Source of the DNA: a virus
IMG/VR virus record: IMGVR_UViG_3300023174_002543
Span: 251,664-315,663 of that record
DNA length: 64,000 bases
Direction: 5' to 3' (one strand)
The notes under the pieces are model-generated. The model did no database searches, had not been told where the DNA came from, and saw nothing but the letters and a program-made list of their open reading frames with translations. Every line of letters begins with the position of its first letter. Positions within the stretch are counted from its first letter, which is position 1. Positions 1 through 64,000 of the stretch are shown here, piece after piece. The translations under genes were made by a program, and so were the position numbers.

Positions 1-1561
1 ATAATCCTGGAACAACACCTTCAGTTTCATATGTAAAGATTGTACCATTCGCACTAAGCATCCAGGGCTTATGACTGTCAAAGATAAGTTTCCATATCTC
101 TGCCGCACTCATTTCTTCACTACGACCATCTTCATAATCAAGGGTAAGAATGGTACCACGTTCTTGGTTCATAATACTAGTATACTCTAATGCACCAAAC
201 AAATTTTCCCATAGAATAGCACCACCAACGTCATCATCGCCGTCTTTGTATCTTTTCTTTTCTTGTGCTAATCTAAGACCTTTGTCTTTCATATATTGGT
301 TTGTAAGAGTTTGCCTAACTTGTCCGATGATTGTTTCACCTGCCATGTTGAGGGCCCTAATAACCGAGGGGTAGAGCGAGTTAATGTCAACTGCTCCGAC
401 ATATTCGTGCATGCCTGTTTTGGGCGTAGCAACGAAGGCACCTGCTGCTTGTTGTTCGTCTTCATGTTCACTCCTATGTTTCTTGTCTGGAACCATTAAT
501 CCACGATTGTGGGCTTCATTAAAGATAGCCATTTCAATCATTGCTACAGAACCCATTACTGTTGGTAACAATACTGTATTCTCATGCGCTAATTGATTAG
601 CCAATTCTAAAAACTTTGTCTTACGATGAATCTTAACCAACAACATAGTATCTTGTCTGTTGTATTCAATGAACTTTTTAAAGTCTTTATTATACAATTG
701 GTCAAGAGTGCCTTCATATTGTGTTTTGTTTTCACCAACCTCCATTTCACCGATAGCATCTAGTTTGTAACTATGGCGACTTTCATAATTGTATTTCTTA
801 TACAATTGCAAATAGTCCATATGAATACGACCTACTAAGTCATATGTTGTTTCTTCTTTACCAAAACGTTCATACTTTCTTGGCTTGGGTAATTGACCCA
901 TTAAACAAAACTTGCGTGTGTCATCTTTACTCATTACACGTGTGACACGATTAACCATATAAGGTATATCATATCCTTCTGAGTTCCAACCAGTCAATAC
1001 ATCAGCATCTTCAATCAATTGAAAGAACACATCAAACATTTCCTTTTCACTATTGAAAAGCATAGTGTTATTGAAACTTCTAACAATCTCCCATGCAGAT
1101 TCATTACTCATGTGCTTAGGTGGGATAACTAATGTTACCAATTGGTCTAGCCAATCTAAGTAACAACTAATTGCTGTTACTGGATTGAATGGGTCATCGG
1201 TTGGGCTAAAACCTTTTTCAGGATCAAAGTCAACTTCAATATCAAAGAAACAAGTATGAAGTTTAGGTGCATCTACCTCTAAATAGTTTTCACTAAGACA
1301 ACGAAATACAACATTAACATCACTTTCAAAAAGTGGTTTGCCATGATACATTCGTCTTTCTTTTTCAAACTCAGTGCGCTTTCGTGTACTAAATCTGCTT
1401 AATGAATCTCCATAAATACTGCGAAACTTGCCTTTCCTATCTGGATAATAGAAAACATAATTTGCAGGATACTCGTTGTAATAACGCTTACCGTCATTAC
1501 CTCGTTCCACTACATAAATTCTATCTTCATCCCTTGCATGGATGGCATCTACATAACTCAA
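1..1561 (-). CDS. 43: Family B DNA polymerase, T4 gp43-like (C-terminus beyond window)
   Basis: Replicative DNA polymerase with 3'-5' proofreading. My reading of the minus strand gives about 520 residues. Exo I is FFDIEVDFD (about residue 107), Exo II is GWNSEGYDIPYMVNR (about 190), Exo III is YNRQDT (about 298), and palm motif A is VDINSLYPSVIR (about 390). The fingers, motif C and thumb lie past base 1. The start is inferred to be TTG at 1561. It overlaps the TGA of the upstream DsbA-like gene (TTGA), an AGG lies about 9 bases upstream, and an in-frame TAA further upstream leaves no ATG or GTG option. The gene therefore appears translationally coupled to its neighbour and served by the sigma70 promoter at 1840-1868. 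Family identity is certain; the exact start is less so. Confidence 0.95.
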   Translation of the reverse strand, partial: MSYVDAIHARDEDRIYVVERGNDGKRYYNEYPANYVFYYPDRKGKFRSIYGDSLSRFSTRKRTEFEKERRMYHGKPLFESDVNVVFRCLSENYLEVDAPKLHTCFFDIEVDFDPEKGFSPTDDPFNPVTAISCYLDWLDQLVTLVIPPKHMSNESAWEIVRSFNNTMLFNSEKEMFDVFFQLIEDADVLTGWNSEGYDIPYMVNRVTRVMSKDDTRKFCLMGQLPKPRKYERFGKEETTYDLVGRIHMDYLQLYKKYNYESRHSYKLDAIGEMEVGENKTQYEGTLDQLYNKDFKKFIEYNRQDTMLLVKIHRKTKFLELANQLAHENTVLLPTVMGSVAMIEMAIFNEAHNRGLMVPDKKHRSEHEDEQQAAGAFVATPKTGMHEYVGAVDINSLYPSVIRALNMAGETIIGQVRQTLTNQYMKDKGLRLAQEKKRYKDGDDDVGGAILWENLFGALEYTSIMNQERGTILTLDYEDGRSEEMSAAEIWKLIFDSHKPWMLSANGTIFTYETEGVVPGL

Positions 1562-1818
1562 AGTGTCTTGCCTACAGTTTCTAAAATAGTATTGAGTTCT
1601 TCGTTATCAGCATTAGTTTGTGTTAAACTTGCTTTATGGGCAACACGAATTGCCTTTTTAAGTACACTGGGTTTTACTTCTAGTTCTTCTGCAATTGCCT
1701 TTACAGTATCGCTTAGTCCCTCGTTGAGGGTATCAATCTCATGTAAGACAGTCATGCCTTCATTAATGAGTTGTGTTAGTTTGATTTTTTGATCGCCACT
1801 GAAAATTTTAGCTGCCAT
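1558..1818 (-). CDS. dsbA: DsbA-like double-stranded DNA-binding protein
   Basis: An 86-residue, mostly helical protein. It resembles T4 DsbA, a small dsDNA-binding protein linked to late transcription, in length and in the order of its segments: a leading helix, then an E-E-L-E-V-K-P-S-V-L-K-K-A core, then a C-terminal acidic helix ending near ILETVGKTL. I chose ATG 1818 because an AGGAG lies at 1823-1828; a longer in-frame ATG at 1848 lacks one. The stop overlaps the polymerase start, so the pair forms an operon with the sigma70-type promoter just upstream. The similarity is remote and rests on pattern, not on a catalytic signature. Confidence 0.6.
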   Translation of the reverse strand: MAAKIFSGDQKIKLTQLINEGMTVLHEIDTLNEGLSDTVKAIAEELEVKPSVLKKAIRVAHKASLTQTNADNEELNTILETVGKTL

Positions 1819-1839
1819 AAATGCTCCTATAAAGTAGTT

Positions 1840-1868
1840 ATTATACATTAACTACGTAGAGAAGTCAA
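1840..1868 (-). promoter_or_regulatory. Sigma70-type promoter for dsbA-DNA polymerase
   Basis: Minus strand reads TTGACT, 17 bases, TATAAT. The -10 box ends 21 bases before ATG 1818, which has its own AGGAG. It is near consensus for a proteobacterial housekeeping sigma factor and suits early expression of replication genes. Confidence 0.85.
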
Positions 1869-1890
1869 ATTTTTTGTGTAAGGATTTGCC

Positions 1891-2823
1891 CTAACGAATG
1901 TTATTGAAGTTTACATTTACTGCATAACCCACATCTGGATTATACTTGACCAACGCCTGAACTATATTTTCAAAACTTTGCCCAAATCTCTTTACTAATT
2001 TATCTAATGCTATAGGTTGATCTTTTTCATTCATAAATTGACCTTGATCGTCCGTATTATCAATCACAAAGTCTTCACCGTGAGTATGGTAATACTCATC
2101 AAGTTGATCACCCGAAGTTATGGGAATATCATCTATGAACACACTAAAGTATAACTGATATTTCTCACCCGTATATTGTGGTTGTTTTGGTAATAATATT
2201 ACTAATGGAAAACTACTATGATAACTATCAAAATAATTTGTTCCTGTTGTAGCCGCTGTGCACCAGCGAGTACCTTGACCATAATAACATGCCGCTTGTT
2301 TATTTTCAGGTATGATTGCTCTTACAGTATTATCTTGGTATAACTCTAATGCATTACCCTTTGCCATATTTGGATCAGTTGGGTCAGGATATTCATCTAG
2401 TACATCAAAAAAGTCTTCAAATGATCTGTACCCTAAAATATCGTTACGTGGACTAGATATCTTTTTACGTAATACAAGGTTATAAAACTTTGTCAAATAG
2501 TCGGTTAGTGTACTGCGTAAATCTTCAAATAACGTGCCATGAATATATTTCCACTCATTAATATAAGTTTTAATTATCCAGGGAGTATATTGATTATTTC
2601 TAGTAGGATCAACATTTTCAAATGCTTGTATTACTCTTGGTAAGTAGGTTTCAGCATTATTTTGAATCTCTTGTTCTATAGCATCACTACCAGTGATAGG
2701 TTTACGTATACCCAATTGCAATATCATGGTAGTGTCATTAACAATAGCTTGTAATAAGGCAGGACCAAACTTTTGAGTAGTTATAGCTCTGTTGTATTCA
2801 ATTAAAAATTCGTTTGCTCTCAT
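1891..2823 (-). CDS. Putative packaged protein with GxGTRWCTAA motif and T4-like targeting N-terminus
   Basis: A 310-residue protein of unknown activity. The N-terminus MRANEFLIE resembles the capsid-targeting sequence of T4 internal proteins (MKTYQEFIAE). Around residues 176-190 is ACYYGQGTRWCTAA, a W-C motif I recall from other large-phage proteins, flanked by beta-rich sequence (YQLYFSVFID). The start has AGGATG just upstream. It follows the 499-residue metalloprotease-like protein by 16 bases and probably shares its late transcript. No catalytic assignment is possible. Packaging in the head is inferred from the N-terminus alone. Confidence 0.6.
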   Translation of the reverse strand: MRANEFLIEYNRAITTQKFGPALLQAIVNDTTMILQLGIRKPITGSDAIEQEIQNNAETYLPRVIQAFENVDPTRNNQYTPWIIKTYINEWKYIHGTLFEDLRSTLTDYLTKFYNLVLRKKISSPRNDILGYRSFEDFFDVLDEYPDPTDPNMAKGNALELYQDNTVRAIIPENKQAACYYGQGTRWCTAATTGTNYFDSYHSSFPLVILLPKQPQYTGEKYQLYFSVFIDDIPITSGDQLDEYYHTHGEDFVIDNTDDQGQFMNEKDQPIALDKLVKRFGQSFENIVQALVKYNPDVGYAVNVNFNNIR

Positions 2824-2839
2824 TTAATCATCCTTTATG

Positions 2840-4339
2840 TTATTGAAACATTTCAGGGTGATCTTTACCGTATACTTTGATGTACTTACCAGCAGCCATA
2901 TCCGCCAGCATTTCAATTGGGCTACCTGGATAGCTATCACCATCTTTAATCATGTTCAATTGCATTTGACGATGATGTGTTAGTTCATGGAATATGGTAC
3001 GGAAGATATCAATTAAGTTTCTGTTACCAACATATACCCAAATATCATTACCTTTATGCACACCGGTATGATGACCTGCTTGTGCTACCTTAGTATTCTT
3101 ACTAATAGTAATCTTTGGATAAGGTTTTTGCATGTTAAGTGTCTTGTATGACCACTTAATAAAGTCTTTTATCTTTTGTATATCTTCCGGGCCTTCTACG
3201 CCCTCATTCACATTACTTTTTTTTTGGGATAATGGCGTGATGTTACCTTCTGGTTCTTTAACATCACGTTGTGTTGGTGGAAAAGTTCTTTTACCGTGTT
3301 GAACTTTATTCATTGGGCGCTTTAGTGGTAATACATCACCTTCCATCACACCTTGCTCATCTTCAGGTTTAGTAGTCAACACAAACTTCTTACCTGCATT
3401 AAATGACTTTGCCATCATTGTCCGAGCGGCTTTAGTAGCAGTTTCTTTGTTACGGTACTGATAGGGTGTGCCCATTTTATCTTTAACAATTTTACCATTA
3501 GCACGGATATACCATGTTCTTGTATCAACAGGATCTGGAACATGATATTCGTCATCTTCTCTATGACGCTTGCCTAAACTCGGGGAATTAGGATCTGCAA
3601 AACCATGACGATAACCGCTTTCCGCCACACCTTTAGTAACAATATAACCTTTGCCTTTACATTGTGGACAATTTGTAGCAACTTTTGTGCTATCTTTCTT
3701 TGTCATAGTATGATAACCTTTGCCATTACAATGTTTGCAATCGTGTGATGTGCTATCTTCCGCCACACCTAGTTTCTTATCTCTCTTTACAGCATCACTG
3801 TATGTTTTCAATACACTAGGATTCTTTTTAACAAGTTTGTTTAACTCTTTGCCACTTTCAATATCTTTTGACTTTTGAACATCTTTGGCGTATTTTTTAG
3901 TTAAGTCAGGTCTTGCCTTCAACAAATCTCTTAGCATTTTATCATATTCATCTTCTTCTAAACTGCCTTCCGCCACACCTTGTCTTCTACGCATAATTTC
4001 ATCAGTGATGGCAGCTATAATTTTTAATCCAATTTCATCTCTTTTGATAGTTTTAATCATACGCAAAAGATCGGATGTTGAATAATTTCTATAATGAGCA
4101 TGTCCGCTCTCGGTTACATCTTCTTCACCTAATCTGTTTTTGATTTTCTTAATCCAAGTATCAGGGGTATGTCCATATTTCTTAACAAACATGTCGTGTA
4201 ATTTTTTACCCGTGATTTTATGCTTAACAGAAATGTTTTGCATTAAACGGTCAATAGTGTCGTAGTTGTGGCGCTTAAGTTTAGGTAATCTATTCTTAAG
4301 TTCGTCTACGGCGGATTCTTCTAATTCGTGTGCTCTCAT
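2840..4339 (-). CDS. Modular CTS-type protein with DnaJ-like zinc cassette and HExxH metalloprotease domain
   Basis: A 499-residue chain of small cassettes. The N-terminus is MRAHELEESA. A helical cassette (about 15-72) and a second one (about 83-119) follow. CxxCxGxG pairs sit at 201-208 and 224-231, like half of a DnaJ zinc centre. A small basic domain spans about 274-325. The C-terminal domain has HELTH (451-455) with a downstream Glu (E477), a gluzincin-like zinc protease signature. The cassettes are separated by VTE/S (77), VAE/G (124), VAE/D (194), VAE/S (240), VME/G (333) and VNE/G (379), which resemble T4 prohead-protease sites. Start ATG 4339 lies 5 bases after a GATAAATA box and has no SD. 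Processing into peptides is inference. Confidence 0.7.
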   Translation of the reverse strand: MRAHELEESAVDELKNRLPKLKRHNYDTIDRLMQNISVKHKITGKKLHDMFVKKYGHTPDTWIKKIKNRLGEEDVTESGHAHYRNYSTSDLLRMIKTIKRDEIGLKIIAAITDEIMRRRQGVAEGSLEEDEYDKMLRDLLKARPDLTKKYAKDVQKSKDIESGKELNKLVKKNPSVLKTYSDAVKRDKKLGVAEDSTSHDCKHCNGKGYHTMTKKDSTKVATNCPQCKGKGYIVTKGVAESGYRHGFADPNSPSLGKRHREDDEYHVPDPVDTRTWYIRANGKIVKDKMGTPYQYRNKETATKAARTMMAKSFNAGKKFVLTTKPEDEQGVMEGDVLPLKRPMNKVQHGKRTFPPTQRDVKEPEGNITPLSQKKSNVNEGVEGPEDIQKIKDFIKWSYKTLNMQKPYPKITISKNTKVAQAGHHTGVHKGNDIWVYVGNRNLIDIFRTIFHELTHHRQMQLNMIKDGDSYPGSPIEMLADMAAGKYIKVYGKDHPEMFQ

Positions 4340-4344
4340 ACTTA

Positions 4345-4352
4345 TATTTATC
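4345..4352 (-). promoter_or_regulatory. T4-type late promoter, leaderless class
   Basis: GATAAATA on the minus strand, 5 bases before ATG 4339. Late T4-type transcripts start about 6 bases past the box, so the mRNA would begin at or next to the start codon. The surrounding 4340-4450 is an intergenic spacer with only a short AAAGTG/CACTTT hairpin. Confidence 0.75.
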
Positions 4353-4450
4353 TCAAAATAAGAAAGTGCTCACTTTTGAGGTCCAGTAGCGAATTGGATG
4401 ACTCAAGCCAGCAGCCGGCTACACATAACCCAAAGGGTCCTAAGGTGTGT

Positions 4451-5917
4451 TTATTTTAAACCTGCGAGTGATTTAATTCTGTTTAGTGATTTAGATTCAT
4501 CTGCTTGCACTGATGATACATCTTCATCAGGTAATTTGTCATTTTTATTATCGGTTGATACTGAAGGGTTACTAGATGCTAATTGAGTTTTAGCAATACC
4601 GTCTAATGTATCACCACGTTTTATTGTATAATCTTGTCCACCTACTTTAATAGTATCTCCGGCTCTAATTTTGTTAACATCTTTAATTTTATCAGCATTT
4701 GCTTGCTGAATTGACTGTGCTCCTGCAGAGCCTTTATAACCTGAATCAGGTGATGCAACATTACGTGAATTTGGTGTAGTATTATTCGGTTCTGGTACAT
4801 CTACACCTTTTTCATCAGTGTTGGGTGTGGTAGGGGGTGCAACAGCAGGCGCCGGCGGTTGTGATTTAACAGATGGCTGAACAGGTGATTGACCACCTCG
4901 TCCGGTCATACCTTTGTTTGCTGCAGCAGCATTGGCTGCACTCGTAACAGGATTTAGATTAGTAGACTTTGCAGGAGAGTTATATGCATCTCTAGCCGCA
5001 TTGACTCCCATTGCACCAAAAGATATTGCAGGACCAAAACCCGGCACAAACCCGCCGGCTGCGCCTAATGCAGATATAACTGCACCTGTTCTATCACCTT
5101 TTTGATATCTTCTATATGCTTCTTCAGCATCTAATGCTATACCTGCACCGGGAATAACTCTTCCCAATACTTTTTTACCTATTGACTTTGCTCCGGCTTT
5201 TGCTCCAGCCTCTGCACCCGCTTCGACCCCTGTTGCTACGTTAGGTCTATTAGCAGGAACCTCTTTACCCATAACTGGATCTATTCTAGTACTGGTATCT
5301 AATGCCGGTGTTTTTTGACCAAGTGTTGATGATATCTTTCCTTTAGCCGCATCGACCCCGGCATCAATGGTGGCTCTAACTTTTTTACCTGCATTGTAAC
5401 CTGTATCATATGCGGCAGTATTAGCTGGTGGTGTAGAAGCCGGTTTAACAGGGACTTCTCTGCCCATAGAAGGTTCACCGGGTCTAGCTGTCCCTACATT
5501 ATCATTAGGAACCGGTCTTCCGCCTACAGATGCTCCAGGTTTATCTATTCCAACTCTATTTGGTATATTTCCAGATGATGTGTTAGAGACAGGTGGTGTT
5601 GATGATACTTGTCCAGTTCTGTTATTTTTCCATACTGCTGGGTCGGAACTAGAGACGGGTGGTGTTGAAGAAGTTACACCAGTTCTTGGGTTAGTCCAAA
5701 CTGATGGCTTATTATTTACTGTACGTGCAGGATCATATCCTAGGTCCTGCATAGTTTTTATTTGACTAGGTGTTAATGGTGTATTGGTTTTATTTAACGG
5801 TACGCCTGCTTTTTCTAAATCTAATTGTGCTTTATATACAGCCGCTTGTCTAGGATCAGCTAAGTTTACAGTAGGCTTAGTTGCTTCGTTAATTTTATTA
5901 AATTCACTGAATCTCAT
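4451..5917 (-). CDS. Pro/Ala/Gly-rich CTS-type protein with glycine-zipper segment and LysM-like motif
   Basis: A 488-residue protein. N-terminus MRFSEFNKINEA fits the T4 internal-protein targeting pattern with a Glu/Ala junction. Residues 70-225 are low-complexity and Pro-rich, with a duplicated VW-x-N-x-R-T-G-x-x-SSTPPVS unit (73-89 and 95-111). Residues 228-310 are Gly/Ala-rich and hydrophobic (AGAEAGAKAGAKSIG, then ALGAAGGFVPGFGPAISFG), like membrane-inserting glycine zippers. Near 411-440 is LysM-like sequence (YTIKRGDTLDGIAK). Together these suggest a virion-delivered envelope-interacting protein; that role is inferred. ATG 5917 lies 7 bases past a late box and has no SD. Confidence 0.65.
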   Translation of the reverse strand: MRFSEFNKINEATKPTVNLADPRQAAVYKAQLDLEKAGVPLNKTNTPLTPSQIKTMQDLGYDPARTVNNKPSVWTNPRTGVTSSTPPVSSSDPAVWKNNRTGQVSSTPPVSNTSSGNIPNRVGIDKPGASVGGRPVPNDNVGTARPGEPSMGREVPVKPASTPPANTAAYDTGYNAGKKVRATIDAGVDAAKGKISSTLGQKTPALDTSTRIDPVMGKEVPANRPNVATGVEAGAEAGAKAGAKSIGKKVLGRVIPGAGIALDAEEAYRRYQKGDRTGAVISALGAAGGFVPGFGPAISFGAMGVNAARDAYNSPAKSTNLNPVTSAANAAAANKGMTGRGGQSPVQPSVKSQPPAPAVAPPTTPNTDEKGVDVPEPNNTTPNSRNVASPDSGYKGSAGAQSIQQANADKIKDVNKIRAGDTIKVGGQDYTIKRGDTLDGIAKTQLASSNPSVSTDNKNDKLPDEDVSSVQADESKSLNRIKSLAGLK

Positions 5918-5924
5918 ATATATA

Positions 5925-5932
5925 TATTTATC
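5925..5932 (-). promoter_or_regulatory. T4-type late promoter, leaderless class
   Basis: GATAAATA followed by seven alternating T/A bases and then ATG 5917. The predicted leader is 0-2 bases. It lies just after the stop of a 25-codon micro-ORF. Confidence 0.75.
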
Positions 5933-5934
5933 TA

Positions 5935-6012
5935 TTAAACCGGGCTGTATGGATTGCGAAATTTATCGTAACCGTCATCTTCAGGGTATACAGGATAATC
6001 GTTTGGATTCAT
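5935..6012 (-). CDS. Micro-ORF of 25 residues coupled to dps
   Basis: The reading frame encodes MNPNDYPVYPEDDGYDKF followed by RNPYSPV. Its ATG overlaps the dps stop codon (TAATG) and it fills the spacer up to the late promoter at 5925. The composition is Asp/Tyr/Pro-rich and acidic. Termination-reinitiation coupling is typical in this genome, which supports a real gene, but the size alone does not exclude chance. Confidence 0.45.
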   Translation of the reverse strand: MNPNDYPVYPEDDGYDKFRNPYSPV

Positions 6013-6452
6013 TATTCACGCTCAGTTTTAAGAATACTACGAATGAACCAAGCCTTCTTACCATATAAGTCTTGTAGTTCAGCCATATAGTTAGCAATAC
6101 CTTGTTGACGGTCTTCTGTTGCTTGGTCAAACATTGTAGTAACTAACTCAAGCATTTTTTCAATGTCTTGTAATGTTTCTGCAAACATTAATTGAGCACG
6201 TGGAATTTTTGTTTGGTCTTCAATAATAGTTAGTTCAGCATATCGTTGTAAACTACCTGGAGTATAACTACCTACTATTCTGATATACTCTGCAATAGTA
6301 TCAATTGTTTCATTTACATCTTGGTATAGTGTATCATAGAATTGATGATATTGTGGGAAATTACTACCTTCAATGTTCCAATGAAAGTTTTGACTTTTAA
6401 TAGCAAAACTCTGTGTGCTTGCTAATAATATTTTTAGGCTATCTGATAACAT
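6012..6452 (-). CDS. dps: Dps-family ferritin-like DNA protection protein
   Basis: A 146-residue four-helix protein. The inter-subunit ferroxidase ligands of Dps are all present with exact family spacing: H24 (in FHWN), H36 and D40 (YHQFYD), and D51 and E55 (DTIAEYI). E. coli Dps has H51, H63, D67, D78, E82. Dps dodecamers oxidise Fe(II) with peroxide, store iron and coat DNA. Here it lies within the run of putative packaged proteins. An AGAGGG lies about 11 bases upstream of ATG 6452. It could protect phage or host DNA, or condense the host nucleoid. Family identity is firm; the phage role is inference. Confidence 0.9.
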   Translation of the reverse strand: MLSDSLKILLASTQSFAIKSQNFHWNIEGSNFPQYHQFYDTLYQDVNETIDTIAEYIRIVGSYTPGSLQRYAELTIIEDQTKIPRAQLMFAETLQDIEKMLELVTTMFDQATEDRQQGIANYMAELQDLYGKKAWFIRSILKTERE

Positions 6453-6505
6453 TTTGGAAGAGTCCCTCTGTTCTTTAAATAAAAATCTACTAAATCTTGA
6501 TCCAT
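6434..6505 (-). CDS. Possible micro-ORF upstream of dps
   Basis: A 23-codon frame (MDQDLVDFYLKNRGTLPKCY plus QIA) begins 2 bases after the stop of the GP88-like gene and overlaps the first codons of dps. It may be a leader peptide that couples dps translation to upstream ribosomes, or it may be chance. No SD is seen. Confidence 0.25.
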   Translation of the reverse strand: MDQDLVDFYLKNRGTLPKCYQIA

Positions 6506-6507
6506 GA

Positions 6508-8151
6508 TTAGTGTTTCAATAACAATGTACTTAGTACACCTGTATCATTAGCACTTAAATCTGGCTCACCGGGTGCTACGATAACATTATATTTCATACT
6601 AGTGTTTTGGCTTTTCTTTACTGCCCACTCATCATAACTTAATATTGAGTTAGCACTAATGCCATATTCTTTTGCTAGTCGTTGTTTTAGTTCAGGTAGT
6701 TGGTCCGGTTTTACTTGCCACTGTCCTTCAGTACCTTTGACTAAATTACCCTTAGCATCTTTAACTAATAAGTCTTGGAATAGTCCAGTTGGTACAATAC
6801 GACTATTCTTAGTTTTATCTAAGTTAGGATCAGCAGCTTTAACTTGTTTCTCTTGTGAAGTGTGTGCGCCCTCACTCCAATTAATAATGAAGTTGCTTGG
6901 TTTTTGTGCAAGTGCAGCATTAGCCATTTTAGTATAAGCATAGAATTTAACGTCAGGTAAACTTTGTGCTAACTTAAATGCCAAGTCTAAGTATTCTGGA
7001 CTAAAGAAGTCGCCAGCATCATGCCAGCGAATACTAACAGAGTATCCACCCTTCTTACCTAAACTTTCTTCTTTAGCAATTTCATTTGCTAGTTGTTCAA
7101 AGAAACCATCTGGGTTATTCAATAGATATGTAATAATACGACCATCACTTAACCATGCGGCTTCAAACTGAATCTTACCACCTTTCATAGCAAAGCAATC
7201 TATTTTACAACTACCAGCACCCGGACATGTGTTGACTACAATTAAGTTGTTTGTGTTTTCATCTAGTGCAAGACCAACTAATGCAGCAAAGCCAATGTTA
7301 AAGAACTGTTCTAAGTCACCGTTGCTGTGCTTCATCTTTTCATTTTGCTTTAGTAACTTTTTAGGACGAACTGCTAATGCTTGTTTAACATCTTCTTCGC
7401 GGTATCTTTTACCAGTAGCATCATAATACTTGATTACGCTACTACGATGAATGTAAGGCATACGATATTTGTCTTGCTTTGTTTTACCAGACACATATTT
7501 CTCTTTGCCTTTTTTATCTAATTTAACTTGACCTGTTTTCTTATCAATGTCAGGAGTACCCGCAATACGTGTCATGTAGTCTTGGAATTCTTGCCCAGCA
7601 ATGTCACGCTGGTCAATAGGTAGTTTAGTTGCTTCATCTATACCCATATCTTTGTGACGTTGGGCTATTGATTCTTTAGCGCCTAATTGACTAAGTGCTT
7701 CTGCAGCTTTTGCTAGAGCCTCAGGGTTAGCAGAAGGGAATTTATTCATAATAAACTGTACTATGCTATTACTCCAAAGATACATTTTTTCTTTGTTATT
7801 CAAATCATGTTCAATTGATGGAGTAGGTACATAATATTGTTTATTAGATTTATATTCCTGCCATAATCTGTCATATTGAGTTGAATCTACAGGAGTAACG
7901 ATATTATGCATCATGCGTTGAAATGCTTCTTGATTCTTATCAATTCCGGTCTTTTTACCTAATATTCTGAGAACATAATTTTTTAATTTGTTTATTCCAT
8001 TACTAAAAGCACCTTCGTCTAATTCTTCATTATCATCAAAGTCATCTGCCTCAGGATGTTGAACAAACTGGTCAACACTCATAATTTTAATGCCGCTAGG
8101 CGCACCGGGTAATTTAGGCGTTGCGCCTTCCATTAATTCTATGATATTCAT
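6508..8151 (-). CDS. CTS-type protein with GP88-like domain
   Basis: A 547-residue protein. The N-terminus MNIIELMEGATP has a Glu-Gly/Ala junction typical of this locus, and a second ELDEGAF lies at about 44-50. The C-terminal half matches what I recall of the phage GP88 family: CPGAGSCKIDCFAMKGG (about 307-323), RWHDAGDFFSPEYLDLAF (about 373-390) and FYAYTK. The family has no settled biochemical function; its clustered Cys suggest metal binding. ATG 8151 overlaps the stop of the preceding gene (ATGA). It is probably co-packaged if the N-terminus is a true targeting signal. Confidence 0.65.
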   Translation of the reverse strand: MNIIELMEGATPKLPGAPSGIKIMSVDQFVQHPEADDFDDNEELDEGAFSNGINKLKNYVLRILGKKTGIDKNQEAFQRMMHNIVTPVDSTQYDRLWQEYKSNKQYYVPTPSIEHDLNNKEKMYLWSNSIVQFIMNKFPSANPEALAKAAEALSQLGAKESIAQRHKDMGIDEATKLPIDQRDIAGQEFQDYMTRIAGTPDIDKKTGQVKLDKKGKEKYVSGKTKQDKYRMPYIHRSSVIKYYDATGKRYREEDVKQALAVRPKKLLKQNEKMKHSNGDLEQFFNIGFAALVGLALDENTNNLIVVNTCPGAGSCKIDCFAMKGGKIQFEAAWLSDGRIITYLLNNPDGFFEQLANEIAKEESLGKKGGYSVSIRWHDAGDFFSPEYLDLAFKLAQSLPDVKFYAYTKMANAALAQKPSNFIINWSEGAHTSQEKQVKAADPNLDKTKNSRIVPTGLFQDLLVKDAKGNLVKGTEGQWQVKPDQLPELKQRLAKEYGISANSILSYDEWAVKKSQNTSMKYNVIVAPGEPDLSANDTGVLSTLLLKH

Positions 8152-9962
8152 TTGTTATTTCCTGATAGTCTAAGTAAGTTATTTAATTCAACTGTAGATT
8201 CACCTAAATCTTTTGGTTTTTCTTGTTGTTTATTTTTGGCATCTTGTTCTTGTGCTTTACGCTTTAAGTTAGCAATCATTTTAGCCCATTGTTCAGGAGT
8301 ATATAGTCCACCAATTAAGCCATCATCTTCATCATCTTTTACTTCTGCTACTTCTTTTTTGTCATTTGGTTCATCTGGTATTGGAACTGGTTTAACTGAG
8401 TGCCAACCCGGCCCGGGTGGTGCCATCACTACATCAAAGTTTTTACCACCACCTAATTCTAATATCTTTTTGATATTATTCATTGTTTTAGTTTCAGAAG
8501 AATTTTTAACAACAACAGTACCATCTGGTTTAATTTCATGTACTAATTGCTGAACAATATTAGACATGCCGGGCATTTTTTTTGAACCACGATTCAATGC
8601 TTTCTTAGCGGCAGCTGCCTGTGGGCTAGAATTCTCATGTATTTGTTTTTGCATTGACGATGCAGGTACTATAGTCCAATTACTATCATATGGGTGTGTT
8701 TTATGTAATTCGGTACTTGCTTGTACTTTAGGTATTGGCCCGGTTACATCATCACCCTTTCCGTGATATTTTCCGTGAAAATCTAAATTACCGCGCATCA
8801 CTATATACCACTGGTCATTAGATACAAGTTCATTTAGTTCAACGGATTCGTTATGTTTTTTTTTACTGACAGAATCTTTAAATGATTGTGCAGTTGGTGC
8901 ACCTTTGCTACCCGGCTTACGCATATGCTCACCTGAACCATTTTTGATTCGTTTTTGTTTAGCATGTATGTTAGCCCATAGACCCTTGCTTTCTTCTTCT
9001 ATTTCGTCACCGGGTGTAGGTGTCGTTGGTGCTGCGGTAGGTGTTGCGGCTGGGTTGCCTCCAGCAGTAGCCGGAGGATAATCGGCCGCTGTTTTACGGG
9101 CACTCGGCGCTACTCCATTTGTATATTGTGTTGGTTTCAACGTAGCATTAGGCATGTTGTTTGGGTTAACTACACTTTTAGCCATTCCCTGAATATTTGA
9201 TGCCGCTTGATTAGCATCAAATTTTTCTAACTCATCTGGATTAGCAGAGTTAATAGTTTGTTGTGCTTGCAGATATTGCTGTTGTTGTTGCGGTGATAAT
9301 CTTGCGTATTCAGGGTCTTTTGTTGGGTCTTGGCCTCTGAATCTTCTAACGTCATTAGAAACACCTCTCATTAATTGAGGTGTAAATTGTCTAATAGCAT
9401 TACCGGCTTGTTGTGCTTGTTGTGCTGGGTTACCTGCTTCTTTTAGTTTTGAAATTTTTTGTTCAGCAATCATTACTAATTGTTTTAGTTCTTGTACACT
9501 CTCACAATGCCATCTACGTAAACTCTTATTGATATTACTGTTTGGATCTCTTGCAGTCTTAGCACCTGTACGATGCTTTTTCATACCACGCATTCTAGCA
9601 CAGAAACTAGCACGGCGTTTTGCAGATTTACTACCCTTTTTTAATTTACTAGGCTTAGTAGTTACAGCAGTTTGAATTTTACTACCTGGATGACTACGGC
9701 GATAACTCTTTACAGATTTTTGACTCATGCCGCCTGCACGTGGATTGTTATGCTTGCTCCAGTTCTCACCTTCCGCCAATTCATCTTTTTTAGAAATAGC
9801 AATTGCTGCCTGTTGTTTGGCATTAGCGGCTTCATTTGCCGGTACACAATTGTTAACTCTAACTCCGCCCTTCATTTTAGTGCCTTGCTTTTTATAGCCT
9901 GTCCAGCACTTAGGATCAAGTCGTTTCTTTTCTTCTACAATCGTAATTTGATTTATTTTCAT
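8148..9962 (-). CDS. Modular basic CTS-type protein with recurring phage cassettes
   Basis: 604 residues. N-terminus MKINQITIVEEKK. Cassette 1 (about 16-41) contains CWTGYKKQGTKMKGGVRVNN. After LAE/G (64) comes a strongly basic cassette (70-153) with SYRRSHPGSK, AKRRASFCARMRGMKK and KTARDPNSNINKSLRRWHC, a module I recall in many phage ORFs. A Gln/Ala-rich middle follows, then KGLWANIHAKQKRIKNGSGE (about 326-346), another recurrent phage module, and DQWYIVMRGN. Acidic linkers with NES/NEL/EES may be cleavage sites. Charge suggests DNA binding. It overlaps both neighbours by ATGA, so it sits in a tight operon. Function unknown. Confidence 0.65.
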   Translation of the reverse strand: MKINQITIVEEKKRLDPKCWTGYKKQGTKMKGGVRVNNCVPANEAANAKQQAAIAISKKDELAEGENWSKHNNPRAGGMSQKSVKSYRRSHPGSKIQTAVTTKPSKLKKGSKSAKRRASFCARMRGMKKHRTGAKTARDPNSNINKSLRRWHCESVQELKQLVMIAEQKISKLKEAGNPAQQAQQAGNAIRQFTPQLMRGVSNDVRRFRGQDPTKDPEYARLSPQQQQQYLQAQQTINSANPDELEKFDANQAASNIQGMAKSVVNPNNMPNATLKPTQYTNGVAPSARKTAADYPPATAGGNPAATPTAAPTTPTPGDEIEEESKGLWANIHAKQKRIKNGSGEHMRKPGSKGAPTAQSFKDSVSKKKHNESVELNELVSNDQWYIVMRGNLDFHGKYHGKGDDVTGPIPKVQASTELHKTHPYDSNWTIVPASSMQKQIHENSSPQAAAAKKALNRGSKKMPGMSNIVQQLVHEIKPDGTVVVKNSSETKTMNNIKKILELGGGKNFDVVMAPPGPGWHSVKPVPIPDEPNDKKEVAEVKDDEDDGLIGGLYTPEQWAKMIANLKRKAQEQDAKNKQQEKPKDLGESTVELNNLLRLSGNNK

Positions 9963-10606
9963 ATCAGTCCACCATTTTCTACTAATTCTTTATGTGCATT
10001 TAATATACTAGCAACATCAGGCTTTTCCATAAAAGGTTTATTATTAATAACACTTACATGTGTGGGAGGATATCCTTCCCATAATTGATGTATATCTTCG
10101 GTTGTTATTGTGTTTTTATTGTGTATTCTATGTAATTCTTTTGCTACTGCGTGTGGACCATGATACCAGAAGTCATTATCTTCTTCTATCATATTCATTT
10201 CTTCCAGCATTGCTTGCTCAATTTGTTTTCTAAGAAGCACATCAGATATAGTTCTACGTTTACCTAAATCACGTAGTTTTGCTTTTTTAAACAATTCTTC
10301 TTGTCTTTGTTTAGCAAGTAGATTTTCTTCACTTATTTCATCTTCATAGATGCCGGCTTTACTACTGTTAGCATATTTTTTACTAGTTTTAATACCTGAG
10401 AATATACTATTACTACGCTTATTCATCTCACCCATTGGTTGTGCAATAGTTGCTACACATCCTGAAGTCATTTCTTCTACTTTGTCAATCTTCTTTTCTT
10501 TTTCTAAGACAGTAGGATGACGACCAAAACGAGGTGCGTCACCGGCATTCTGAGTAATCCCAGGATCTCCGGCGACTGAACCTTCTTGTAAATGACTGAT
10601 TTTCAT
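9959..10606 (-). CDS. CTS-type protein of unknown function
   Basis: 215 residues, starting MKISHLQEGSVAGD with the Glu-Gly/Ser junction seen in neighbouring genes. A segment at about 45-90 (GCVATIAQPMGEMNKRS) precedes a charged helical region with many Glu/Lys. No known domain is recognised. The stop overlaps the next gene's start (ATGA). A GCTAAATA box lies 20 bases upstream with no clear SD. Confidence 0.55.
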   Translation of the reverse strand: MKISHLQEGSVAGDPGITQNAGDAPRFGRHPTVLEKEKKIDKVEEMTSGCVATIAQPMGEMNKRSNSIFSGIKTSKKYANSSKAGIYEDEISEENLLAKQRQEELFKKAKLRDLGKRRTISDVLLRKQIEQAMLEEMNMIEEDNDFWYHGPHAVAKELHRIHNKNTITTEDIHQLWEGYPPTHVSVINNKPFMEKPDVASILNAHKELVENGGLI

Positions 10607-10626
10607 AATATATTCCGAATATCTTA

Positions 10627-10634
10627 TATTTAGC
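10627..10634 (-). promoter_or_regulatory. Late-type promoter box (GCTAAATA)
   Basis: GCTAAATA on the minus strand, 20 bases before ATG 10606. It matches the CTAAATA variant known for T4-like cyanophage late promoters. It would drive the 215/604/547-residue genes and perhaps dps. Confidence 0.55.
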
Positions 10635-10642
10635 TTATTTTG

Positions 10643-13600
10643 TTAGGCTATCTTTATTCCAAATACTGCCCAGTTATAACCATCACTCCAAACATCCCAA
10701 TATTGGGTAGTAGCTTGTGCTAACACTTTGGTACTTGCAGAACTACCGCTTGGACCATAGAAGTTACCTGCTGGTGTACTTAATGTAATGTTTTGTGAAG
10801 TGTTTTGCCAGAATCTATAACCAATACCTGAGTTAGCAGCCTGTGTTGGGTCTGGTAGCGTAACAGTATATGTACCTGAACCAGCAAATTCAATAAATCC
10901 ACTAGCATCTGAAGTTGTTAATGTAGTAGTTGTAGTAAGCACTCTAGCACTCTTGCGTATGCCACCAGTAACACTTAAATTACCTTGTATTATTGTATTT
11001 CCAGAAACAGATAAATTACCTGCAGTTTTTAAATGACCGGCTGATGCATCAATAGTAACTTTAGATGTGTGCTTTAAATTTCCATCATATATCATTACAT
11101 CCATATCACCTGCACTAGCATTATCTAGTGTTGGAGTAGATGATGTAATAAATCCACTTAATATACTTGTACCATTAGCATAGTTAATTTTAGAAGTATC
11201 AGATGGTAATGTTAAATTACCGTTTTCATCGAATGTCCAACGATGTGCTATACCGTCACTTGCTTTCTGATTTTCAATGTATACTTGAGGTTTGTTTATT
11301 AAATTATCTTTGAATGTTACATCTATCCAAGACCATGCATCATTAGGTCCAGTAGCAACATCTTCTACGTATACATCCCAAACACCTGCTGTTTGATACT
11401 CTACTGTTCTATAATTTTCAAATGTTGTAGTGAGTTGCAATGATGTATCAGAAGTTATGTTACCTGTAGGGACTGTTGTAGTTCCGTCAGTACCAAATGT
11501 CCATTGATTGTTATTTGTACTAGTTCCAACAACAACATTGCCGCCGTTCTTTTCAATCTTAACATACTGGTCGTCATCGCCCAAGTACATGTCAGTAATT
11601 GAAGGATCGCCGGCTATTAAGTGAACATGATGGTCTTCACTACTACCACTTCTTGTTAGTGTAAGCGGTGATATCAATCCACCAATACTAAACCCTACAG
11701 CATTGCTAAGGGTGATAGTGAAAGTTGTCATAGTACTTGATACTGGTATAGTCCAAGTTATTAGTTTAGAAGGCTCACTAGTAAATGTCAATGTACCTGT
11801 TAACGCTCTACCTAATTGTTGTTGAGTACAATCAGTAAATGTATAATCTACTGTTCCGGTAACTGGGGTAAGGTTATAATCAGGAATTATAGTTATAGTT
11901 ATAGTATCACCGTCCGCAAATCCACCAGGATGATCGGAACTAATTCCTTGAGCACCTGTTAGGCGAACTACTAAACTTTGTCCAGCCAATGCATTCGGTG
12001 GTGTGATGGCTGTTGAGTTGGCTGTTTCACTTAAGATAGTACCTTGTGGTAATGCTAAGTTACCATCTTTATCAAATGTCCAAGTACTAGTGACTCCATA
12101 TGAATTAACAGTTTGCAATCTAATATTGCCGGCAACCGTTACCACTTCAAAATCACTAGTGTCAGGCGGTGTGATATTAAATGTTTTTTGTCCACCGTTA
12201 TCCGTCGTTTGAGAAATATTAGCACCATTAGCAATTGTCAATACAGCATCATCATGGAAAGTCCATTGATATCCGTCGACTTCAATAGCAGCATAAGTTT
12301 CTTCTACCCAAATATAATTATTATGGCTTTGCATCGAGGCATAATTTAATCCAACGATATTAACTACATTGGTATCACCGTCATTATTAATTACACCACC
12401 TCCCGGTACTGTTAAATTACCATCTTTATCAAATACCCAATTCTTATTAGTAACAGTAGAAGTTGGGAAGTTGATACTAACAATTCCAGTCTGACCTGCA
12501 GGCAATGTTCCATCTATTCTACCACTATATCTTTGTCCATGGTCATGACCTGGATCATTTTGTCCTTGTCCTGTAAATTGCTGACTTAATACACTAGTAA
12601 ATGTTTGATTTCCTGATAGTGTTGAGTAAGTAACAATAACAGTTGCTCCTAAACTCGCACCAATTAATACACTCCATATAGGAGCCTGTGCCGTAAATAT
12701 ATTAATTTCAATTTGTTGTTGATTACGTTGACGCCAGCCGTCTATAACTCCAAAACCATTGCCGATATCTACATCAGTATAAAACTGAGAACCATTTGAC
12801 CCTATAGTATGGTCAGTGGTTACAAATTCACCTGATCTTAATACTACATTACCATAATTGTTGAATAGTGTAGTAACTGCACCAGGATCTGTTCTACCAT
12901 TATCAGGTAAGGTCAATCCAGCCGTTGCACCATGCGCTGTGTCACTATTATTAATTTGTCCGCCGGCATAGTTATATATTGTATCATTACGAAATTCCCA
13001 ATTACCTGTACTTGCACCGCCTGTAGGTGCAGCCGCAAATACGCCATTGCCATAAAGAATATTACTTGCATTACCGTCTTTATCAATAGATGATATATTA
13101 CCTAATGTTGGCTTACTAGTTAAGTCTGCATAACTACCACTATACAAACTAGGTTTATTAGATAGATTGTTATAGTCACCATTAAACAAACTTGGCTTAT
13201 TTGTTAAGTCTACATAGCTACCACTGAATAGACTTGGCTTATTTGTTAAGTCTGCATAACTACCACTAAACAATGCTGGCTTACCTGATATATTAGCCCA
13301 TGTTGCTTTGTTATCAACATAAGTAGTAGTAGCATAACTAGATAATGCACTAGTATCAACTTTTCCAGCTAATGCACTAGTGATTGTACTGGCATAACTA
13401 CTATTATTTGCTAATGAATTTGCTAATTCTTTTAATGTATCCAATGCGGCGGGTGCCCCATCAACTAAATTATTAATTGCTGTAGTAACATATGATTGTG
13501 TAGCATAACTAGCAAGACTAGGTAGATTTAACAAATCATTGTAACTACCGGACGTTGCAATTGTGGCAAAACTAGGTTTACCGGTAACATTAACATATGC

Positions 13601-13927
13601 AACTGAATTTGCAACATCTGCAATATTTGCACGGTATGAACTCCCTACTGAACCACTATAGGTACTTAAGTAATTTTGTACAATAGTGTTAATTAATCTT
13701 GTCATAGATACGTTACTAACAACCGGATCTGTTGGGATAGTAACTGTTGCAGTATTAGCAATGGGGGGAGTAACTAATGGTTTTTTAGAACCAGAACCAA
13801 ATTGTGGATCTACTTTGGTATTAACAGTAGTAGATGATGCTACTGATGACATATCAATGAACGTAGATTGCGTTGTTCTGATACTAGGATCTACTTTATT
13901 GTTTATTTTTTTATTTGTAGTTGCCAT
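10643..13927 (-). CDS. Large tail-fibre-like structural protein
   Basis: About 1094 residues from ATG 13927 (MATTNKKINNK). An alternative ATG at 13972 would overlap the upstream gene. A run of five 14-residue units (SYADLTNKPSLFSG type) lies in the N-terminal third. Many beta-strand modules of WTFDKDGNLTLP type follow, with SVSGNTIIQGNLSVTGG before a compact C-terminal tip (YWDVWSDGYNWAVFGIKIA). This is the architecture of trimeric phage fibres with a repetitive shaft and a globular receptor or assembly tip. It lies 13 bases after the NTase/GNAT gene. No S74 chaperone domain is visible, unlike the 1976-residue fibre. Receptor role is inferred. Confidence 0.75.
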   Translation of the reverse strand: MATTNKKINNKVDPSIRTTQSTFIDMSSVASSTTVNTKVDPQFGSGSKKPLVTPPIANTATVTIPTDPVVSNVSMTRLINTIVQNYLSTYSGSVGSSYRANIADVANSVAYVNVTGKPSFATIATSGSYNDLLNLPSLASYATQSYVTTAINNLVDGAPAALDTLKELANSLANNSSYASTITSALAGKVDTSALSSYATTTYVDNKATWANISGKPALFSGSYADLTNKPSLFSGSYVDLTNKPSLFNGDYNNLSNKPSLYSGSYADLTSKPTLGNISSIDKDGNASNILYGNGVFAAAPTGGASTGNWEFRNDTIYNYAGGQINNSDTAHGATAGLTLPDNGRTDPGAVTTLFNNYGNVVLRSGEFVTTDHTIGSNGSQFYTDVDIGNGFGVIDGWRQRNQQQIEINIFTAQAPIWSVLIGASLGATVIVTYSTLSGNQTFTSVLSQQFTGQGQNDPGHDHGQRYSGRIDGTLPAGQTGIVSINFPTSTVTNKNWVFDKDGNLTVPGGGVINNDGDTNVVNIVGLNYASMQSHNNYIWVEETYAAIEVDGYQWTFHDDAVLTIANGANISQTTDNGGQKTFNITPPDTSDFEVVTVAGNIRLQTVNSYGVTSTWTFDKDGNLALPQGTILSETANSTAITPPNALAGQSLVVRLTGAQGISSDHPGGFADGDTITITIIPDYNLTPVTGTVDYTFTDCTQQQLGRALTGTLTFTSEPSKLITWTIPVSSTMTTFTITLSNAVGFSIGGLISPLTLTRSGSSEDHHVHLIAGDPSITDMYLGDDDQYVKIEKNGGNVVVGTSTNNNQWTFGTDGTTTVPTGNITSDTSLQLTTTFENYRTVEYQTAGVWDVYVEDVATGPNDAWSWIDVTFKDNLINKPQVYIENQKASDGIAHRWTFDENGNLTLPSDTSKINYANGTSILSGFITSSTPTLDNASAGDMDVMIYDGNLKHTSKVTIDASAGHLKTAGNLSVSGNTIIQGNLSVTGGIRKSARVLTTTTTLTTSDASGFIEFAGSGTYTVTLPDPTQAANSGIGYRFWQNTSQNITLSTPAGNFYGPSGSSASTKVLAQATTQYWDVWSDGYNWAVFGIKIA
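13101..13287 (-). repeat. 42-bp coding repeats in fibre gene
   Basis: About five diverged copies of a 42-base unit encoding SYADLTNKPSLFSG-like peptides. They are shaft repeats and potential recombination sites that vary fibre length. Confidence 0.7.
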
Positions 13928-13940
13928 TTTTTCGTCTTTC

Positions 13941-15686
13941 TTATGGTTGTAGTGTCGGTGGCGTTCCGTCACGTTTTATTTTGCTACCTAATTTCTTAGC
14001 ATTTTGTTGCATTGTGTATGGTGTAATATCTACTGTTAATGCAGTTTTAAATCTAGGGTCGTTACGTTCTTTTTCACTTGGTATATATCCTGACGCTTCC
14101 TTCATTAGATTCTTAGCATCACTTTTTTTAATTAGTTTTCCCCAACCGTCAGGATAAAGATTGAGGTTATCTTTACCCCAACCACGCCACATCTTTTTTC
14201 CTAATTTTGTTTGATTTAATTCACCTTCATTGTCAGTGCTTTTCTTAATATCATTACCCAACATTTTAGCATAAGCATATATTTGATATGCAATATTCTG
14301 TCCTCTATAATCTGGTTCTACTCTAGTCATATCGCTTTCTAGCCAATGTTCGCCATTTTTATCTCTATGAGCAATAAAGTTTGTGTATGCTATAGGATTT
14401 TTTGTACTATTATATGGATCAAATACCTCAATAGTTAATCCGGGACTGTCTTCACCCCAATCATATCCCTTGCTTGTATATGTATTTGCTCCTTCAGTGC
14501 CAGTCGCTATATAAATATACCTGCCAAACTTCATTTTATGTTTGAAATTAGGATTTAATGTGTTTGTATCTACAGCCTCATTGATATTTTCTTTCATTAG
14601 ATGTTTAGCGTCTTTGCCCCATTTCTTCCACATTTTGTTACCCGCAACGGTCTGATACTTACTAGGTCTAACAGAAAATCCTAAACTCTTGGCAACTGCA
14701 TACATCATAGCGGCAATTCCCTTACCTTGATGACTATCATCTACCATTGTGTCATCACTTTCTAACCAACTATCATTCTCGTCCTGGTGAAGAACTAATT
14801 CTGCGGTACCTACTATTTGTTCATTTTTTGGTAATTTGGGATCATACGCAGTAATAAACATACCCGGAATATAATCAAAACCATTTAATGTATTTTGTAC
14901 TCTGAATACATAACCGCCAAACTTAACTACTTTAGAAAGTGCCTTAGGTTCATAAAGAAAGTCTTTATTTACTGATTCAGGTAAACTTAGTTTCTTATCG
15001 TGTAATGTCTGTAGTTTTTCATATAATCTTTTAATAATACCCTTGCTACGTAGTATTTTAAATGCTAGATTTTCTGGACTAAATTCTCCGCCCTCATCTA
15101 ATCCTGCTTGACGATATTTCTTTATTGTTTTAAGTACATATTTAATCTTGTGTGAATCACTACTACGCATAGCGTATTCAGCCAATTTATATAATTTACG
15201 ATATTTATTCTTTGTAGCAACTTGACTTATATGTGCTTTTCGCTTTCTTGGCAATTTAATCCAACTATCACGTAATATGCTATATTCACCTAAACTAATT
15301 ACGGGTTCGTTACTATCTTGTACATATAATTCTACGTCAATTCCACCAATTGTTATGCTATGTGTATCATTATATATTGTCTTTTTAGCATCAAAGAATT
15401 CACGGTAAACTGGATCATTATTAAATTTACTCATATCTACTAATATATGTAAATCAATATCACTATGCTTTGTATAACTATATGCCGCATTACTTCCGCT
15501 TAATGTAATATCTTGTACTTCTATGTCATTAATTCCTAAATGATCCACAAAATCCTGTGCAATTAATAATAATTGGTCATGGACTTGAGGCTTTAATCTA
15601 TCCCCATTGAACAACTCCGGGTTTAATTCTTCGTGGAAATGTATAGCGTCTAATAGGCTAAAACTGTCAAATTCTAATAGGTTCAT
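13941..15686 (-). CDS. Nucleotidyltransferase fused to two GNAT acetyltransferase-like domains
   Basis: 581 residues. N-terminus MNLLEFDSFSLLDA. The pol-beta-type nucleotidyltransferase signature is GSNAAYSYTKHSDIDLHI (G64, S65, D76, D78), with a later acidic residue in IDVELYVQD. Two related domains follow, with GNAT acetyl-CoA-loop-like sequence: HQGKGIAAMMYAVAKSLG (about 317) and YRGQNIAYQIYAYAKMLG (about 455). Each ends in KMW(K/R)xWGKDA/N, so they look duplicated. LMKENINEAV (about 370) may be a cleavage linker between them. Toxin-like or tRNA/protein-modifying activity is possible but unproven. ATG 15686 lies 5 bases after a CATAAATA box with no SD. Confidence 0.75.
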   Translation of the reverse strand: MNLLEFDSFSLLDAIHFHEELNPELFNGDRLKPQVHDQLLLIAQDFVDHLGINDIEVQDITLSGSNAAYSYTKHSDIDLHILVDMSKFNNDPVYREFFDAKKTIYNDTHSITIGGIDVELYVQDSNEPVISLGEYSILRDSWIKLPRKRKAHISQVATKNKYRKLYKLAEYAMRSSDSHKIKYVLKTIKKYRQAGLDEGGEFSPENLAFKILRSKGIIKRLYEKLQTLHDKKLSLPESVNKDFLYEPKALSKVVKFGGYVFRVQNTLNGFDYIPGMFITAYDPKLPKNEQIVGTAELVLHQDENDSWLESDDTMVDDSHQGKGIAAMMYAVAKSLGFSVRPSKYQTVAGNKMWKKWGKDAKHLMKENINEAVDTNTLNPNFKHKMKFGRYIYIATGTEGANTYTSKGYDWGEDSPGLTIEVFDPYNSTKNPIAYTNFIAHRDKNGEHWLESDMTRVEPDYRGQNIAYQIYAYAKMLGNDIKKSTDNEGELNQTKLGKKMWRGWGKDNLNLYPDGWGKLIKKSDAKNLMKEASGYIPSEKERNDPRFKTALTVDITPYTMQQNAKKLGSKIKRDGTPPTLQP

Positions 15687-15691
15687 ATATG

Positions 15692-15699
15692 TATTTATG
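15692..15699 (-). promoter_or_regulatory. T4-type late promoter (CATAAATA), leaderless class
   Basis: CATAAATA lies 5 bases before ATG 15686. It begins directly at the U-tract of the terminator of the gene upstream, so termination and late initiation are back to back. Confidence 0.65.
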
Positions 15700-15723
15700 A
15701 AAAAAGGCTGTCAAATGACAGCC
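15699..15723 (-). terminator. Rho-independent terminator after the glycosyltransferase gene
   Basis: Perfect 7-bp stem (GGCTGTC 15706-15712 with GACAGCC 15717-15723), 4-base loop, followed on the minus strand by six T. It ends the transcript of the gene stopping at 15747. Confidence 0.9.
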
Positions 15724-15746
15724 CTTTTAGTTAGTATTAAGTAAAA

Positions 15747-16694
15747 TTACTTCTTACTTGCTCTTGCTTTTTTTGCAGATGCGGGTGCTTCTTCAGTTTG
15801 AACTGTAGTGGCGGTTGCAGTTTGTTGTTCCTGTTGTTTCTTTTGAACTTCAGCAACATACATAGGTCCAATAGTCTCTAATAGATGATTCTGATTTTCC
15901 ATACAGAATACATAAGAACCACTGTGACGTAACAATACACGTTTGTCAACATATACTTTACCACCGATATCACGCCAGTTTTCACAGAATGTCCAGTCTT
16001 CTGAATAGTAACGGCCTTGACGAACTGCTGTGTCAAAATATGTCTTCAAATGCTTGTCATACTTTGGATCTAGTCCGATATCATTCTTGTATGGCTTAAC
16101 AGCTGGGTGACTGTTTAGTTTCTCAAATACATGACGCTTCATTAACAAGAATCCTGTACCTGCTTTACTAACTTCTTGGAATCCATCTGGTCCTTCTTCA
16201 GCACCTTCAAATCCATTAACTACCCACTTGATGGGCATAGTCTTCATTGGGTATAGTCCACCAATAACATCAACGTCACGGTTCAATAATACTAACAAGT
16301 GCCATGGCTCCCAACCAATATCAGCGTCAACAAAGAATAAATGTGTTGCACCTTCTTGTTCTAGGAACTTAGCAGTTAGTGTATTACGGGCACGTGAAAT
16401 CAATGATTCATTTACCATTGTTTCTAATGTCCAGTCAATACCAAGTTGACGGGCTGTGTTTGCCCACTTAATAAATGACATGAATGTAGATTCAGTCAAC
16501 ATTCCACCGTAGCATGGCATTGCTATGTGGACCTTTGTTGTACGTAAGAAGTCTACGTTAACTTGAACTTGCCCTGCTGCAGGTGCTTGTTCTTTGTTTT
16601 CTGCTGATTCAGCGGCTGCTTGTTCAGCAATTTCTTCTACCTTTTCAACGGGTACTGTTGCTTCGGTTTGTGCTTTGGTTTTCTTTGTTGCCAT
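15747..16694 (-). CDS. Glycosyltransferase-like protein (GT-A fold, DxD)
   Basis: 315 residues. After an Ala/Glu/Lys-rich head (1-48), the core begins VHIAMPCYGG (55-64). NESLISRARNTLTAKFLEQ precedes ATHLFFVDADIGWEP with the DxD metal/nucleotide-sugar motif at D123-D125, then a GGLYPMK loop and a C-terminal RHSGSYVF. A Lys/Ala tail ends the protein. It probably transfers a sugar to phage DNA, a virion protein or a surface glycan; the acceptor is unknown. AGAGG lies 7 bases before ATG 16694. The gene is monocistronic: its own late-type box is upstream and a strong terminator downstream. Confidence 0.75.
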   Translation of the reverse strand: MATKKTKAQTEATVPVEKVEEIAEQAAAESAENKEQAPAAGQVQVNVDFLRTTKVHIAMPCYGGMLTESTFMSFIKWANTARQLGIDWTLETMVNESLISRARNTLTAKFLEQEGATHLFFVDADIGWEPWHLLVLLNRDVDVIGGLYPMKTMPIKWVVNGFEGAEEGPDGFQEVSKAGTGFLLMKRHVFEKLNSHPAVKPYKNDIGLDPKYDKHLKTYFDTAVRQGRYYSEDWTFCENWRDIGGKVYVDKRVLLRHSGSYVFCMENQNHLLETIGPMYVAEVQKKQQEQQTATATTVQTEEAPASAKKARASKK

Positions 16695-16717
16695 AATTTC
16701 CTCTTAAAAGATAATAA

Positions 16718-16725
16718 TATTTACT
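16718..16725 (-). promoter_or_regulatory. Probable late promoter in a palindrome
   Basis: AGTAAATA lies within an inverted repeat (AAAGATAGTAA with TTATTATCTTT, one mismatch) upstream of the glycosyltransferase gene. The AGAGG site lies outside the stem, so translation is not obviously blocked. Confidence 0.5.
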
Positions 16726-16744
16726 ATCTTTCTAGGGGGTCAAA

Positions 16745-18754
16745 TTATTTTTCTTCTAAATAATCGCTAGAATCTTCGTTGGTTTGGTGAACCTCAAGCG
16801 GCTTAACTATGATAGCCCTCATTATGCTTTGTATAGAGAATTTCTTCCCGGTGGTATCACGTAAATACAAATATGCTACGATTGCATACTTCTTTATATT
16901 TTCATCTGTATAATCTACAGGTTCTTTAGTTAGTAATATAGGCTTTTGTTTATAAACTAATACTAAATTTACTTTAGACCCGGCATAGATAATTCTATTC
17001 TCAATTATTCCTGTGCTACGGCGAACTTCAAAATGAAAGTCTGAATCACCTGGATGATATTCTTTAATGAACTTCTCAAAATATTGTCTTGCTAATTCAG
17101 GAGAATTGGCTTCAAATCTATCAATTATCCTACTAGGATTTTCAACATCGTATATTTCATAATTCTTGTTTAAGCGTTCACGTGCTTGACTCATACGGTC
17201 TAGTCTATTACTAACATGACGGTCTGCTTTACCCAGATAACTTTGTAATGTTTCGTCACTAATTTCGTTAATACCTTCACTTTGTCTTGTAACTGTAGCA
17301 ATAGTTGGACCAGTTGTAGTAGGTTTAATTGGGGCAGTATTAAGTGGTTGTTGTGTTTTGAAAAAGTCACGCATATCGCTCGTTTGACCTTCATCTACTA
17401 TTAAGTCTTCATGTGGCCATGATATGTAACTTTTACCGTTAACATCACCGGCACGTACTACAAATACACCACCGTCATCATATCCTTCATCTTCACCAAT
17501 TTCCCAACCCATTGATGCTAATGTGCGTTCAGCACGAATCATATCTTGTTCGTTACCAAGCCACCATTGTTTTGCTAATCTAAACAATATTTCTTCTTCG
17601 TCTGGTCCACTGTCATCTCCACCGGGTGATGCAAATTCATCTACTACTTTTTTACCGGTTATTGGATCTAGTTTTGTCTTGCTAACATATTCTTCTGGGC
17701 CATGATATATTTTTTGTTTTTTTGTTTCGGGTTTATTAAAATATGAGTGATAGTCATTAGGACTAGTTTCTTTATTCTTTAATGGTTCTTTGGGCTTATT
17801 TATATTGAAGAAACTAATTTCATCTACTTTTTTAAATTCTTCTCTATATAACTCAACTAATTCTGCACTAGTTAATAATTCTAAATCACTTAAATCATAT
17901 TTTCCAGTATCCAATAACTTCATTAATAATTTTGATCTTTGGTGCCCGTCAAGAAATTCTTTACCTACTATTTGGCCCAATGATTCTTTCATTAATTTAA
18001 GAAATTTATATTTCTGTACCGGATTTGCTTCTTTCAATAATGGACGAATACGTTGTATTTGTTCACTTAATTTTTTTGCTTTTAATTTATCAATTGCACT
18101 AGACTTAGGTTTGACAACTGTATCATTAGTTTTTGGTGCAAGTGATTGTGCGTCAGTAGCTCCGATATATTTGTCTAATACTTTTCTAATCATTAATTCA
18201 TTAGGGCTATTAGGATACATATCCTTAACAATACGATTACGCATTTCATTATCAGCACTTGCATACATATTACGTACTTGCGTTCCGCTATATACAGTCT
18301 GACCGGCTAAATTAAATTCTTCTTTTTGTGTGACAAATACATAACCATGTCCACCTGCTTGACCATTAAATGGCTTGCATTTATTAATATTAACGAATGG
18401 TTGATAATATCCGGGCGTACCGTCTTTTCTATTATATGCTACTGGATCACGTTCACTGCGGACTAATATGAATATATCCTGGTCTGGATTATATTGGCTT
18501 AATATTTCTACAGGATTTAATGGACTTTTAACTGCTACATTACGGAAATCTTGTTCGCTAACACCTGCTTGTTTAGCTAACCATTGTTTTTCTTTAAAAG
18601 GAATAGGACGTGTATTAGTATTATCGCTGGCAGTTACATAAAATTCAGTGTTGGGGAACTTCCCAAACTTCTCTTTGGCTTGTATATAACTACTAAAGTG
18701 ACCAGCGTGAAAAGGCTGAAATCCACCACCATAAACAACAACTATTTTGCCCAT
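16745..18754 (-). CDS. HxGH nucleotidylyltransferase fused to phage cassettes
   Basis: 669 residues. Residues 1-200 form a nucleotidylyltransferase (NMNAT/cytidylyltransferase superfamily): GGGFQPFHAGH (9-19) with the HxGH motif at 16-19, and SGTQVR (about 156) in the place of the ISSTxxR motif. The remaining 450 residues are modular: a helical part (about 240-310), acidic linkers (DDSGPDEEE), a cassette near 400-450, and a small domain near 540-600 (NYEIYDVENPSRIIDRFEA). The enzyme part could make NAD-like or CDP-linked cofactors. The tail makes it unlike bacterial NadD/NadM. It lies 3 bases from the 115-residue gene upstream and has no targeting-like N-terminus. Confidence 0.75.
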   Translation of the reverse strand: MGKIVVVYGGGFQPFHAGHFSSYIQAKEKFGKFPNTEFYVTASDNTNTRPIPFKEKQWLAKQAGVSEQDFRNVAVKSPLNPVEILSQYNPDQDIFILVRSERDPVAYNRKDGTPGYYQPFVNINKCKPFNGQAGGHGYVFVTQKEEFNLAGQTVYSGTQVRNMYASADNEMRNRIVKDMYPNSPNELMIRKVLDKYIGATDAQSLAPKTNDTVVKPKSSAIDKLKAKKLSEQIQRIRPLLKEANPVQKYKFLKLMKESLGQIVGKEFLDGHQRSKLLMKLLDTGKYDLSDLELLTSAELVELYREEFKKVDEISFFNINKPKEPLKNKETSPNDYHSYFNKPETKKQKIYHGPEEYVSKTKLDPITGKKVVDEFASPGGDDSGPDEEEILFRLAKQWWLGNEQDMIRAERTLASMGWEIGEDEGYDDGGVFVVRAGDVNGKSYISWPHEDLIVDEGQTSDMRDFFKTQQPLNTAPIKPTTTGPTIATVTRQSEGINEISDETLQSYLGKADRHVSNRLDRMSQARERLNKNYEIYDVENPSRIIDRFEANSPELARQYFEKFIKEYHPGDSDFHFEVRRSTGIIENRIIYAGSKVNLVLVYKQKPILLTKEPVDYTDENIKKYAIVAYLYLRDTTGKKFSIQSIMRAIIVKPLEVHQTNEDSSDYLEEK

Positions 18755-18757
18755 TTT

Positions 18758-19105
18758 TTAATAACTAACCTTAACATGTTCTATTGTACCACTAGTGAAG
18801 TCATCAAGTGCAATACGTATCCAAGTAAAGTTACCTATAATATTAATAAATGTGTTGACTGTCTCACCGGCTTGAGCATTATACACTGCATTATATGTAT
18901 TAACCCAATGACGGTCATCAGTAGGATTATCTACAATACTGGTTTGAATTATGATAGTCCCTCTAAATTGAGAAATAGACCAGGTTACTGTCTGCATATC
19001 TTGACCGCTTACATAATAACTGGCTGCTGGAAATGTATTTCCAGTAGTTGGTGCGTTACTATAAACAGTCTGTGGTAACAATATTAATGTAGTAGCTTGT
19101 GACAT
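18758..19105 (-). CDS. Small beta-rich phage protein, unknown
   Basis: 115 residues, beta-rich (TWSISQFRGTIIIQTSI, then WIRIALDDFTSGTIEHVKVSY). The pattern resembles small virion proteins in related phages, but no function is known to me. ATG 19105 overlaps the stop of the 54-residue gene (TAATG). It is co-transcribed from the late promoter at 19292. Confidence 0.55.
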   Translation of the reverse strand: MSQATTLILLPQTVYSNAPTTGNTFPAASYYVSGQDMQTVTWSISQFRGTIIIQTSIVDNPTDDRHWVNTYNAVYNAQAGETVNTFINIIGNFTWIRIALDDFTSGTIEHVKVSY

Positions 19106-19269
19106 TAGGCTTTTTCCACTTCTACTACAACACTATCACCGGCTAATTCTTGGGCTACTTGTTCAAGGGCCGCTTGTATATCAGGATTAGCAATACCAGA
19201 AACGGTATCATTATCCTTAACAATTTTGCTAAATTTGATGATTACTACATCTTCTACAATCTTTGCCAT
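19105..19269 (-). CDS. 54-residue conserved-looking small protein
   Basis: My translation gives MAKIVEDVVIIKFSKIVKDN followed by an acidic, Val-rich tail ending VVVEVEKA. The frame has a GGAG at 19277-19280, a late promoter, and a stop overlapping the next start (TAATG). The site sits in a hairpin (see 19272-19296). Function unknown. Signals on both sides make it a confident gene despite its size. Confidence 0.75.
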   Translation of the reverse strand: MAKIVEDVVIIKFSKIVKDNDTVSGIANPDIQAALEQVAQELAGDSVVVEVEKA

Positions 19270-19271
19270 GA

Positions 19272-19299
19272 AAATACTCCATATAATAGAGTATTTATC
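19272..19299 (-). promoter_or_regulatory. Late promoter within an SD-masking hairpin
   Basis: GATAAATA (19292-19299). The 8-bp stem AAATACTC (19289-19296) / GAGTATTT (19272-19279) with a 9-base loop covers GGAG. Transcripts starting at the late promoter lack most of the left arm, so only read-through RNA would fold and be silent. Confidence 0.65.
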
Positions 19300-19302
19300 A
19301 TT

Positions 19303-20019
19303 TTAGACAGGGTCTGGGCGTTTTTCTAGTTTGTATGATTTAGAAATAATACCAGAGAACATGAGGGAAAACAATGTAAGTGTGCTTTCATCATCGTAAT
19401 CTATGAAGTAATTACTACTGGTATAGGACTTGTTCCAGTGATAGGACCAGCTTCCCCTAACATAATTACTGTCATCTTTTAGCCAATGAGCCAATGATCC
19501 ACTAGGAATTATAACCGTATCAGTATCTTTATATCTTTCAATAAAGTTCTGCAATTTAGTTCGGAAATCGTCATTAACTCGTTTGCTTTTTAGATATATT
19601 CTGTACTTATGTTTAGGTTCTCTAACAAAGTATTTTACACCGGATATAATCGTATCATCTACTTCGGTGTAATCTACATGACACCCTATATTTTCTAGTG
19701 TTTTTAGTAAATCTAAATCGTTAGAAAATACACTAGCAACTTCACCCTCAATACGTACTGTTGCAGTTTTATTTTTCTTAGTAGCTATTTTCCAAGTATA
19801 AAAGTCCATTATATGTTTACTGTTTGCGCCAGAAAATCTAGTAGGGAACTTTTTAATCTTTTCAACAATCTCATCGATAGTGTAATTAAACCATGCCAGT
19901 GTTACACCTCTGCAATGAAATCTTGCACGATACTTGAATTTGTTGTAATAGAGTGAAGCACGTTGGTCAATAAACTCTATGCCGTCAATTCTTTTAGTTG
20001 GTAACTGTGATAATGCCAT
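19303..20019 (-). CDS. Hypothetical protein downstream of clpA
   Basis: 238 residues with no recognised domain. It is rich in aromatic and basic residues, mixed alpha/beta, with a C-terminal Tyr/Ser-rich part (YHWNKSYTSSNYFIDYDDES). Its ATG lies 26 bases inside the 3' end of clpA, so it is translated from the same message. The late promoter of the next gene begins just after its stop. Confidence 0.55.
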   Translation of the reverse strand: MALSQLPTKRIDGIEFIDQRASLYYNKFKYRARFHCRGVTLAWFNYTIDEIVEKIKKFPTRFSGANSKHIMDFYTWKIATKKNKTATVRIEGEVASVFSNDLDLLKTLENIGCHVDYTEVDDTIISGVKYFVREPKHKYRIYLKSKRVNDDFRTKLQNFIERYKDTDTVIIPSGSLAHWLKDDSNYVRGSWSYHWNKSYTSSNYFIDYDDESTLTLFSLMFSGIISKSYKLEKRPDPV

Positions 20020-22279
20020 CTGGTCCTACGTTTACTGCTGAGGGTAGTAATCTTTGTTGGATATCAAATACAATCTTGTTTTCAATATCAATATGAACAT
20101 TGATTGTAGCATGTTTAATTCGTTCAAACAAGATTTTTTTACTTAGAGGTACCCGAATCAATTCGTCAATCTTACGACCTAGAGGACGAGCACCCATCTT
20201 CTTATCATATCCCTTTTCTGCTAGATAATCAACAACTGGCTCACTTAGATTCAATGTGATATCATGTGTATCACGCAATGACTTCTTCAACTCATCCGTA
20301 AATTTAATAACAATCTTTTTAATTGCCAATGTGTCTAGTTTGTTGAACTTGGTAATCAAATCAATACGATTTCTAAACTCTGGTTTAAAGAACTCTTTCA
20401 ATGCTTTGTCATCTTCGCCCGACTTTTCTTGACTACCGAAACCAATTTGATTTCTATCATTATCAGTAGCACCCAAGTTACTTGTCATAATGACAATACA
20501 ATTTTTAGCATTAACAACTTTTCCATTACTACCAGTTACTTTGCCTTCATCCAATAATTGCAAGAAGATATTAAAGATATCTGGGTGAGCCTTTTCAACC
20601 TCATCAAACAATAAGATACAATGTGGATTCTTGCTTAAATCATTAATCAATCGTCCTCCACCTAATTGACCTTCACCGAAGCCAACATATCCTGGAGGCG
20701 GACCTAGTAATGCTGACACAGTAAATTTCTCACTATATTCTGACATATCATACTTGATTAATGGCATTTCTAGGTTAGTACTTAACAAACGTGCTAGTTC
20801 GGTTTTACCTGTACCAGTTGGACCCAAGAATAAGAAACTACTCATTGGCTTAGTTGGATTACCGATACCAGCAAAACTTACATATACACGTTCAAGTACT
20901 TTATCTACAGTTTCATCTTGACCATATAGTTTGTCTTTGATATTACTCTCTAGTCCAACAACTAAACTTGCTTTATCATCGTTTAGTTTATCAGCAGTAA
21001 CACCCGTCATACGTTCTATTTGTTCATAGATGTTTTCTTTTATAATGATTGCTTGGTCATTTTCTAACACACGTTGTTTAGCACAAGCCGCATCTAGTAA
21101 ATCAATAGATTTATCTGGATTTTTACGGTCATGCATATATCGTGTTGCACCATCTACACTAGCCTTAATAGCCTCGTCTGTAATAATAACATTATGAAAC
21201 TGATTAAGTCTATCTGTTAGTCCTGCTAAGATTTTTATTGTACTATCATAACTTGGTTCATCTACGCTTACACGATAGAACCTACGCATTAATGCACGGT
21301 CCTTCTCAAAACTCTCATAGTACTCTTCCCAGGTTGTACTGGCAATAACTTTTAGTTTACCCTTAGTAATAGCGGGTTTAATCATGTTTGCAAAGTCAAC
21401 ACTACCACCACTAGCATTACCTGCACCTTGCATAGTATGTGCTTCGTCAATAAAAAGAATTGCTTTCTTTTTAGTAGCAAGTGCTTCCAATACTGATTTG
21501 ACCTTTTCCTCAAAGTCACCCCGATATTTACTACCGGCTAATAGATTACTAACTTCTAAACTATAAACCTCATGTCCCTTCAAGAACTCCGGTACAACTT
21601 TATCGTATATCTTTTGTGCAAGACCTTCTGCAATTGCAGTTTTACCAACGCCCGGATCACCCACCATCAATACATTACTCTTAAACTTTTTAGCAAGAAC
21701 GTTGACAATATCATCAACTTCTTTTTCACGACCAATCATTGGTTCGATTTTGCCCTGTTCAGCCAATTTAGTTAAGTTAATAGTGTATTCTTCTAATACA
21801 TCATCTGCTTGACTATCAGACATTTTATTAGAAGTTTCTTGACCTTTATAATGACGTTGCCAGAATGGAACAAATTCATTCTTATTAATTCCATATTTTA
21901 GCAAGTAATAATGGGCATGGCTATTGGTTTCTGAACTGATACTTAAATATAAATCTACTGTAGTTACTACTTTACGACCAGTAAACAATACTTGCGTAAC
22001 ACTACGATTCATTACACGTTCTAAACTATTAGTTTTTCTCGGCGTAACTTCTTGACCTTGCTCAACAGGAACAACAATAGCCTTTAGCCCATCTAAATAG
22101 GCATTGACTTCCATTGTCATTGTATCGCTATCAACTCCGAAATCGTCCAAACATTTTTTAAATGGTGCATATGTAATTAATGCTAATAGTAAATGTTCAA
22201 CAGTGCAATATTGATGGTTGCGTTGTTTGGCTGAACTTACTGCTTGTTCAATGATTGTATCAATTTCTGGTGAGTGCAT
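19994..22279 (-). CDS. clpA: ClpA-like AAA+ unfoldase with ClpP-binding IGF loop
   Basis: 761 residues in Clp order. The N-domain (1-150) includes EHLLLALI. The first AAA+ module has GDPGVGKT (about 206) and LFIDEAHTMQGAG. The second has GPTGTGKT (about 485), LLFDEVEKAHPDIFN and MTSNLG. Then QIGFGSQEK precedes FFKPEFRNRIDLI, placing I-G-F where ClpA and ClpX carry the ClpP-docking loop. There is no long ClpB coiled-coil insertion, so this is an unfoldase of the ClpAP type. No ClpP lies in the window, so it presumably uses host ClpP. It follows dnaJ by 8 bases, with AAAGGG before ATG 22279. Confidence 0.93.
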   Translation of the reverse strand: MHSPEIDTIIEQAVSSAKQRNHQYCTVEHLLLALITYAPFKKCLDDFGVDSDTMTMEVNAYLDGLKAIVVPVEQGQEVTPRKTNSLERVMNRSVTQVLFTGRKVVTTVDLYLSISSETNSHAHYYLLKYGINKNEFVPFWQRHYKGQETSNKMSDSQADDVLEEYTINLTKLAEQGKIEPMIGREKEVDDIVNVLAKKFKSNVLMVGDPGVGKTAIAEGLAQKIYDKVVPEFLKGHEVYSLEVSNLLAGSKYRGDFEEKVKSVLEALATKKKAILFIDEAHTMQGAGNASGGSVDFANMIKPAITKGKLKVIASTTWEEYYESFEKDRALMRRFYRVSVDEPSYDSTIKILAGLTDRLNQFHNVIITDEAIKASVDGATRYMHDRKNPDKSIDLLDAACAKQRVLENDQAIIIKENIYEQIERMTGVTADKLNDDKASLVVGLESNIKDKLYGQDETVDKVLERVYVSFAGIGNPTKPMSSFLFLGPTGTGKTELARLLSTNLEMPLIKYDMSEYSEKFTVSALLGPPPGYVGFGEGQLGGGRLINDLSKNPHCILLFDEVEKAHPDIFNIFLQLLDEGKVTGSNGKVVNAKNCIVIMTSNLGATDNDRNQIGFGSQEKSGEDDKALKEFFKPEFRNRIDLITKFNKLDTLAIKKIVIKFTDELKKSLRDTHDITLNLSEPVVDYLAEKGYDKKMGARPLGRKIDELIRVPLSKKILFERIKHATINVHIDIENKIVFDIQQRLLPSAVNVGPDGIITVTN

Positions 22280-22287
22280 ATTGCCCT

Positions 22288-23094
22288 TTATTTGTTAGAT
22301 GCTTTGATAGCATCAATGATTGTTTTGTCTATTATATCAGGCATATAGGGTTTAAGTAAAATCAATTGGTCACCATAACCATGTTGCTTTGGTAAACCCT
22401 CTCCCACAATACGTAAAGTACTATTAGGTCCTGTTTGGGGTCTTACACTAACATCCAATGACTTTCCACTTATAGTAGTGAATTTGAAACTTGAACCGAC
22501 AATTAAGTCTAAGATGCTAACGTTCTGTTCAGCTACTAAATCAAACCCGTTACGTTGAAATTTCTGATGAGGTAATACTCTAAAATCAACAAACAATATT
22601 GCATCTTTAAGTAGATTATCATACTTTAAAGTAGCTCCATTCTCAATGCCTTTTGGAATCTGAATTTTTACAGTCGTATTATTTCCCTGGTCATTGAATT
22701 GCAATGTTTGTTCATCACCGTTATATACTTGTTCTAATGTTACTGCTACAGTAGTTCTGTACTGCTGTTTTTGTGGTTGCCTATGTCCAAAGGGATTACC
22801 TCCGAACATTTGTCCAAACACATCATTCATGTCGAATGTCTGTTGCTGAAAGTGGAAATTAAACGGTGAGCCACCGGGGTGACCAAAGTTCATACCACCA
22901 AATGGATTTGGATTATCAAACTGTTGTTTCTTTTGCGGATCGCTTAGTGTTTCATAAGCCTCTTGAATTTTTTGAAATGTAGCAGTATCACCACCTTTGT
23001 CTGGGTGGTGTTGTCCTGCTAATTTTCTATATGCTTTTTTGATTTCATCGGGAGAAGCATTACGATTAACCCCAAGTGTTTTATAGTAGTCCAT
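22288..23094 (-). CDS. dnaJ: DnaJ/CbpA-type co-chaperone
   Basis: 268 residues. J-domain at 1-60 with HPD at 30-32 and a KKAYRKLA helix. A Gly/Phe-rich linker spans about 62-100 (NPFGGMNFGHPGG, QMFGGNPFG). There is no Cys-rich zinc domain. A DnaJ C-terminal substrate domain (TVAVTLEQVYNGDEQ, KIQIPKGIENGATLKY) follows. This is a type II J-protein like CbpA, which would stimulate host DnaK. It is first in an operon with clpA. The TATAAT of a perfect sigma70 promoter ends 10 bases before the ATG and no SD is present, so a very short leader is likely. Confidence 0.93.
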   Translation of the reverse strand: MDYYKTLGVNRNASPDEIKKAYRKLAGQHHPDKGGDTATFQKIQEAYETLSDPQKKQQFDNPNPFGGMNFGHPGGSPFNFHFQQQTFDMNDVFGQMFGGNPFGHRQPQKQQYRTTVAVTLEQVYNGDEQTLQFNDQGNNTTVKIQIPKGIENGATLKYDNLLKDAILFVDFRVLPHQKFQRNGFDLVAEQNVSILDLIVGSSFKFTTISGKSLDVSVRPQTGPNSTLRIVGEGLPKQHGYGDQLILLKPYMPDIIDKTIIDAIKASNK

Positions 23095-23104
23095 AATATT
23101 ATTG

Positions 23105-23133
23105 ATTATAACAAATTAGTTGTTATCTGTCAA
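23105..23133 (-). promoter_or_regulatory. Consensus sigma70 promoter for dnaJ-clpA
   Basis: TTGACA, 17 bases, TATAAT on the minus strand. A late-type AATAAATA box (23134-23141) abuts the -35, so early and late transcription may both serve the chaperone operon. Confidence 0.9.
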
Positions 23134-23139
23134 TATTTA

Positions 23140-23802
23140 TTATGCAACTCCGGCTACTTTTTCTTTTGTTCTGCCGTAAGCTGCGATACCAAGTACTGCA
23201 CCCATTGCGATATGGTATAATCCAGCACCTTGTAGTGTTAGTGGTTGCCATTGACTTGTAACTTGACCATGGCTTAATGCTTGCAATAATGACCATAATA
23301 CTGGGAAGATAACAAAGTCACATGTACATGTTAACATGTATACCCAACCCATCATTGGGCGCATTTTCTTGTTAATCCAATCTGTTGCATCTTTGTCTAA
23401 CTTAACTGTAGATTCTGCACCTTCTTGCATCGCGCCGCCACCGCTCTTTAGTGACTCTGCTTGATTTTGTGTTATTTGTACTGTTCCTACTGCTGAAGGT
23501 CCTGCACTGACACTTGAACCTGTACTGGCTCCGAAGCCACTACTAGTTGTTGAAGCTGGACTACTACTGGTTGAACCGAATCCTCCTGTCGTAGTAGAGC
23601 CAAATGTTGAATTGCCGGCTGTTGTGTTGGTTGTTGCATTTCCGAATCCTCCTCCGAATCCTGTTGATGTATTTGTCATAGTAGTTCCTTGTGGAAATTG
23701 TGATATTGTAGGATCACTCGCTAATGTTTCATGATGGTCGTCATTTGTTGTGATTGCATTATCTTGTGGTCCTGATTTTTTTGCTAATAACGTTGTTGCC
23801 AT
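23140..23802 (-). CDS. Putative holin (3TM/GTA-holin-like) with FG-rich N-terminal region
   Basis: 220 residues. Residues 45-95 are Gly/Ser/Thr-rich with five Phe-Gly dipeptides (49, 53, 67, 75, 90). The C-terminus has membrane segments at about 150-173 (MMGWVYMLTCTCDFVIFPVL) and 190-210 (QGAGLYHIAMGAVLGIAAYG) followed by RTKEK. The LxLxGAGLxHxAMGAxLG pattern is what I recall from the 3TM gene-transfer-agent holin family. Holins time lysis by permeabilising the inner membrane. The endolysin is 10 kb away (33460). The FG-rich head is unusual for a holin. Also visible is MQEGAES (125-131), resembling the locus's cleavage-like sites. Confidence 0.65.
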   Translation of the reverse strand: MATTLLAKKSGPQDNAITTNDDHHETLASDPTISQFPQGTTMTNTSTGFGGGFGNATTNTTAGNSTFGSTTTGGFGSTSSSPASTTSSGFGASTGSSVSAGPSAVGTVQITQNQAESLKSGGGAMQEGAESTVKLDKDATDWINKKMRPMMGWVYMLTCTCDFVIFPVLWSLLQALSHGQVTSQWQPLTLQGAGLYHIAMGAVLGIAAYGRTKEKVAGVA

Positions 23803-23804
23803 TT

Positions 23805-24341
23805 TTACAAACCTGCCTTTGATATAAAATCTTTTAATATTGAATCGTGTACACCATATAGTTTCTTGGGTTCTGAACCTGATAATTCTCTCATTTCATT
23901 TAAACCTTCTTCTTTGGTTTCACGATATTCTTGCGGACTTAATATCATCTGTGATTTAATTTGATTAACTTCGCAATCAAAGTTTTCATCATTGATAGTA
24001 ACTGTCCAGTCTTTAGTTTTTAGACCAGTCAATGTTTCCAAGTCTTCTACTAATTCTACTATTTTTGCCGGGGTAGATGTTCTACGATTTATCTCTACAA
24101 ACACTAGATATTTACCTGGACTTAATTCACCGTCACTAACTGCGGCATCAATGATCCAGTTATATCCACGTTCAAACCATTCAACTAAGTCTTTACTTGC
24201 TTGCTCACCTTTAATAGTGAATGCTACTGTAACAATCTCGTCATCTGTACCTGTCTTTGCACTATATTCATCAATAGAAATTTCAGGGATAACTTGATTT
24301 TCTAAATCCATATGGTCAAAACCTTCTAGTAATAAATGCAT
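23805..24341 (-). CDS. Hypothetical phage protein
   Basis: 178 residues, acidic, alpha/beta. Segments such as VAFTIKGEQASKDLVEWFER and GKYLVFVEINRRTSTPAKIV suggest a compact domain, but I cannot name a family. Its ATG overlaps the stop of the 212-residue gene (TAATG), and its stop lies 2 bases before the holin start, so the three genes are one late unit. Confidence 0.55.
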   Translation of the reverse strand: MHLLLEGFDHMDLENQVIPEISIDEYSAKTGTDDEIVTVAFTIKGEQASKDLVEWFERGYNWIIDAAVSDGELSPGKYLVFVEINRRTSTPAKIVELVEDLETLTGLKTKDWTVTINDENFDCEVNQIKSQMILSPQEYRETKEEGLNEMRELSGSEPKKLYGVHDSILKDFISKAGL

Positions 24342-24979
24342 TACATCATCCCTCCCATACCAGGCTGCGGGGGAGGAGCCATTCCTGGTGGGCCGCCCAT
24401 TCCCATGTCAGGTGGCATTTGTTGGCCTTGACCCTGAGATTGATCTTCACCGCCCTCAGTATCTTCTTTTTGTAAGTCATCATCATATGCGCTATCTAAC
24501 TCATCTAAGTCAATAGTCTGACCTGCTAAGTCAATAGAACCTTCACGTATGTCATCCATCAATTCTTTTGGCATTTCAATACGAACTAACCAAATTTCAC
24601 GTTCTTCCATCTTTGGGTAGTGTGTTCCGGGCTTATAGTCACCGGGACTATCTATTTCCATTGGAACACTGATTTTTGTCTTTTTATATTTGATATTAAC
24701 GCCCACTTGAAGTAGACGCTTAGACCCTCTAGGGTCAGGCATTAGTTTATATGGGTACATAAACATACATGCTACTGTATATCGTTTTACGTCAGGGCCG
24801 CTTACTAGTTCTCCTAGTTCCCAGTTCTTATACGCATATAAGTCAGCTTCGTCTAAAACACGCTCAAAGTCTAACAAAACGCTCATTGTACCGTCACTAG
24901 AATACAGGCCCTTAATGGTGTCGATTATGCTAGGATAATCTATACTGTTAAAGAAGGTATCTGAAGGATTATTGCTCAT
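24341..24979 (-). CDS. Hypothetical structural-type phage protein with Gly/Pro/Met tail
   Basis: 212 residues. The core (1-165) has FERVLDEADLYAYKNWELGE and a beta-rich part with KLMPDPRGSKRLL. An acidic linker follows, then a low-complexity tail of Gly, Pro and Met (PPDMGMGGPPGMAPPPQPGM). I recall similar proteins in other T4-like phages without a known role. ATG 24979 lies 4 bases past GATAAATA, with no SD. Confidence 0.6.
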   Translation of the reverse strand: MSNNPSDTFFNSIDYPSIIDTIKGLYSSDGTMSVLLDFERVLDEADLYAYKNWELGELVSGPDVKRYTVACMFMYPYKLMPDPRGSKRLLQVGVNIKYKKTKISVPMEIDSPGDYKPGTHYPKMEEREIWLVRIEMPKELMDDIREGSIDLAGQTIDLDELDSAYDDDLQKEDTEGGEDQSQGQGQQMPPDMGMGGPPGMAPPPQPGMGGMM

Positions 24980-24983
24980 TGTG

Positions 24984-24991
24984 TATTTATC
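24984..24991 (-). promoter_or_regulatory. T4-type late promoter, leaderless class
   Basis: GATAAATA, 4 bases before ATG 24979. A second GATAAATA lies at 25040-25047 on the same strand in the divergent phoH intergenic region and could give a leadered transcript. Confidence 0.75.
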
Positions 24992-25075
24992 ACTATTGCA
25001 ATGATATAGAGCATTAAAGTTTTTCTGGGGTAAGCATAATATTTATCATATAATTTTACACAAAAACTGTACTAT

Positions 25076-25081
25076 TATAAT
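25076..25081 (+). promoter_or_regulatory. Probable sigma70 -10 box for phoH
   Basis: TATAAT with a weak TTTACA/TTTTAC -35 at 15-16 bases' spacing. It is 66 bases before the phoH start. A late-like TTTAAATAC lies at about 25095-25103. Confidence 0.5.
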
Positions 25082-25147
25082 TGGGTTATTAGGGTTTAAA
25101 TACTATTTGAGTGATATGAGAACTCGGCTCTACAAAGGAGAATTACT

Positions 25148-25921
25148 TTGAGCAAACGAAAAACAGGCGCATTACGTAAACAAGAGGATACAAGATTCGC
25201 ATATTCAAAAAAAGATACACAGACTTTTTACACGCACGATTCAAACACTATAAACTTCAATCCTAGGGTAAAGCACAGTAATAAAAGTGTTCAACTCGTA
25301 CCAAAATCAGTAAATCAAGAAAAATACATACTAGCACTACTTGACGACAATACAGATATCGTAGTCGTGGGTGGGCCAGCCGGTACAGGTAAAACTTATC
25401 TTGCTATGTTAGCGGCTATCAAAGCCCTAAAAGCAGGTGAAGTTGACCGTATTATATTGACACGACCTGCAGTTGGGGTTGAAGATGAAAAGCACGGGTT
25501 TTTACCCGGCGACTTAAATCAAAAGATGGAACCGTGGACTCGACCATTATTGGACGTGTTAAGAGAGTATTATAATACTAAAGAAATCGCACACATGCTA
25601 GAAGAACAAATAGTGGAAATAGCACCACTAGCATTCTGTCGTGGTAGAAACTTTAAACACAGTTACGTGGTATTAGATGAGGCACAAAATGCAACACCTG
25701 GGCAACTCAAAATGATTATGACCAGGATCGGTGTCGGCAGTAAGATTGTAATTACTGGTGACGTAGAACAAGCCGATAGAAAGACAGCCGACAATGGGCT
25801 AATGGACTTACAAAATCGATTGGGGAAGGGGGTGATTCCAGGGTTGCAATTGTGTAACTTTGAACTAAAAGATGTTCAAAGACACCGCATCATTGAGCAT
25901 GTACTCCGACTTTATAAGTAA
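25148..25921 (+). CDS. phoH: PhoH-like ATPase
   Basis: 257 residues. Walker A GGPAGTGKT (75-83), Walker B region VLDEAQNATPGQ, then KIVITGDVEQADR: the PhoH core, an ATPase linked to RNA metabolism and frequent in marine phages. The start is TTG at 25148, preceded by a strong AAAGGAG at 25134-25140; no in-frame ATG is nearby. It is alone on the plus strand between divergent and convergent minus genes and ends at a hairpin. Confidence 0.93.
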   Translation: MSKRKTGALRKQEDTRFAYSKKDTQTFYTHDSNTINFNPRVKHSNKSVQLVPKSVNQEKYILALLDDNTDIVVVGGPAGTGKTYLAMLAAIKALKAGEVDRIILTRPAVGVEDEKHGFLPGDLNQKMEPWTRPLLDVLREYYNTKEIAHMLEEQIVEIAPLAFCRGRNFKHSYVVLDEAQNATPGQLKMIMTRIGVGSKIVITGDVEQADRKTADNGLMDLQNRLGKGVIPGLQLCNFELKDVQRHRIIEHVLRLYK

Positions 25922-25941
25922 GCAGTACTAGTAAGAGCATA

Positions 25942-25964
25942 AAGAGGGGCTCATATCCCCTCTT
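25942..25964. terminator. Hairpin between convergent genes
   Basis: 8-bp perfect stem AAGAGGGG/CCCCTCTT with a 7-base loop between phoH (+) and the 84-residue gene (-). No long U tract on either side, so terminator strength is uncertain. Confidence 0.65.
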
Positions 25965-25972
25965 ACCATTTG

Positions 25973-26227
25973 TTACTCAGAAGTATTATCTTTTTCTAAA
26001 TCAGCAATCAAATCAGGATAGATTTGTTTGTAGTAGTCTACCATTTTATTCCAATCTTTGGGAATAGGTTTACCATTAACGTGTGCATTTTGCACCACCT
26101 TTTCTTTAAAATCTAAAATTATATTACATGTGGTAATATCACGTTCTTTTAAATTTTCAGAAACTTGCACTTGTTCATCAATCTGTTGATTGGGTTTTTT
26201 GATATAGGTAATTAGCATGTATCTCAT
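25973..26227 (-). CDS. Small protein downstream of clamp loader
   Basis: 84 residues: MRYMLITYIKKPNQQIDEQV start, then a central NIILDFKEKVV strand and a charged C-terminus. It lies where T4 has gp62/regA relative to gp44, but it is much shorter than gp62 and shows no RegA motif. AAGGA precedes ATG 26227. Function unknown; possible replication or regulatory role from position only. Confidence 0.55.
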   Translation of the reverse strand: MRYMLITYIKKPNQQIDEQVQVSENLKERDITTCNIILDFKEKVVQNAHVNGKPIPKDWNKMVDYYKQIYPDLIADLEKDNTSE

Positions 26228-26237
26228 ATTTTATTCC

Positions 26238-27161
26238 TTATGCAGTAAGTTCAATTAGTGTTGCCGCTAAGTTAATTTCTGGGATACCCACTAAACTTAA
26301 ATTCGCTAATCCATTACGAATTGTAATGATACTAGCATCACGCTTGTCGCTACTATCTCCCCACAACTCTAAATTGTTATACATCCATTTGTATATATCT
26401 TCAATACGTCCAGGGTATAAACTTAGATGTTGTAATAGTTGTTGGCGACCCTCAATGATTTTACCTGCCTTGAATAATTGAGTAGCCGCAAGTAACAATT
26501 CATCTTCGCTATTGCCGATAGAAACCATTGGCAACAACTTACCACTATTACTGTTGACTTGTAATTGATTTAAACATTTACGTAAGTCTGGATAACTTGC
26601 ACCAACATAGGTATCTAATACATCTAAATCAAACTCAATATCTTCTTTTACTAGTACTGTAGCCGCTCTTGCAGTAAACTCGTCTTTATCTGTTTTACTG
26701 ATGTGAAATTCATGGCATCTGCTCTTAAGTGCAGGGATAATTCTATGCTGATAGTTACAGGTTAGAATAAATCGTGCGGTCATGTGATATGATTCCATAT
26801 CACTACGCAATGCTGCTTGACCTGCTGGAGTTAAATAATCAGCCTCGTCTAATAGAACAACCTTGAATTTACCGAAAGGCATTGTTTGTACAAAACCTAC
26901 AATCTTGTCACGAACCACATCAACACTATTCTCACGACTTGCGTTGATTTCTAGTACATCATATTCTTCTACACCAAGTTCATTGATAAGAACTTTAGCA
27001 AGTGTAGTCTTACCTGTACCTGGGTCACCACTGAATAATAGATGAGGAATACTCTCATCTTTAATCCAGCCTGCTACCTGTTCACGTTGACGTTCATCTG
27101 CAAACACATAGTCTTCTACGGATTGTGGTCTATATTGTTCTACCCAAAGTTGATTCTTCAT
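26238..27161 (-). CDS. 44: Sliding-clamp loader ATPase, T4 gp44-like
   Basis: 307 residues, AAA+ clamp-loader subunit. N-terminus LWVEQYRPQSVEDYV, Walker A FSGDPGTGKTTLAK (43-56), Walker B VVLLDEADYLT, sensor 1 FILTCNY, and the SRC box (LKSRCHEF) with its arginine finger. It would load the gp45-type clamp for gp43. ATG overlaps the BI-1 stop (ATGA). Confidence 0.95.
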   Translation of the reverse strand: MKNQLWVEQYRPQSVEDYVFADERQREQVAGWIKDESIPHLLFSGDPGTGKTTLAKVLINELGVEEYDVLEINASRENSVDVVRDKIVGFVQTMPFGKFKVVLLDEADYLTPAGQAALRSDMESYHMTARFILTCNYQHRIIPALKSRCHEFHISKTDKDEFTARAATVLVKEDIEFDLDVLDTYVGASYPDLRKCLNQLQVNSNSGKLLPMVSIGNSEDELLLAATQLFKAGKIIEGRQQLLQHLSLYPGRIEDIYKWMYNNLELWGDSSDKRDASIITIRNGLANLSLVGIPEINLAATLIELTA

Positions 27162-27847
27162 TTACGGTCACCAAATAAATTTAAAAGATTTAAGAATATG
27201 TTAACAAAATCTAGGTACAATGTCAATGCCCCTACTACCTCCTGTGTAGCCGAATTTTCATTCTCTACCATAAGCATTTCACGTATTTGTTGGGTATCAT
27301 ATGCAGTAAGGCCCAAAAAGATAATAATAGCCAACGCACTAATAATTGTAGCCATAACACTTGATCCAATGAAGATATTAACAATACTGGCAATAAAGAT
27401 AGCAATCAACCCAATAAACATAAACTGCCCTAGACTTTCGAGACTGCGTTTAGTGAAGTAACCATAAATACTCATAGTACCAAATAGTATTGCCGCACCC
27501 ATAAATGCAGATACAATACTACCCATTGTAAACACGGCAAATATAGTAGCAAAACTTAATCCCATTAATGCTGCAAAACCATGTAACATTAATACTGCTG
27601 TTTGTTTAGGAGGATTGCTATTTAAAGCAACTGTAATTAACATGATTGCCACTAGTGGTGAAAAGATTACGATCCACTTTGTTACACCTGTAAAAAAGAA
27701 TTGAAGCAATTCTGGACTTGTACCAATAAAATAACTTACAAGCATACTAGTAAGTACTGCTAATGACATATGTTTATACACATTTGCCATACTTGTATTG
27801 ATTTCTTCCGCTGAGCGGTAACTATTGTAAACTGTTTCGTATATCAT
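27158..27847 (-). CDS. Bax inhibitor-1 (TMBIM/YbhL-like) membrane protein
   Basis: 229 residues with about seven hydrophobic segments after an N-terminal MxxVYKHMSLAVLTSMLVSYF. Family-typical elements include IYGYFTKRSLESLGQFMFIGL, FLGLTAYDTQQI in the last transmembrane region and ALTLYLDFVNIFLNLLNLFG at the end. The family forms pH-dependent calcium leak channels in membranes. It sits between gp44 and a GroES-like operon and is translated with both (GAGG upstream, ATGA overlap downstream). In a phage it might modulate host membrane stress or lysis; that is speculation. Confidence 0.88.
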   Translation of the reverse strand: MIYETVYNSYRSAEEINTSMANVYKHMSLAVLTSMLVSYFIGTSPELLQFFFTGVTKWIVIFSPLVAIMLITVALNSNPPKQTAVLMLHGFAALMGLSFATIFAVFTMGSIVSAFMGAAILFGTMSIYGYFTKRSLESLGQFMFIGLIAIFIASIVNIFIGSSVMATIISALAIIIFLGLTAYDTQQIREMLMVENENSATQEVVGALTLYLDFVNIFLNLLNLFGDRK

Positions 27848-27850
27848 ATT

Positions 27851-28141
27851 TTATTTCCTCAACATTTCATAAGTGATAATATGTGCAATACCTTGACCCA
27901 AGTCTTGGTCAGTTGGAATGATATGCAGTCTGTGTTCGTGCCTATCTGTTTTTTCATCATAAGAACTATATTCCATGATGTTGCCTCCTACTGCTTGATA
28001 GATTGTAAATCCCATACCACGACTTTCAAAACTTCTACTAGTAGAAAGACCCACTCTATTAGCACGTTTCGGACTGACAACACAGTCATCCTGTTCAGTA
28101 CTAAGTATCCAATTACGTAATTTATCTTTCAACCAACTCAT
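27851..28141 (-). CDS. Hypothetical conserved phage protein
   Basis: 96 residues. A basic, amphipathic head (MSWLKDKLRNWIL) precedes GMGFTIYQAVGGNIMEYSSY, KTDRHEHRLHIIP and IAHIITYEML. It looks like a small beta-sheet domain. I recall relatives in large T4-like phages but no function. It overlaps the GroES-like gene's stop by 4 bases. Confidence 0.55.
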   Translation of the reverse strand: MSWLKDKLRNWILSTEQDDCVVSPKRANRVGLSTSRSFESRGMGFTIYQAVGGNIMEYSSYDEKTDRHEHRLHIIPTDQDLGQGIAHIITYEMLRK

Positions 28142-28509
28142 ACTTTATCCCCCATTGTTGTATCATTGACAGGTTCGTCACTAATTAATAGTATATCATT
28201 CTCGTCAACTCTACGCAATGTTTTTGGGCCCTCTTCGTCTTCAACTTCGATACCTCTTGTCCAACGACCATGACTGATACATAACCAACTACCAATTTTA
28301 ATTTCATCATCGGTATATTCTGGACCAAGTGCATACACCCTGCACCATCTTGGGCGAATGCCCGAACTTTTCATATCATCATTTGGAATAATAATTCCAC
28401 CTCTGCTGATACGCTCATCAAAATGCATATCACTTACAATGATATGTCTACCTAATGGTTTAAAGTTTTTCTTTTCAAACTTATGAGCATCAAATGCAAA
28501 TTTTGTCAC
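28138..28509 (-). CDS. GroES/gp31-like co-chaperonin
   Basis: 123 residues. PLGRHIIVSD, a mobile-loop region (DERISRGGIIIPND), RVYALGP, KIGSWLCISHGRW and DENDILLISDE follow the GroES strand order, with extra residues as in phage gp31. In T4, gp31 replaces GroES so GroEL can fold the capsid protein; the same role is inferred here. The start is GTG at 28509, overlapping the upstream TGA (GTGA), with GAGG upstream. Confidence 0.75.
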   Translation of the reverse strand: MTKFAFDAHKFEKKNFKPLGRHIIVSDMHFDERISRGGIIIPNDDMKSSGIRPRWCRVYALGPEYTDDEIKIGSWLCISHGRWTRGIEVEDEEGPKTLRRVDENDILLISDEPVNDTTMGDKV

Positions 28510-28841
28510 TTTATTTCCTCATCATCTTCGTCTTCAAACAATTCTTGTTCTTCTGGTGTCAACTCTACCGGAGTATCATCAATTGTTAATCCTGGATCAT
28601 GCAATTCATTATCCTGCAATGTGCTACTGGCTATTGTTGGTTTTAATCCCATATTATCATCTACTACGCTTTGATTATATGACGATTCAACTCGTTTGTT
28701 TGCATTTGTAATAATATTGTTATTACTATCTAGCAAATCTCCCCTAGCATTAACTCTCATGTTACCGACTGCACGTACTTTTTCATTACGTGAAACCAAT
28801 GCTGACATATTAATTTCTCTACCTAATGCGCTTCTTGCCAT
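28506..28841 (-). CDS. Small acidic protein of unknown function
   Basis: 111 residues. The N-terminal half is basic (MARSALGREINMSALVSRNE, VGNMRVNARGDLLD); the C-terminal half is disordered-looking and very acidic (EEQELFEDEDDEE). A strong AAGGAG precedes ATG 28841. It is first in an operon with the GroES-like, 96-residue, BI-1 and gp44 genes. Confidence 0.55.
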   Translation of the reverse strand: MARSALGREINMSALVSRNEKVRAVGNMRVNARGDLLDSNNNIITNANKRVESSYNQSVVDDNMGLKPTIASSTLQDNELHDPGLTIDDTPVELTPEEQELFEDEDDEEIK

Positions 28842-28851
28842 GATTATCTCC

Positions 28852-29358
28852 TTATTTTAAAAATTCGTCTATTGACAAATCATAGTGAATACTATTTATT
28901 CTGTGGATACCTAACAAATACAGAACATAACTGCTAACACTACTTCCCCTGCCAACTCCCCATACTATGTTATGTTTACGCATAGTATCAACCATATACT
29001 TACAATATCGCAATAATGGAAACATATCACGTTCTTGGAACTTAATTAGTTCTTCACCTACTCGTTGCAATTCATAATCTTCCTTGCACATATCAAGTGC
29101 ATATTGTGCTATATCCATAATATAATAGTCATTTGGCATATACCAGTTATTTTGACATTCAATGTCAAAATCCTCAACTGATATATCAGTTTCTTTATAT
29201 ACTATAATTTTGGGTTTTTGTTGTAGCTCCAGTATATCATCAAAGTTGATTGGCTTTTCAACCAAACATTGTCTGATACATAGATCGGGATCGGTCATGT
29301 AGGCAACGAATAACTCGTCTTCTCCCAGTATTTGTCTACCATACTTATCATTACGCAT
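28852..29358 (-). CDS. Truncated DnaE (Pol III alpha)-like protein
   Basis: 168 residues from ATG 29358 (a GTG at 29373 is the alternative). The C-terminal 60 residues match the Pol III alpha palm start: MFPLLRYCKYMVDTMRK, then GVGRGSSVSSYVLYLLGI and YDLSIDEFLK. The protein ends just where DnaE proteins have the PDFD catalytic segment, so the polymerase aspartates and PHP domain are absent. It could be a DNA-binding or regulatory remnant, or one piece of a split protein. A TTGATT-N17-TATCAT promoter ends 5 bases before ATG 29358, which favours that start. Confidence 0.7.
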   Translation of the reverse strand: MRNDKYGRQILGEDELFVAYMTDPDLCIRQCLVEKPINFDDILELQQKPKIIVYKETDISVEDFDIECQNNWYMPNDYYIMDIAQYALDMCKEDYELQRVGEELIKFQERDMFPLLRYCKYMVDTMRKHNIVWGVGRGSSVSSYVLYLLGIHRINSIHYDLSIDEFLK

Positions 29359-29363
29359 AACGC

Positions 29364-29392
29364 ATGATAACACAAATAGATAGACAAATCAA
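29364..29392 (-). promoter_or_regulatory. Possible sigma70 promoter, leaderless
   Basis: TTGATT, 17 bases, TATCAT, directly abutting ATG 29358. Imperfect but correctly spaced; no SD is present for the downstream gene. Confidence 0.45.
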
Positions 29393-29395
29393 GTA

Positions 29396-30010
29396 TTATT
29401 TGCCCGTTTTGTTGTCAAAATTAACGTAAACTATCTCGTTGGCTATGTCTTGTATAATTGGTTCTTCTGTTTTATCCCAATTTAGAAATACATCTGACCA
29501 TTCTACTAGTTTTGTTAACTTCAATATTTTTTTATTTTTAGGTGAATATTTGTAACTATTAATTTTGGTGTTGTTCTCATTCCACCAATCTTTGACAACA
29601 AACGGACCGATGTTGTCTTCAATATCTTGCATACAACTTACACCATCACTCATGCGTGAACTGATACTAATATCGGTAATTACTAATCGTCCTTCGGCAA
29701 TTGCATTGAGTTTGGTCATTAACATAATGCCCACTATTTGGTCATATGGTTCTTCGGGTAGTACTGATACCTTCAAATTAGCTGACAAGTATCTTTCTAT
29801 TGCATCTTCCTCTTTGTCATATACAAATATACTATTTTCTAAACATTCGGATAGATAGAACTTGATACGTTCTAATGCAATGGTTTGTTCTTTGATATTT
29901 TCAGTCTCTACATTGAAGTGTAGGTCGATATCATATATATTAAGGTAAAATACTCCAGTAAAGTGTACTCCCATTTGTAAGTCAAAGCTACGTTGGATTC
30001 TTGCTGTCAT
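29396..30010 (-). CDS. Hypothetical protein
   Basis: 204 residues, mixed alpha/beta and acidic (SFDLQMGVHFTGVFYLNIYD, VITDISISSRMSDG). No domain recognised. ATG overlaps the upstream TGA (ATGA), so it is coupled to the 78-residue gene. Confidence 0.5.
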   Translation of the reverse strand: MTARIQRSFDLQMGVHFTGVFYLNIYDIDLHFNVETENIKEQTIALERIKFYLSECLENSIFVYDKEEDAIERYLSANLKVSVLPEEPYDQIVGIMLMTKLNAIAEGRLVITDISISSRMSDGVSCMQDIEDNIGPFVVKDWWNENNTKINSYKYSPKNKKILKLTKLVEWSDVFLNWDKTEEPIIQDIANEIVYVNFDNKTGK

Positions 30011-30243
30011 TCTTTTTTATTTACGATTTGTATAGAATTATTAAGATTGTATTTTTTATACATCTCGCTCATCCTCTTGTTATACTCTGCGTTATAACTG
30101 TCAATTACCATTAATAACTGTCCATACATTGATGTGTTATTCATTCTAGCTACAAATGATAACCGTTTGTTTAACTCAGCAATCTTTTCTTGTAAATCGT
30201 CCATTGACAATTTAGACAAGTCAGAGATGAAGGGATGTTCCAT
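30007..30243 (-). CDS. Small helical protein
   Basis: 78 residues, MEHPFISDLSKLSMDDLQEK, then a long helix with heptad-like Leu spacing. Similar small proteins occur in T4-like phages. Function unknown. It begins 8 bases after the 343-residue gene. Confidence 0.55.
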   Translation of the reverse strand: MEHPFISDLSKLSMDDLQEKIAELNKRLSFVARMNNTSMYGQLLMVIDSYNAEYNKRMSEMYKKYNLNNSIQIVNKKE

Positions 30244-30251
30244 GCAAATAT

Positions 30252-31283
30252 TTAGTATATGCCGGGGGCTGGTACAAAAAAGTCATCGGGCGTCATGGCC
30301 CAAACAACATAGTATGGTAACTGACTCCATCTTGAAGACCCATTACCCTTTTTAAATTTACCAGTATTAGTTTCTTTACCAAAAATACCGTTAGCTAATA
30401 TAGTACTAGTGTCACTAGTCCATTGTGCTGCCGTCTTTTTATTGATATTATCGACATATGCTGGATAAGGATTGATACATAGATAAATTCTAGCACCATC
30501 CATACAGATAGCACCAGGCATATCACCTGGTTCGCCTATACCGGTAGGGCTTCTAAAACTAATCTGTGTACTTTTATGACTTCTGTTTACGGGTACGATA
30601 TCCATTGTTGTACCGCAATCTTCACTAGTAACCCTAAAATGTAATTCTTTTACTCCGGCAGGTATACCAATACTATTAGTGTGTGTTATTCCTACTCCGC
30701 CCGGGGCAAGGTCAGTATCAATAGTTATATATAATGGCTGATTAGTTGCAGCATTGAACGAACTATAATTCTCTATATCTCTAATCATTGGGTTCATGCC
30801 TTTAGCAACAACTCCTTGTGAATCATATGAAGAATTTTGAAAACTAATAGTTGTATTTGCTACATCAGTATCAGATTGAATTATCAAATGCAGGTCTACA
30901 CCGTTCTTAGTTCCTGCAGGTGCCCAACCAGCAAAAATCAAATCAGTTTTACCAGTAATAATACCCCTATGTACATCTGCTGCACTAACATCTATAATAA
31001 CTGCGTCCGGTTGATTTGCTAATATGCCATAATCTTTTAATGTGGATCTGAAATTTCGTGTTGAGGCATAACTGATAACAGAATTACCCATATTATTATC
31101 CAATGAGGTTCCGTCTAACGCTGATTTAAGTACAACTTTGTCTTGCAAATCAGTTAATTCGACTCTAGCGGTAGTTAAATTATTTTTTATACTTGCAAAA
31201 TTATCCCTAAATCCCTGACTGGAATTATTAACTCCGGGAATTGGAAAGGTTGCATCAATTGAATTTGTGTTTATATTGCTCAT
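30252..31283 (-). CDS. Virion/tail structural protein
   Basis: 343 residues. The N-terminus NSIDATFPIPGVNNSSQGFR plus DNFASIKNNLTTA is a module I recall at the head of many T4-like tail and fibre proteins, followed by beta-rich sequence (LHLIIQSDTDVANTTISFQN). It follows the Ig-like and fibre genes and ends the tail/lysis block. ATG 31283 lies 4 bases past a GATAAATA box. Confidence 0.65.
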   Translation of the reverse strand: MSNINTNSIDATFPIPGVNNSSQGFRDNFASIKNNLTTARVELTDLQDKVVLKSALDGTSLDNNMGNSVISYASTRNFRSTLKDYGILANQPDAVIIDVSAADVHRGIITGKTDLIFAGWAPAGTKNGVDLHLIIQSDTDVANTTISFQNSSYDSQGVVAKGMNPMIRDIENYSSFNAATNQPLYITIDTDLAPGGVGITHTNSIGIPAGVKELHFRVTSEDCGTTMDIVPVNRSHKSTQISFRSPTGIGEPGDMPGAICMDGARIYLCINPYPAYVDNINKKTAAQWTSDTSTILANGIFGKETNTGKFKKGNGSSRWSQLPYYVVWAMTPDDFFVPAPGIY

Positions 31284-31287
31284 ACTT

Positions 31288-31295
31288 TATTTATC
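31288..31295 (-). promoter_or_regulatory. T4-type late promoter, leaderless class
   Basis: GATAAATA, 4 bases before ATG 31283, inside the 14-base gap after the 719-residue gene. The same stretch has AAAGGA upstream of the box, usable as an SD by read-through mRNA. Confidence 0.7.
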
Positions 31296-31297
31296 CT

Positions 31298-33457
31298 TTA
31301 GCTGTTAGGCAAAATTGTTTTCTTTGGGAAAAGAACCGTTACGTCACGGCTGTCCAATGGATTTGGTACTGGGTTAGCACTGGGTAGTTCTTGCCAACTT
31401 GGTGTTAATAACCTATTATTAAAATTATATGAATAACTCTTATCTATAATATATCTATCAATAGTAAAGTCAATTTCATTTAATCTATGTGGCCAGTAAT
31501 TAATTATATTGCGTTGAATGAGCCTAGCTGCCCCGGGTAATGTATAGCATATAATCCATACGGGTTTATATCCTATAACGTTTCCATCTGTTTGTTGACT
31601 AGTCATCCATTTAGGTAATACACTTAACTCGTCTCCCTGACCTATACTAGAGACTAACTCACTTCTCATGGTAGGTAAACTTTCGGGATTCAAATATCGT
31701 GCAGTTTTTAATGCAGAACTTACATTATAACTAGTTTGGCTTATGTTAATAGTTGTGTTATTAATATCATATGCCCCTCGATTTAGTGGAATATTTACAG
31801 GCCATAATATCTGATTAGGTATACTTTTACCATTAGGATTAACTAACTCGTCAACTATTTCACTATACACTATTTCATACATAGATACAAAATTTTCATC
31901 ACGTGCTAATGCAGTTTTTATATCACCTAATATAATTTTTCTTTCGTAATGATTTTGCATTGCTTTGATATAATTATCAGTATATGTTGAATGTAAACCA
32001 TATGCATGAATATATCTTACATCTTTTGCTTTGCCAAAATAAGGATCACTAGGCCTGTATAGTAAGTTACTAGGTATAATATTCTCATCAGTCAATAATG
32101 ATTGTATTACTTTTCTTCCTGACACATTACATAATGCCTTAACGTATACGTTTTCTAAAGGTACGTCATGTGTAAATATAACTTTTAATGTAAATTCTCG
32201 TATTGATTGCAACAATGGATATTGTGGACAGAACGCCATAATTTCAAATTTGTAATATATCTCAGTTCCCACATTGATAAAACTACCCGTCGGTTGTTCT
32301 GCTACCCTACCTATTATATCACCATTGGGTAATAAGTTAAGATTTAGAGGTAGGTGACCTGAATGTAATCTATAATTTAATCGTTGAACACTTTTAGCCT
32401 TGACTGATAATGTGCTTATGCCACCGTTTTCAATGTCTCCTAAATTTTCTAGTGTTACCCATGTTACATCCTGCACGACACCGTTGATAACATGCACAGT
32501 GAATTCGATATTACCGCAATTGATTAATGGATTACTTGCCTTCTCTACACTAACATTAAATTTATATCTTACAATGCCCACCGCAGGTAACACAGGATAA
32601 CCAGTTATCCAACCTGTTACAACGTCTCCTGTTAAACCAGGAGGTAATGTAAAATATCTATATCGTATATCGCTACCATCAAAATCATGCCCTATTACTT
32701 TGAAAGAAAAATAATTTCCAGTAACAAAATCAGGTAATACCCCAGATTCAGTATAGTAATTATATAGACTATCTGTAGTATCAATGGGGTAAATTAATGG
32801 TTGTTTGTTTAAAATTACAGGTCTACGACTATTTGGTGGATTATTAATTCTTTGATTTATAATCGTCATTGAATACGTTGCGCTATCGAATCCCAAATCA
32901 CTAACTAATTGAACAGTAAATGTATATGTAATTTTTGTAGGACTATTATTCAGTAATGTAGGTGGTTTGGGATAACCTAAAATTCTACCATCATCTAATA
33001 ACTGCAATCCTGGAGGCAAAGATCCAGACATCAATAATATTCCTACAATATTACTGGTAATAGGATTACTATATTCAATTTTAGTATTAACGTAGACACT
33101 ATCTATTGTGTGAATCAGTTCACCGGGCGGAGTTGTAATTTTAGGGCTATTAGCGCCGACCAAAGTAAAACTGAATGTTCTATCTGCTATGTTGTCATAG
33201 TTATCTATTGCACGAATAGTAAATGTATATGTTGTTTCTTTTGCAATATTTTTTGGGATTCCGCTAATGATTCCGGCTTTAGGATCAAGCCTCATATAGG
33301 TGTTTTCTATGGGTTCTGGAAAATAACCACTTACCAAACTATATGCTACGCTTGTTCCGGGTGGAAGTGCGTATGCAAATACCTTAATATTTAAATTACT
33401 GTCAGTAGGATACGTACCTAGATCGCCAGCATCTGTTACCCATATTGGTTGAGCCAT
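31298..33457 (-). CDS. Tail structural protein with putative-Ig (He_PIG-type) repeats
   Basis: 719 residues. Several cadherin/Ig-like modules show the GxLPPGLxLxxxGxIxGxP signature (for example GSLPPGLQLLDDGRILGYP, YFTLPPGLTGDVVTGWITGY, GHLPLNLNLLPNGDIIGR), typical of surface and fibre proteins. The C-terminal third is different (VNPNGKSIPNQILWPVNIPL). It probably decorates the tail or baseplate. AGGGATAAGT precedes ATG 33457; it lies 3 bases after the endolysin gene. Confidence 0.75.
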   Translation of the reverse strand: MAQPIWVTDAGDLGTYPTDSNLNIKVFAYALPPGTSVAYSLVSGYFPEPIENTYMRLDPKAGIISGIPKNIAKETTYTFTIRAIDNYDNIADRTFSFTLVGANSPKITTPPGELIHTIDSVYVNTKIEYSNPITSNIVGILLMSGSLPPGLQLLDDGRILGYPKPPTLLNNSPTKITYTFTVQLVSDLGFDSATYSMTIINQRINNPPNSRRPVILNKQPLIYPIDTTDSLYNYYTESGVLPDFVTGNYFSFKVIGHDFDGSDIRYRYFTLPPGLTGDVVTGWITGYPVLPAVGIVRYKFNVSVEKASNPLINCGNIEFTVHVINGVVQDVTWVTLENLGDIENGGISTLSVKAKSVQRLNYRLHSGHLPLNLNLLPNGDIIGRVAEQPTGSFINVGTEIYYKFEIMAFCPQYPLLQSIREFTLKVIFTHDVPLENVYVKALCNVSGRKVIQSLLTDENIIPSNLLYRPSDPYFGKAKDVRYIHAYGLHSTYTDNYIKAMQNHYERKIILGDIKTALARDENFVSMYEIVYSEIVDELVNPNGKSIPNQILWPVNIPLNRGAYDINNTTINISQTSYNVSSALKTARYLNPESLPTMRSELVSSIGQGDELSVLPKWMTSQQTDGNVIGYKPVWIICYTLPGAARLIQRNIINYWPHRLNEIDFTIDRYIIDKSYSYNFNNRLLTPSWQELPSANPVPNPLDSRDVTVLFPKKTILPNS

Positions 33458-33459
33458 AC

Positions 33460-34080
33460 TTATCCCTGTAACAATTGCAATGCAAGTTTATAATGATGTA
33501 TTCTATCTTCTAATCCAATCGTGCCACCATTGATACGTTTTGTTAACGTAACAAAATCATCCTTGTCGCAGTATTGATTTAAGTTATTGTTATCCCAAAA
33601 CCAACCAGCACTACTAACAGCGCCAGCCGGTGTCTCTAAGTATGCAACGGTATCTTCTATACTAATACCTAAATCAGCTGCAAACTTAGTATAGTTATTA
33701 CGACCAGTCAATTGAATTAATCCACGACCACAGAAACGATAACCATCACCACTGGCTTCATCACCATTACCCATGCGACCGCCATATACACGATTGGCAA
33801 TTTTTTCTGGCTTGCGTTCATATTGTTTTGCTAATTCTTCATTAGGAAAATATTTCTTAAATGTAGTCATTAAACCTTTTGCACCGTAACTCAAGTTTTC
33901 TTTAACAAAGTTAAATCCACCTGATTCATGTGCAGTTTGTGCTACAAAGGCAGCTGCACGGTTCATGTTTACATACATATCGTAATATTCTGCTACTTCG
34001 TGTAGTGGTACTGCATATTTCTCTAAAACACTTTTCTTTGTTTTAGGGCACAACTGTTGTAATATGTCTAACGTAATCAT
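33460..34080 (-). CDS. Endolysin, GH19 chitinase/lysozyme family
   Basis: 206 residues, a single GH19-like catalytic domain. The catalytic Glu is E52 in QTAHESGGF. YGGRMGNGDEASGDGYRF then GRGLIQLTGRNNY form the second conserved block, and AGWFWDNNNLNQYCD follows. It cleaves peptidoglycan glycan strands. No signal peptide, so it needs a holin (candidate at 23140). It overlaps the stop of the 1976-residue fibre gene by 4 bases, with AAGGATAA as SD. Confidence 0.9.
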   Translation of the reverse strand: MITLDILQQLCPKTKKSVLEKYAVPLHEVAEYYDMYVNMNRAAAFVAQTAHESGGFNFVKENLSYGAKGLMTTFKKYFPNEELAKQYERKPEKIANRVYGGRMGNGDEASGDGYRFCGRGLIQLTGRNNYTKFAADLGISIEDTVAYLETPAGAVSSAGWFWDNNNLNQYCDKDDFVTLTKRINGGTIGLEDRIHHYKLALQLLQG

Positions 34081-37000
34081 TGTTTATCCTTTAATAAATT
34101 CATAATAGCATCAATTTGATCTTGCAATGACTTTATGTCTTTTGCATGATTTTCTTCTTGTTCTACAATAGCTTGTAGTGCTAATGCAGATAATTTTTCA
34201 TAGTCAACTGCAAGAGTACCATCTTCTTTAGTTCTTGCTGCTTCTGGGAAATGTTCTAGTACATCGTTAGCAATTACACCAAAGTCTGCTTTTCTATGGA
34301 AGTAATTATCTGCACCACCTCTGGCGTTTAGATAATCATCTTTCCAATCAAATAACTTACCACCAATACTAATTGCTTTTTCTAATGCGTTTGGAATAGG
34401 TCTAACATTTTCTTTGAATCTAATATCAGACCCGGCATACGCAGTTATATTATCATATGATTGAATTGCACCATATGAATTTAGCAATGTGCTTGCAGTA
34501 GTACTGGATCCTAATGTTAGACTACCAAAAGTTACTGCACTACCAGTACCAACTGCTTGACCTATGCTTACTGTAAATGTTCCGCCGGCTGTACCAGAAA
34601 CACCAACGCCAGTACCAGCACTTAATCCAACAACACCGTTGTTAGTTATGTAGCCACCGCTTACACTTAAACCTGTACTTACAATAACACCACCTAAACT
34701 AGTTGTAGTAGCTCCAGGTAATACATATGCAGCCGGGATAACAGGTGGAGTATATTGTAATGTAGTTCCACTAAATGATAATGAACCGCTACCACTAGCA
34801 GAAAGCGTTTGAGTAGTATAAGTTGGTATCGCGGCTGGAGTGAAACTGAATCCAGTAGTAGTACTATAAGTAAATGACCCGCCACCTGACGCTGCAGCAG
34901 TTGAAACAGTAGTATTTGGTTTATTAGCAGTAATAGCACTATAATCTAAGTTAGTTAAACTTGCACCGTTACCACTAAACAACTTAGCACTAAACGTACC
35001 ATTAGGTGCACTAATACCACCATTAACTAAGTTAACTGCCCCAGTAATATTAGCACCACCTTGAACTGTCATTGAAGTATTATTAGGTGATACTGTGATT
35101 TGAGTACCTGAACCGAATCCCGTCCATCCTGGATCACTTGCTATTGCAGTACCGGTGCCCGCTCTACCTATAGTTACACTTGTTGAGGTAGCTGAATGTA
35201 CTGTATAATCAGTATTGTTTAACGAACTAAATCCAGTAAGTATTATTAGTTGTCCTTGAACAAAGGGAGTAACTGCCTGTTGACCAAAGTTAATGGTGAC
35301 ACCTAATCCAACACCATTATATGTGTAATTAGTTGCTTGAATACCACTACTACCAACTGCATGTATGCCAGTAATAGTATGGTTGCCACCTATCCTTACT
35401 ACACCCGATGCCAACAATGCATTGCCACCTGCATCACCTCTTAATGTAACGACACCACCGGTGATACTACTCACCGCAGTGATATTACCAATGTTTGCAT
35501 TACCTTGAACAGTAATTATACCTTGAACACTTAATGTTGATTGATGCGTGATTGACGCAGTACCTGTAATAGTCCCGGGATTGCCTATGTAGGCATAGCT
35601 AACTGTAGTTGTTGTGGGAGTACCGGTAACTACTACACTACCGTTTAACGCAGCAGGAGTAAGTCCGGATACAGTTATGATTTGACCTACTGTGAAGGGT
35701 ACTGTAGCAACACCTAACAAAGGTTGTGAATTAAATGTCAACGTTACTACATCGCTAGCCCACGCTGCAGTTGCATTAGTAATTCCTGCACCAGTACCTG
35801 CAGGAGCTGCATATGGATTAGTTACAAGAACTGCCTGTGTGCCACCTACTCTTGTGTTGCCTGCTACAAAATGATTATTTGAAGTGTAACTATTACCAGT
35901 AACTGTAAGTGAATTTCCGGCTTGCGGTGCAGTACCACCTACTACACCGATGCCACCTACAATATGATTAGTAGATGTATAGCTATTACCATTAACACCA
36001 AATGCATTACCAGCACTTAGCGACCCGGCACCGACATAGTGACTTGAAGCACTAATACCACTGTCCATTCTATGTGTACCTGATGTATATGCATTTCCAT
36101 TAACACCAAATGCATTACCTGCGGATAATGAACCAGAACCTACATAATGATTAGATGAACTTATACCGGCTGACATAGTATGTAAGCCTGATGTATATGC
36201 ATTACCATTAGCAGTCAATACATACCCTGCCTGAGCACTTCCCCCGCCTATAACACTAAATCCACCTACGGTATGATTGCCACTAACGTTTGCATTTCCC
36301 GGTGTTACTATGTTACCTAAGTTAGCGGTTCCACCTACAAAATGAGTACCCGATATATAACCGTTACCATTAGCAGTTAATATATAACCTGACTGGCGAG
36401 TGCCTCCACCTATAACAGTAAATCCACCCACTGTTTGATTAGTTGATACAAATAGATTTCCGTTTGTAGTTAATGCATGACCTGCTTGTGCTGAACCTCC
36501 GCCTACTATACCAGTTGTAAATAATGCATTACTCATACTTGCAGTACCGGCTATAGTATGGTCACCTGATGTATAACTATTACCCGCGACAGTCAATGTA
36601 TTACCTGCTTGAGCAGCAGTACCGCCAATTACATGAGTTCCGGTTGTTACACCATAACCCATAGTATGAGTATTAACAGTATATGCACTGCCATTAGCAA
36701 CTAATACATTACTTCCTACTGTTGCGCCGGCTGCACCTATATAATGACTATTACCAGTTACACCATCCTGCATTATATGTGTACCTGATGTATATGCATT
36801 TCCATTAACACCGAATGCATTGCCTGCTGATAATGTACCAGCACCTACATAATGACTTGAAGCACTGACACCACTATCCATTCTATGTGTACCTGAGGTG
36901 TATGCATTACCATTAACACCAAATGCATTACCCGCAACCAATGCACCGCTACCTACATAATGACTTGAGGCACTTATACCACTAGCCATTCTGTGTGTGC

Positions 37001-40000
37001 CTATTGTTCTACTATTGCCACCTACATAATGGTCAGATGATGTAAAACTATTACCAGTAACTGTTAACGAATTTCCGGCTTGTGCAGAACTACCACCTAC
37101 AACATGTGCACCAGCTACAAAACTATTAGAACTCACATAATGAGTACCTGCTACATATCCATTACCGTTAAGAGTAAATGCATTCCCTGCTTGTGCAGTC
37201 CCGCCACCAACAACACCATTTGCAAATACAGCATTAGCCATATTAGCAGTACCCATATAATGTGTACCAGTAGTGAACGCATCACCATTAGCAACTAACA
37301 CATTACTACCAGTAGATACACCTGATGCACCTATATAATGACCTAAATTGCTTACGCCCTGTTCTATGGTATGTATACCTGATGTATATGCATTACCAGT
37401 AACTGTTAAATTAGTATCTGTTCTTAGTGTTCCGCCACCCACTAAGTGGGCGCCTGATGTAACACTACTACCCATCACATGAGTACCAGTAGTATATGCA
37501 CTACCATTAACACCGAAGGCATTGCCGGCTGCCAACGACCCAGCGCCGACATAGTGATTAGATGCGCTTAATCCAGAGGTCATTCTATGTAGACCATTAG
37601 TGAAACTATTACCATTAGCAGTTAATATATAACCTGCTTGTTGTGAACCACCACCTATAACGCTAAATCCACCTACGGCATGATTATTAAGTATGACGCT
37701 ATTAGCTACTGTGTGGTTGCCACTGGTATATGCATCACCATTGACTGTTAGTTTATTTGATCCTTGCTGAGTTCCTCCACCAACAATACCATTAGCAAAA
37801 GATGCATTAGCTATATTAGCAGTACCAATATGGTGTATACCTACTGTACGTGCATCACCGTTAGCAATTAATACATTACTACCTGCACTAACACCAACTG
37901 CACCTACATAATGCACTCCTATTGTGGTAGTATTACCTTGACTTATAATATTACCAACGTTTGCAGTACCAGATATATTAGCATTACCTTGGCTGACAAT
38001 ATTACCAACGTTAGCAGTACCAGATATATTAGCATTACCTTGACTTATTAAATTACCTACGTTTGCTACACCACTAGTTATTAATCCACCGACATTAGCA
38101 GTACCTATGATATTAGCATCACCTTGACTTACAATGGCACCTACGTTTGCTAAGCCAACAGTTATTAATCCACCGACACTAGCAGTACCAGTGATGTTTG
38201 CAGAACCAGGTGTTGCTAAATTACCAAAACTTGCGTTACCACTAATGGTAGCATTTAATGTAATTAGATTACCTACGTTAGCTGTGCCAGCTATATTTGC
38301 ATTGCCTTGACTTATTAGGGTGCCCACGTTAGCTGTACCACTTGTTAATAGATTACCTACGTTAGCAGTTCCAGCGATATTAGCCGCACCCTGACTGACT
38401 AAGGTACCTACATTAGCTATACCACTAGTCACTAAGTTACCTACATTAGCAGTTCCACCAATGTTGGCCGCCCCCGGTGTTACTAAGTTACCAACATTGG
38501 CTGTACCGGCAATGTTGGCTGCTCCTGGACTAACTAAATTACCTACGTTAGCTGTACCTGAAATATTTGCAGAGCCTGGACTAACTAGATTACCCACATT
38601 GGCTGTACCGGCAATGTTGGCTGCTCCTGGTGTTATAATATTTCCTACGTTTGCAGTACCAGTAATATTGGCGCCTGATGCAACACTCAATATACCAGTA
38701 GTAACTAAATTACCACCACTTACGTTACCAGCAATACTTAATAAATTTGTACTTGAGTTATATGTAACACCTGATATGGCTGCAGTATTACCACCACTGT
38801 TAAACAACAATTGACTATCTGCACCGGGTGCAGTTGCAGGTGGTGCTACTGCACCCGGGGCTGTTGTAATGGCACCGTTTGATGTAATAATTGTATTACC
38901 TATTTGCAGTGAACCGTTAGAACCAATAGTAGTATTACCAATAGTAAGTGCACCGTTTGAAGAAATAGATGTACCGCCACCTGAAATTGTACCTGCAACA
39001 GTTTGAGGACCAGCAGTAGTACCTGCAAATGTTACACTTGTTGCGTTACTAGTTACAACTGTTTTAGTTCCATTAAATCCTGTGGGAGTAACGCCGGCTA
39101 CAGTAATTGTTTGCCCAGCAGTAAACGGAGCAGATGATTGTAGAGCAAATGTTAATATTGAATTACCACTAACACTTGATGCACCGGTTGTAGTAAGATT
39201 AGTGCCACCTACAGTAATTGCACCGTTTGCATCAATAGTAGTTCCACCAACTGCGGCACTTGCCGCAACAATAGTTACAGATGTAATGTTTGCTACGTTT
39301 AAGTTATTGTTGATAACAATATTACCACTGGTCATGTTTCCAGATACAGTAATATTAGGTACTTGTAGACTACCACCTGCACTTGTAATTGTAGTAGTAC
39401 CAACGTTAATAGTTGGGCTTGTTACTGTAGAACTTGTAACTTGAGTTGTTACAATACTAGATGCAACATTCAAACTTCCCATACTAATAGCTGTTCCGTC
39501 TGATCCAATTAATGCACCACCCAAGTCAATCGTTTGTGCAGCAACAAATAATGTTTTCCAACGTTTAGTAGGGCTACCTATATTATACACGCTATCAGCA
39601 CTAGGTACTAGATTTGAACTAATAGTATTTGTTATGTTAAGTGTATTAGTAGTTATTGTCCCTGTAAAAGTACCATTGCTAGTTGAAATATTTGGTGCTA
39701 AATCTATTTTGAAGGGTGTGCTATAGCTTGCAATAGTGGCTCGGTTACCACTAGCAACACCCACACCGACTATCAAACTATTACCTGTTTGAATAGTAAC
39801 GTTTGAAATATTAGCCACTAATACTACGTTACCTGACGTTCTGTTTTGTCCTAATCCAGTGCCGGTCGTAATAGTTTGAACACCAGTGGATTGTGCGGTA
39901 TTGTATAATTCTGTAAAGTTATTCTGTATCTTTTCAAATGCCGCACGTATTGCATCCGCACTTGGATCATTTGGGAATGCCCCGAAATCAATTTTTTGTT

Positions 40001-40007
40001 GAGCCAT
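34077..40007 (-). CDS. Giant tail fibre with S74 intramolecular chaperone
   Basis: 1976 residues. N-terminus FGAFPNDPSADAIRAAFEKI marks a fibre base. About 440-690 are NISGTANVGNLVSPG-type repeats; about 690-1375 are HYVGAGSLSAGNAFGVNGNA / YTSGTHRM-type repeats. Beta-structure continues to about 1860. The end is a Peptidase_S74 domain (SDIRFKENVRPI, FGVIANDVLEHFPE) with a terminal coiled coil; S74 domains fold the trimer and cut themselves off. It is the longest gene here and probably the receptor-binding long fibre. A late box and AAGGTAGGA precede the start. Confidence 0.9.
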   Translation of the reverse strand: MAQQKIDFGAFPNDPSADAIRAAFEKIQNNFTELYNTAQSTGVQTITTGTGLGQNRTSGNVVLVANISNVTIQTGNSLIVGVGVASGNRATIASYSTPFKIDLAPNISTSNGTFTGTITTNTLNITNTISSNLVPSADSVYNIGSPTKRWKTLFVAAQTIDLGGALIGSDGTAISMGSLNVASSIVTTQVTSSTVTSPTINVGTTTITSAGGSLQVPNITVSGNMTSGNIVINNNLNVANITSVTIVAASAAVGGTTIDANGAITVGGTNLTTTGASSVSGNSILTFALQSSAPFTAGQTITVAGVTPTGFNGTKTVVTSNATSVTFAGTTAGPQTVAGTISGGGTSISSNGALTIGNTTIGSNGSLQIGNTIITSNGAITTAPGAVAPPATAPGADSQLLFNSGGNTAAISGVTYNSSTNLLSIAGNVSGGNLVTTGILSVASGANITGTANVGNIITPGAANIAGTANVGNLVSPGSANISGTANVGNLVSPGAANIAGTANVGNLVTPGAANIGGTANVGNLVTSGIANVGTLVSQGAANIAGTANVGNLLTSGTANVGTLISQGNANIAGTANVGNLITLNATISGNASFGNLATPGSANITGTASVGGLITVGLANVGAIVSQGDANIIGTANVGGLITSGVANVGNLISQGNANISGTANVGNIVSQGNANISGTANVGNIISQGNTTTIGVHYVGAVGVSAGSNVLIANGDARTVGIHHIGTANIANASFANGIVGGGTQQGSNKLTVNGDAYTSGNHTVANSVILNNHAVGGFSVIGGGSQQAGYILTANGNSFTNGLHRMTSGLSASNHYVGAGSLAAGNAFGVNGSAYTTGTHVMGSSVTSGAHLVGGGTLRTDTNLTVTGNAYTSGIHTIEQGVSNLGHYIGASGVSTGSNVLVANGDAFTTGTHYMGTANMANAVFANGVVGGGTAQAGNAFTLNGNGYVAGTHYVSSNSFVAGAHVVGGSSAQAGNSLTVTGNSFTSSDHYVGGNSRTIGTHRMASGISASSHYVGSGALVAGNAFGVNGNAYTSGTHRMDSGVSASSHYVGAGTLSAGNAFGVNGNAYTSGTHIMQDGVTGNSHYIGAAGATVGSNVLVANGSAYTVNTHTMGYGVTTGTHVIGGTAAQAGNTLTVAGNSYTSGDHTIAGTASMSNALFTTGIVGGGSAQAGHALTTNGNLFVSTNQTVGGFTVIGGGTRQSGYILTANGNGYISGTHFVGGTANLGNIVTPGNANVSGNHTVGGFSVIGGGSAQAGYVLTANGNAYTSGLHTMSAGISSSNHYVGSGSLSAGNAFGVNGNAYTSGTHRMDSGISASSHYVGAGSLSAGNAFGVNGNSYTSTNHIVGGIGVVGGTAPQAGNSLTVTGNSYTSNNHFVAGNTRVGGTQAVLVTNPYAAPAGTGAGITNATAAWASDVVTLTFNSQPLLGVATVPFTVGQIITVSGLTPAALNGSVVVTGTPTTTTVSYAYIGNPGTITGTASITHQSTLSVQGIITVQGNANIGNITAVSSITGGVVTLRGDAGGNALLASGVVRIGGNHTITGIHAVGSSGIQATNYTYNGVGLGVTINFGQQAVTPFVQGQLIILTGFSSLNNTDYTVHSATSTSVTIGRAGTGTAIASDPGWTGFGSGTQITVSPNNTSMTVQGGANITGAVNLVNGGISAPNGTFSAKLFSGNGASLTNLDYSAITANKPNTTVSTAAASGGGSFTYSTTTGFSFTPAAIPTYTTQTLSASGSGSLSFSGTTLQYTPPVIPAAYVLPGATTTSLGGVIVSTGLSVSGGYITNNGVVGLSAGTGVGVSGTAGGTFTVSIGQAVGTGSAVTFGSLTLGSSTTASTLLNSYGAIQSYDNITAYAGSDIRFKENVRPIPNALEKAISIGGKLFDWKDDYLNARGGADNYFHRKADFGVIANDVLEHFPEAARTKEDGTLAVDYEKLSALALQAIVEQEENHAKDIKSLQDQIDAIMNLLKDKQ
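35870..37730 (-). repeat. Fibre shaft repeats, HYVG/NGNAYTSG class
   Basis: Many imperfect copies of a roughly 30-residue unit (SHYVGAGSLSAGNAFGVNGN, then AYTSGTHRMDSG). Some neighbouring copies are nearly identical in DNA. Boundaries approximate. Confidence 0.75.
37930..38690 (-). repeat. Fibre shaft repeats, ANVGNL class
   Basis: Fifteen or more imperfect units of about 14-18 residues (GAANIAGTANVGNLVSPG). High identity between copies suggests recombination or slippage. Boundaries approximate. Confidence 0.75.
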
Positions 40008-40027
40008 GTCTATCCTACCTTATCTAT

Positions 40028-40035
40028 TATTTATC
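40028..40035 (-). promoter_or_regulatory. T4-type late promoter
   Basis: GATAAATA, 20 bases upstream of ATG 40007, with AAGGTAGGA between. Confidence 0.75.
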
Positions 40036-40057
40036 GTTTTCAATATGAGTGGTAGCC

Positions 40058-40088
40058 AAAAAAATAGCCCGGGATTAGCGGGCTATTT
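40058..40088 (-). terminator. Rho-independent terminator after the 1163-residue gene
   Basis: 10-bp perfect stem (AAATAGCCCG 40062-40071 with CGGGCTATTT 40079-40088) and seven T on the minus strand. It sits directly upstream of the next late promoter. Confidence 0.9.
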
Positions 40089-40103
40089 AAAGTACGGTTT
40101 ATA

Positions 40104-43100
40104 TTATTTTATACCGCTTAATTTTTTCCAATCAGTTAACAATTCTGTTGCGTCTTTTAGTAATTTTGTTTCCATTGTAACTTTTTGAATATTTCCTGTT
40201 GATTGGGTGCGTTTTTCTCTATGCAAATCATTACCCATAGATAACAATTCTTTTAGTTGCAATAATTCTGTATCACCCATTGCGTCTCCACCTGCGTCAT
40301 TTGAATAGCCTTCTTCAACATGGTCACAACCACATGATTCCATTGGGTAACCACATTCGTTGCAATTTTCTTGCCCTTCTTCAATAGAACTAGTGTCTTT
40401 ATATGACTTATCACCCATCTTAAATTCGCCACCTTTTGGTGTTTGTGCTAATTTACCAGTGAATGCATTACCTTCTTCCATGTCACCTTCTTCAATAGAA
40501 CTAGTGTCTTTATATGACTTATCACCCATCTTGAATTCACCACCTTTTGGTGTTTTTCTTAATTTATCAGTGAATGCATTACCTTCATCAACTTCATCGT
40601 CATCTTGTTCCGGTGGGTCATAAGTTATAGTTGGTTCTGGATTCATTTTTCTAAGACCGCCCATTCCTGATTCAGGTTCTTCATCAGAATCACGCCACTT
40701 CATAGTTACAGTTTGAGGTCTTGTAGGTGTCACACCATCATCGTCTTCCGGTAACTCTGTGCTACCACCAGGATATTCTGCTCTTAATTCAGATACTTGT
40801 CCATCACTGCCGGGTGTAGCAGGAGGGGGTGCGGGTGTTGATGGTGGATGAGTATCATCTGGGCTTGGTTTAGCAACAATAGGTTCTGATAGATATTGTT
40901 CATCTACTTCTTCATTACCTTCTTCATCTTCGTAATCACCTTCAACTGACCCGGGTGTACCTGGATCGCTTGCTATACCTGACATTTTCTTAATTAATGC
41001 AAGCATGTCATCACCGTCACCAACTACATCTGGACTTGGTGCAATTTTAATGCCTTGATGAAATTCTTCTTCGTCACCCTCATCACCTTGCATAGGTGCG
41101 CCATAACCACTGTTTTGTTCTTTACTTCCACCAAACATTCCCATGCCTGAATTACGTAAAATACTCATCAATTCACCTGCATCATGCTCAGTTGCATTAA
41201 TGCTCAATGAATCAGGTGATCCTTGTTGGCCAGTACTATGTGATACTGTAATACCTTCTACTAATAAACTGTTGAGTTCACGTTCCCAGCTTTCAAATTG
41301 TTTATCTTTCATATCATTACTTTCGTTAAATGTTTGCGGTGTACTTAATGTTTTTAAGAATCCATTACTACCGGTAGCAGGAGTTCTTGGAACTGCCATT
41401 GGGCTACCTGGCTTACTAAAATCGCTACCTGGCTTAGCACCAGGATTTTGTCTATAACTACTTAAATCATTAGGTGTACGTGTAGCAAATCTTTCTTTAT
41501 CTGCATTTGCAAAAGTGTTGAATGGTAATTCTTTTTCATGGGCTAGATATTTCAATGTTTGATTTACTAATTCATTTTGACTAGAGTTATCTAAACCATC
41601 ATATTCATCACCGTGTTTAACTAATGCTTTTAAGATTTCTTCGGCCTGTTGAACGTTTCGTGCTTTCTTAAGGTCAAATACACTGCCATCACCTTTATGT
41701 GATTCTACGTCAGAGTAGAAGTTAATTAGTAGGTCCTTCATTGCACCTTCTGTTAATTGTGTTGCTTTCATAGTTGTGCTTTCTTTGACTTTTTTCTTGT
41801 TGTCATACTTGTCATACTTGTTACGGATAGTATCTAATTTCTTTTCACTAGCACCTTCACGACCAGCCTTGGCCAATGCTTCCATGCCTTCTTTGCCGTA
41901 TTTTTCATGACCTTTAGCTGCACGACTCATACGTTTCTTGTCTTCTGATACATTTTCTTCATCCACTGTTAAATCAACATTAGTCACTGACGGATGTGGA
42001 GAACTATCTCCGCGTGTGGGCGGGGACAACTCATTATGTCTACGTGGCTGCATTGGATTGATTAGTTTCTTTCCGGCTGGAAGATCTTCAAAATCAGGAC
42101 CAAAACCACGGATTTCAACACGTGGTATATCGTACTGGGCGTATTCGTCAGAGTTTTCTAACTTTAATGGATTCAATCTATTATCATCACCTGGTCTTCT
42201 ACCACCAAGTCCTGTACCGCCGCCCATACCACCACCTCGACCTGCACTACCACCGGGTGTATTCATTGGGATACGGCCTACTTTAGTGTCAGTAACTGCT
42301 GGCACAACTTTTGAAGCAAGACGACCGTCACCGGGAGTAACAATTTCTTTTCCACTTTGTTTAAAACTAGGATTCTTGTCATAGAAATCCTGATGTGATT
42401 TATTCATCCTAGAGGTATCTAAGTCTGGTTTACCGTAACGTTGATTCATTGAATCTTTATATTCTTGATTGCTAAGTTTTCCTGGGTTGGACATTGAAAC
42501 TTCGTCTTCTTCCATTGGGCGCTTGGCACCACCGTGATTCATTCTGAAAAGTTGTTTAAACTCTTTAGATATTGGTATTGGTGACTGTTGTGCAGGAGGT
42601 GTATTTTGTGATGCATCTTCACCAACATGGTCAGGTAGACCTTTGTGTTTAGTCTTTGCAAAGTCTTTGGCATCTTTCTTGCCGATATCTTTTGCAACAC
42701 CTTTTAATTCTTTACTTGCACCAGGAACTTTCTTTCCTTTTTGCATTGCATGAACCATACCAAAGAAACGTTGTTGGGCCTTACTCTTAGCCTTCTCGCT
42801 GATAACACCTTCTTCACCAGTTTCACGTTCCATATCACGTTCTTTTTCACTAGCAATATAATCCATTACACCAACCATCATGCCTTTTGCCTGACTAACT
42901 TTTTCTTGTACCCATTCAGGTAAGTCTTCTGAGTCACTTAGTTTTTCTTCTAAATGACTAGTTACTCTTGCAATAGTATGTAATTGGTTCTTTACGTAAT
43001 CACCTTCCATGCCATATTCAGCTGGATCATGTGAACCGTGTTCTTCATCATCAAACTCATCTTCACCTAAAGAATTATTAACACCTTGGTCAGCATCACC

Positions 43101-43595
43101 TGCACCCGGTAATGATATATCACCGGTAGCCATTAAGTCTTTAATCTTTGTTGCAGATTGTTGATCCTTAGCAGTAATACCAGTTGGTTGATTATTCATT
43201 GTAATTTCACTTGCGCCTGGCAGTGGCTTAACACCTAAACTAGCATCTTCATTCAATGCCAATTCTGCTTCTTCAATATATTCTTTCAATGAGTGTTTAA
43301 CAGATTTCTTACCTACTTCTTTGCTTGGCTTCTTGCCACCACCAAATACTGAACCTAATGTTGCTGTGTCGTATTTTTTAACTTCACCTGAATCATCAGC
43401 ACCCTTCTTAGGACGACCACGACCCTTTTTAGGTGCTTCTTTTTTATCTTCTGCACCTTTGTTTACTTTACCAACTTTATGCCCATATTGGTCACGAACA
43501 TCTTCTTTGCCATAACTGTTACCATAAGTACCTTTATGAACTTTACTATCTTCATTAATAGCATCTAGTGATTGTATTAGGCTTCTGAAATCCAT
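40104..43595 (-). CDS. Large modular cassette protein with AT-hook, DUF3008-like module and internal CTS-like start
   Basis: 1163 residues, highly charged. MDFRSLIQSLDAINED resembles a targeting head. An AT-hook GRGRPKK sits at 58-64. A helical module (EDLPEWVQEKVSQAKGMM, about 223-240) follows, then KSKAQQRFFGMVHAMQKGKK to DFAKTKHKGLPDHV (270-324), which I recall as a DUF3008-type module. MSRAAKGHEKYGKEGMEAL is next. At base 41771 MKATQLTEGAMKDLL repeats the locus-type N-terminus inside the chain. The tail has a duplicated 37-residue EGNAFTxKL unit and a CNECGYPMESCGC zinc-like motif. It is probably a processed, DNA-associated virion protein. SD AAGGA precedes ATG 43595. Confidence 0.7.
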   Translation of the reverse strand: MDFRSLIQSLDAINEDSKVHKGTYGNSYGKEDVRDQYGHKVGKVNKGAEDKKEAPKKGRGRPKKGADDSGEVKKYDTATLGSVFGGGKKPSKEVGKKSVKHSLKEYIEEAELALNEDASLGVKPLPGASEITMNNQPTGITAKDQQSATKIKDLMATGDISLPGAGDADQGVNNSLGEDEFDDEEHGSHDPAEYGMEGDYVKNQLHTIARVTSHLEEKLSDSEDLPEWVQEKVSQAKGMMVGVMDYIASEKERDMERETGEEGVISEKAKSKAQQRFFGMVHAMQKGKKVPGASKELKGVAKDIGKKDAKDFAKTKHKGLPDHVGEDASQNTPPAQQSPIPISKEFKQLFRMNHGGAKRPMEEDEVSMSNPGKLSNQEYKDSMNQRYGKPDLDTSRMNKSHQDFYDKNPSFKQSGKEIVTPGDGRLASKVVPAVTDTKVGRIPMNTPGGSAGRGGGMGGGTGLGGRRPGDDNRLNPLKLENSDEYAQYDIPRVEIRGFGPDFEDLPAGKKLINPMQPRRHNELSPPTRGDSSPHPSVTNVDLTVDEENVSEDKKRMSRAAKGHEKYGKEGMEALAKAGREGASEKKLDTIRNKYDKYDNKKKVKESTTMKATQLTEGAMKDLLINFYSDVESHKGDGSVFDLKKARNVQQAEEILKALVKHGDEYDGLDNSSQNELVNQTLKYLAHEKELPFNTFANADKERFATRTPNDLSSYRQNPGAKPGSDFSKPGSPMAVPRTPATGSNGFLKTLSTPQTFNESNDMKDKQFESWERELNSLLVEGITVSHSTGQQGSPDSLSINATEHDAGELMSILRNSGMGMFGGSKEQNSGYGAPMQGDEGDEEEFHQGIKIAPSPDVVGDGDDMLALIKKMSGIASDPGTPGSVEGDYEDEEGNEEVDEQYLSEPIVAKPSPDDTHPPSTPAPPPATPGSDGQVSELRAEYPGGSTELPEDDDGVTPTRPQTVTMKWRDSDEEPESGMGGLRKMNPEPTITYDPPEQDDDEVDEGNAFTDKLRKTPKGGEFKMGDKSYKDTSSIEEGDMEEGNAFTGKLAQTPKGGEFKMGDKSYKDTSSIEEGQENCNECGYPMESCGCDHVEEGYSNDAGGDAMGDTELLQLKELLSMGNDLHREKRTQSTGNIQKVTMETKLLKDATELLTDWKKLSGIK
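40376..40592 (-). repeat. 111-bp tandem duplication in cassette protein
   Basis: Two in-frame copies of a 37-codon unit (EGNAFT-KL--TPKGGEFKMG region), offset exactly 111 bases (starts 40376 and 40487) and almost identical in DNA, so a recent duplication. Confidence 0.85.
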
Positions 43596-43607
43596 TATAT
43601 GTAATCC

Positions 43608-43820
43608 TTATTTTTTCTTATCTAACTTATCTTCAATACGGATAAGTTGTTTTTTTAAATCTTCTAATTTATCGTTATTGTTTTGTACATTTACACTAGT
43701 AACTTCCATTTTAGTGTCTAATTTTTGCATAGCAGCATCCATAGTCATGTATCCGGTACCGCCCATGCTACATGCTCCAATTACTATCCATGTCAGTTGA
43801 CTAGTTGAAAAATCTACCAT
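43608..43820 (-). CDS. Small membrane-anchored coiled-coil protein
   Basis: 70 residues. One hydrophobic segment (about 9-27, LTWIVIGACSMGGTGYM) then a charged heptad-rich tail ending KLDKKK. The IGAC motif could be a weak lipobox, but the N-terminus lacks a positive charge. Possible spanin-like or scaffold role; undetermined. It lies 12 bases upstream of the cassette protein gene. Confidence 0.55.
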   Translation of the reverse strand: MVDFSTSQLTWIVIGACSMGGTGYMTMDAAMQKLDTKMEVTSVNVQNNNDKLEDLKKQLIRIEDKLDKKK

Positions 43821-43822
43821 GA

Positions 43823-44434
43823 TTATTTACCTTTGTTTATTCTAGCATTACCCGTCAGTGGTTTCTGAATGGGGGTTATCTTTGACATTGGACTTTGTGT
43901 ATTGATACCTTCTTTGCTCTTGTTAGGACTTGATGGAGTCTTTGGCGCATCAAATACATAGTCAATACTAGGTCTCTTAGGGACCACTTTGTCTAGGTAC
44001 TGATTAGCATAATCTTTACTAGCTTGCTTACCATTGTCTTCCATTTCAGGTTGCAGTAATAATGGCTCTGCCTTCATTTCATTTCCAAACTTTTCACTTT
44101 CTGCATTGATACTATCATTGTAATCAGTAGTAGTAACTCTAACTTTATTGATGTTGCATCCTAATAATTGTGCAACTTGCTGAATCATTGGTTCATTAGC
44201 TGGGTATTTGAATTCAGCTTTAATTATGGTAATTGATTCGTTTTGCAGTTCAGGAAATCCATATGGATCTTTTTGAATAGGGGTGGTTTTTGGATCTTCA
44301 ATTTTAACTGGGTCAAATTTTGAAAGATTATGCATGAACATATCCAAGAAATTCTTATCTAAATCACCTGCGATTTTGATAGTATACTTGTATGTTCTTG
44401 CTGATTCCATTAGATAGTGACGAAGGCTTTTCAT
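43823..44434 (-). CDS. CTS-type protein in head gene region
   Basis: 203 residues. MKSLRHYLMESARTYKYTI fits the targeting pattern with Glu-Ser/Ala. The following domain (IKIAGDLDKNFLDMFMHNL, then ITIIKAEFKYP) is compact and I recall it from other T4-like phages without a known role. A Pro/Lys-rich C-terminal tail ends the protein. It has its own late box with AGGA upstream. It may be a head core or internal protein; that is inference. Confidence 0.6.
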   Translation of the reverse strand: MKSLRHYLMESARTYKYTIKIAGDLDKNFLDMFMHNLSKFDPVKIEDPKTTPIQKDPYGFPELQNESITIIKAEFKYPANEPMIQQVAQLLGCNINKVRVTTTDYNDSINAESEKFGNEMKAEPLLLQPEMEDNGKQASKDYANQYLDKVVPKRPSIDYVFDAPKTPSSPNKSKEGINTQSPMSKITPIQKPLTGNARINKGK

Positions 44435-44451
44435 ATTTTATTCCTATATAA

Positions 44452-44459
44452 TATTTATC
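44452..44459 (-). promoter_or_regulatory. T4-type late promoter
   Basis: GATAAATA, 17 bases before ATG 44434 with AGGA between. It abuts the stop of the 161-residue gene. Confidence 0.75.
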
Positions 44460-44460
44460 T

Positions 44461-44946
44461 TTATTGCGTTTTTTTGCTTTCCAATATACTCTTAAGGAGT
44501 TCATTGCGATCCAATAAAGCACCCTCACCAGCCGGAACTGCTTCAATTTCTTTTACTTTTTCAGTAATCTTATGGTCTAGAGCTGCTTTCTTCAATTGCA
44601 AGTCAAGCATTTTTAGTTTTTTGTTGATTTTAGCAGTCTTTGCAGTAATAGCATGACCTAACATACTACTAGCACTATTGAATATTTCACTAGCAAAGCG
44701 ACTATCAACTTGCATACCTAGATCCATTAAGTCTTTATAACTTCCTGTAGCCATCTTAGCAAGTTCGTCCATTTCATTGTCACTTGCTTCAAGGCCTCTA
44801 ATTTGAGGTAATGCGTTTTCTATCTTTTCTAATGTAGAATATGCTTCTTGTGATATTATTTCCATTTCCTTATTTTGAATAATATCCTCATTGAGTGTAT
44901 CATCCAGTTGCGGAAGTTCAAATAATTCTTCAAGTTTTTTTGTCAT
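44461..44946 (-). CDS. 16: Probable small terminase subunit, gp16-like
   Basis: 161 residues, helical. The central and C-terminal region (SYKDLMDLGMQVDSRFASEI, then MLGHAITAKTAKINKKLKML) has the long-helix pattern of T4-like gp16, which recognises DNA ends and stimulates gp17. gp17 is not in the window. The neighbouring gp4-like gene agrees with a packaging/head block. Translation may be hairpin-controlled (see 44945-44976). The match is by memory of gp16 relatives, so moderate. Confidence 0.6.
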   Translation of the reverse strand: MTKKLEELFELPQLDDTLNEDIIQNKEMEIISQEAYSTLEKIENALPQIRGLEASDNEMDELAKMATGSYKDLMDLGMQVDSRFASEIFNSASSMLGHAITAKTAKINKKLKMLDLQLKKAALDHKITEKVKEIEAVPAGEGALLDRNELLKSILESKKTQ

Positions 44947-44976
44947 ACTACTATCCTAATAATAGTAGTATTTATT
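44945..44976 (-). promoter_or_regulatory. Late promoter with start-site hairpin
   Basis: AATAAATA (44969-44976). A perfect 10-bp stem ATACTACTAT (44962-44971) / ATAGTAGTAT (44945-44954), 7-base loop holding AGGA, includes the first two bases of ATG 44946. The late box overlaps the left arm. Confidence 0.7.
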
Positions 44977-45412
44977 ACTTTCTTTTACCCTGATAGAAAA
45001 GGTCGTCTTCTGTGATGACGCGGAAAGTAAGACCGTTTTGTTTACAAAATGCCATAGCACTTGCCCATTTAGCATGATTGACTGCTACGACTGCCCGGTC
45101 TCTTGCACTTGCTACACGACTTTCAATCAAACTTTGTTTTTTGGGTTTAATTTCAACAATTTCTGCTCTTTGTTGACCGTGTTTATTTTCATATACAACT
45201 AAAAAATCAGGTATATAGTTTGTTCTTTTACCTGTCAATGGATGCATATACGGTATAACAATCGACTCACTAGACCATTGAATAATATTTTTATTTTTAT
45301 CACAGAATTGCATAAAGGTAAATTCCCAACCACTACGATATTTAGGGTTATGTTTTCCTATATATTTCTGAGGTTGAGTAGGTACAAATATACCCTGTGC
45401 ATAATTAGCCAT
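44975..45412 (-). CDS. 4: Head-completion nuclease, T4 gp4-like
   Basis: 145 residues with a PD-(D/E)xK core: E30 in YRSGWEFTFMQF, D69 in NYIPDFLVV, and E87-x-K89 in VEIKPKKQ, plus IIQWSSESIVIPY between. This is the T4 gp4 (head completion) family, which acts late in head maturation. TAATG overlap with the 120-residue gene. Confidence 0.85.
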   Translation of the reverse strand: MANYAQGIFVPTQPQKYIGKHNPKYRSGWEFTFMQFCDKNKNIIQWSSESIVIPYMHPLTGKRTNYIPDFLVVYENKHGQQRAEIVEIKPKKQSLIESRVASARDRAVVAVNHAKWASAMAFCKQNGLTFRVITEDDLFYQGKRK

Positions 45413-45774
45413 TATAATATAATATTACGCTGAACGTTTTCGTTGGGTTGCGGCATGACACTAATACCATACAGTGCAGTTTTACTTTTGATGTTATTCA
45501 AATAATAAATCATAATAGCATTTGCTTCTAATTTTGTTTTACCCTGAACAAAACTTAATAATGTCAATGGATCATTGCCAGTGATTCCTGATATTCTAAA
45601 AACCATAGTTGCAAAATTAGCTGCAATAGTATCGCTATTGTTTATTGATTTAAAATAACTACGAACTATTTCGTACTTAGTGGCATCTACTACCATATCG
45701 TAGTTGTAAAAACTATCAAATAATTTTACCGATGTGTCTAGAGTTGAACTAGGTGCGTCTACTGTATTTGCCAT
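45412..45774 (-). CDS. Hypothetical tail/head-adjacent protein
   Basis: 120 residues. An N-terminal YDMVVDATKYEIVRSYFKSI and a C-terminal AIMIYYLNNIKSKTALYG suggest a helical structural protein. Unrecognised. It lies 2 bases after the tube-like gene and overlaps gp4. Confidence 0.5.
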   Translation of the reverse strand: MANTVDAPSSTLDTSVKLFDSFYNYDMVVDATKYEIVRSYFKSINNSDTIAANFATMVFRISGITGNDPLTLLSFVQGKTKLEANAIMIYYLNNIKSKTALYGISVMPQPNENVQRNIIL

Positions 45775-45776
45775 AA

Positions 45777-47186
45777 TTATCTACCGTTGTTAATGCTTTT
45801 AATCTGTTGATTAACTTGGGCGTTAGTCAAACTAGCAGTACTAGGACTTATATTATTAATTTGCTGATTAACTTGTGACTGTGGAATATTGACATTGGAA
45901 GCCATTACACTGATTTGATTATTTACTGTAGCAGTACTTACTCTATCACTTGTACGATCCATTTGATTTACATATGAACTTGATGATGGGCTATTTGAGC
46001 CACTAGTAGAAGATGTATTAACATAATTACTAACACTAGTCGATGCACCTGATATACCACTAACGATTCCAGAGTTAACATCATTAACTACACTTGTAGG
46101 CGTAGCGTTTTGTGTAGGAAAATTGAACAAATTATTTCTATTAGGAGTGCCTGCTAACCAGCTAGTTCCAGCAGCTAATGCTTCACCTTTTACTGAGTTA
46201 ATTAATGTTTGTGGATTTTTAAATGTTCTAGCAGTATTAGTTATGCCTCTCGCAGCACCTAGTATATTTCCATTTTGGATATCTTCCATAATACCACCGG
46301 CACTTGCAATCAAGCCACCTTGACCCATAATACTAGAGTTACTACCAGGAGCTGCCAACGGGCTTAATCTCTTATCATAATGTGCTTCTTGACCAAACTT
46401 AGGTACTACTTGCTCTGGATTTTTACCATCAACTGCACCTGTATAGTACTTAACTGTTTCATATTCAAGAGTCATTGAATTTTCCATGATACCGTTAGTT
46501 TCACTATAACTATATGTGTCATGGTTAAAACTTTGAATCATTGGATTAATTAATCTATACAATACAAAATTATGTTGATTAAATCCATATATGTTTATAG
46601 ACCTAAAGAAAGGATCTTTAGTGTAACTAGAACTAGATGTGTCGGGTTCTCCTATATAGCCCCAATCGTCATCTTGACTTATACTAGGATCATATAGAGT
46701 TCTTTTGTTTATATCTCTTGTTTTTCTTTTATCACCGTTTAGTCTAGTAGAAGTAGAACCAACCGGATCAGATTGCAATGCATCCTTATAATAATAGGTA
46801 TAATATGCATACCATAACTTATTAATTAGATTACTATTATCATCATGGAATTGAATTTGAATAGGATCATATTTGATTTTAGTTTGTACGATTCTTTTGC
46901 GATTATACTGGTTCATCGTATGCAAATCAAAACTATATTTTGGCAATTGAACAGATTTAACTGCTAGCCCATAATTTCTATCAGTGGGCATTGTTGGCTC
47001 TTGTAATGCAGTTATAAGATTATCATTGGTTTCAAAGTATACATGAAATAAAAATTTATACTTGGGAGCATAACCATATCCATTTGATACAAAGGTTTTA
47101 CTTGCGTGAGTATAATCACGCAAGTAATCATTAGTTAAGAAACCTTTTGCAACGTCACCTAAGAACTGTTGAAAGAAGCCGGCCAT
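45777..47186 (-). CDS. Tail-tube/baseplate-associated protein
   Basis: 469 residues. The N-terminal 270 residues have a gp19/gp54-like tube fold pattern (FLFHVYFETND, VKSVQLPKYSFDLHTMN, IQIQFHDDNSNLINKLWYAY). The C-terminal 190 are Ser/Asn/Gln-rich with repeated NQQI-type segments. It is probably a tube cap, initiator or hub-associated protein. It follows the tube gene by 2 bases. Confidence 0.6.
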   Translation of the reverse strand: MAGFFQQFLGDVAKGFLTNDYLRDYTHASKTFVSNGYGYAPKYKFLFHVYFETNDNLITALQEPTMPTDRNYGLAVKSVQLPKYSFDLHTMNQYNRKRIVQTKIKYDPIQIQFHDDNSNLINKLWYAYYTYYYKDALQSDPVGSTSTRLNGDKRKTRDINKRTLYDPSISQDDDWGYIGEPDTSSSSYTKDPFFRSINIYGFNQHNFVLYRLINPMIQSFNHDTYSYSETNGIMENSMTLEYETVKYYTGAVDGKNPEQVVPKFGQEAHYDKRLSPLAAPGSNSSIMGQGGLIASAGGIMEDIQNGNILGAARGITNTARTFKNPQTLINSVKGEALAAGTSWLAGTPNRNNLFNFPTQNATPTSVVNDVNSGIVSGISGASTSVSNYVNTSSTSGSNSPSSSSYVNQMDRTSDRVSTATVNNQISVMASNVNIPQSQVNQQINNISPSTASLTNAQVNQQIKSINNGR

Positions 47187-47188
47187 TA

Positions 47189-47824
47189 TTACCTTGTACT
47201 ACCGATACCTGTTACAGCAGTACCACCGAACGCACGACCTACATTAGTACCAATACCAGAAGACAATGGTGATTGAACTGCATTATCGAAACGAATTGAC
47301 AATTGAATTGTCGCTGGTTCATTTGACTTATAATCCATATTGTTATAATTTACAGTCTTAATGAAGCACCCATATAATTCCCATACTTCTAATGTGTTAG
47401 GAACTAATACGCCGTTACCACCGTCAAGTACTTCATAAGTAATTTGAAATTTATAATCTTGTCCAGTAGCTGCAGATGCCTGTTCAACAAAGTCAAATTG
47501 TTTCTGAATTTGTTGACCTACTAATTTACTTACATTACCTGCGGCATCATCACGTAAATTAATCTGTGTCTCCTGCCATGTTGGTTTACCAGTAATGTAT
47601 ATTTTTGAATTGTAAATTGGAAGTTCGATTTCGTCAAATTGAATTTGAGGACGTTGAATATCCATAACTTGTTTAGTCAATTCTTGGGTAGAACCACCGA
47701 CACCAAAGTTAAGAAACAATGCTCTAAAGCGATACTGTAACTTAGGCATTAACAAGCCCTGAGAACTAGGGGTGTTGTCTGACCCTACTGTCATGTTAAA
47801 CAGTGAATTTGAGGCTGTTGCCAT
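47189..47824 (-). CDS. 19: Tail tube protein, gp19-like
   Basis: 211 residues. KLQYRFRALFLNFGVGG, the DIQRPQIQFDEIELPIYNSK strand and WELYGCFIKTVNYNNMDY are typical of T4-like tube monomers that stack as hexamers inside the sheath. It directly follows the sheath gene, with its own late box and AAGGAG. Confidence 0.88.
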   Translation of the reverse strand: MATASNSLFNMTVGSDNTPSSQGLLMPKLQYRFRALFLNFGVGGSTQELTKQVMDIQRPQIQFDEIELPIYNSKIYITGKPTWQETQINLRDDAAGNVSKLVGQQIQKQFDFVEQASAATGQDYKFQITYEVLDGGNGVLVPNTLEVWELYGCFIKTVNYNNMDYKSNEPATIQLSIRFDNAVQSPLSSGIGTNVGRAFGGTAVTGIGSTR

Positions 47825-47843
47825 TTTTATATCTCCTTAATAT

Positions 47844-47851
47844 TATTTATC
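47844..47851 (-). promoter_or_regulatory. T4-type late promoter
   Basis: GATAAATA, 19 bases before ATG 47824; it abuts the sheath stop at 47852. Confidence 0.75.
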
Positions 47852-50800
47852 TTACTGTGAACTCAAGGTTCCTGTGTTAACTATACGTACTGGAATATAG
47901 ATGAATTCAGCAGCTTTCACTGGTTCAATTGCAACGTCAATCCAAAGTTCATTTCTATCAATGCGTGATGGAGTATTATTAGTTTCATCACATATTACTA
48001 GATAGTCATATAGACCACGTTTTGCTACTAAATCAATAAACAATGACTGAACAACAGCAGTTATTTGACTACGTGTTAATGAATCATTTGGTTCAAATAC
48101 AAACGGACGAGCTGCAATTTGTAATTGATATCGTATATAACAAATCAATCTTGCAACGTTAACTCTATCTAATGAACTATTACTTGCGTATGATGTTTTA
48201 TTACCATAGTTCAATAAACCCACACCAGTAAAGTATGCTAATGGATTAATCTGATTTTCATATAATACATCACGAATACTCATACGATTCTTAACTGATT
48301 GGAATTCACCAGTATTACCGTCTAAGTAACCAATATTTGTAGCATTAGTAATGTTACCTCTACGAACACCTGCCGCTGCTAACCAAGGATAAGCGATAGT
48401 ATCATTTGTTAAGAATGTACGCAATATCATATGACTTGCTGGTACAACTGCGCTTGCACCTGATAAGTCTGTTGTGATGCCGTTTGGATAGAATACACCT
48501 AAATATGTATCACGTGTTACCCAACCATCTTCACCTGTTTCAGTTGCCATCATTTGATTAGTTGCCCAACTAGTTAAACTAGTTGCTTGGTCATCTAATC
48601 TCAATGGAGTGTCACCGATGATGAATGCAGTTTGATTACGGTCATTATTCAATGTAATCATATCTGCTTGCAACTCAGGATAGTTAGGTGCAGCAATTAG
48701 ATTAATGAATGTGTCTTCTTCACGTATCTGCATGTTAGTATTGATTGCTTCTTTCAATGCTTGCACAACCATATTACGTTGAGCCTTACGACCCATATAA
48801 GCTGAACCATCTTCTTTCTTACCACTAGCACTAACCCATGCATACGGAACGTCTGGAAGTTTTGGTACATGTGCTGGATTTGTATCGTTCGCTGGATATG
48901 CATTTGGATAGTTTGCAGGGGTGAACCAATTTGGTTCAAAACGCTTAACGTTAAATCCGCTACGTCTTGTGTTGAACAATAACATACCCTGTGGATATAA
49001 ACGAGCCTCTGGACAATCTAAATCTATATAATTACTTGAAATTAAACTAGTTATAGACGGTACTGGATCGTTGACTGGATCTACTAATCCGCTATTAGCC
49101 CAACGTGCGTCTGCGAACAATATACCTGAACTTGATACTTGGTCTGAATTATCAATAGATACCCATTGATCCACATTGCTCACTTGTTCCCAACGACTTA
49201 AATTTGGATAGTTTTCTAAATCTGCTGAGTTCAACCATAAATCACCATACACTAATGCTGATCCATCATCTTGTGTAACTGGAATACTTGCAGATATGAT
49301 GACACCTGCAGGATTAATAGTACCTGTGCCGCTTAGTAAAGGTCCAGTAGGACCGCCACTTGTGTCATACGCAGTATTCTTATAACCTACCCATTGAGTA
49401 CCCTTTTTGACCATGATGTCAACTTCAGTAGCAGTACTATAGTACCAATGTTTCTGTGGGGTAGGTAGAGCAGCTGGAGCACCTTCATTAGAGATATAGT
49501 CTAATGGATACCAGTTACTCAACGTAGCAAAGTAAATTGGTTTCGCTACACCTGACAATATTGTTACTGTATTGATTGTTCCAGATCCGCCGATTTCTTG
49601 CACAACCAATGTTAAATCATTAGCTGGACTCAATCCTGCTAAACGATCACCTGTAATTTTAATACGATCTCCTACAGTATACCCTGTACCTGCGGCAGTC
49701 ACACCATTTACAACGTAATGTCCTCGGTCATTAGAAATATTAAATGTTGCACCAGTTCCTGCACCAGCACTACCATTTGCATACGTAGTACTATTCTGTG
49801 GTACTGCAGGACTTGTAAATGTATCCAAGAAGCCTCTTCTTACGCCCGGTGTACGTATCCCGTCTGTACTAAATCCTAATGCATAACCTAGATTTTGTGG
49901 TGTACCAGTAGGAGATGCAGTACCTATATATATGTCACCTCCTAATGTATGCGTGATTTGCAATGCACCGTCAGTTGTAATAGTTGCTTTAGTATAAGGA
50001 ATTTGTTGTGCCGCCCATACAGTAACAAATGTTGCTAGTGTAGCATCAACCACTGATATGCTATACGTATTACTAACGGTAGTAGATCCTGGCATTGTTA
50101 CTGCAACTTTAAGTGATGCACCAATATAACCTGAAAGATCCGGATTTGATACTGAACCAGTAACTATTGTAGGTCCAGTTGAACTTCTATAATAAAACTG
50201 TATTGCGGCTTCCGGAATATATTGCGGATTTAGCGTAGCAATTACTGTTCCAGCTGGGATAGCTGCACCACCGGTGGCATCTAATTCAGCTAATGCAGTT
50301 AGTTCGGTTTGAGCTATACCTACTCGTTTAGCTACAAACTGTCCTTTAGCAGAACTATATTGACTCAATGATAAATCCATTCCCGCGCCAGTCTGACTTG
50401 TCTTGATCCATACAGATCCACTAGGTCTAGGACTATCTTGACTTGCAGTCCATAATGGCATTTGAGCACTTGAACCAAATGACACTTCAGGAGTGAAGTA
50501 AGAACCAGCAACGATACCTAAATCAGCTAATAAAGTTTCACTACCATAGCCACTTAATATAATTGATTTGTTTCTTCCATATTCACCGTAATATAATACC
50601 AATGAACCACTTTCTACCTTTGCAAACAAATCACCGATAGCTAATGCATTAATAGCATTAGCTAAACCAGAAACAGTATTGTTTGGGCTTGCAGGAACTG
50701 AAACATCTCTGTTAACAGTTAATGTAGGAATATTAATATGAAGTCTTTGTCCAGCAGTTAAAGAGATTGGAGTAGCATTTCCAATCACTGTAGGATTAGA

Positions 50801-51487
50801 CATTTTCCATTCTCTAGTACCAATTGGGACCCAAGTGTTATTAGATGGGCCGCCCATTGTTTTATAGAAGAATGTATGTGCAGATAACAATCCAAATGTG
50901 GCTTCGATTGGAATTACTGCATAGTCACCTGGATTACCGATGGAATCAATAGGATAACGGTCATTGCCATTAGTAACAGTATTTGGACTTGTTAGCACAT
51001 AAGGTGTAACTACTTCAAATTTATTAGTATTAGAATTAAATTCATAGATACCCCAAATACTATTAGTAGTATCTAACCAATATGTACCATCTGGAGGAGG
51101 TCCTTCTGGGCGTGTCAATGTTCCGATCAATTCAGCTAAGTCAATGTCAGCACGTAAAATATAGCAACTATTGGTAACTCCTAATAATGAGTATGCAGCC
51201 AATAAGCCATACTCGTTGAGTTCGTAACCGTGAATTGGTGTTCCGTCTGTTGTCTTATAGAAGAATGGTGTACCAAACAATGTTACCAAATCACGTTGAC
51301 TTGTTAATTGATATAGTTTATTAGCATTACCTGCTAATGTTCCGGGTGCTACTGTCCCCGCAGATGTAGAACTTGCTTTATCAGTTGCAGTTGCTAAAAT
51401 TAGTAAAGGTATTGAATTTGATGCGGCAGGCAAATATTGACTTTGGTCAATGATTGATACTTGTACGCCTGGTGAATTTAATGCCAT
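47852..51487 (-). CDS. 18: Contractile tail sheath, gp18-like, enlarged
   Basis: 1211 residues, nearly twice T4 gp18 (659). The N-terminus SPGVQVSIIDQSQY and the C-terminal core (INPLAYFTGVGLLNYGNKTS, LDRVNVARLICYIRYQ, ELWIDVAIEPVKAAEFIYIP) are sheath-like. The extra length is a central insertion with repetitive beta-rich modules (VLYYGEYGRNKSI, NISNDRGHYVVNG, GDRIKITGDR). The insertion probably decorates the outside. AAAGGA precedes the ATG, and a GCTAAATA box is upstream. Confidence 0.9.
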   Translation of the reverse strand: MALNSPGVQVSIIDQSQYLPAASNSIPLLILATATDKASSTSAGTVAPGTLAGNANKLYQLTSQRDLVTLFGTPFFYKTTDGTPIHGYELNEYGLLAAYSLLGVTNSCYILRADIDLAELIGTLTRPEGPPPDGTYWLDTTNSIWGIYEFNSNTNKFEVVTPYVLTSPNTVTNGNDRYPIDSIGNPGDYAVIPIEATFGLLSAHTFFYKTMGGPSNNTWVPIGTREWKMSNPTVIGNATPISLTAGQRLHINIPTLTVNRDVSVPASPNNTVSGLANAINALAIGDLFAKVESGSLVLYYGEYGRNKSIILSGYGSETLLADLGIVAGSYFTPEVSFGSSAQMPLWTASQDSPRPSGSVWIKTSQTGAGMDLSLSQYSSAKGQFVAKRVGIAQTELTALAELDATGGAAIPAGTVIATLNPQYIPEAAIQFYYRSSTGPTIVTGSVSNPDLSGYIGASLKVAVTMPGSTTVSNTYSISVVDATLATFVTVWAAQQIPYTKATITTDGALQITHTLGGDIYIGTASPTGTPQNLGYALGFSTDGIRTPGVRRGFLDTFTSPAVPQNSTTYANGSAGAGTGATFNISNDRGHYVVNGVTAAGTGYTVGDRIKITGDRLAGLSPANDLTLVVQEIGGSGTINTVTILSGVAKPIYFATLSNWYPLDYISNEGAPAALPTPQKHWYYSTATEVDIMVKKGTQWVGYKNTAYDTSGGPTGPLLSGTGTINPAGVIISASIPVTQDDGSALVYGDLWLNSADLENYPNLSRWEQVSNVDQWVSIDNSDQVSSSGILFADARWANSGLVDPVNDPVPSITSLISSNYIDLDCPEARLYPQGMLLFNTRRSGFNVKRFEPNWFTPANYPNAYPANDTNPAHVPKLPDVPYAWVSASGKKEDGSAYMGRKAQRNMVVQALKEAINTNMQIREEDTFINLIAAPNYPELQADMITLNNDRNQTAFIIGDTPLRLDDQATSLTSWATNQMMATETGEDGWVTRDTYLGVFYPNGITTDLSGASAVVPASHMILRTFLTNDTIAYPWLAAAGVRRGNITNATNIGYLDGNTGEFQSVKNRMSIRDVLYENQINPLAYFTGVGLLNYGNKTSYASNSSLDRVNVARLICYIRYQLQIAARPFVFEPNDSLTRSQITAVVQSLFIDLVAKRGLYDYLVICDETNNTPSRIDRNELWIDVAIEPVKAAEFIYIPVRIVNTGTLSSQ

Positions 51488-51536
51488 TTTGTTTTCCTTT
51501 AAATGTTATGTATAGGGTTCATTCCCGTCATAGTAA

Positions 51537-51544
51537 TATTTAGC
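51537..51544 (-). promoter_or_regulatory. Late-type promoter box (GCTAAATA) for sheath
   Basis: GCTAAATA on the minus strand, 49 bases upstream of the sheath ATG. Confidence 0.55.
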
Positions 51545-51565
51545 ATAGGATCGTAAAAATACCCC

Positions 51566-51590
51566 AATAACCATGCCTTCGAAGGTTATT
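51566..51590. promoter_or_regulatory. Hairpin in divergent sheath/HNH region
   Basis: AATAACC and GGTTATT arms surround a palindromic CCTTCGAAGG. No U tract. It lies 5' of the plus-strand HNH gene, possibly an RNA processing or transcription-blocking element. Confidence 0.4.
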
Positions 51591-51604
51591 TGCTAAATAA
51601 TAGC

Positions 51605-51946
51605 ATGAGACCTATATGCAAGACCTGCAACAAAAATTTTTGTGCTATTAATTATAAACGTGATGATGTTACACACTATCGTAGCGGATGTGATGAGTGT
51701 GGTAGAAAGAAGAAAAAGTTAGTAGCTAGGATGCCCGGATGGCAAAAAGCAAATTACAAGAAAAAAACCACATGTGATTTGTGCGGTTTTCATAGTATCT
51801 ATCCCAGTCAAACATTAGTCTATCACATAGACGGTGATTTGAAAAATGTAAAATTTAACAACCTCAGAACTATATGTTTAAACTGTGTTGAGGTTATTAA
51901 ACGCAAAGAAGTTACATGGCGTAGGGGTGACTTAGCAGTTGATTAA
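51605..51946 (+). CDS. HNH-like zinc-binding protein
   Basis: 113 residues from ATG 51605 (a TTG at 51590 would add five). Four Cys pairs: C5/C8, C29/C32, C57/C60 and C91/C94. HIDGD (74-78), N85/N86 and the last CxxC form an HNH-like nuclease core. I recall the same small protein in T4-like cyanophages. It is isolated on the plus strand; its 3' end overlaps the 3' end of the gp1-like gene by 15 bases. No SD was seen. Confidence 0.75.
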   Translation: MRPICKTCNKNFCAINYKRDDVTHYRSGCDECGRKKKKLVARMPGWQKANYKKKTTCDLCGFHSIYPSQTLVYHIDGDLKNVKFNNLRTICLNCVEVIKRKEVTWRRGDLAVD

Positions 51947-52567
51947 GTGTTCTATTTGACTGTGTAGATTGTCGATAGAGCCATTATTATCAATATAATA
52001 GTCATAATTTAACCCCACGCTACTATATTCACTAGCATGAATTTTAAGTTTATCTAATTTAGATTTGCTCACTGCCCATAATGCATTACCGTCTGGACCT
52101 TTATTATAGTTAACTGCGGAATCATACCATTCTGGTCTTTCACCGCGCTCAACTCGCATAGTTATACCACCTGCATTTTTGATAGCATTAACTTCATTGG
52201 CAAAACGACAATCAGTAATTACGATATTATCTTTTGCTTTGCGTAGTTGATTTTCAACGCTTGCTACCCAAATATCATTATGAAACCCGTTACGACAAAC
52301 TTCTGTTCCCCATTGTTGTAATACCCAGCGCGGGGTAAGTTCAGGCATATTTAAACGCTCACTCCACCATATATCTAGTTGTTCACGCCATTCTCTACTA
52401 GACTTTGTAGTACCTTCAAGCAATTCACGATCCCAACCAAAGACTGCGGCACATGCATCCTTCAATGTACCTGCAAAACTAATACGTTTATATCCGTGAA
52501 ATGTTGTAAGATAATCTGCAATAGTGTCCTTACCACTACCAATAAACCCTGTAATACCTATAATCAT
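51932..52567 (-). CDS. 1: Deoxynucleoside monophosphate kinase, gp1-like
   Basis: 211 residues. P-loop GFIGSGKD (7-14) in MIIGITGFIGSGKDTIADYL, then REWREQLDIWW, a DCRFANEV switch and MRVERGERPEWYDS. This matches T4 gp1, which phosphorylates dNMPs for phage DNA synthesis. ATG 52567 has an AGGAG; the longer in-frame start at 52612 does not. Confidence 0.9.
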   Translation of the reverse strand: MIIGITGFIGSGKDTIADYLTTFHGYKRISFAGTLKDACAAVFGWDRELLEGTTKSSREWREQLDIWWSERLNMPELTPRWVLQQWGTEVCRNGFHNDIWVASVENQLRKAKDNIVITDCRFANEVNAIKNAGGITMRVERGERPEWYDSAVNYNKGPDGNALWAVSKSKLDKLKIHASEYSSVGLNYDYYIDNNGSIDNLHSQIEHLINC

Positions 52568-52627
52568 AAAACAAAACTCCTGTAATATAATTATACTACA
52601 ATAGTGTGACAAAAGTAAATGATTAGG

Positions 52628-53467
52628 TTATATTAATTTAGAAAGATTTGGGTCGGATAAAATAAATTGTTTTGCTTTTTTAATATCCGTTTCACTTACA
52701 CCTTCCATAGTGTAAACATAACGGGCATCTTCTTCTGATATTGGTACTAGTTTGATACTTTCAATCTTATTGTTAAAGTATAAATTTTTAGGCTTTCCAC
52801 GATGAAGACCATCAACGTCTATCCATTCTATTTGGTCAAATGATTTTACACAACAAATATGAGAAATTTCTGTACTGTCTTCTTCTTCAAAATCATCATA
52901 ATAGTATCCAGTCCATGCACCTAGGGGTAATTTTGTTAGTTGATGTAGTGCCATAGCAAATGCATCACACATTCCAGACCTATATATTGATTTAGAATCA
53001 GATTCATTAACTTGTTTTGGTCTAGTCAACGTGAATCTTAATCCATACTCTGGGCTATAATCTTCCTCTGCATCCCAATTTGGTAATAGTCTTTGAACCA
53101 TTTTTCTATATAGTGCGATACGACTATTCTCTTTTGCGTCAAATGCAATTTGTTGTACACTATCACCATAGTATTGTAAAAATTCACGCATAATGTCTAC
53201 TGCGATTGACATTACTTCTGCTGAGTTCCCTGTACCTGTTGTACCGAATAATTCTAATTTTTCAGGGTCACTTGCTTGTCGCACTAGACGAAATTGTACT
53301 TCCCATTTATGTGGTTTATCATCTCTAAAATGGCTAAATGCTTGCCATACATAGTCTCTATTACCTACAGTAAATTTAGCAATAGCCTCAGTATCAGCCT
53401 TGTATTTCCAAGTCCAGTTTTGTTTACCATGTTGGAATAATTCAGCAATGAATTCAGTTGCTCTCAT
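52628..53467 (-). CDS. CTS-type protein with GNAT-like and papain/transglutaminase-like domains
   Basis: 279 residues from ATG 53467, which overlaps the upstream stop (TAATG). N-terminus MRATEFIAEL nearly equals the T4 capsid-targeting sequence MKTYQEFIAE. Domain 1 (about 15-145) ends with a GNAT-like NSRIALYRKMVQRLLP. VNE/SD (155) may be a cleavage site. Domain 2 has C167 (SGMCDAFAMALHQ), H203 (EISHICCV) and D217 (EWIDVDGLH), a Cys-His-Asp triad as in papain/transglutaminase-fold enzymes. Both activities are predictions. Confidence 0.65.
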   Translation of the reverse strand: MRATEFIAELFQHGKQNWTWKYKADTEAIAKFTVGNRDYVWQAFSHFRDDKPHKWEVQFRLVRQASDPEKLELFGTTGTGNSAEVMSIAVDIMREFLQYYGDSVQQIAFDAKENSRIALYRKMVQRLLPNWDAEEDYSPEYGLRFTLTRPKQVNESDSKSIYRSGMCDAFAMALHQLTKLPLGAWTGYYYDDFEEEDSTEISHICCVKSFDQIEWIDVDGLHRGKPKNLYFNNKIESIKLVPISEEDARYVYTMEGVSETDIKKAKQFILSDPNLSKLI

Positions 53468-54228
53468 TAACCTTGAATCCAAGTCAATGGTTGGCTATAG
53501 TCTACGTAATTCTTTAAGTCTAATAATAACTGGTCTTGCATTGCTTTGGCTTCTGACTTAAGTGCAGTTCCATTTAATGTAGATCCACCACCTGGTCCTG
53601 CAATAGTACCAAATTTTTCACGTGCTTCGCCTATAGTTAGTTTAAGTTGGCTAAGTGTCCAATCTCCAATCCAAACGCCTGCACCCGGGTCTTGTAATAA
53701 TTCTGACTCAGGTCTTTGAGTATCGGCCCAAACTAATATTTGTTCACCGGAACCTTTGATGTTTCGTACTAAACGAATTTGTTTTGTTACAGGATTGAAT
53801 GTGTAAACAATATATCCACCAAACATACGTGCGGCTAGTTCGATATACCCTGCATAAAAATCATAGGTTGCTAAACCGCCGGCGGCATTATAATTAAGCA
53901 AATATGTATTGAGAATAGCACTTGAAAATGGATCAAAACTACTAGCAGCTGGTCCTGTTTCTAGACCAATTGTTCTACGAAATACTTGTCTAACATTTAT
54001 AAATTCAGGAGGCAAGGTATAAGTATCTACCCCTGATTGCAACGTCATTAATGTGTATGATTCAACAGTAGCATTTTGAGCACGTTGGCGATATATTTTA
54101 ACTGAATATCCATACGCAGCCTCAAAGTGCTCAGGACCAATTTCTAAATCAATAATACCGTCACCTAAACGATATCGTAAACTTTGATATAATTCTTGTT
54201 TAAGTTCTTCTAAACTTTTTGTAGCCAT
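53467..54228 (-). CDS. Neck/head-tail adaptor protein, gp13-like candidate
   Basis: 253 residues. The N-terminal helix LKQELYQSLRYRLGDGIIDL is typical of neck adaptors. Beta-rich centre (VDTYTLPPEFINVRQVFRR, YIVYTFNPVTKQIRLVRN) and helical end (AKAMQDQLLLDLKNY). The gp14 and gp15 genes are close by on the opposite strand. Assignment to gp13 is by context and pattern. Translation may be switched by the hairpin at 54233-54261. Confidence 0.6.
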   Translation of the reverse strand: MATKSLEELKQELYQSLRYRLGDGIIDLEIGPEHFEAAYGYSVKIYRQRAQNATVESYTLMTLQSGVDTYTLPPEFINVRQVFRRTIGLETGPAASSFDPFSSAILNTYLLNYNAAGGLATYDFYAGYIELAARMFGGYIVYTFNPVTKQIRLVRNIKGSGEQILVWADTQRPESELLQDPGAGVWIGDWTLSQLKLTIGEAREKFGTIAGPGGGSTLNGTALKSEAKAMQDQLLLDLKNYVDYSQPLTWIQG

Positions 54229-54232
54229 GTAA

Positions 54233-54261
54233 ATCTCCAGATAATGTATTTATCTGGAGAT
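54233..54261 (-). promoter_or_regulatory. Late promoter in a 12-bp SD-masking hairpin
   Basis: Perfect 12-bp stem ATCTCCAGATAA/TTATCTGGAGAT with a 5-base loop. GGAG (54235-54238) lies in the right arm; the late box GATAAATA (54247-54254) lies in the left arm and loop. Late RNA begins past the left arm and leaves GGAG free; read-through RNA folds. Confidence 0.75.
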
Positions 54262-54270
54262 CCGGGTACA

Positions 54271-54717
54271 TTACAAATCGCCGTCTTTACGATTCTCAGA
54301 GTGATATGCATCAAATGAACCACCGGGATAGCGTGATTCTAGTTTCTTTACATTCTCTGCAATAACTTCATTGGGGTCTAGATTAAGTGCCCTACAAGCA
54401 TTAATCCAGTACCACATAACATCACCCAACTCTCGTTTCATGTGAAACACATTTTCATCAGTTAGTGCTTTACCTTGAAAGAAAATCTTTTTAGGAATCT
54501 CAATAAATTCCCCTGACTCAGCAGCAAGTCCTAAACATGCGGTTAACAATAAAGGAACATTAACGTTAGGTCCATGTTTCATTTGATTATCATTTAAATC
54601 TAGTTCATAGTTTGCATCTATGCGATCCAATGTATCTATGAATGTAGTTAAATCATTGCTTGCTTGACTTGTCACCGCCTCTACAAAATCCGCGTACTTG
54701 TTCAAATCAATATTCAT
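54271..54717 (-). CDS. mazG: MazG-like nucleotide pyrophosphohydrolase
   Basis: 148 residues. Metal-binding ExxE (E67/E70 in AAESGEFIEI) and ExxD (E96/D99 in KRELGDVMWYW), the all-alpha NTP-PPase signature. Phage MazG proteins hydrolyse dNTPs or alarmone-related nucleotides. Overlaps the stop of the 59-residue membrane gene (ATGA). Confidence 0.9.
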   Translation of the reverse strand: MNIDLNKYADFVEAVTSQASNDLTTFIDTLDRIDANYELDLNDNQMKHGPNVNVPLLLTACLGLAAESGEFIEIPKKIFFQGKALTDENVFHMKRELGDVMWYWINACRALNLDPNEVIAENVKKLESRYPGGSFDAYHSENRKDGDL

Positions 54718-54893
54718 GGCATATTCCAGGCATCAAATACAATAACAGTACCTACAAAAATTTGCACAAGACCAGTACTAGGTTGACCATAACCAAGTAA
54801 AGACATTATACCACTTAGTATACTAAGTGTACCCAATGAATATCCAATTTTTTTACGGTTTTCAGTAAACCAAAATACAAATTTATCAATCAT
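54714..54893 (-). CDS. 59-residue two-TM membrane protein
   Basis: My translation: MIDKFVFWFTENRKKIGYSL then GTLSILSGIMSLLGYGQPST then GLVQIFVGTVIVFDAWNMP. Two hydrophobic segments (about 17-35, 41-54). ATG overlaps the 60-residue gene stop and its TGA overlaps mazG start (both ATGA), so coupling on both sides supports it. Function unknown. Confidence 0.7.
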   Translation of the reverse strand: MIDKFVFWFTENRKKIGYSLGTLSILSGIMSLLGYGQPSTGLVQIFVGTVIVFDAWNMP

Positions 54894-55072
54894 TTCAATA
54901 ACTCCTTAAACATTTGTTTTCTGCCTTGCACACCAATTTGATTATCAAATATTTCTTTAACACGTTGCATCATAGCACATGCCAACATTAGCATTTCCTC
55001 GTCATTATCAGTTAATTGTATACACTTATTAACTGGTTCCATCATTTCTATCATTCGTTTTTCTATATCCAT
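54890..55072 (-). CDS. Small helical protein
   Basis: 60 residues, Met/Glu/Leu-rich helix (MLMLACAMMQRVKEIFDNQI). Overlaps both neighbours (TAATG and ATGA). Unrecognised. Confidence 0.55.
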   Translation of the reverse strand: MDIEKRMIEMMEPVNKCIQLTDNDEEMLMLACAMMQRVKEIFDNQIGVQGRKQMFKELLK

Positions 55073-56229
55073 TAGAACGCCTTTAAAATAATCATATTTT
55101 CATTAAAGCGTCCTGTTGGTACAGTACCTACTGCTTTAATATCTTTAAAATATTTACGTGCCGCGGGCTTACTTCCCATAATTTCTTTAATTTGTTCGCC
55201 GGGTTTACGTAGTGTTTTAATTTCACTGGTAGTATTATCAAATCCAAGAATCGTATTACCTTTTACAGTAAACGCTTTTGAATAATCATCTGCAATATAG
55301 TGATGCAATTTACGCCTTGCAGTGTCATAGACCCATGCCTCGCTTGCACCATGCAACTTAGTTGGATGTACACTAATCAAGTCAAGTTTATTAGCAGGTT
55401 CTTTAAACTCTTTCAAGTACTTAAGTTTGCTAACAATCTTTTCTACAGGCACTGCCTTCTTTTTGCGAGGTGCTTTACTTGCTTTCTTAATGCTAATATA
55501 ACTATTGAGGTCACTTAGTACCTGTTCAATGAATTTAAGTGTATTACGTAATTGGACCTTACCTAAATTGCCATAAGCCTCTTTAAGTTCTTTGTCATCA
55601 GTTTCGGATACTTCCTCAAATTCTAATTGTTTCTTCTTCCATATCTCAACAATCAATGGAATATGTTGTGGCATGACATTAAATTTTGCAACTAAATCAA
55701 CTGTCTTTTGCGTTACTTTACCTTCAGTAATAAATTCATCAAAAATGCCTTCAAGTTCACCTGCCGCATCACGTGCTTTTTCACGCATCAATTCCTGAAT
55801 GTTAGGGCGATTACTAGGTGCTACTTCTTTTTCAATGACTTCTGGTTTGTTCACTACTTTAACTAGTCGGCTAATTTCATTTTGTAATGTAAGTTCTTCA
55901 TGCTCGGTTAATTCTAATCCACGCAATGTCATGCGGGCAAGCCAACACAATGTCATTAAAAATTCTTTTTCATCAACCTTGCGAATAATCTTGGCATCAG
56001 ACTCACGATTATTGTGGTCTAAATATTGTGCTAGTAGTTCTTTGGCGTCTTTTTTTCCATAGAAACGATTGTACCATGTAAAACCATATGTAAGTGCGAC
56101 TGTACGACTTCCGCCCTCAGGTTGAACTGGAAAAAAGGGCTCGTCACCCATATACTTTGTATCAGCATCACGCGGATTCAATGCTTTGATAAAGTGGTCT
56201 GATGTTGCTTTGGGTTTACGTGTTGCCAT
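55072..56229 (-). CDS. Hypothetical T4-like phage protein
   Basis: 385 residues from ATG 56229, chosen for AGGAG; the longer ATG at 56283 lies in the promoter. HFIKALNPRDADTKYMGDEP opens, a helical middle and a Lys-rich linker (SKAPRKKKAVPVEKIVSK) follow, then a C-terminal beta domain (SEAWVYDTARRKLHHYIADD, ILGFDNTTSEIKTL). I recall similar proteins in other T4-like phages; function unknown. The sigma70 promoter upstream suggests early expression with the 60-, 59-residue and mazG genes. Confidence 0.6.
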   Translation of the reverse strand: MATRKPKATSDHFIKALNPRDADTKYMGDEPFFPVQPEGGSRTVALTYGFTWYNRFYGKKDAKELLAQYLDHNNRESDAKIIRKVDEKEFLMTLCWLARMTLRGLELTEHEELTLQNEISRLVKVVNKPEVIEKEVAPSNRPNIQELMREKARDAAGELEGIFDEFITEGKVTQKTVDLVAKFNVMPQHIPLIVEIWKKKQLEFEEVSETDDKELKEAYGNLGKVQLRNTLKFIEQVLSDLNSYISIKKASKAPRKKKAVPVEKIVSKLKYLKEFKEPANKLDLISVHPTKLHGASEAWVYDTARRKLHHYIADDYSKAFTVKGNTILGFDNTTSEIKTLRKPGEQIKEIMGSKPAARKYFKDIKAVGTVPTGRFNENMIILKAF

Positions 56230-56254
56230 AAATACTCCTGTTACGATAAGACAT

Positions 56255-56283
56255 ATTATACGATATATCCTATTTATTGTCAA
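56255..56283 (-). promoter_or_regulatory. Consensus sigma70 promoter
   Basis: TTGACA, 17 bases, TATAAT, 25 bases before ATG 56229 with AGGAG. Drives the 385-residue to mazG operon. Confidence 0.9.
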
Positions 56284-56320
56284 GCCTAAAAAGGTAATAC
56301 TTACTTACTACAAATGGGCT

Positions 56321-56328
56321 GATAAATA
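56321..56328 (+). promoter_or_regulatory. T4-type late promoter for gp14-gp15-nudix
   Basis: GATAAATA on the plus strand, 21 bases before ATG 56350; divergent to the sigma70 promoter. Only a weak CGGA serves as SD. Confidence 0.75.
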
Positions 56329-56349
56329 CTAGATATATCGGATACAAAC

Positions 56350-58266
56350 ATGCCTAGACTCTCCTTATACCGTAGTGAAAAATCAAATGATTATAGATTT
56401 TTTGACAGAACCATAGCAGAAATGCTAGATGTTGGTGCGACTGATTTGTACATTCACAAGTACAAGGGTATCCAAGACAATGGTCCTACTGATAGCTTGA
56501 GTACTCCTAGACAAACTAGTACCGATCCAACAAAGATACAAGACTTATTATTCTTAGAGAATCGTGACCGTGTATATGACAAAGACATTTATAGATTGCG
56601 AGGGCACTATAATGTTCAAAACTTGGATTTTGATTTAAGTCAGTTTGGATTATTCCTCAATAATGATACAATTTTTATCACAGTACATTATAATAAGATG
56701 ATAGAAATTGTTGGACGTAAATTAATGGTTGGTGACGTTATTGAATTACCTCATCTAACAGATTATCATCCATTAAATGAAACAATACCCACTAGTTTAC
56801 GCAGATATTATCAAATTACAGATGGTAACTTTGCCAGCGAAGGATTTAGTAATACTTGGTATGCACATTTATGGCGTATTAAATGTGAGCCATTAGTAGA
56901 TACTCAGGAGTTTAGTAATATTCTTAAGCAACCAACAAGTACAGATAATTATCTAGGTGACTGGAATAAGACAGCCACATATGTCCCGGGATATGTAGTT
57001 AGTTATGGTAATAAAAATTATATCTCCCAACAAAATGTACCAGTAGGTACACCTTGTACAAAAATAGATCCATATACAGGGACATACGTAGTTAATTCAC
57101 CGTTCTGGGCACTAGATACCGCAGACAATTTAAAAGATATATTAGGTAGATATAATCAAAACATTGAAGTAAATGACGCACTGGTCGCAGAAGCTACTAG
57201 AATTCTTCCTAGTTCAGGGTACGATAGGCGTCAATTATATCTTGTACCGACTGATCCTAGTACAAGACAGCCGCAATTACCTAAGGGTATATTAACTAGC
57301 AAGGGTGCTCCATTAACCGCAACAGTTCAAATGGTTCAAGGATCAAGATATAGTCCTAGCCCTGGTATCATTATTGGTGCTGGTGCATTGAAAAACTTTT
57401 TAGACCAACCAATCGGCAGTAGTGATTTATTAAAAGCCTTTATGAAGATGACATTAGAGGTTGAACAAGTTGAGCCTGATAGATTAGACACTGGTGGTGG
57501 CCAAGTGTCAGGTGATTTTGTTATTGCCGCAAGTGCAACTGCATTAATTGATAGACCATACGGCACAAGTGATAATACATATTCAGTTTCTAGTGATTAT
57601 CCAAGTAGCATTGTAACCACGGTTGTTGCTCCTGCAGGTGCTACAGTTATTAATGTATTAGAATCTCCCAAAGATGCACATCCAGGTATTGATTTAACTG
57701 CAACCATTACTACATTGAATGGTCAAACCGCTGAAGTATTTGATACCGGTACAGTAATTGTAAGTAGAGATTTAGTTAATAAAACGTTTACAATAAATAA
57801 ACCAACATTGTTTGCAATGCCAGTTAACACAACAATTACTATTGCGGGTCGTAGTTTTACCGGTACAATAACAGAAGAAATGGATTATCGTGCTGACGCT
57901 GATCCAAGATTCAACTATGTTGTAAATTATACTCCAACAGGATTTGGTTATTCTGGTGGATACATGACAGGTGACGGGACTGCACCCAATGGATTACCTT
58001 TTGAATCAGGAATAACATTTCCTAATAATCCTGCATTAGGTGATTACTTCTTAAGAACAGATTATCTTCCACAGACTATGTATCGTTATGATGGTAGTTT
58101 ATGGGTACAAATAAGTAAAAATGTACGTGCTAGTGTTGGACCAAATAGTAATCAAACACAAATGGGTTCATTTATTAATAATACTGCAACTACAACGTTG
58201 ACTGATGGTACTGTAATTCCACAAAGTCAAGCACTATCATCACTATTCAAAATAACACCAGATTAA
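56350..58266 (+). CDS. 14: Neck protein, gp14-like, with C-terminal extension
   Basis: 638 residues. The first 230 residues carry the gp14 pattern: YRFFDRTIAEMLDVGATDLY, DIYRLRGHYNVQNLDFDLSQ, FGLFLNNDTIFITVHYN, VGDVIELPHL and WYAHLWRIKCEPLVD. T4 gp14 has 256 residues, so the remaining 400 (chitin-binding-like NWNKTATYVPGYVVSYGNKN, then linkers) are extra. It joins head to tail with gp13 and gp15. Followed 8 bases later by gp15. Confidence 0.8.
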   Translation: MPRLSLYRSEKSNDYRFFDRTIAEMLDVGATDLYIHKYKGIQDNGPTDSLSTPRQTSTDPTKIQDLLFLENRDRVYDKDIYRLRGHYNVQNLDFDLSQFGLFLNNDTIFITVHYNKMIEIVGRKLMVGDVIELPHLTDYHPLNETIPTSLRRYYQITDGNFASEGFSNTWYAHLWRIKCEPLVDTQEFSNILKQPTSTDNYLGDWNKTATYVPGYVVSYGNKNYISQQNVPVGTPCTKIDPYTGTYVVNSPFWALDTADNLKDILGRYNQNIEVNDALVAEATRILPSSGYDRRQLYLVPTDPSTRQPQLPKGILTSKGAPLTATVQMVQGSRYSPSPGIIIGAGALKNFLDQPIGSSDLLKAFMKMTLEVEQVEPDRLDTGGGQVSGDFVIAASATALIDRPYGTSDNTYSVSSDYPSSIVTTVVAPAGATVINVLESPKDAHPGIDLTATITTLNGQTAEVFDTGTVIVSRDLVNKTFTINKPTLFAMPVNTTITIAGRSFTGTITEEMDYRADADPRFNYVVNYTPTGFGYSGGYMTGDGTAPNGLPFESGITFPNNPALGDYFLRTDYLPQTMYRYDGSLWVQISKNVRASVGPNSNQTQMGSFINNTATTTLTDGTVIPQSQALSSLFKITPD

Positions 58267-58274
58267 GGTAAACA

Positions 58275-59654
58275 ATGGCACAATATTTTTATGACCAACA
58301 GATACGTAGATTTTTGATTCAATTTGCAAGAATCTTTAGTGACTGGAATGTAACTAAAGGAAACGATCCTGCAGGAAATCCAATCATTGTGCGTGTACCT
58401 ATTCAGTATGGTGATCAAAGTCGTCAAACCGCAGTGATTCAAGCAAACAACAGTTCTAGTACTATGCCAAGCGCACCGATGATTACATATTATATCACCG
58501 GTTTAGAATACGACCAAAAGCGTACACAGGATCCATATTTTATTGATAAAGTCAGTGTTCGACAGCGCACGTTTAATCAAACAACACAAAGTTATGAACA
58601 AACTCAGGGACAAGCATTTACTGTTGAACGTGTTATGCCTGTGCCATACACACTAAAAGTTACTGTAGATTTTTGGACTAGTAATTATAATCAAAAATTA
58701 GAACTCATAGAACAGTTAGGTGTGTTATTTAACCCTGCAATGGAAATACAAAGTACAGATAACTTTATTGATTGGACTAGTTTAAGTGTTATATACCAAG
58801 ATGGATTGACTTTTAGTAGTAGGACTGTGGCACCAACCACAGGTAATCCAATCGATATTATGACATGGAAGTTCTATATGCCTATATGGTTAAGTACACC
58901 TGCTAAAGTTAAGAAACTCGGTGTCATTCATAAAATCATTGCAAGTATCTTTAAAGGTAATGCACTTACCGATATGCAAGATGACCATTTGTTATTGGGT
59001 ACAAGACAAAAGATTACACCATACGGATATAAATTATTATTGATAGGTAATACATTACAGATATTACCAGCTAATCAAACATTCTACCCAGACAATAGCG
59101 CAATTGATTTACCACCTAATCCTAATACTGCATTATATTGGACTAGTGTATTGAATGTGTATGGCACGGTAAGACCGGGAATCAGCCAAATATGGTTACA
59201 GAATCCATATATGGATACTGATATTGTAGGTACTATTAATTATAATGCAGACGATGATAGATTATTAATATTCAATATTGATACTGATACATTGCCGTTG
59301 AACACCTTAAAATCAGTTGACAGTATTATCAATCCGCAACTCAAAGGTCCCGGGCATGGTTTGCCTAATGTTGCTTCGGGACAACGGTACCTGATTGTAG
59401 AACCTATAGGTAGTACCATTAACGCTAGTGTAGATTATAGTGTATGGGGTAGTATAGTAGCAAATGCAAATGATATTATTGAGTATAATAGCACAGCTAG
59501 TAAGTGGGAAATTAGTTTTGACAGTAGTGCAGAAACTATTGTCGAATACGTTACTAATCTTACTTCAGGTGTGCAATATAGATTTGCAAATAATACTTGG
59601 ATGAAATCATTTGAAGGTTGGTATGAAGAAGGTGATTACAACATAGTAATTTAA
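58275..59654 (+). CDS. 15: Tail completion and sheath stabiliser, gp15-like
   Basis: 459 residues. QYFYDQQIRRFLIQFARIFS, IIVRVPIQYGDQSRQ, PVPYTLKVTVDFWTSNYNQK, LELIEQLGVLFNP, and MTWKFYMPIWL follow T4 gp15 (272 residues), with a longer C-terminal region. It caps the tail for head joining. It lies between gp14 and Nudix on the only plus-strand structural operon. Confidence 0.85.
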   Translation: MAQYFYDQQIRRFLIQFARIFSDWNVTKGNDPAGNPIIVRVPIQYGDQSRQTAVIQANNSSSTMPSAPMITYYITGLEYDQKRTQDPYFIDKVSVRQRTFNQTTQSYEQTQGQAFTVERVMPVPYTLKVTVDFWTSNYNQKLELIEQLGVLFNPAMEIQSTDNFIDWTSLSVIYQDGLTFSSRTVAPTTGNPIDIMTWKFYMPIWLSTPAKVKKLGVIHKIIASIFKGNALTDMQDDHLLLGTRQKITPYGYKLLLIGNTLQILPANQTFYPDNSAIDLPPNPNTALYWTSVLNVYGTVRPGISQIWLQNPYMDTDIVGTINYNADDDRLLIFNIDTDTLPLNTLKSVDSIINPQLKGPGHGLPNVASGQRYLIVEPIGSTINASVDYSVWGSIVANANDIIEYNSTASKWEISFDSSAETIVEYVTNLTSGVQYRFANNTWMKSFEGWYEEGDYNIVI

Positions 59655-59659
59655 TGGAT

Positions 59660-59695
59660 ATATTCATCTATGATAAATCATAGTATGATGAATAT
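59660..59695 (+). promoter_or_regulatory. Hairpin covering the Nudix start codons
   Basis: ATATTCAT (59660-59667) pairs with ATGAATAT (59688-59695) and CTATGAT (59668-59674) with ATCATAG (59677-59683), with a 4-base bulge. All three candidate ATG codons (59670, 59685, 59688) lie inside. No SD is seen. Confidence 0.55.
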
Positions 59696-60101
59696 TTCAG
59701 GTGGTGTTTTCTTTTACGCACAACACACTAAAAGATTTTTATACTTGTTACGCAATGATCCTAGGAACGTAGGTAACTGGGGAATTCCAGGTGGAAAAAT
59801 AGAAGAAGATGAAACATTATTAGATGGTGTTACACGTGAGTGTATGGAAGAAATAGGTTACTTTCCTAATGACGCTAAACTTGTACCTATACAAAAGTTC
59901 ATCAATAATAAATTTGTCTATCATACATTTTTCTGCAAGATAGAAGAAGAATTTATTCCTATACTTAATAATGAACACAGCGGTTATTGCTGGATAGATT
60001 ATGAACAGTATCCAAAGCCAATGCATCCGGGATTATTTAATACAATCAACTTTGATGTTGTACAAGATAAATTAAAAGAGTTGGTTAAAAAAGGGTCCTA
60101 A
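59670..60101 (+). CDS. Nudix hydrolase
   Basis: 143 residues. The Nudix box runs G42 to Y64, with GX5E (G42/E48), REC (56-58), EE (60-61) and G63. It hydrolyses a nucleoside diphosphate linked to X, possibly dNTP cleaning, NAD(P) or mRNA cap-like 5' ends. Starts at 59670, 59685 or 59688 are possible; all are in the hairpin above. The TAA stop is in the loop of the terminator. Confidence 0.9.
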   Translation: MINHSMMNISGGVFFYAQHTKRFLYLLRNDPRNVGNWGIPGGKIEEDETLLDGVTRECMEEIGYFPNDAKLVPIQKFINNKFVYHTFFCKIEEEFIPILNNEHSGYCWIDYEQYPKPMHPGLFNTINFDVVQDKLKELVKKGS

Positions 60102-60112
60102 GACCCTTTTTT
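60087..60112. terminator. Bidirectional rho-independent terminator
   Basis: Perfect 11-bp stem AAAAAAGGGTC/GACCCTTTTTT with a 4-base loop between the plus Nudix gene and the minus 333-residue gene; U tracts on both strands. Confidence 0.95.
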
Positions 60113-60128
60113 GTTGTGCTTAAATTAA

Positions 60129-61130
60129 TTAAGCGTTGTCAATCTTTACAGAAGTATTTAATACTGCAGCATCAAAAGACCACGGTACACTTGAATTAGT
60201 AGCAAATTGTGTACCTGTGCCACGTGTTAGTGTACAACGACGGGCTCCAATTTTAGTAACAAAATATGTACCGCCTGCGCTATCTGTAGCACCAATAGTC
60301 ATTTTACCGGTATCTGTTGCTGCAGATGAAGACAATGCGCTAGACTTTAATTCGCAAATTGCAGTACCCGATGTAGTTTTAACTTTGAAACGTTTGGTGC
60401 TACGTTGTTTAATGATATCTGCAGGTTGTGCATTTGTGATAGCATCAGAAATTTTAGCATAACAGAAAATTGCATTTTCTTGATTAGTACTTGAACCAAT
60501 TGCACCTGTATCAGCAGTCAACACGATTGTACCTGCTGGCGGTGTAAAAGCTGCACCGTTAGCTAACGTAACTGTAAATGTTTCACCACCGCCGTAACCA
60601 GAACCTTTTTCATTGATAACTGTGTTAACAATTTTTAATTGAATGTCAACCGTAAATGTGGCTGCTCCGGAACCTGTTCTTCTAGTAAGAGCAACGGTTT
60701 GCAAGTCTGTTAACAATGAAGTTGTACTACCCGGGGCTGTTACTGTGAATAAAGCATTTGCTGCAGCTAAACTACCAACAGTAACTATTAATCCTGGAAT
60801 ACTAGCATATTCGTATGTTTCACCGGTGACTAGTCCAGCTTTGCCAGCTCCGGTTGTAACTGCTGCCGCACCAAAGTAGTTTGTCCAAGTTGCTTGGACG
60901 CCGCCCGGTAATGTTGGAGCTGGTAATTGTAAGCCTGCTAACGGAGCGGCTGCGCCACCTGCTGTTGATAACCATGAACCACGATTAGACCAGTTAATTG
61001 ATGCAATACCTTCGCCACCGATTTTATCGTCTGCTGGAGTGATTTGATTACCATTTTCATCAACAGTTAATTGTTGACCACCGGTACCGATGTTGCGGTT
61101 ACCGAAATATTTTTGATTGATTTTTGCCAT
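60129..61130 (-). CDS. Structural (head-decoration or capsid-associated) protein
   Basis: 333 residues. MAKINQKYFGNRNIG opens, then beta-rich, Ala/Thr/Gly-rich sequence (NEKGSGYGGGETFTVTLANG) and a compact C-terminal half (RRCTLTRGTGTQFATNSSVP). I recall this N-terminus in virion proteins of many marine phages, with no firm role. It has its own late promoter, a structured leader and AAAGGA. Confidence 0.6.
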   Translation of the reverse strand: MAKINQKYFGNRNIGTGGQQLTVDENGNQITPADDKIGGEGIASINWSNRGSWLSTAGGAAAPLAGLQLPAPTLPGGVQATWTNYFGAAAVTTGAGKAGLVTGETYEYASIPGLIVTVGSLAAANALFTVTAPGSTTSLLTDLQTVALTRRTGSGAATFTVDIQLKIVNTVINEKGSGYGGGETFTVTLANGAAFTPPAGTIVLTADTGAIGSSTNQENAIFCYAKISDAITNAQPADIIKQRSTKRFKVKTTSGTAICELKSSALSSSAATDTGKMTIGATDSAGGTYFVTKIGARRCTLTRGTGTQFATNSSVPWSFDAAVLNTSVKIDNA

Positions 61131-61165
61131 TTTATTTTTCCTTTATGTTATGGGCGTTCTAGGCC

Positions 61166-61186
61166 TACGCAGTGGCGTTCTGCGTA
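61166..61186 (-). promoter_or_regulatory. Leader hairpin of the 333-residue gene
   Basis: Perfect 7-bp stem TACGCAG/CTGCGTA with a 7-base loop in the roughly 80-base leader between the late box and SD; a second short CTCT/AGAG stem is next to it. Confidence 0.5.
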
Positions 61187-61212
61187 AACTCTCGTTTTAA
61201 GAGCGAACTATG

Positions 61213-61220
61213 TATTTATC
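61213..61220 (-). promoter_or_regulatory. T4-type late promoter with long leader
   Basis: GATAAATA, 82 bases before ATG 61130, the longest leader among the late genes here. Confidence 0.75.
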
Positions 61221-61223
61221 TTT

Positions 61224-62849
61224 TTACCCTACAAGCCAATCAGTGCCGTTACTGAACACTGGCATATTATTTGATCCGGATCCACCCACTTGTGTTCCAA
61301 ATGTAGTGGTATTAGCATCAGTAATAAATGCTCTAGTGCCCGCGCCAGCAATTGATGCAGTAGGTAAAACACTAAATATTGTGGGTATAGTTTTGAATGT
61401 AGTACCAACGCTAGTGATATTGGGTTGAGCCGCTGTTGTTAATACACCAGTAAAATAATTACTAGTTATAAGATTGCCTAAGTTAGCATTGCCTGCACCT
61501 ATATTTCCTGTTACAGTTAAACTAGTTAATGTACCGACGCTAGTAATATTAGGTTGTGCAGCATCTGTTACTGCAGCGGCTGAATCAGCAGTAACTGCAC
61601 TAGTAGCAACAGTGGCTATTGTAGCAGTTCCGGCAGTTCCGGCACTAGTTGCATATGTAGCATTAGCAACTACACCAGTAATATTAGTACCTGCTATTGA
61701 TGTTAATCGACTACCATTACCAATAATATAGTTGCCACTGATGTTACCGGTAGCAATTACATTACTCGAATTAATATTAGTTGTAACACTTAAATTACCT
61801 AAGGTACCAACACTAGTAATATTGGGCTGTGCGGCTGTAGTAACCGTTCCGGCTATTGTAGCAGAATCAGCGACATTTGCACTATCAACTTGTCCTACTA
61901 CATTTGATCCATCAATACTATAAGCAGTTTGAGCCTTAGGAATTACTCCAGTGAACCCTGGAATATAATTTGCGTTCATAAATGTTTGAACGTCAAGATT
62001 ACCATATGTAGCAATTCCACCGGCACCTACATCTGATACCCATGTAAGATTACCTAAACCATCTGTACGTAACAATTGATTTGGTGTGCCACCACCAATT
62101 TTAATATCAGTAATTGAACCTAACACAACGTCACCTGAAACTGTTAATTCAGCTAGTGTACCGACAGTTGTGATATTAGGTTGTGCATTTGCAGTTACAG
62201 TAATAGCGGTACTTGCTGCAACAGCAGTTAATAAACTACCATTACCACTGAAATAATTACTTGTTGTGAGATTACCTAACGTAGCATTACCCGACGTGAT
62301 GTTACCGGTTACACTCAAACTTACTAATGTACCTACACTAGTAATGTTAGGTTGTGCATTTGAATTAACAGCAATATTACCAGTAATATTTGTTGCAACT
62401 AAATTACCTGTTAAGGTAAGTGTGCTATTTGTTTTATTAAACGTTAGGTTACTTACTCCAGTAGCATCACCTGCGTCATTAAATTGAATTTGTGTATTTG
62501 AACCACCGGCTAATCCTATGCCGCCACCTGCGCCCACTACCCAACCTAAATTTCCATTTCCGTCAGTCTGAAGTATATATCCGTTTGTGCCGCCGGCTAT
62601 CTTAATGTTGCCTACATCTACGTCAATTACACCAGTAAGCTGACTAGAATTAATATGGCAGTTTGGGCTATCAGTTAATAACTGAGTAAGTGTAGGTTCT
62701 ATTCCTACAGGAGGATCCAATACAGGATCGTTACCTATATAAGCATTTCTAGTGTCGGTAGCAAATCCTAATTCACCGATATCTAACTGAGGTAAATCTG
62801 ATTCTGCGCCCGTGCGAATTTGTATTTTGGAGATTTGTACTATTGCCAT
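61224..62849 (-). CDS. Tail fibre/tropism-type protein
   Basis: 541 residues. N-terminal module IQIRTGAESDLPQLDIGELG then FATDTRNAYIGN is common to phage fibre and tail-spike proteins. The rest is repeats of AQPNITSVGTLxxLSVTGNI type, shared in style with the 1976-residue fibre. No S74 end. ATG 62849 lies 5 bases past TATAAATA. Confidence 0.75.
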   Translation of the reverse strand: MAIVQISKIQIRTGAESDLPQLDIGELGFATDTRNAYIGNDPVLDPPVGIEPTLTQLLTDSPNCHINSSQLTGVIDVDVGNIKIAGGTNGYILQTDGNGNLGWVVGAGGGIGLAGGSNTQIQFNDAGDATGVSNLTFNKTNSTLTLTGNLVATNITGNIAVNSNAQPNITSVGTLVSLSVTGNITSGNATLGNLTTSNYFSGNGSLLTAVAASTAITVTANAQPNITTVGTLAELTVSGDVVLGSITDIKIGGGTPNQLLRTDGLGNLTWVSDVGAGGIATYGNLDVQTFMNANYIPGFTGVIPKAQTAYSIDGSNVVGQVDSANVADSATIAGTVTTAAQPNITSVGTLGNLSVTTNINSSNVIATGNISGNYIIGNGSRLTSIAGTNITGVVANATYATSAGTAGTATIATVATSAVTADSAAAVTDAAQPNITSVGTLTSLTVTGNIGAGNANLGNLITSNYFTGVLTTAAQPNITSVGTTFKTIPTIFSVLPTASIAGAGTRAFITDANTTTFGTQVGGSGSNNMPVFSNGTDWLVG

Positions 62850-62854
62850 AATAG

Positions 62855-62862
62855 TATTTATA
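62855..62862 (-). promoter_or_regulatory. T4-type late promoter (TATAAATA), leaderless class
   Basis: Exact T4 consensus TATAAATA, 5 bases before ATG 62849; overlaps the end of the nuclease gene. Confidence 0.8.
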
Positions 62863-63544
62863 CAAATTGCGAGTAGTACTGCTCCAATCTAGTAAACCAC
62901 ATATTTGTATATTTGTCGAATTCAGCACCTTCAATGATGAATTCCTGATATACAGCATTAGGGTCGCACATAAAAATCACACCCTTACGTATCTTTGTAC
63001 CGTGAACTTCATTATGTGCATTAGCATAAGCAGCTAATTGCACAAAGTAATCATCGATCCATTCACGTTTCTTGGGTTTATTTGTCTGTTTATGATCCAT
63101 TATTGCTTCGGATCCATCATGCACTCCGCACAAGTCAGTAGTACCTGCATATATCTTGGGGTAGTATAATGGAACTTCTGTACCCCAGAATTCATCACAG
63201 TTCACTAATCCTTGACTAATAATACTCTGTGCCATGCTATGACTTTGAATACTATATGGATTACTGCCAGGGTCTCCTGTTTCGCCGTTCTTAATATAGT
63301 TCTCAAGCCACTTGTGCATTCGTGTTCCGCGACCTGCAGCTTCGGTAGTAATTGCTTGTGCTTGAACAGTGCCCACACGTTTGCGCCAGTTTTGTAATGC
63401 TTGCTTGCTTTCTTCACTTTTAGTAGCATCAAGTACTGTAGTGACACTGGGGAGTTTCTCTCCGTCTGGGGTAAGATATCTACGCTTACCTTCTACTTCA
63501 ACCCTTTGCATGGGTTGATAGATATATTTGTTTGGATTATACAT
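62858..63544 (-). CDS. PD-(D/E)xK nuclease, RecB/Cas4-like
   Basis: 228 residues. GTRMHKWLEN (H77), E123, D137 in AGTTDLCG, D150-x-K152 in IMDHKQTNK, and QLAAYANAHNE (Q169/Y173) form the RecB/Cas4-type order. It is probably a phage exonuclease for recombination or host DNA breakdown. No four-Cys cluster is evident, so not Cas4 proper. It starts close to a perfect sigma70 promoter with no SD; M12 is an alternative start. Confidence 0.85.
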   Translation of the reverse strand: MYNPNKYIYQPMQRVEVEGKRRYLTPDGEKLPSVTTVLDATKSEESKQALQNWRKRVGTVQAQAITTEAAGRGTRMHKWLENYIKNGETGDPGSNPYSIQSHSMAQSIISQGLVNCDEFWGTEVPLYYPKIYAGTTDLCGVHDGSEAIMDHKQTNKPKKREWIDDYFVQLAAYANAHNEVHGTKIRKGVIFMCDPNAVYQEFIIEGAEFDKYTNMWFTRLEQYYSQFV

Positions 63545-63555
63545 AATTATAGTCG

Positions 63556-63584
63556 ATTATAGTCAACTATAGACCAACTGTCAA
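63556..63584 (-). promoter_or_regulatory. Consensus sigma70 promoter for the nuclease
   Basis: TTGACA, 17 bases, TATAAT, 11 bases before ATG 63544; predicted leader only about 4-5 bases. It lies directly after the IscA stop at 63585. Confidence 0.9.
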
Positions 63585-63908
63585 CTATATTCGGAAACTC
63601 TCGCCGCATCCACAACGATCACGTTCATTTGGATTTTTAAAGTCAAACCCTTCATTTAATCCATTGCGTGTATAATCTATTGTCATGCCGTTAAGATAGA
63701 CCATATCTTTAGTAGATATCAATATAATAAAGTCAGGGTATGTTATACGTTCATCAAATGGATCAAACTTTACTTCTTTAACATACTCTAACACATATGC
63801 TAAACCACTACAACCCGTAGTACGTACACCTATACGTACACCTCTATTATGTGTTTTCGTTAATAGTTGTTTGATTTTATCAACTGCAATATCAGTTAAG
63901 TAAACCAT
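63585..63908 (-). CDS. iscA: A-type Fe-S carrier, IscA/HesB family
   Basis: 107 residues. C33 (TTGCSGLAYVL) and C99/C101 (RCGCGESF) match the E. coli IscA cluster ligands C35, C99, C101. It accepts or delivers [2Fe-2S] and [4Fe-4S] clusters. Overlaps the end of the iscU-like gene, so a coupled pair. Phage-encoded auxiliary gene. Confidence 0.93.
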   Translation of the reverse strand: MVYLTDIAVDKIKQLLTKTHNRGVRIGVRTTGCSGLAYVLEYVKEVKFDPFDERITYPDFIILISTKDMVYLNGMTIDYTRNGLNEGFDFKNPNERDRCGCGESFRI

Positions 63909-64000
63909 GTTTTTCTTTATAGTTGTTTACAGCTGCTTTGATAGCATCTTCTGCAAGTATGCTACAATGTATCTTAACTGGAGGTAATGCTAGTTCTTCG
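63892..64000 (-). CDS. iscU: Fe-S scaffold IscU, C-terminal end (partial)
   Basis: The last 35 codons read EELALPPVKIHCSILAEDAI then KAAVNNYKEKHGLLN. The LPPVKIHCSILAEDAIKAAV part is the IscU C-terminus with its conserved third cluster Cys. The rest lies past base 64000. The stop overlaps the iscA start by 17 bases. Confidence 0.9.
   Translation of the reverse strand, partial: EELALPPVKIHCSILAEDAIKAAVNNYKEKHGLLN

Follow-up and report, generated by a model that had tools for sequence, protein, structure and literature searches.

The leader of T4 internal proteins, MKTYQEFIAE↓A (arrow, cleavage or apparent cleavage site), is read for targeting mainly at residues 4 and 7 and for processing at residues 8 and 10 (PMC9026906). 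One T4 protein handled in this way, Alt, is an enzyme that is cut at ITE-6 and LTE-619 (PMC5694885), and T-even phages have at least ten capsid-targeted internal proteins (PMC12373910). Polyvalent proteins of phages and plasmids are multidomain injected effectors with ADP-ribosyltransferase (ART), peptidase, ParB-like and lysozyme domains (PMC5512222, Iyer et al. 2017).

We analysed a window of 64,000 nucleotides, positions 251664-315663 of a 367,104-bp virus record (G000). Elsewhere than in the window, the record has a T4-type head block comprising a portal-like gene, a gp21 protease, a gp22-like scaffold and gp23, so that both T4-type gp21 and gp23 are encoded:

G000 62183-62818: gp21 protease (phrog_207, E=3e-61)
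G000 63961-65157: gp23 (phrog_138, E=2.5e-99)

The closest named phages by gp23 are jumbo myoviruses (64-68% identical), and the neighbours include Vibrio phage 2.275.O, PA5oct, Phosso and 121Q/PBECO4; at the nucleotide level the window matched no named phage. Both gp21 and gp23 were present in 11 of 20 related records and both were absent from the other 9, which may be contig fragments; a sheath homologue was found in 4 of those 9. In this clade the apparent cleavage site of gp23 is LLAE↓S or LAE↓N, and gp22 and gp23 show the same x-E cleavage rule as the leaders described below. Boxes of the GATAAATA type, which resemble T4 late promoters, lie upstream of the portal gene, tail genes and several leader-bearing genes (carriers) in G000, with TAAATA-type late-promoter boxes found at 6 of 14 carriers compared with 81 of 459 other genes (p=0.03).

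A first-pass annotation of the window had listed nine genes whose products would start with a T4-like capsid-targeting leader. All nine are present on the minus strand where it had placed them, and eight of them, together with others genome-wide, begin with a leader ending in hydrophobic-x-E, as expected of T4-type internal proteins (about 8-20 amino acids, usually followed by a small residue):

1891-2823 (-): carrier of 310 aa, GxGTRWCTAA family (PHROGs of unknown function); leader MRANEFLIE↓Y at 2797-2823
2840-4339 (-): candidate polyprotein carrier of 499 aa with AVDELK module, DEYDKM cassette, DnaJ-type zinc module and HExxH end; leader MRAHELEE↓S at 4316-4339
4451-5917 (-): carrier of 488 aa with a LysM-like C-terminal part (PF01476, E=2.5e-5, 15 positions only); leader MRFSEFNKINE↓A at 5885-5917, called from the motif and a TAAATA-type upstream box only
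6508-8151 (-): carrier of the GP88 family (PF17338, E=6e-24); leader MNIIELME↓G at 8128-8151
8148-9962 (-): basic carrier of 604 aa, DUF6321 / phrog_727 (PF19846, E=1.2e-9; phrog_727, E=1e-34); leader MKINQITIVE↓E at 9933-9962
9959-10606 (-): carrier of 215 aa with no family above cut-off; leader MKISHLQE↓G at 10583-10606
13941-15686 (-): NTase and GNAT protein that is no leader carrier; x-E sites NINE↓A and LMKE↓A inside the chain
43823-44434 (-): carrier of 203 aa whose PA5oct homologue has a virion note; leader MKSLRHYLME↓S at 44405-44434
52628-53467 (-): carrier with a GNAT-like FDQPY module, VNE↓S and a YunG-like part; leader MRATEFIAE↓L at 53441-53467

The ninth candidate, MNLLEFDSF of 13941-15686, was rejected, as its relatives start with MNLKELNSF-type sequences that have no site, or start differently. 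A ferritin/Dps-like protein without a leader (6012-6452, minus strand; PF00210, E=7e-16) is encoded within the same gene cluster. Elsewhere in the window are an A-type iron-sulphur carrier-like gene (63585-63908, minus strand; PF01521, E=8.6e-19), with a second one, similar by eye, adjoining a leader-bearing gene outside the window (G000 186492-186815), and a gene for a Bax1-I family membrane protein (27158-27847, minus strand; E=1.5e-51); the annotation of PA5oct has an FtsH-interacting membrane protein adjoining an FtsH.

The leader is common to otherwise unrelated proteins and is kept within each family. MRAxEFLxEY occurs in all five relatives of 1891-2823 that cover that end; the AF2 model of this protein (pLDDT 72) gave no PDB fold match and no recognisable fold. 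Relatives of 2840-4339 begin MRAYELEE↓S, MRAFDFITE↓D, MRYNELLIE↓S, MRAVQFINE↓S or MKINEILSE↓S, so that the upstream part varies while E↓S is mostly kept, a few having no site. The starts MKITELYE↓GAEPKLPGAP, MNFKELLE↓GAEPKLPG and MKIKHLME↓GAEPKL keep E↓GAEPKLPG among relatives of 6508-8151, and those of 9959-10606 start MKISSLFE↓MTTT or MKIKTLLE↓TTTP. Similarly, 43823-44434 has relatives with MRGLKQFITE↓S, MKNFQQYLAE↓S, MKTFVDYLTE↓S and MKSFKAYLTE↓S, and 52628-53467 has relatives with MRASEFITE↓VF, MRASEFIIE↓VF and MRANEFLSE↓LF, giving the pattern MRA[STN]EF[IL].E. In some but not all relatives of 8148-9962, RLDPKCW follows EFITE↓A, MKINEIISE↓ or QGVAE↓. No relatives of 4451-5917 were found among the loci compared, and its leader is therefore read from the motif alone. 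The first-pass annotation had named homologues that do not conserve the N-terminal segment as counter-evidence; the families aligned did not bear this out. The residue after the leader Glu is Y in 1891-2823, E in 8148-9962 and L in 52628-53467, instead of the usual small residue.

We quantified the leader with a strict T4-style expression, ^M[KR].{3,8}[ILFMV].E[AGS], applied to script-chosen gene starts; in T4, as a positive control, it recovered IPII and IPIII. G000 gave 10 matches, compared with 0.94 expected from shuffled N-termini and 0.80 from internal Met positions, and a relaxed expression gave 28 against about 10 expected. At the DNA level, the leader pattern matched 40 times in 21 large records and its reversed control pattern 0 times. 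Leader codons vary while the amino acids are kept, which indicates that the protein is what is conserved. About 15 leader candidates, mostly unrelated proteins, are spread genome-wide in G000, including the following outside the window:

G000 186812-187357: leader MRATEFITEA
G000 187362-188948: leader MRASEFITEA
G000 188945-190894: leader MRASEFITEA; order of parts MRASEFITE↓AFDQPY module, QGVAE↓G, QGVTE↓N, LysM, GH19
G000 190891, 204327, 320356, 345827, 350513: further leader-bearing genes

Other starts in G000 include MRANEFISES, MKINEIINEG and MKSNEFNVNEA. The form M-R-A-x-E-F-I-x-E-A was found in at least 119 IMG/VR stretches, and among the matches listed 120 begin open frames. Behind it there is commonly a 125-aa basic family, along with ADP-ribosyltransferase, transglycosylase (SLT), GNAT, GH19-type lysozyme, DUF6321 and many proteins of no assigned family. 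An ART-PolyVal domain (E=1.6e-28) follows the leader MRAREFIFE↓A in the relative L111; none was found among the window's own proteins. A PADLOC run found no defence-system relatives. Neither the 134-aa MRANEFISES protein nor a relative of 125 aa matched a named phage in tblastn; the exact MRAxEFIxE expansion was thus seen in no cultured phage. Gene starts close to the T4 tag were seen in the Synechococcus phage S-RIM2 (MKSYKQFMSE↓S; L147 2338-2664) and in S-CRM01 (MKLFNQFFKE↓A; L148 1683-2540).

The first-pass annotation had not picked up what look like polyprotein carriers with internal protease-like sites and a cassette repeat at the DNA level. From their sequences, several carriers look like polyproteins of exchangeable modules: family searches and module architectures show several domains per chain, relatives of module-bearing carriers mix modules freely, and a given module may stand after the N-terminal tag in one protein and after an internal site in another. 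In 2840-4339, the leader is followed by AVDELK, QGVAE↓G, DEYDKM, LGVAE↓D and the DnaJ-type zinc module (DnaJ_CXXCXGXG, E=3e-6, short of the curated cut-off), and then by KGVAE↓S, QGVME↓G, NVNE↓G and an HExxH metallopeptidase-like C-terminal module; its relatives differ in module architecture. The FDQPY module was assigned in 52628-53467 from an alignment at 21% identity, and its fold matches GNAT structures (AF2, pLDDT 80; GNAT domains among the best PDB matches, TM ~0.48). The YunG-like part of the same protein was matched at E=0.024 only. A 1163-aa protein encoded at 40104-43595 (minus strand) has many x-E sites, including LDAINE↓D, YIEE↓A, LTE↓G and TSSIEE↓G repeats, and is possibly, judging by these, another core or cargo polyprotein.

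The clearest view of the junctions came from the FDQPY and FADGK modules, for which we collected 51 upstream contexts without GVAE, counted as distinct although partly related and not fully independent. P1 is Glu in 51 of 51 and P3 is V, L, I or M in 46 of 51, with P2 and P4-P8 variable. Among these contexts are the N-terminal leaders MRASEFITE↓ and MRIAEIMSE↓ as well as the internal joins RVWE↓, QGILE↓ and SVNLTE↓. The last comes from Vibrio phage ValKK3 (KVP40-like; L149 3515-4435), where the FDQPY module follows SVNLTE↓A, so that the internal-junction architecture reaches Straboviridae. Modules WSEKYK, AVDELK and YRDRMY behaved in the same way; for RLDPKCW, one of about six modules tested, the rule was not clearly seen. 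As far as the residues tell, [VILM]-x-E at module junctions is the T4 gp21 rule, in line with the clade's apparent gp23 site and with the T4 sites ITE and LTE (PMC5694885), and the protease would have to accept V at P3. At some sites the P1' residue is a poor one (Y, L, E, K).

QGVAE, the junction seen most often, is kept as DNA (CAAGGTGTGGCGGAA), unlike the leader. We compared 41 distinct junctions from loci that protein searches had turned up. GCG encodes Ala in 38 of them and GTG encodes Val in 35, whereas the remainder of these ORFs use those codons for 7% of Ala and 23% of Val; the exact CAAGGTGTGGCGGAA 15-mer is present in 30. The median spacing of GVAE sites is 77 aa. The window has 4 copies of the repeat, with up to 2 mismatches, compared with 0.22 expected, all in 2840-4339:

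3967-3982 (-): junction repeat CAAGGTGTGGCGGAAG, QGVAE↓G, exact match
3757-3772 (-): junction repeat, LGVAE↓D, 1 mismatch
3619-3634 (-): junction repeat, KGVAE↓S, 2 mismatches
3340-3355 (-): junction repeat, QGVME↓G, 2 mismatches

The first two bracket the DEYDKM cassette. Extended to a 17-mer (CAAGGTGTGGCGGAA plus GG), the repeat occurs at 156 or more distinct IMG/VR sites, and at 154 of the 156 listed the longest ORF reads it as QGVAEG; use of one frame indicates that the reading matters. The 70 single matches in bacterial genomes, 25 of them in the QGVAEG frame, were set aside as chance-like. A strict leader stands at the start of 14 of 70 junction ORFs compared with 27 of 605 neighbouring ORFs (p=2e-5). 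A 210-nt DEYDKM cassette, 99.5% identical, is third in one copy of the GP88-type gene (L172) and first in another (L175), both of which contain QGVAE cassettes, and 2840-4339, which is another gene altogether, contains a near-identical copy in the window phage. A protein without a leader is encoded next to the terminase gene (G000 339362-340960); its relatives L170 and L171 contain QGVAE-type cassettes, and it may, on this pattern, be a virion protein.

Virion evidence came from the ESI-MS/MS marks on proteins in the RefSeq record of PA5oct. Marked proteins include homologues of 1891-2823, 43823-44434, G000 190891-191445 and the FDQPY module, of which two map as follows:

PA5oct 130473-131921: homologue of 1891-2823, start MKLFEVFTLYE, ESI-MS/MS virion note
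PA5oct 126689-127291: homologue of 43823-44434, ESI-MS/MS virion note

Two PA5oct HExxH proteins, starting MRLNEINLIE and MKILEFNLTE, are also marked. The N-termini of PA5oct resemble G000 leaders only loosely, and the link between motif and detection there is weak (27 relaxed matches, about 8 of them MS-positive by our own count, against 19% overall). The enrichment of notes among homologues (3/3, Fisher p=0.09; 6/8, p=0.08) falls short of significance, and we therefore take the marks as support, not proof. Detection speaks to presence in the virion, neither to cleavage nor to location in the head.

For the eight leaders, the capsid-targeting reading of the first-pass annotation has good support in the gp21/gp23 background of the phage, the E-F-I-x-E↓A sequence and the conserved N-termini, with MNLLEFDSF dropped from the set. 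It is further backed by modules that follow tag or internal site interchangeably and by the virion notes on PA5oct relatives. The simplest account would extend T4-type targeting and gp21 processing to polyproteins, with QGVAE acting as both cut site and cassette homology. Late in infection, tagged proteins would bind the prohead core, and a gp21-type protease would remove the tag by cutting behind the Glu in [ILVFM]-x-E. Further [VILM]-x-E sites would lie between the small modules of several carriers, so that one tag would bring in several passengers, to be cut apart within the prohead; the cargo would be ejected with the DNA, on the model of T4 IPs and Alt. The QGVAE↓G repeat CAAGGTGTGGCGGAA would serve as short homology through which in-frame cassettes are exchanged between cargo genes. 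We infer packaging, cleavage, ejection, the recombination mechanism and the role of each module, and we consider targeting, gp21 cleavage, cargo polyproteins and repeat-mediated exchange, taken as one account, to be probable. The more specific proposal, that a clade of environmental T4-like jumbo phages swaps in-frame cassettes (about 60-80 codons, each ending in CAAGGTGTGGCGGAA) between capsid-tagged polyprotein genes, with CAAGGTGTGGCGGAA also encoding a QGVAE↓G head-protease site and so being recombination and protease site in one, seems to us evenly balanced.

The most serious competitor is that the leaders are true capsid-targeting signals and the internal junctions stay uncut, being either linkers that are simply flexible or remnants of mobile DNA elements that sit in frame. 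Synonymous sites of QGVAE are conserved, as they would be in a mobile repeat, and polyvalent proteins are sometimes packaged uncut, as is the N4 vRNAP (PMC5512222). However, a repeat that is only mobile leaves the non-GVAE junctions unexplained and was set aside as the whole explanation: at those junctions P1 is invariant and P3 mostly aliphatic while P2 and P4 vary, the same modules also follow N-terminal leaders, and the 17-mer keeps to one frame. We regard uncut junctions as unlikely.

The shared N-terminus could instead be a generic amphipathic start, or a tag for baseplate, portal or membrane, as might be suggested by the tail genes near the window's cargo genes, by the short helix that the leader would form and by some PA5oct virion homologues without an E site (MKSFRDYYDA). 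Yet the leader resembles T4 MKTYQEFIAE and ends in the gp21 cleavage rule, which recurs internally and in gp23 and gp22, making a signal for another structure improbable. Inflation of the pattern by coincidence, or by common ancestry of a few paralogues, draws on the shortness of the motif and the sizeable background of the relaxed expression; we give it very little credence, given carriers that are mostly unrelated apart from a leader conserved within families, with differing codons for the same amino acids and no hits for the control pattern.

If targeting and processing work as proposed, jumbo phages may enter the cell with a large arsenal of ready-made proteins whose make-up keeps shuffling, and the leader offers a sequence-only way of listing the proteins that they likely deliver at infection. 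ADP-ribosyltransferases, acetyltransferases, peptidases and wall hydrolases are among them, and many may act early in host takeover or against host defences. Cut junctions would mean that a bacteriophage fills its head by way of polyproteins, and the QGVAE repeat offers a testable mechanism for reshuffling such arsenals. The open-access literature searched, with incomplete coverage, held no description of the cassettes or the leader expansion, so their novelty is provisional; the tag is of a known kind, and the cassette polyproteins appear undescribed.

Among known systems, T4 IPI, IPII, IPIII and Alt have, like the G000 carriers, a short leader at the N-terminus with I-x-E or L-x-E at its end, the ITE of G000 leaders matching the Alt site ITE-6, and T4 internal proteins are likewise unrelated except for the leader, in a phage with gp20-gp21-gp22-gp23. 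In G000 the leader often has one residue fewer (MRAxEFIxE), a single genome has about 15 candidates, and several carriers have multiple domains and 300-660 aa; for T4, the literature surveyed describes neither internal junctions nor a DNA repeat. In phiKZ and SPN3US, where a prohead protease cleaves many head proteins after Glu, inner-body and ejection proteins among them, as proposed here, the P3 rule is different (S/A/G-x-E or A-x-E), propeptides are mostly long, and a cassette repeat is not described in the literature surveyed. PA5oct (Arenbergviridae, a Pseudomonas phage), with a gp23 67% identical to that of G000, has MS-noted homologues of four tagged or tag-related families, but few strict leaders (3), and neither the MRAxEFIxE expansion nor a QGVAE polyprotein was noticed there. 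For polyvalent proteins, processing has been proposed via their own zincin-like domains, whereas G000 has small modules, gp21-type x-E sites, a T4-like tag and a nucleotide-level junction repeat. Integron-like cassette systems use a dedicated recombinase and dedicated sites; the G000 repeat is 15-17 nt long and lies inside reading frames.

Follow-up and report, generated by a model that had tools for sequence, protein, structure and literature searches.

The window analysed here, a stretch of 64,000 nucleotides, belongs to a viral record of 367,104 bases that we assign to a T4-like jumbo phage because it encodes a family B DNA polymerase and T4-type gp21, gp22 and gp23. The polymerase gene (polB) is the neighbour of an ATG-initiated ORF of 499 amino acids on the minus strand, located as the earlier note on this DNA had placed it. 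That note had read the protein as a series of compact cassettes separated by six VTE, VAE, VME or VNE junctions, and the description is borne out: there are six VxE/(G/S/D) sites that delimit seven segments (Table 1). Composition shuffles of the ORF have a mean of 0.33 VxE[GSD] sites, with 0 of 5000 reaching six, and the remaining window ORFs that reach 140 aa together hold only 11 in 18,629 aa, five of them within one ORF. These two comparisons rule out a chance origin of the six junctions. The seven predicted pieces are 46–120 aa long, every one with a pI of 9–10. A search of bacterial genomes with the 499-aa ORF returned no relative.

Table 1. Features of the cassette ORF and the GP88-like gene, in window coordinates.
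Feature	Position	Strand	Description
Cassette polyprotein ORF	2840..4339	-	499 aa, seven segments, six VxE/(G/S/D) junctions
Segment 1	4109..4339	-	aa 1-77; CTS-like start MRAHELEES and small domain phrog_10346
Segment 2	3968..4108	-	aa 78-124; STSDLL cassette
Segment 3	3758..3967	-	aa 125-194; LEEDEY cassette
Segment 4	3620..3757	-	aa 195-240; DnaJ/anti-TRAP-like zinc cassette, two CxxCxGxG
Segment 5	3341..3619	-	aa 241-333; WYIRANGK cassette; L016 and L046 have stretches like it
Segment 6	3203..3340	-	aa 334-379; basic, short
Segment 7	2843..3202	-	aa 380-499; zincin-like metallopeptidase domain, HELTH 451-455, E476
Junction DVTE/S	4109..4120	-	Glu77; ordinary codons, non-seam
Junction GVAE/G	3968..3979	-	Glu124; GGTGTGGCGGAA, exact seam
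Junction GVAE/D	3758..3769	-	Glu194; GGTGTGGCGGAA, exact seam
Junction GVAE/S	3620..3631	-	Glu240; GGTGTGGCGGAA, exact seam
Junction GVME/G	3341..3352	-	Glu333; GGTGTGATGGAA, seam with two changes
Junction NVNE/G	3203..3214	-	Glu379; non-seam
GP88-like gene	6508..8151	-	PF17338, E 6e-24; CTS-like start MNIIELMEG

The domains recognised in the protein are a DnaJ-like zinc module and a zincin, the other segments being without a known domain; the small phrog_10346 domain of segment 1 is also present in cyanophages such as S-N03 and S-SCSM2R. The HELTH motif that the earlier note saw in the last cassette is there, and the second glutamate is E476 rather than E477. In an alignment of segment 7 across 14 sequences, H75, E76, H79 and E100 are invariant, and a confident AlphaFold2 model (pLDDT 87, pTM 0.84) comprises a helix, three strands and two helices. 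As modelled, segment 7 is a minimal zincin: an HExxH helix, a downstream helix carrying the glutamate and a three-stranded sheet. The model has weak matches in the PDB (E at least 0.02), the best being 6mdw, a protease of DNA–protein crosslink repair, and another a jannalysin; a PDB sequence search with the zincin profile gave no match. A homologue of segment 7 is a stand-alone gene in cyanophage S-SRM01. Segment 4 matches PF00684 (E 3e-6) and Anti-TRAP (E 1e-5), both under the curated cut-off. It falls short of a full DnaJ central zinc domain, scoring 27.7 bits against a cut-off of 32.7 and having two CxxCxGxG repeats instead of four. The DnaJ-like cassette reported earlier thus exists, on weak matches and two repeats, and is not the surprising module it was taken for: 13 of 284 cassettes carry two or more CxxC pairs.

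Conservation of the GVAE junctions extends to their DNA. For the codon and slot statistics we used loci fetched by protein search, because contigs fetched with the seam itself, and chance matches, enter the motif counts. In these loci the sequence GGTGTGGCGGAA is exact in 51 of the 69 distinct GVAE junctions; valine is encoded by GTG in 65/69 (11% elsewhere) and alanine by GCG in 63/69 (7% elsewhere). Strong conservation extends over 16 nt, AAGGTGTGGCGGAAGG, from two bases before the junction codons to two after, and then ends. Junctions of the xVDE type use ordinary valine codons (GTG in 3/51). GVAE junctions therefore spread, or are maintained, as DNA. The seam is read in a single frame: 264 of 266 distinct motif sites encode GVAE. 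Single-copy 15-mer matches in viral contigs include chance ones (the two out-of-frame sites).

At the protein level the motif persists where the DNA differs. The STSDLL cassette of segment 2 recurs in the GP88-like gene of two contigs, L234 and L235, and is bounded at each end by VDE, which in L234 replaces the VTE and VAE of the window. Cultured marine cyanophages have related modular proteins that keep VxE junctions and lack the DNA seam. Since VxE is kept with varied DNA, these seam-free phages included, the protein junction looks older and wider than the seam. A DNA element without protein meaning is ruled out by the single frame and by the retention of VxE where the DNA differs; a generic Chi-like hotspot is unsupported, given one frame and few copies per genome. 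The cyanophage modular proteins lie at L242 979-3153, L243 2173-4029 and L244 1091-2374 and have VxE-type junctions with ordinary junction codons; those of S-SCSM2R and Bellamy adjoin terminase genes, and S-B43 has one annotated as a structural protein.

A search of viral contigs with the 499-aa ORF yielded 27 loci, many of which match at one cassette only, inside an otherwise unrelated protein. The DNA of cassette 3 is 95–97% identical to that of L016 and L019–L026 over exactly the unit junction–cassette–junction, with little identity beyond it, and these copies lie in other, unrelated ORFs, although the GP88-like gene of two such phages (L159 and L163) shares 75–77% DNA identity with that of the window; the zinc cassette of segment 4 has 97% DNA identity to L027. 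Cassettes also change place within genes. In L159 and L163 one cassette (226/226 nt identical) stands at two positions within one gene, the constant parts of which are 85–94% identical; contig L142 holds an identical cassette twice. Over polB and the zincin, L003 shares 91% identity with the window, yet its middle cassettes are all different. Cassette order, which the earlier note had proposed to compare, differs among related phages, as predicted. Homology breakpoints coincide with [VILM]xE at 68 of 129 right ends (53%) and 135 of 374 left ends (36%), compared with 7% and 9%, respectively, at random positions; we read these figures as an enrichment and not as a P value because the pairs are non-independent, and about half of the right and two thirds of the left breakpoints fall outside recognised junctions. 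We consider it near certain that the cassettes are mobile and that the GVAE junctions form a DNA seam; neither property had been noticed in the earlier note.

The GP88-like gene offers a measure of how fast this happens. In its homologues, from 80 contigs or loci, the N-terminus and the enzyme are constant and enclose a slot that holds between zero and six different cassettes; L193, L222, L229 and L237 carry empty alleles. Slot contents are alike in 20/20 pairs with backbone identity of at least 99%, in 0/10 pairs at 95–99% and in 0/45 at 90–95%, pair counts that are non-independent. On this sequence comparison the slot is turned over within 1–5% backbone divergence. The boundary between slot and enzyme reads [VILM]xE/A in 73 of 73 readable loci, the hexapeptide upstream taking 18 forms and the DNA and the P2 residue varying as well. 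Loss of junction residues alongside conserved cassettes, which the earlier note had named as a refutation, is not seen: [VILM]xE stays in all 73 loci while neighbours and DNA change. Trading of cassettes through a fixed 16-letter seam suggests fast reshuffling of head-carried proteins.

What might cut at these junctions? A gp21-type (S77) prohead protease is encoded at G000:62222-62683 (PF03420, E 3.2e-29) and was aligned to T4 gp21. The homologue is found in the window genome and in five of the eight carrier records above 260 kb; PF03420 was not found in 12 of the 18 carrier records searched, many of which are fragments. T4 gp21 cuts after glutamate; its known sites include gp23 after residue 65 and, in Alt, ITE-6 and LTE-619 (PMC5694885). 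In the T4 record the gp23 site is SFLTE/A; gp23 of the window phage has SLLAE/S at the aligned place, and its gp22 scaffold has VAE/G, VAE/S and many similar sites. The six window junctions and all 73 GP88-like boundaries fit the same pattern of an aliphatic P3, Glu at P1 and a small P1'. With the gp21 gene and the gp23 and gp22 sites alongside these boundaries, the reading of the junctions as prohead-protease sites, put forward in the earlier note, stands as regards the type of site; that the phage's prohead protease does cut them is, judging from sequence, likely.

N-termini may point to the head as well. Starts resembling the capsid-targeting sequence (CTS) of T4 are seen in 83 of 119 junction ORFs and 323 of 1062 other ORFs, the pattern being loose enough that 30% of the latter fit it; MRAHELEES of the window ORF fits this loose pattern too (LEE/S). 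T4 ipII and ipIII start with MKTYQEFIAEA, and the window phage has a start MRASEFITEA. The ten N-terminal residues of T4 IPIII are enough to direct a protein into the head, and proteins fused to them undergo processing and delivery (PMC9026906). Starts of the MRAxEFIxE type, or similar, are present in further ORFs at window 1891-2823, 52628-53482 and 43823-44434 and at L034 813-4946, where GVAE and GVTE junctions are followed by a peptidoglycan-hydrolase-like end; many proteins with such starts may be packaged by the phage.

Other genes of interest in this context include a 1163-aa ORF at window 40104-43595 with 14 [VIL]xE[GSDA] sites, likely a second head protein that undergoes processing; 148 phage records, almost all from cyanophages, match a short part of it. 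Candidate head proteins at window 4451-5917, 40104-43595 and 8148-9962 have alike C-terminal tails (SLNRIKSLAGLK, LLTDWKKLSGIK and ELNNLLRLSGNNK), which the tail of the gp22 scaffold (NNVIDLRRLAGL; L158 4831-5931) resembles, and this common tail is possibly a core-binding C-terminal tag. The same motif (RIRKLSGL) stands before the enzyme in many GP88-like slots. A ferritin/Dps-like protein (PF00210, E 7e-16) is encoded at window 6012-6452, between candidate head-protein genes. In the cassette-bearing protein at L049 1582-4269, the N-terminal third has matches among the virion structural proteins that Pseudomonas jumbo phages such as PA5oct encode (26% identity).

The explanation we favour, and regard as probable, is that these polyproteins are targeted to the head and cut there by the prohead protease, at sites that also serve as recombination seams. 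The polyprotein of the T4-like jumbo phage would consist of a CTS-like N-terminus, exchangeable cassettes and a terminal enzyme, here the zincin, and each [V/I/L/M]xE/small boundary would most likely be cut by the gp21-type protease inside the prohead. If every cassette boundary is cut, an in-frame insertion would add one more small peptide of its own and do no damage to the pieces beside it. The 16-bp seam AAGGTGTGGCGGAAGG, encoding Gly-Val-Ala-Glu, would let cassettes be gained, lost and permuted and would pass them between phages and between head-protein genes that are not related, the simplest route being homologous recombination or strand annealing. The ORF, its junctions, cassette exchange with breakpoints at junctions, the seam and its frame, the retention of [VILM]xE and the protease gene are read from sequence, whereas we infer packaging, cleavage, delivery to the host, the mode of recombination and what the cassettes do.

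The alternative that survives best sees the cassettes as disposable hitch-hikers in a propeptide that is cleared, insertion being nearly neutral and the terminal enzyme alone mattering. Most arrays do lie between a CTS-like start and the enzyme, turnover is very fast, and the long propeptides of SPN3US, with several cuts, mostly exit the head (PMC10052503). We nevertheless hold it unlikely: the cassettes are under purifying selection, with a median pN/pS of 0.23 (65 pairs) compared with 0.21 for the first 80 enzyme residues, which is evidence against pure filler, and recognisable Pfam domains are found among the carriers, namely GNAT, DnaJ-like zinc modules, LysM, DUF6321, GH19 and ParB-like. 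The zinc cassette pair of the window and L027 differs at four sites with a pN/pS of 1.8, that is, no purifying selection. The selection seen across cassettes fits functional peptides, at least some of which would have a role inside the head or in the host; that each peptide is a delivered effector is possible, though we lean slightly against it. Basic charge fails as a trait of the class, cassettes at large having a median pI of 7.2 and being less uniformly basic than the pieces of the window protein, for which it holds.

Alternatively, the protein might stay uncut, like polyvalent proteins, its junctions being flexible linkers and recombination seams with VxE copied along with the DNA. Conservation of the GVAE DNA does far exceed what its protein meaning calls for, and polyvalent proteins, the N4 virion RNA polymerase for one, enter the capsid without being processed (PMC5512222). 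This is hard to reconcile with a slot/enzyme boundary that is [VILM]xE without exception despite varied DNA and P2 residues, with the recurrence of segment 2 between VDE ends and with VxE kept in seam-free cultured cyanophages, and we rate an uncut protein as quite unlikely. Improbable, too, is that the seam is the site of a dedicated recombinase or homing-type nuclease instead of a substrate of general phage recombination: conservation is sharply limited to 16 nt with little similarity outside, as such a site would have, but the seam holds a single reading frame, and the Pfam matches of 59 carrier proteins, the carriers being the only proteins covered, include no recombinase or homing endonuclease family. 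Chimeric assembly through short seam repeats is very improbable, for although every seam-bearing genome here is a metagenome contig, the same arrays recur across separate samples (L023/L025; L024/L026; L168-L171; L174/L175; L182/L183), differences between shared cassettes are mostly synonymous and cultured cyanophages have modular VxE proteins.

How does a processed, seam-joined polyprotein compare with known systems? The window protein resembles the internal head proteins of T4 (IPI–III and Alt) in its CTS-like N-terminus, the gp21 homologue, the hydrophobic-x-E site and its small basic pieces; however, T4 IPs are separate genes, whereas here several peptides share one chain and move between genes via a DNA seam. 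Short shared sequences serve as exchange points in phage mosaicism at conserved boundaries, in integron cassette arrays and in repeat-flanked vls cassettes; here, in contrast, exchange takes place within reading frames and between non-homologous cassettes, and the seam also encodes a likely protease site. Head proteins of phiKZ and SPN3US likewise have several prohead-protease sites per precursor with Glu at P1, their long propeptides being cut at several (A/S)xE sites, but the protease is of the diverged gp175/gp245 type, and the available parts of these reports describe neither mobile cassettes nor DNA-conserved junctions (PMC10052503, PMC5694885). Polyvalent proteins are phage proteins of several domains, presumed to be packaged and then injected and often equipped with a zincin metallopeptidase, for which the authors themselves draw the polyprotein analogy; the accessible text ascribes release to embedded peptidases and describes no fixed protease-site junctions or recombination seam (PMC5512222). 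Unlike these, the pieces here are small (median 79 aa). The open-access literature searched, most subscription papers aside, gave no match for GVAEG in phages or for mobile cassettes with prohead-protease junctions. We file the window protein as a variant of T4-type processed head proteins, itself new; a separate category may be warranted for the mobile seam-joined cassette.

Whether an in-frame cassette without a mobility gene of its own, its 16-bp end being both recombination seam and prohead-protease site, amounts to a new kind of mobile unit is in our judgement evenly balanced. If it does, head-carried peptides could be added, dropped and traded in any carrier gene without harm, and in-frame insertions would be tolerated on a new principle, that of a cut site which is a recombination seam as well. 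The phages would possess a modular reserve of peptides that are carried in the head and reshuffled quickly, and anti-defence or takeover factors, of which T4 IPI is one, are likely to come from it. The fixed seam provides a simple handle on many small phage proteins, most of them unknown, in metagenomic data and, if our reading is right, how phages diversify their injected content becomes testable.
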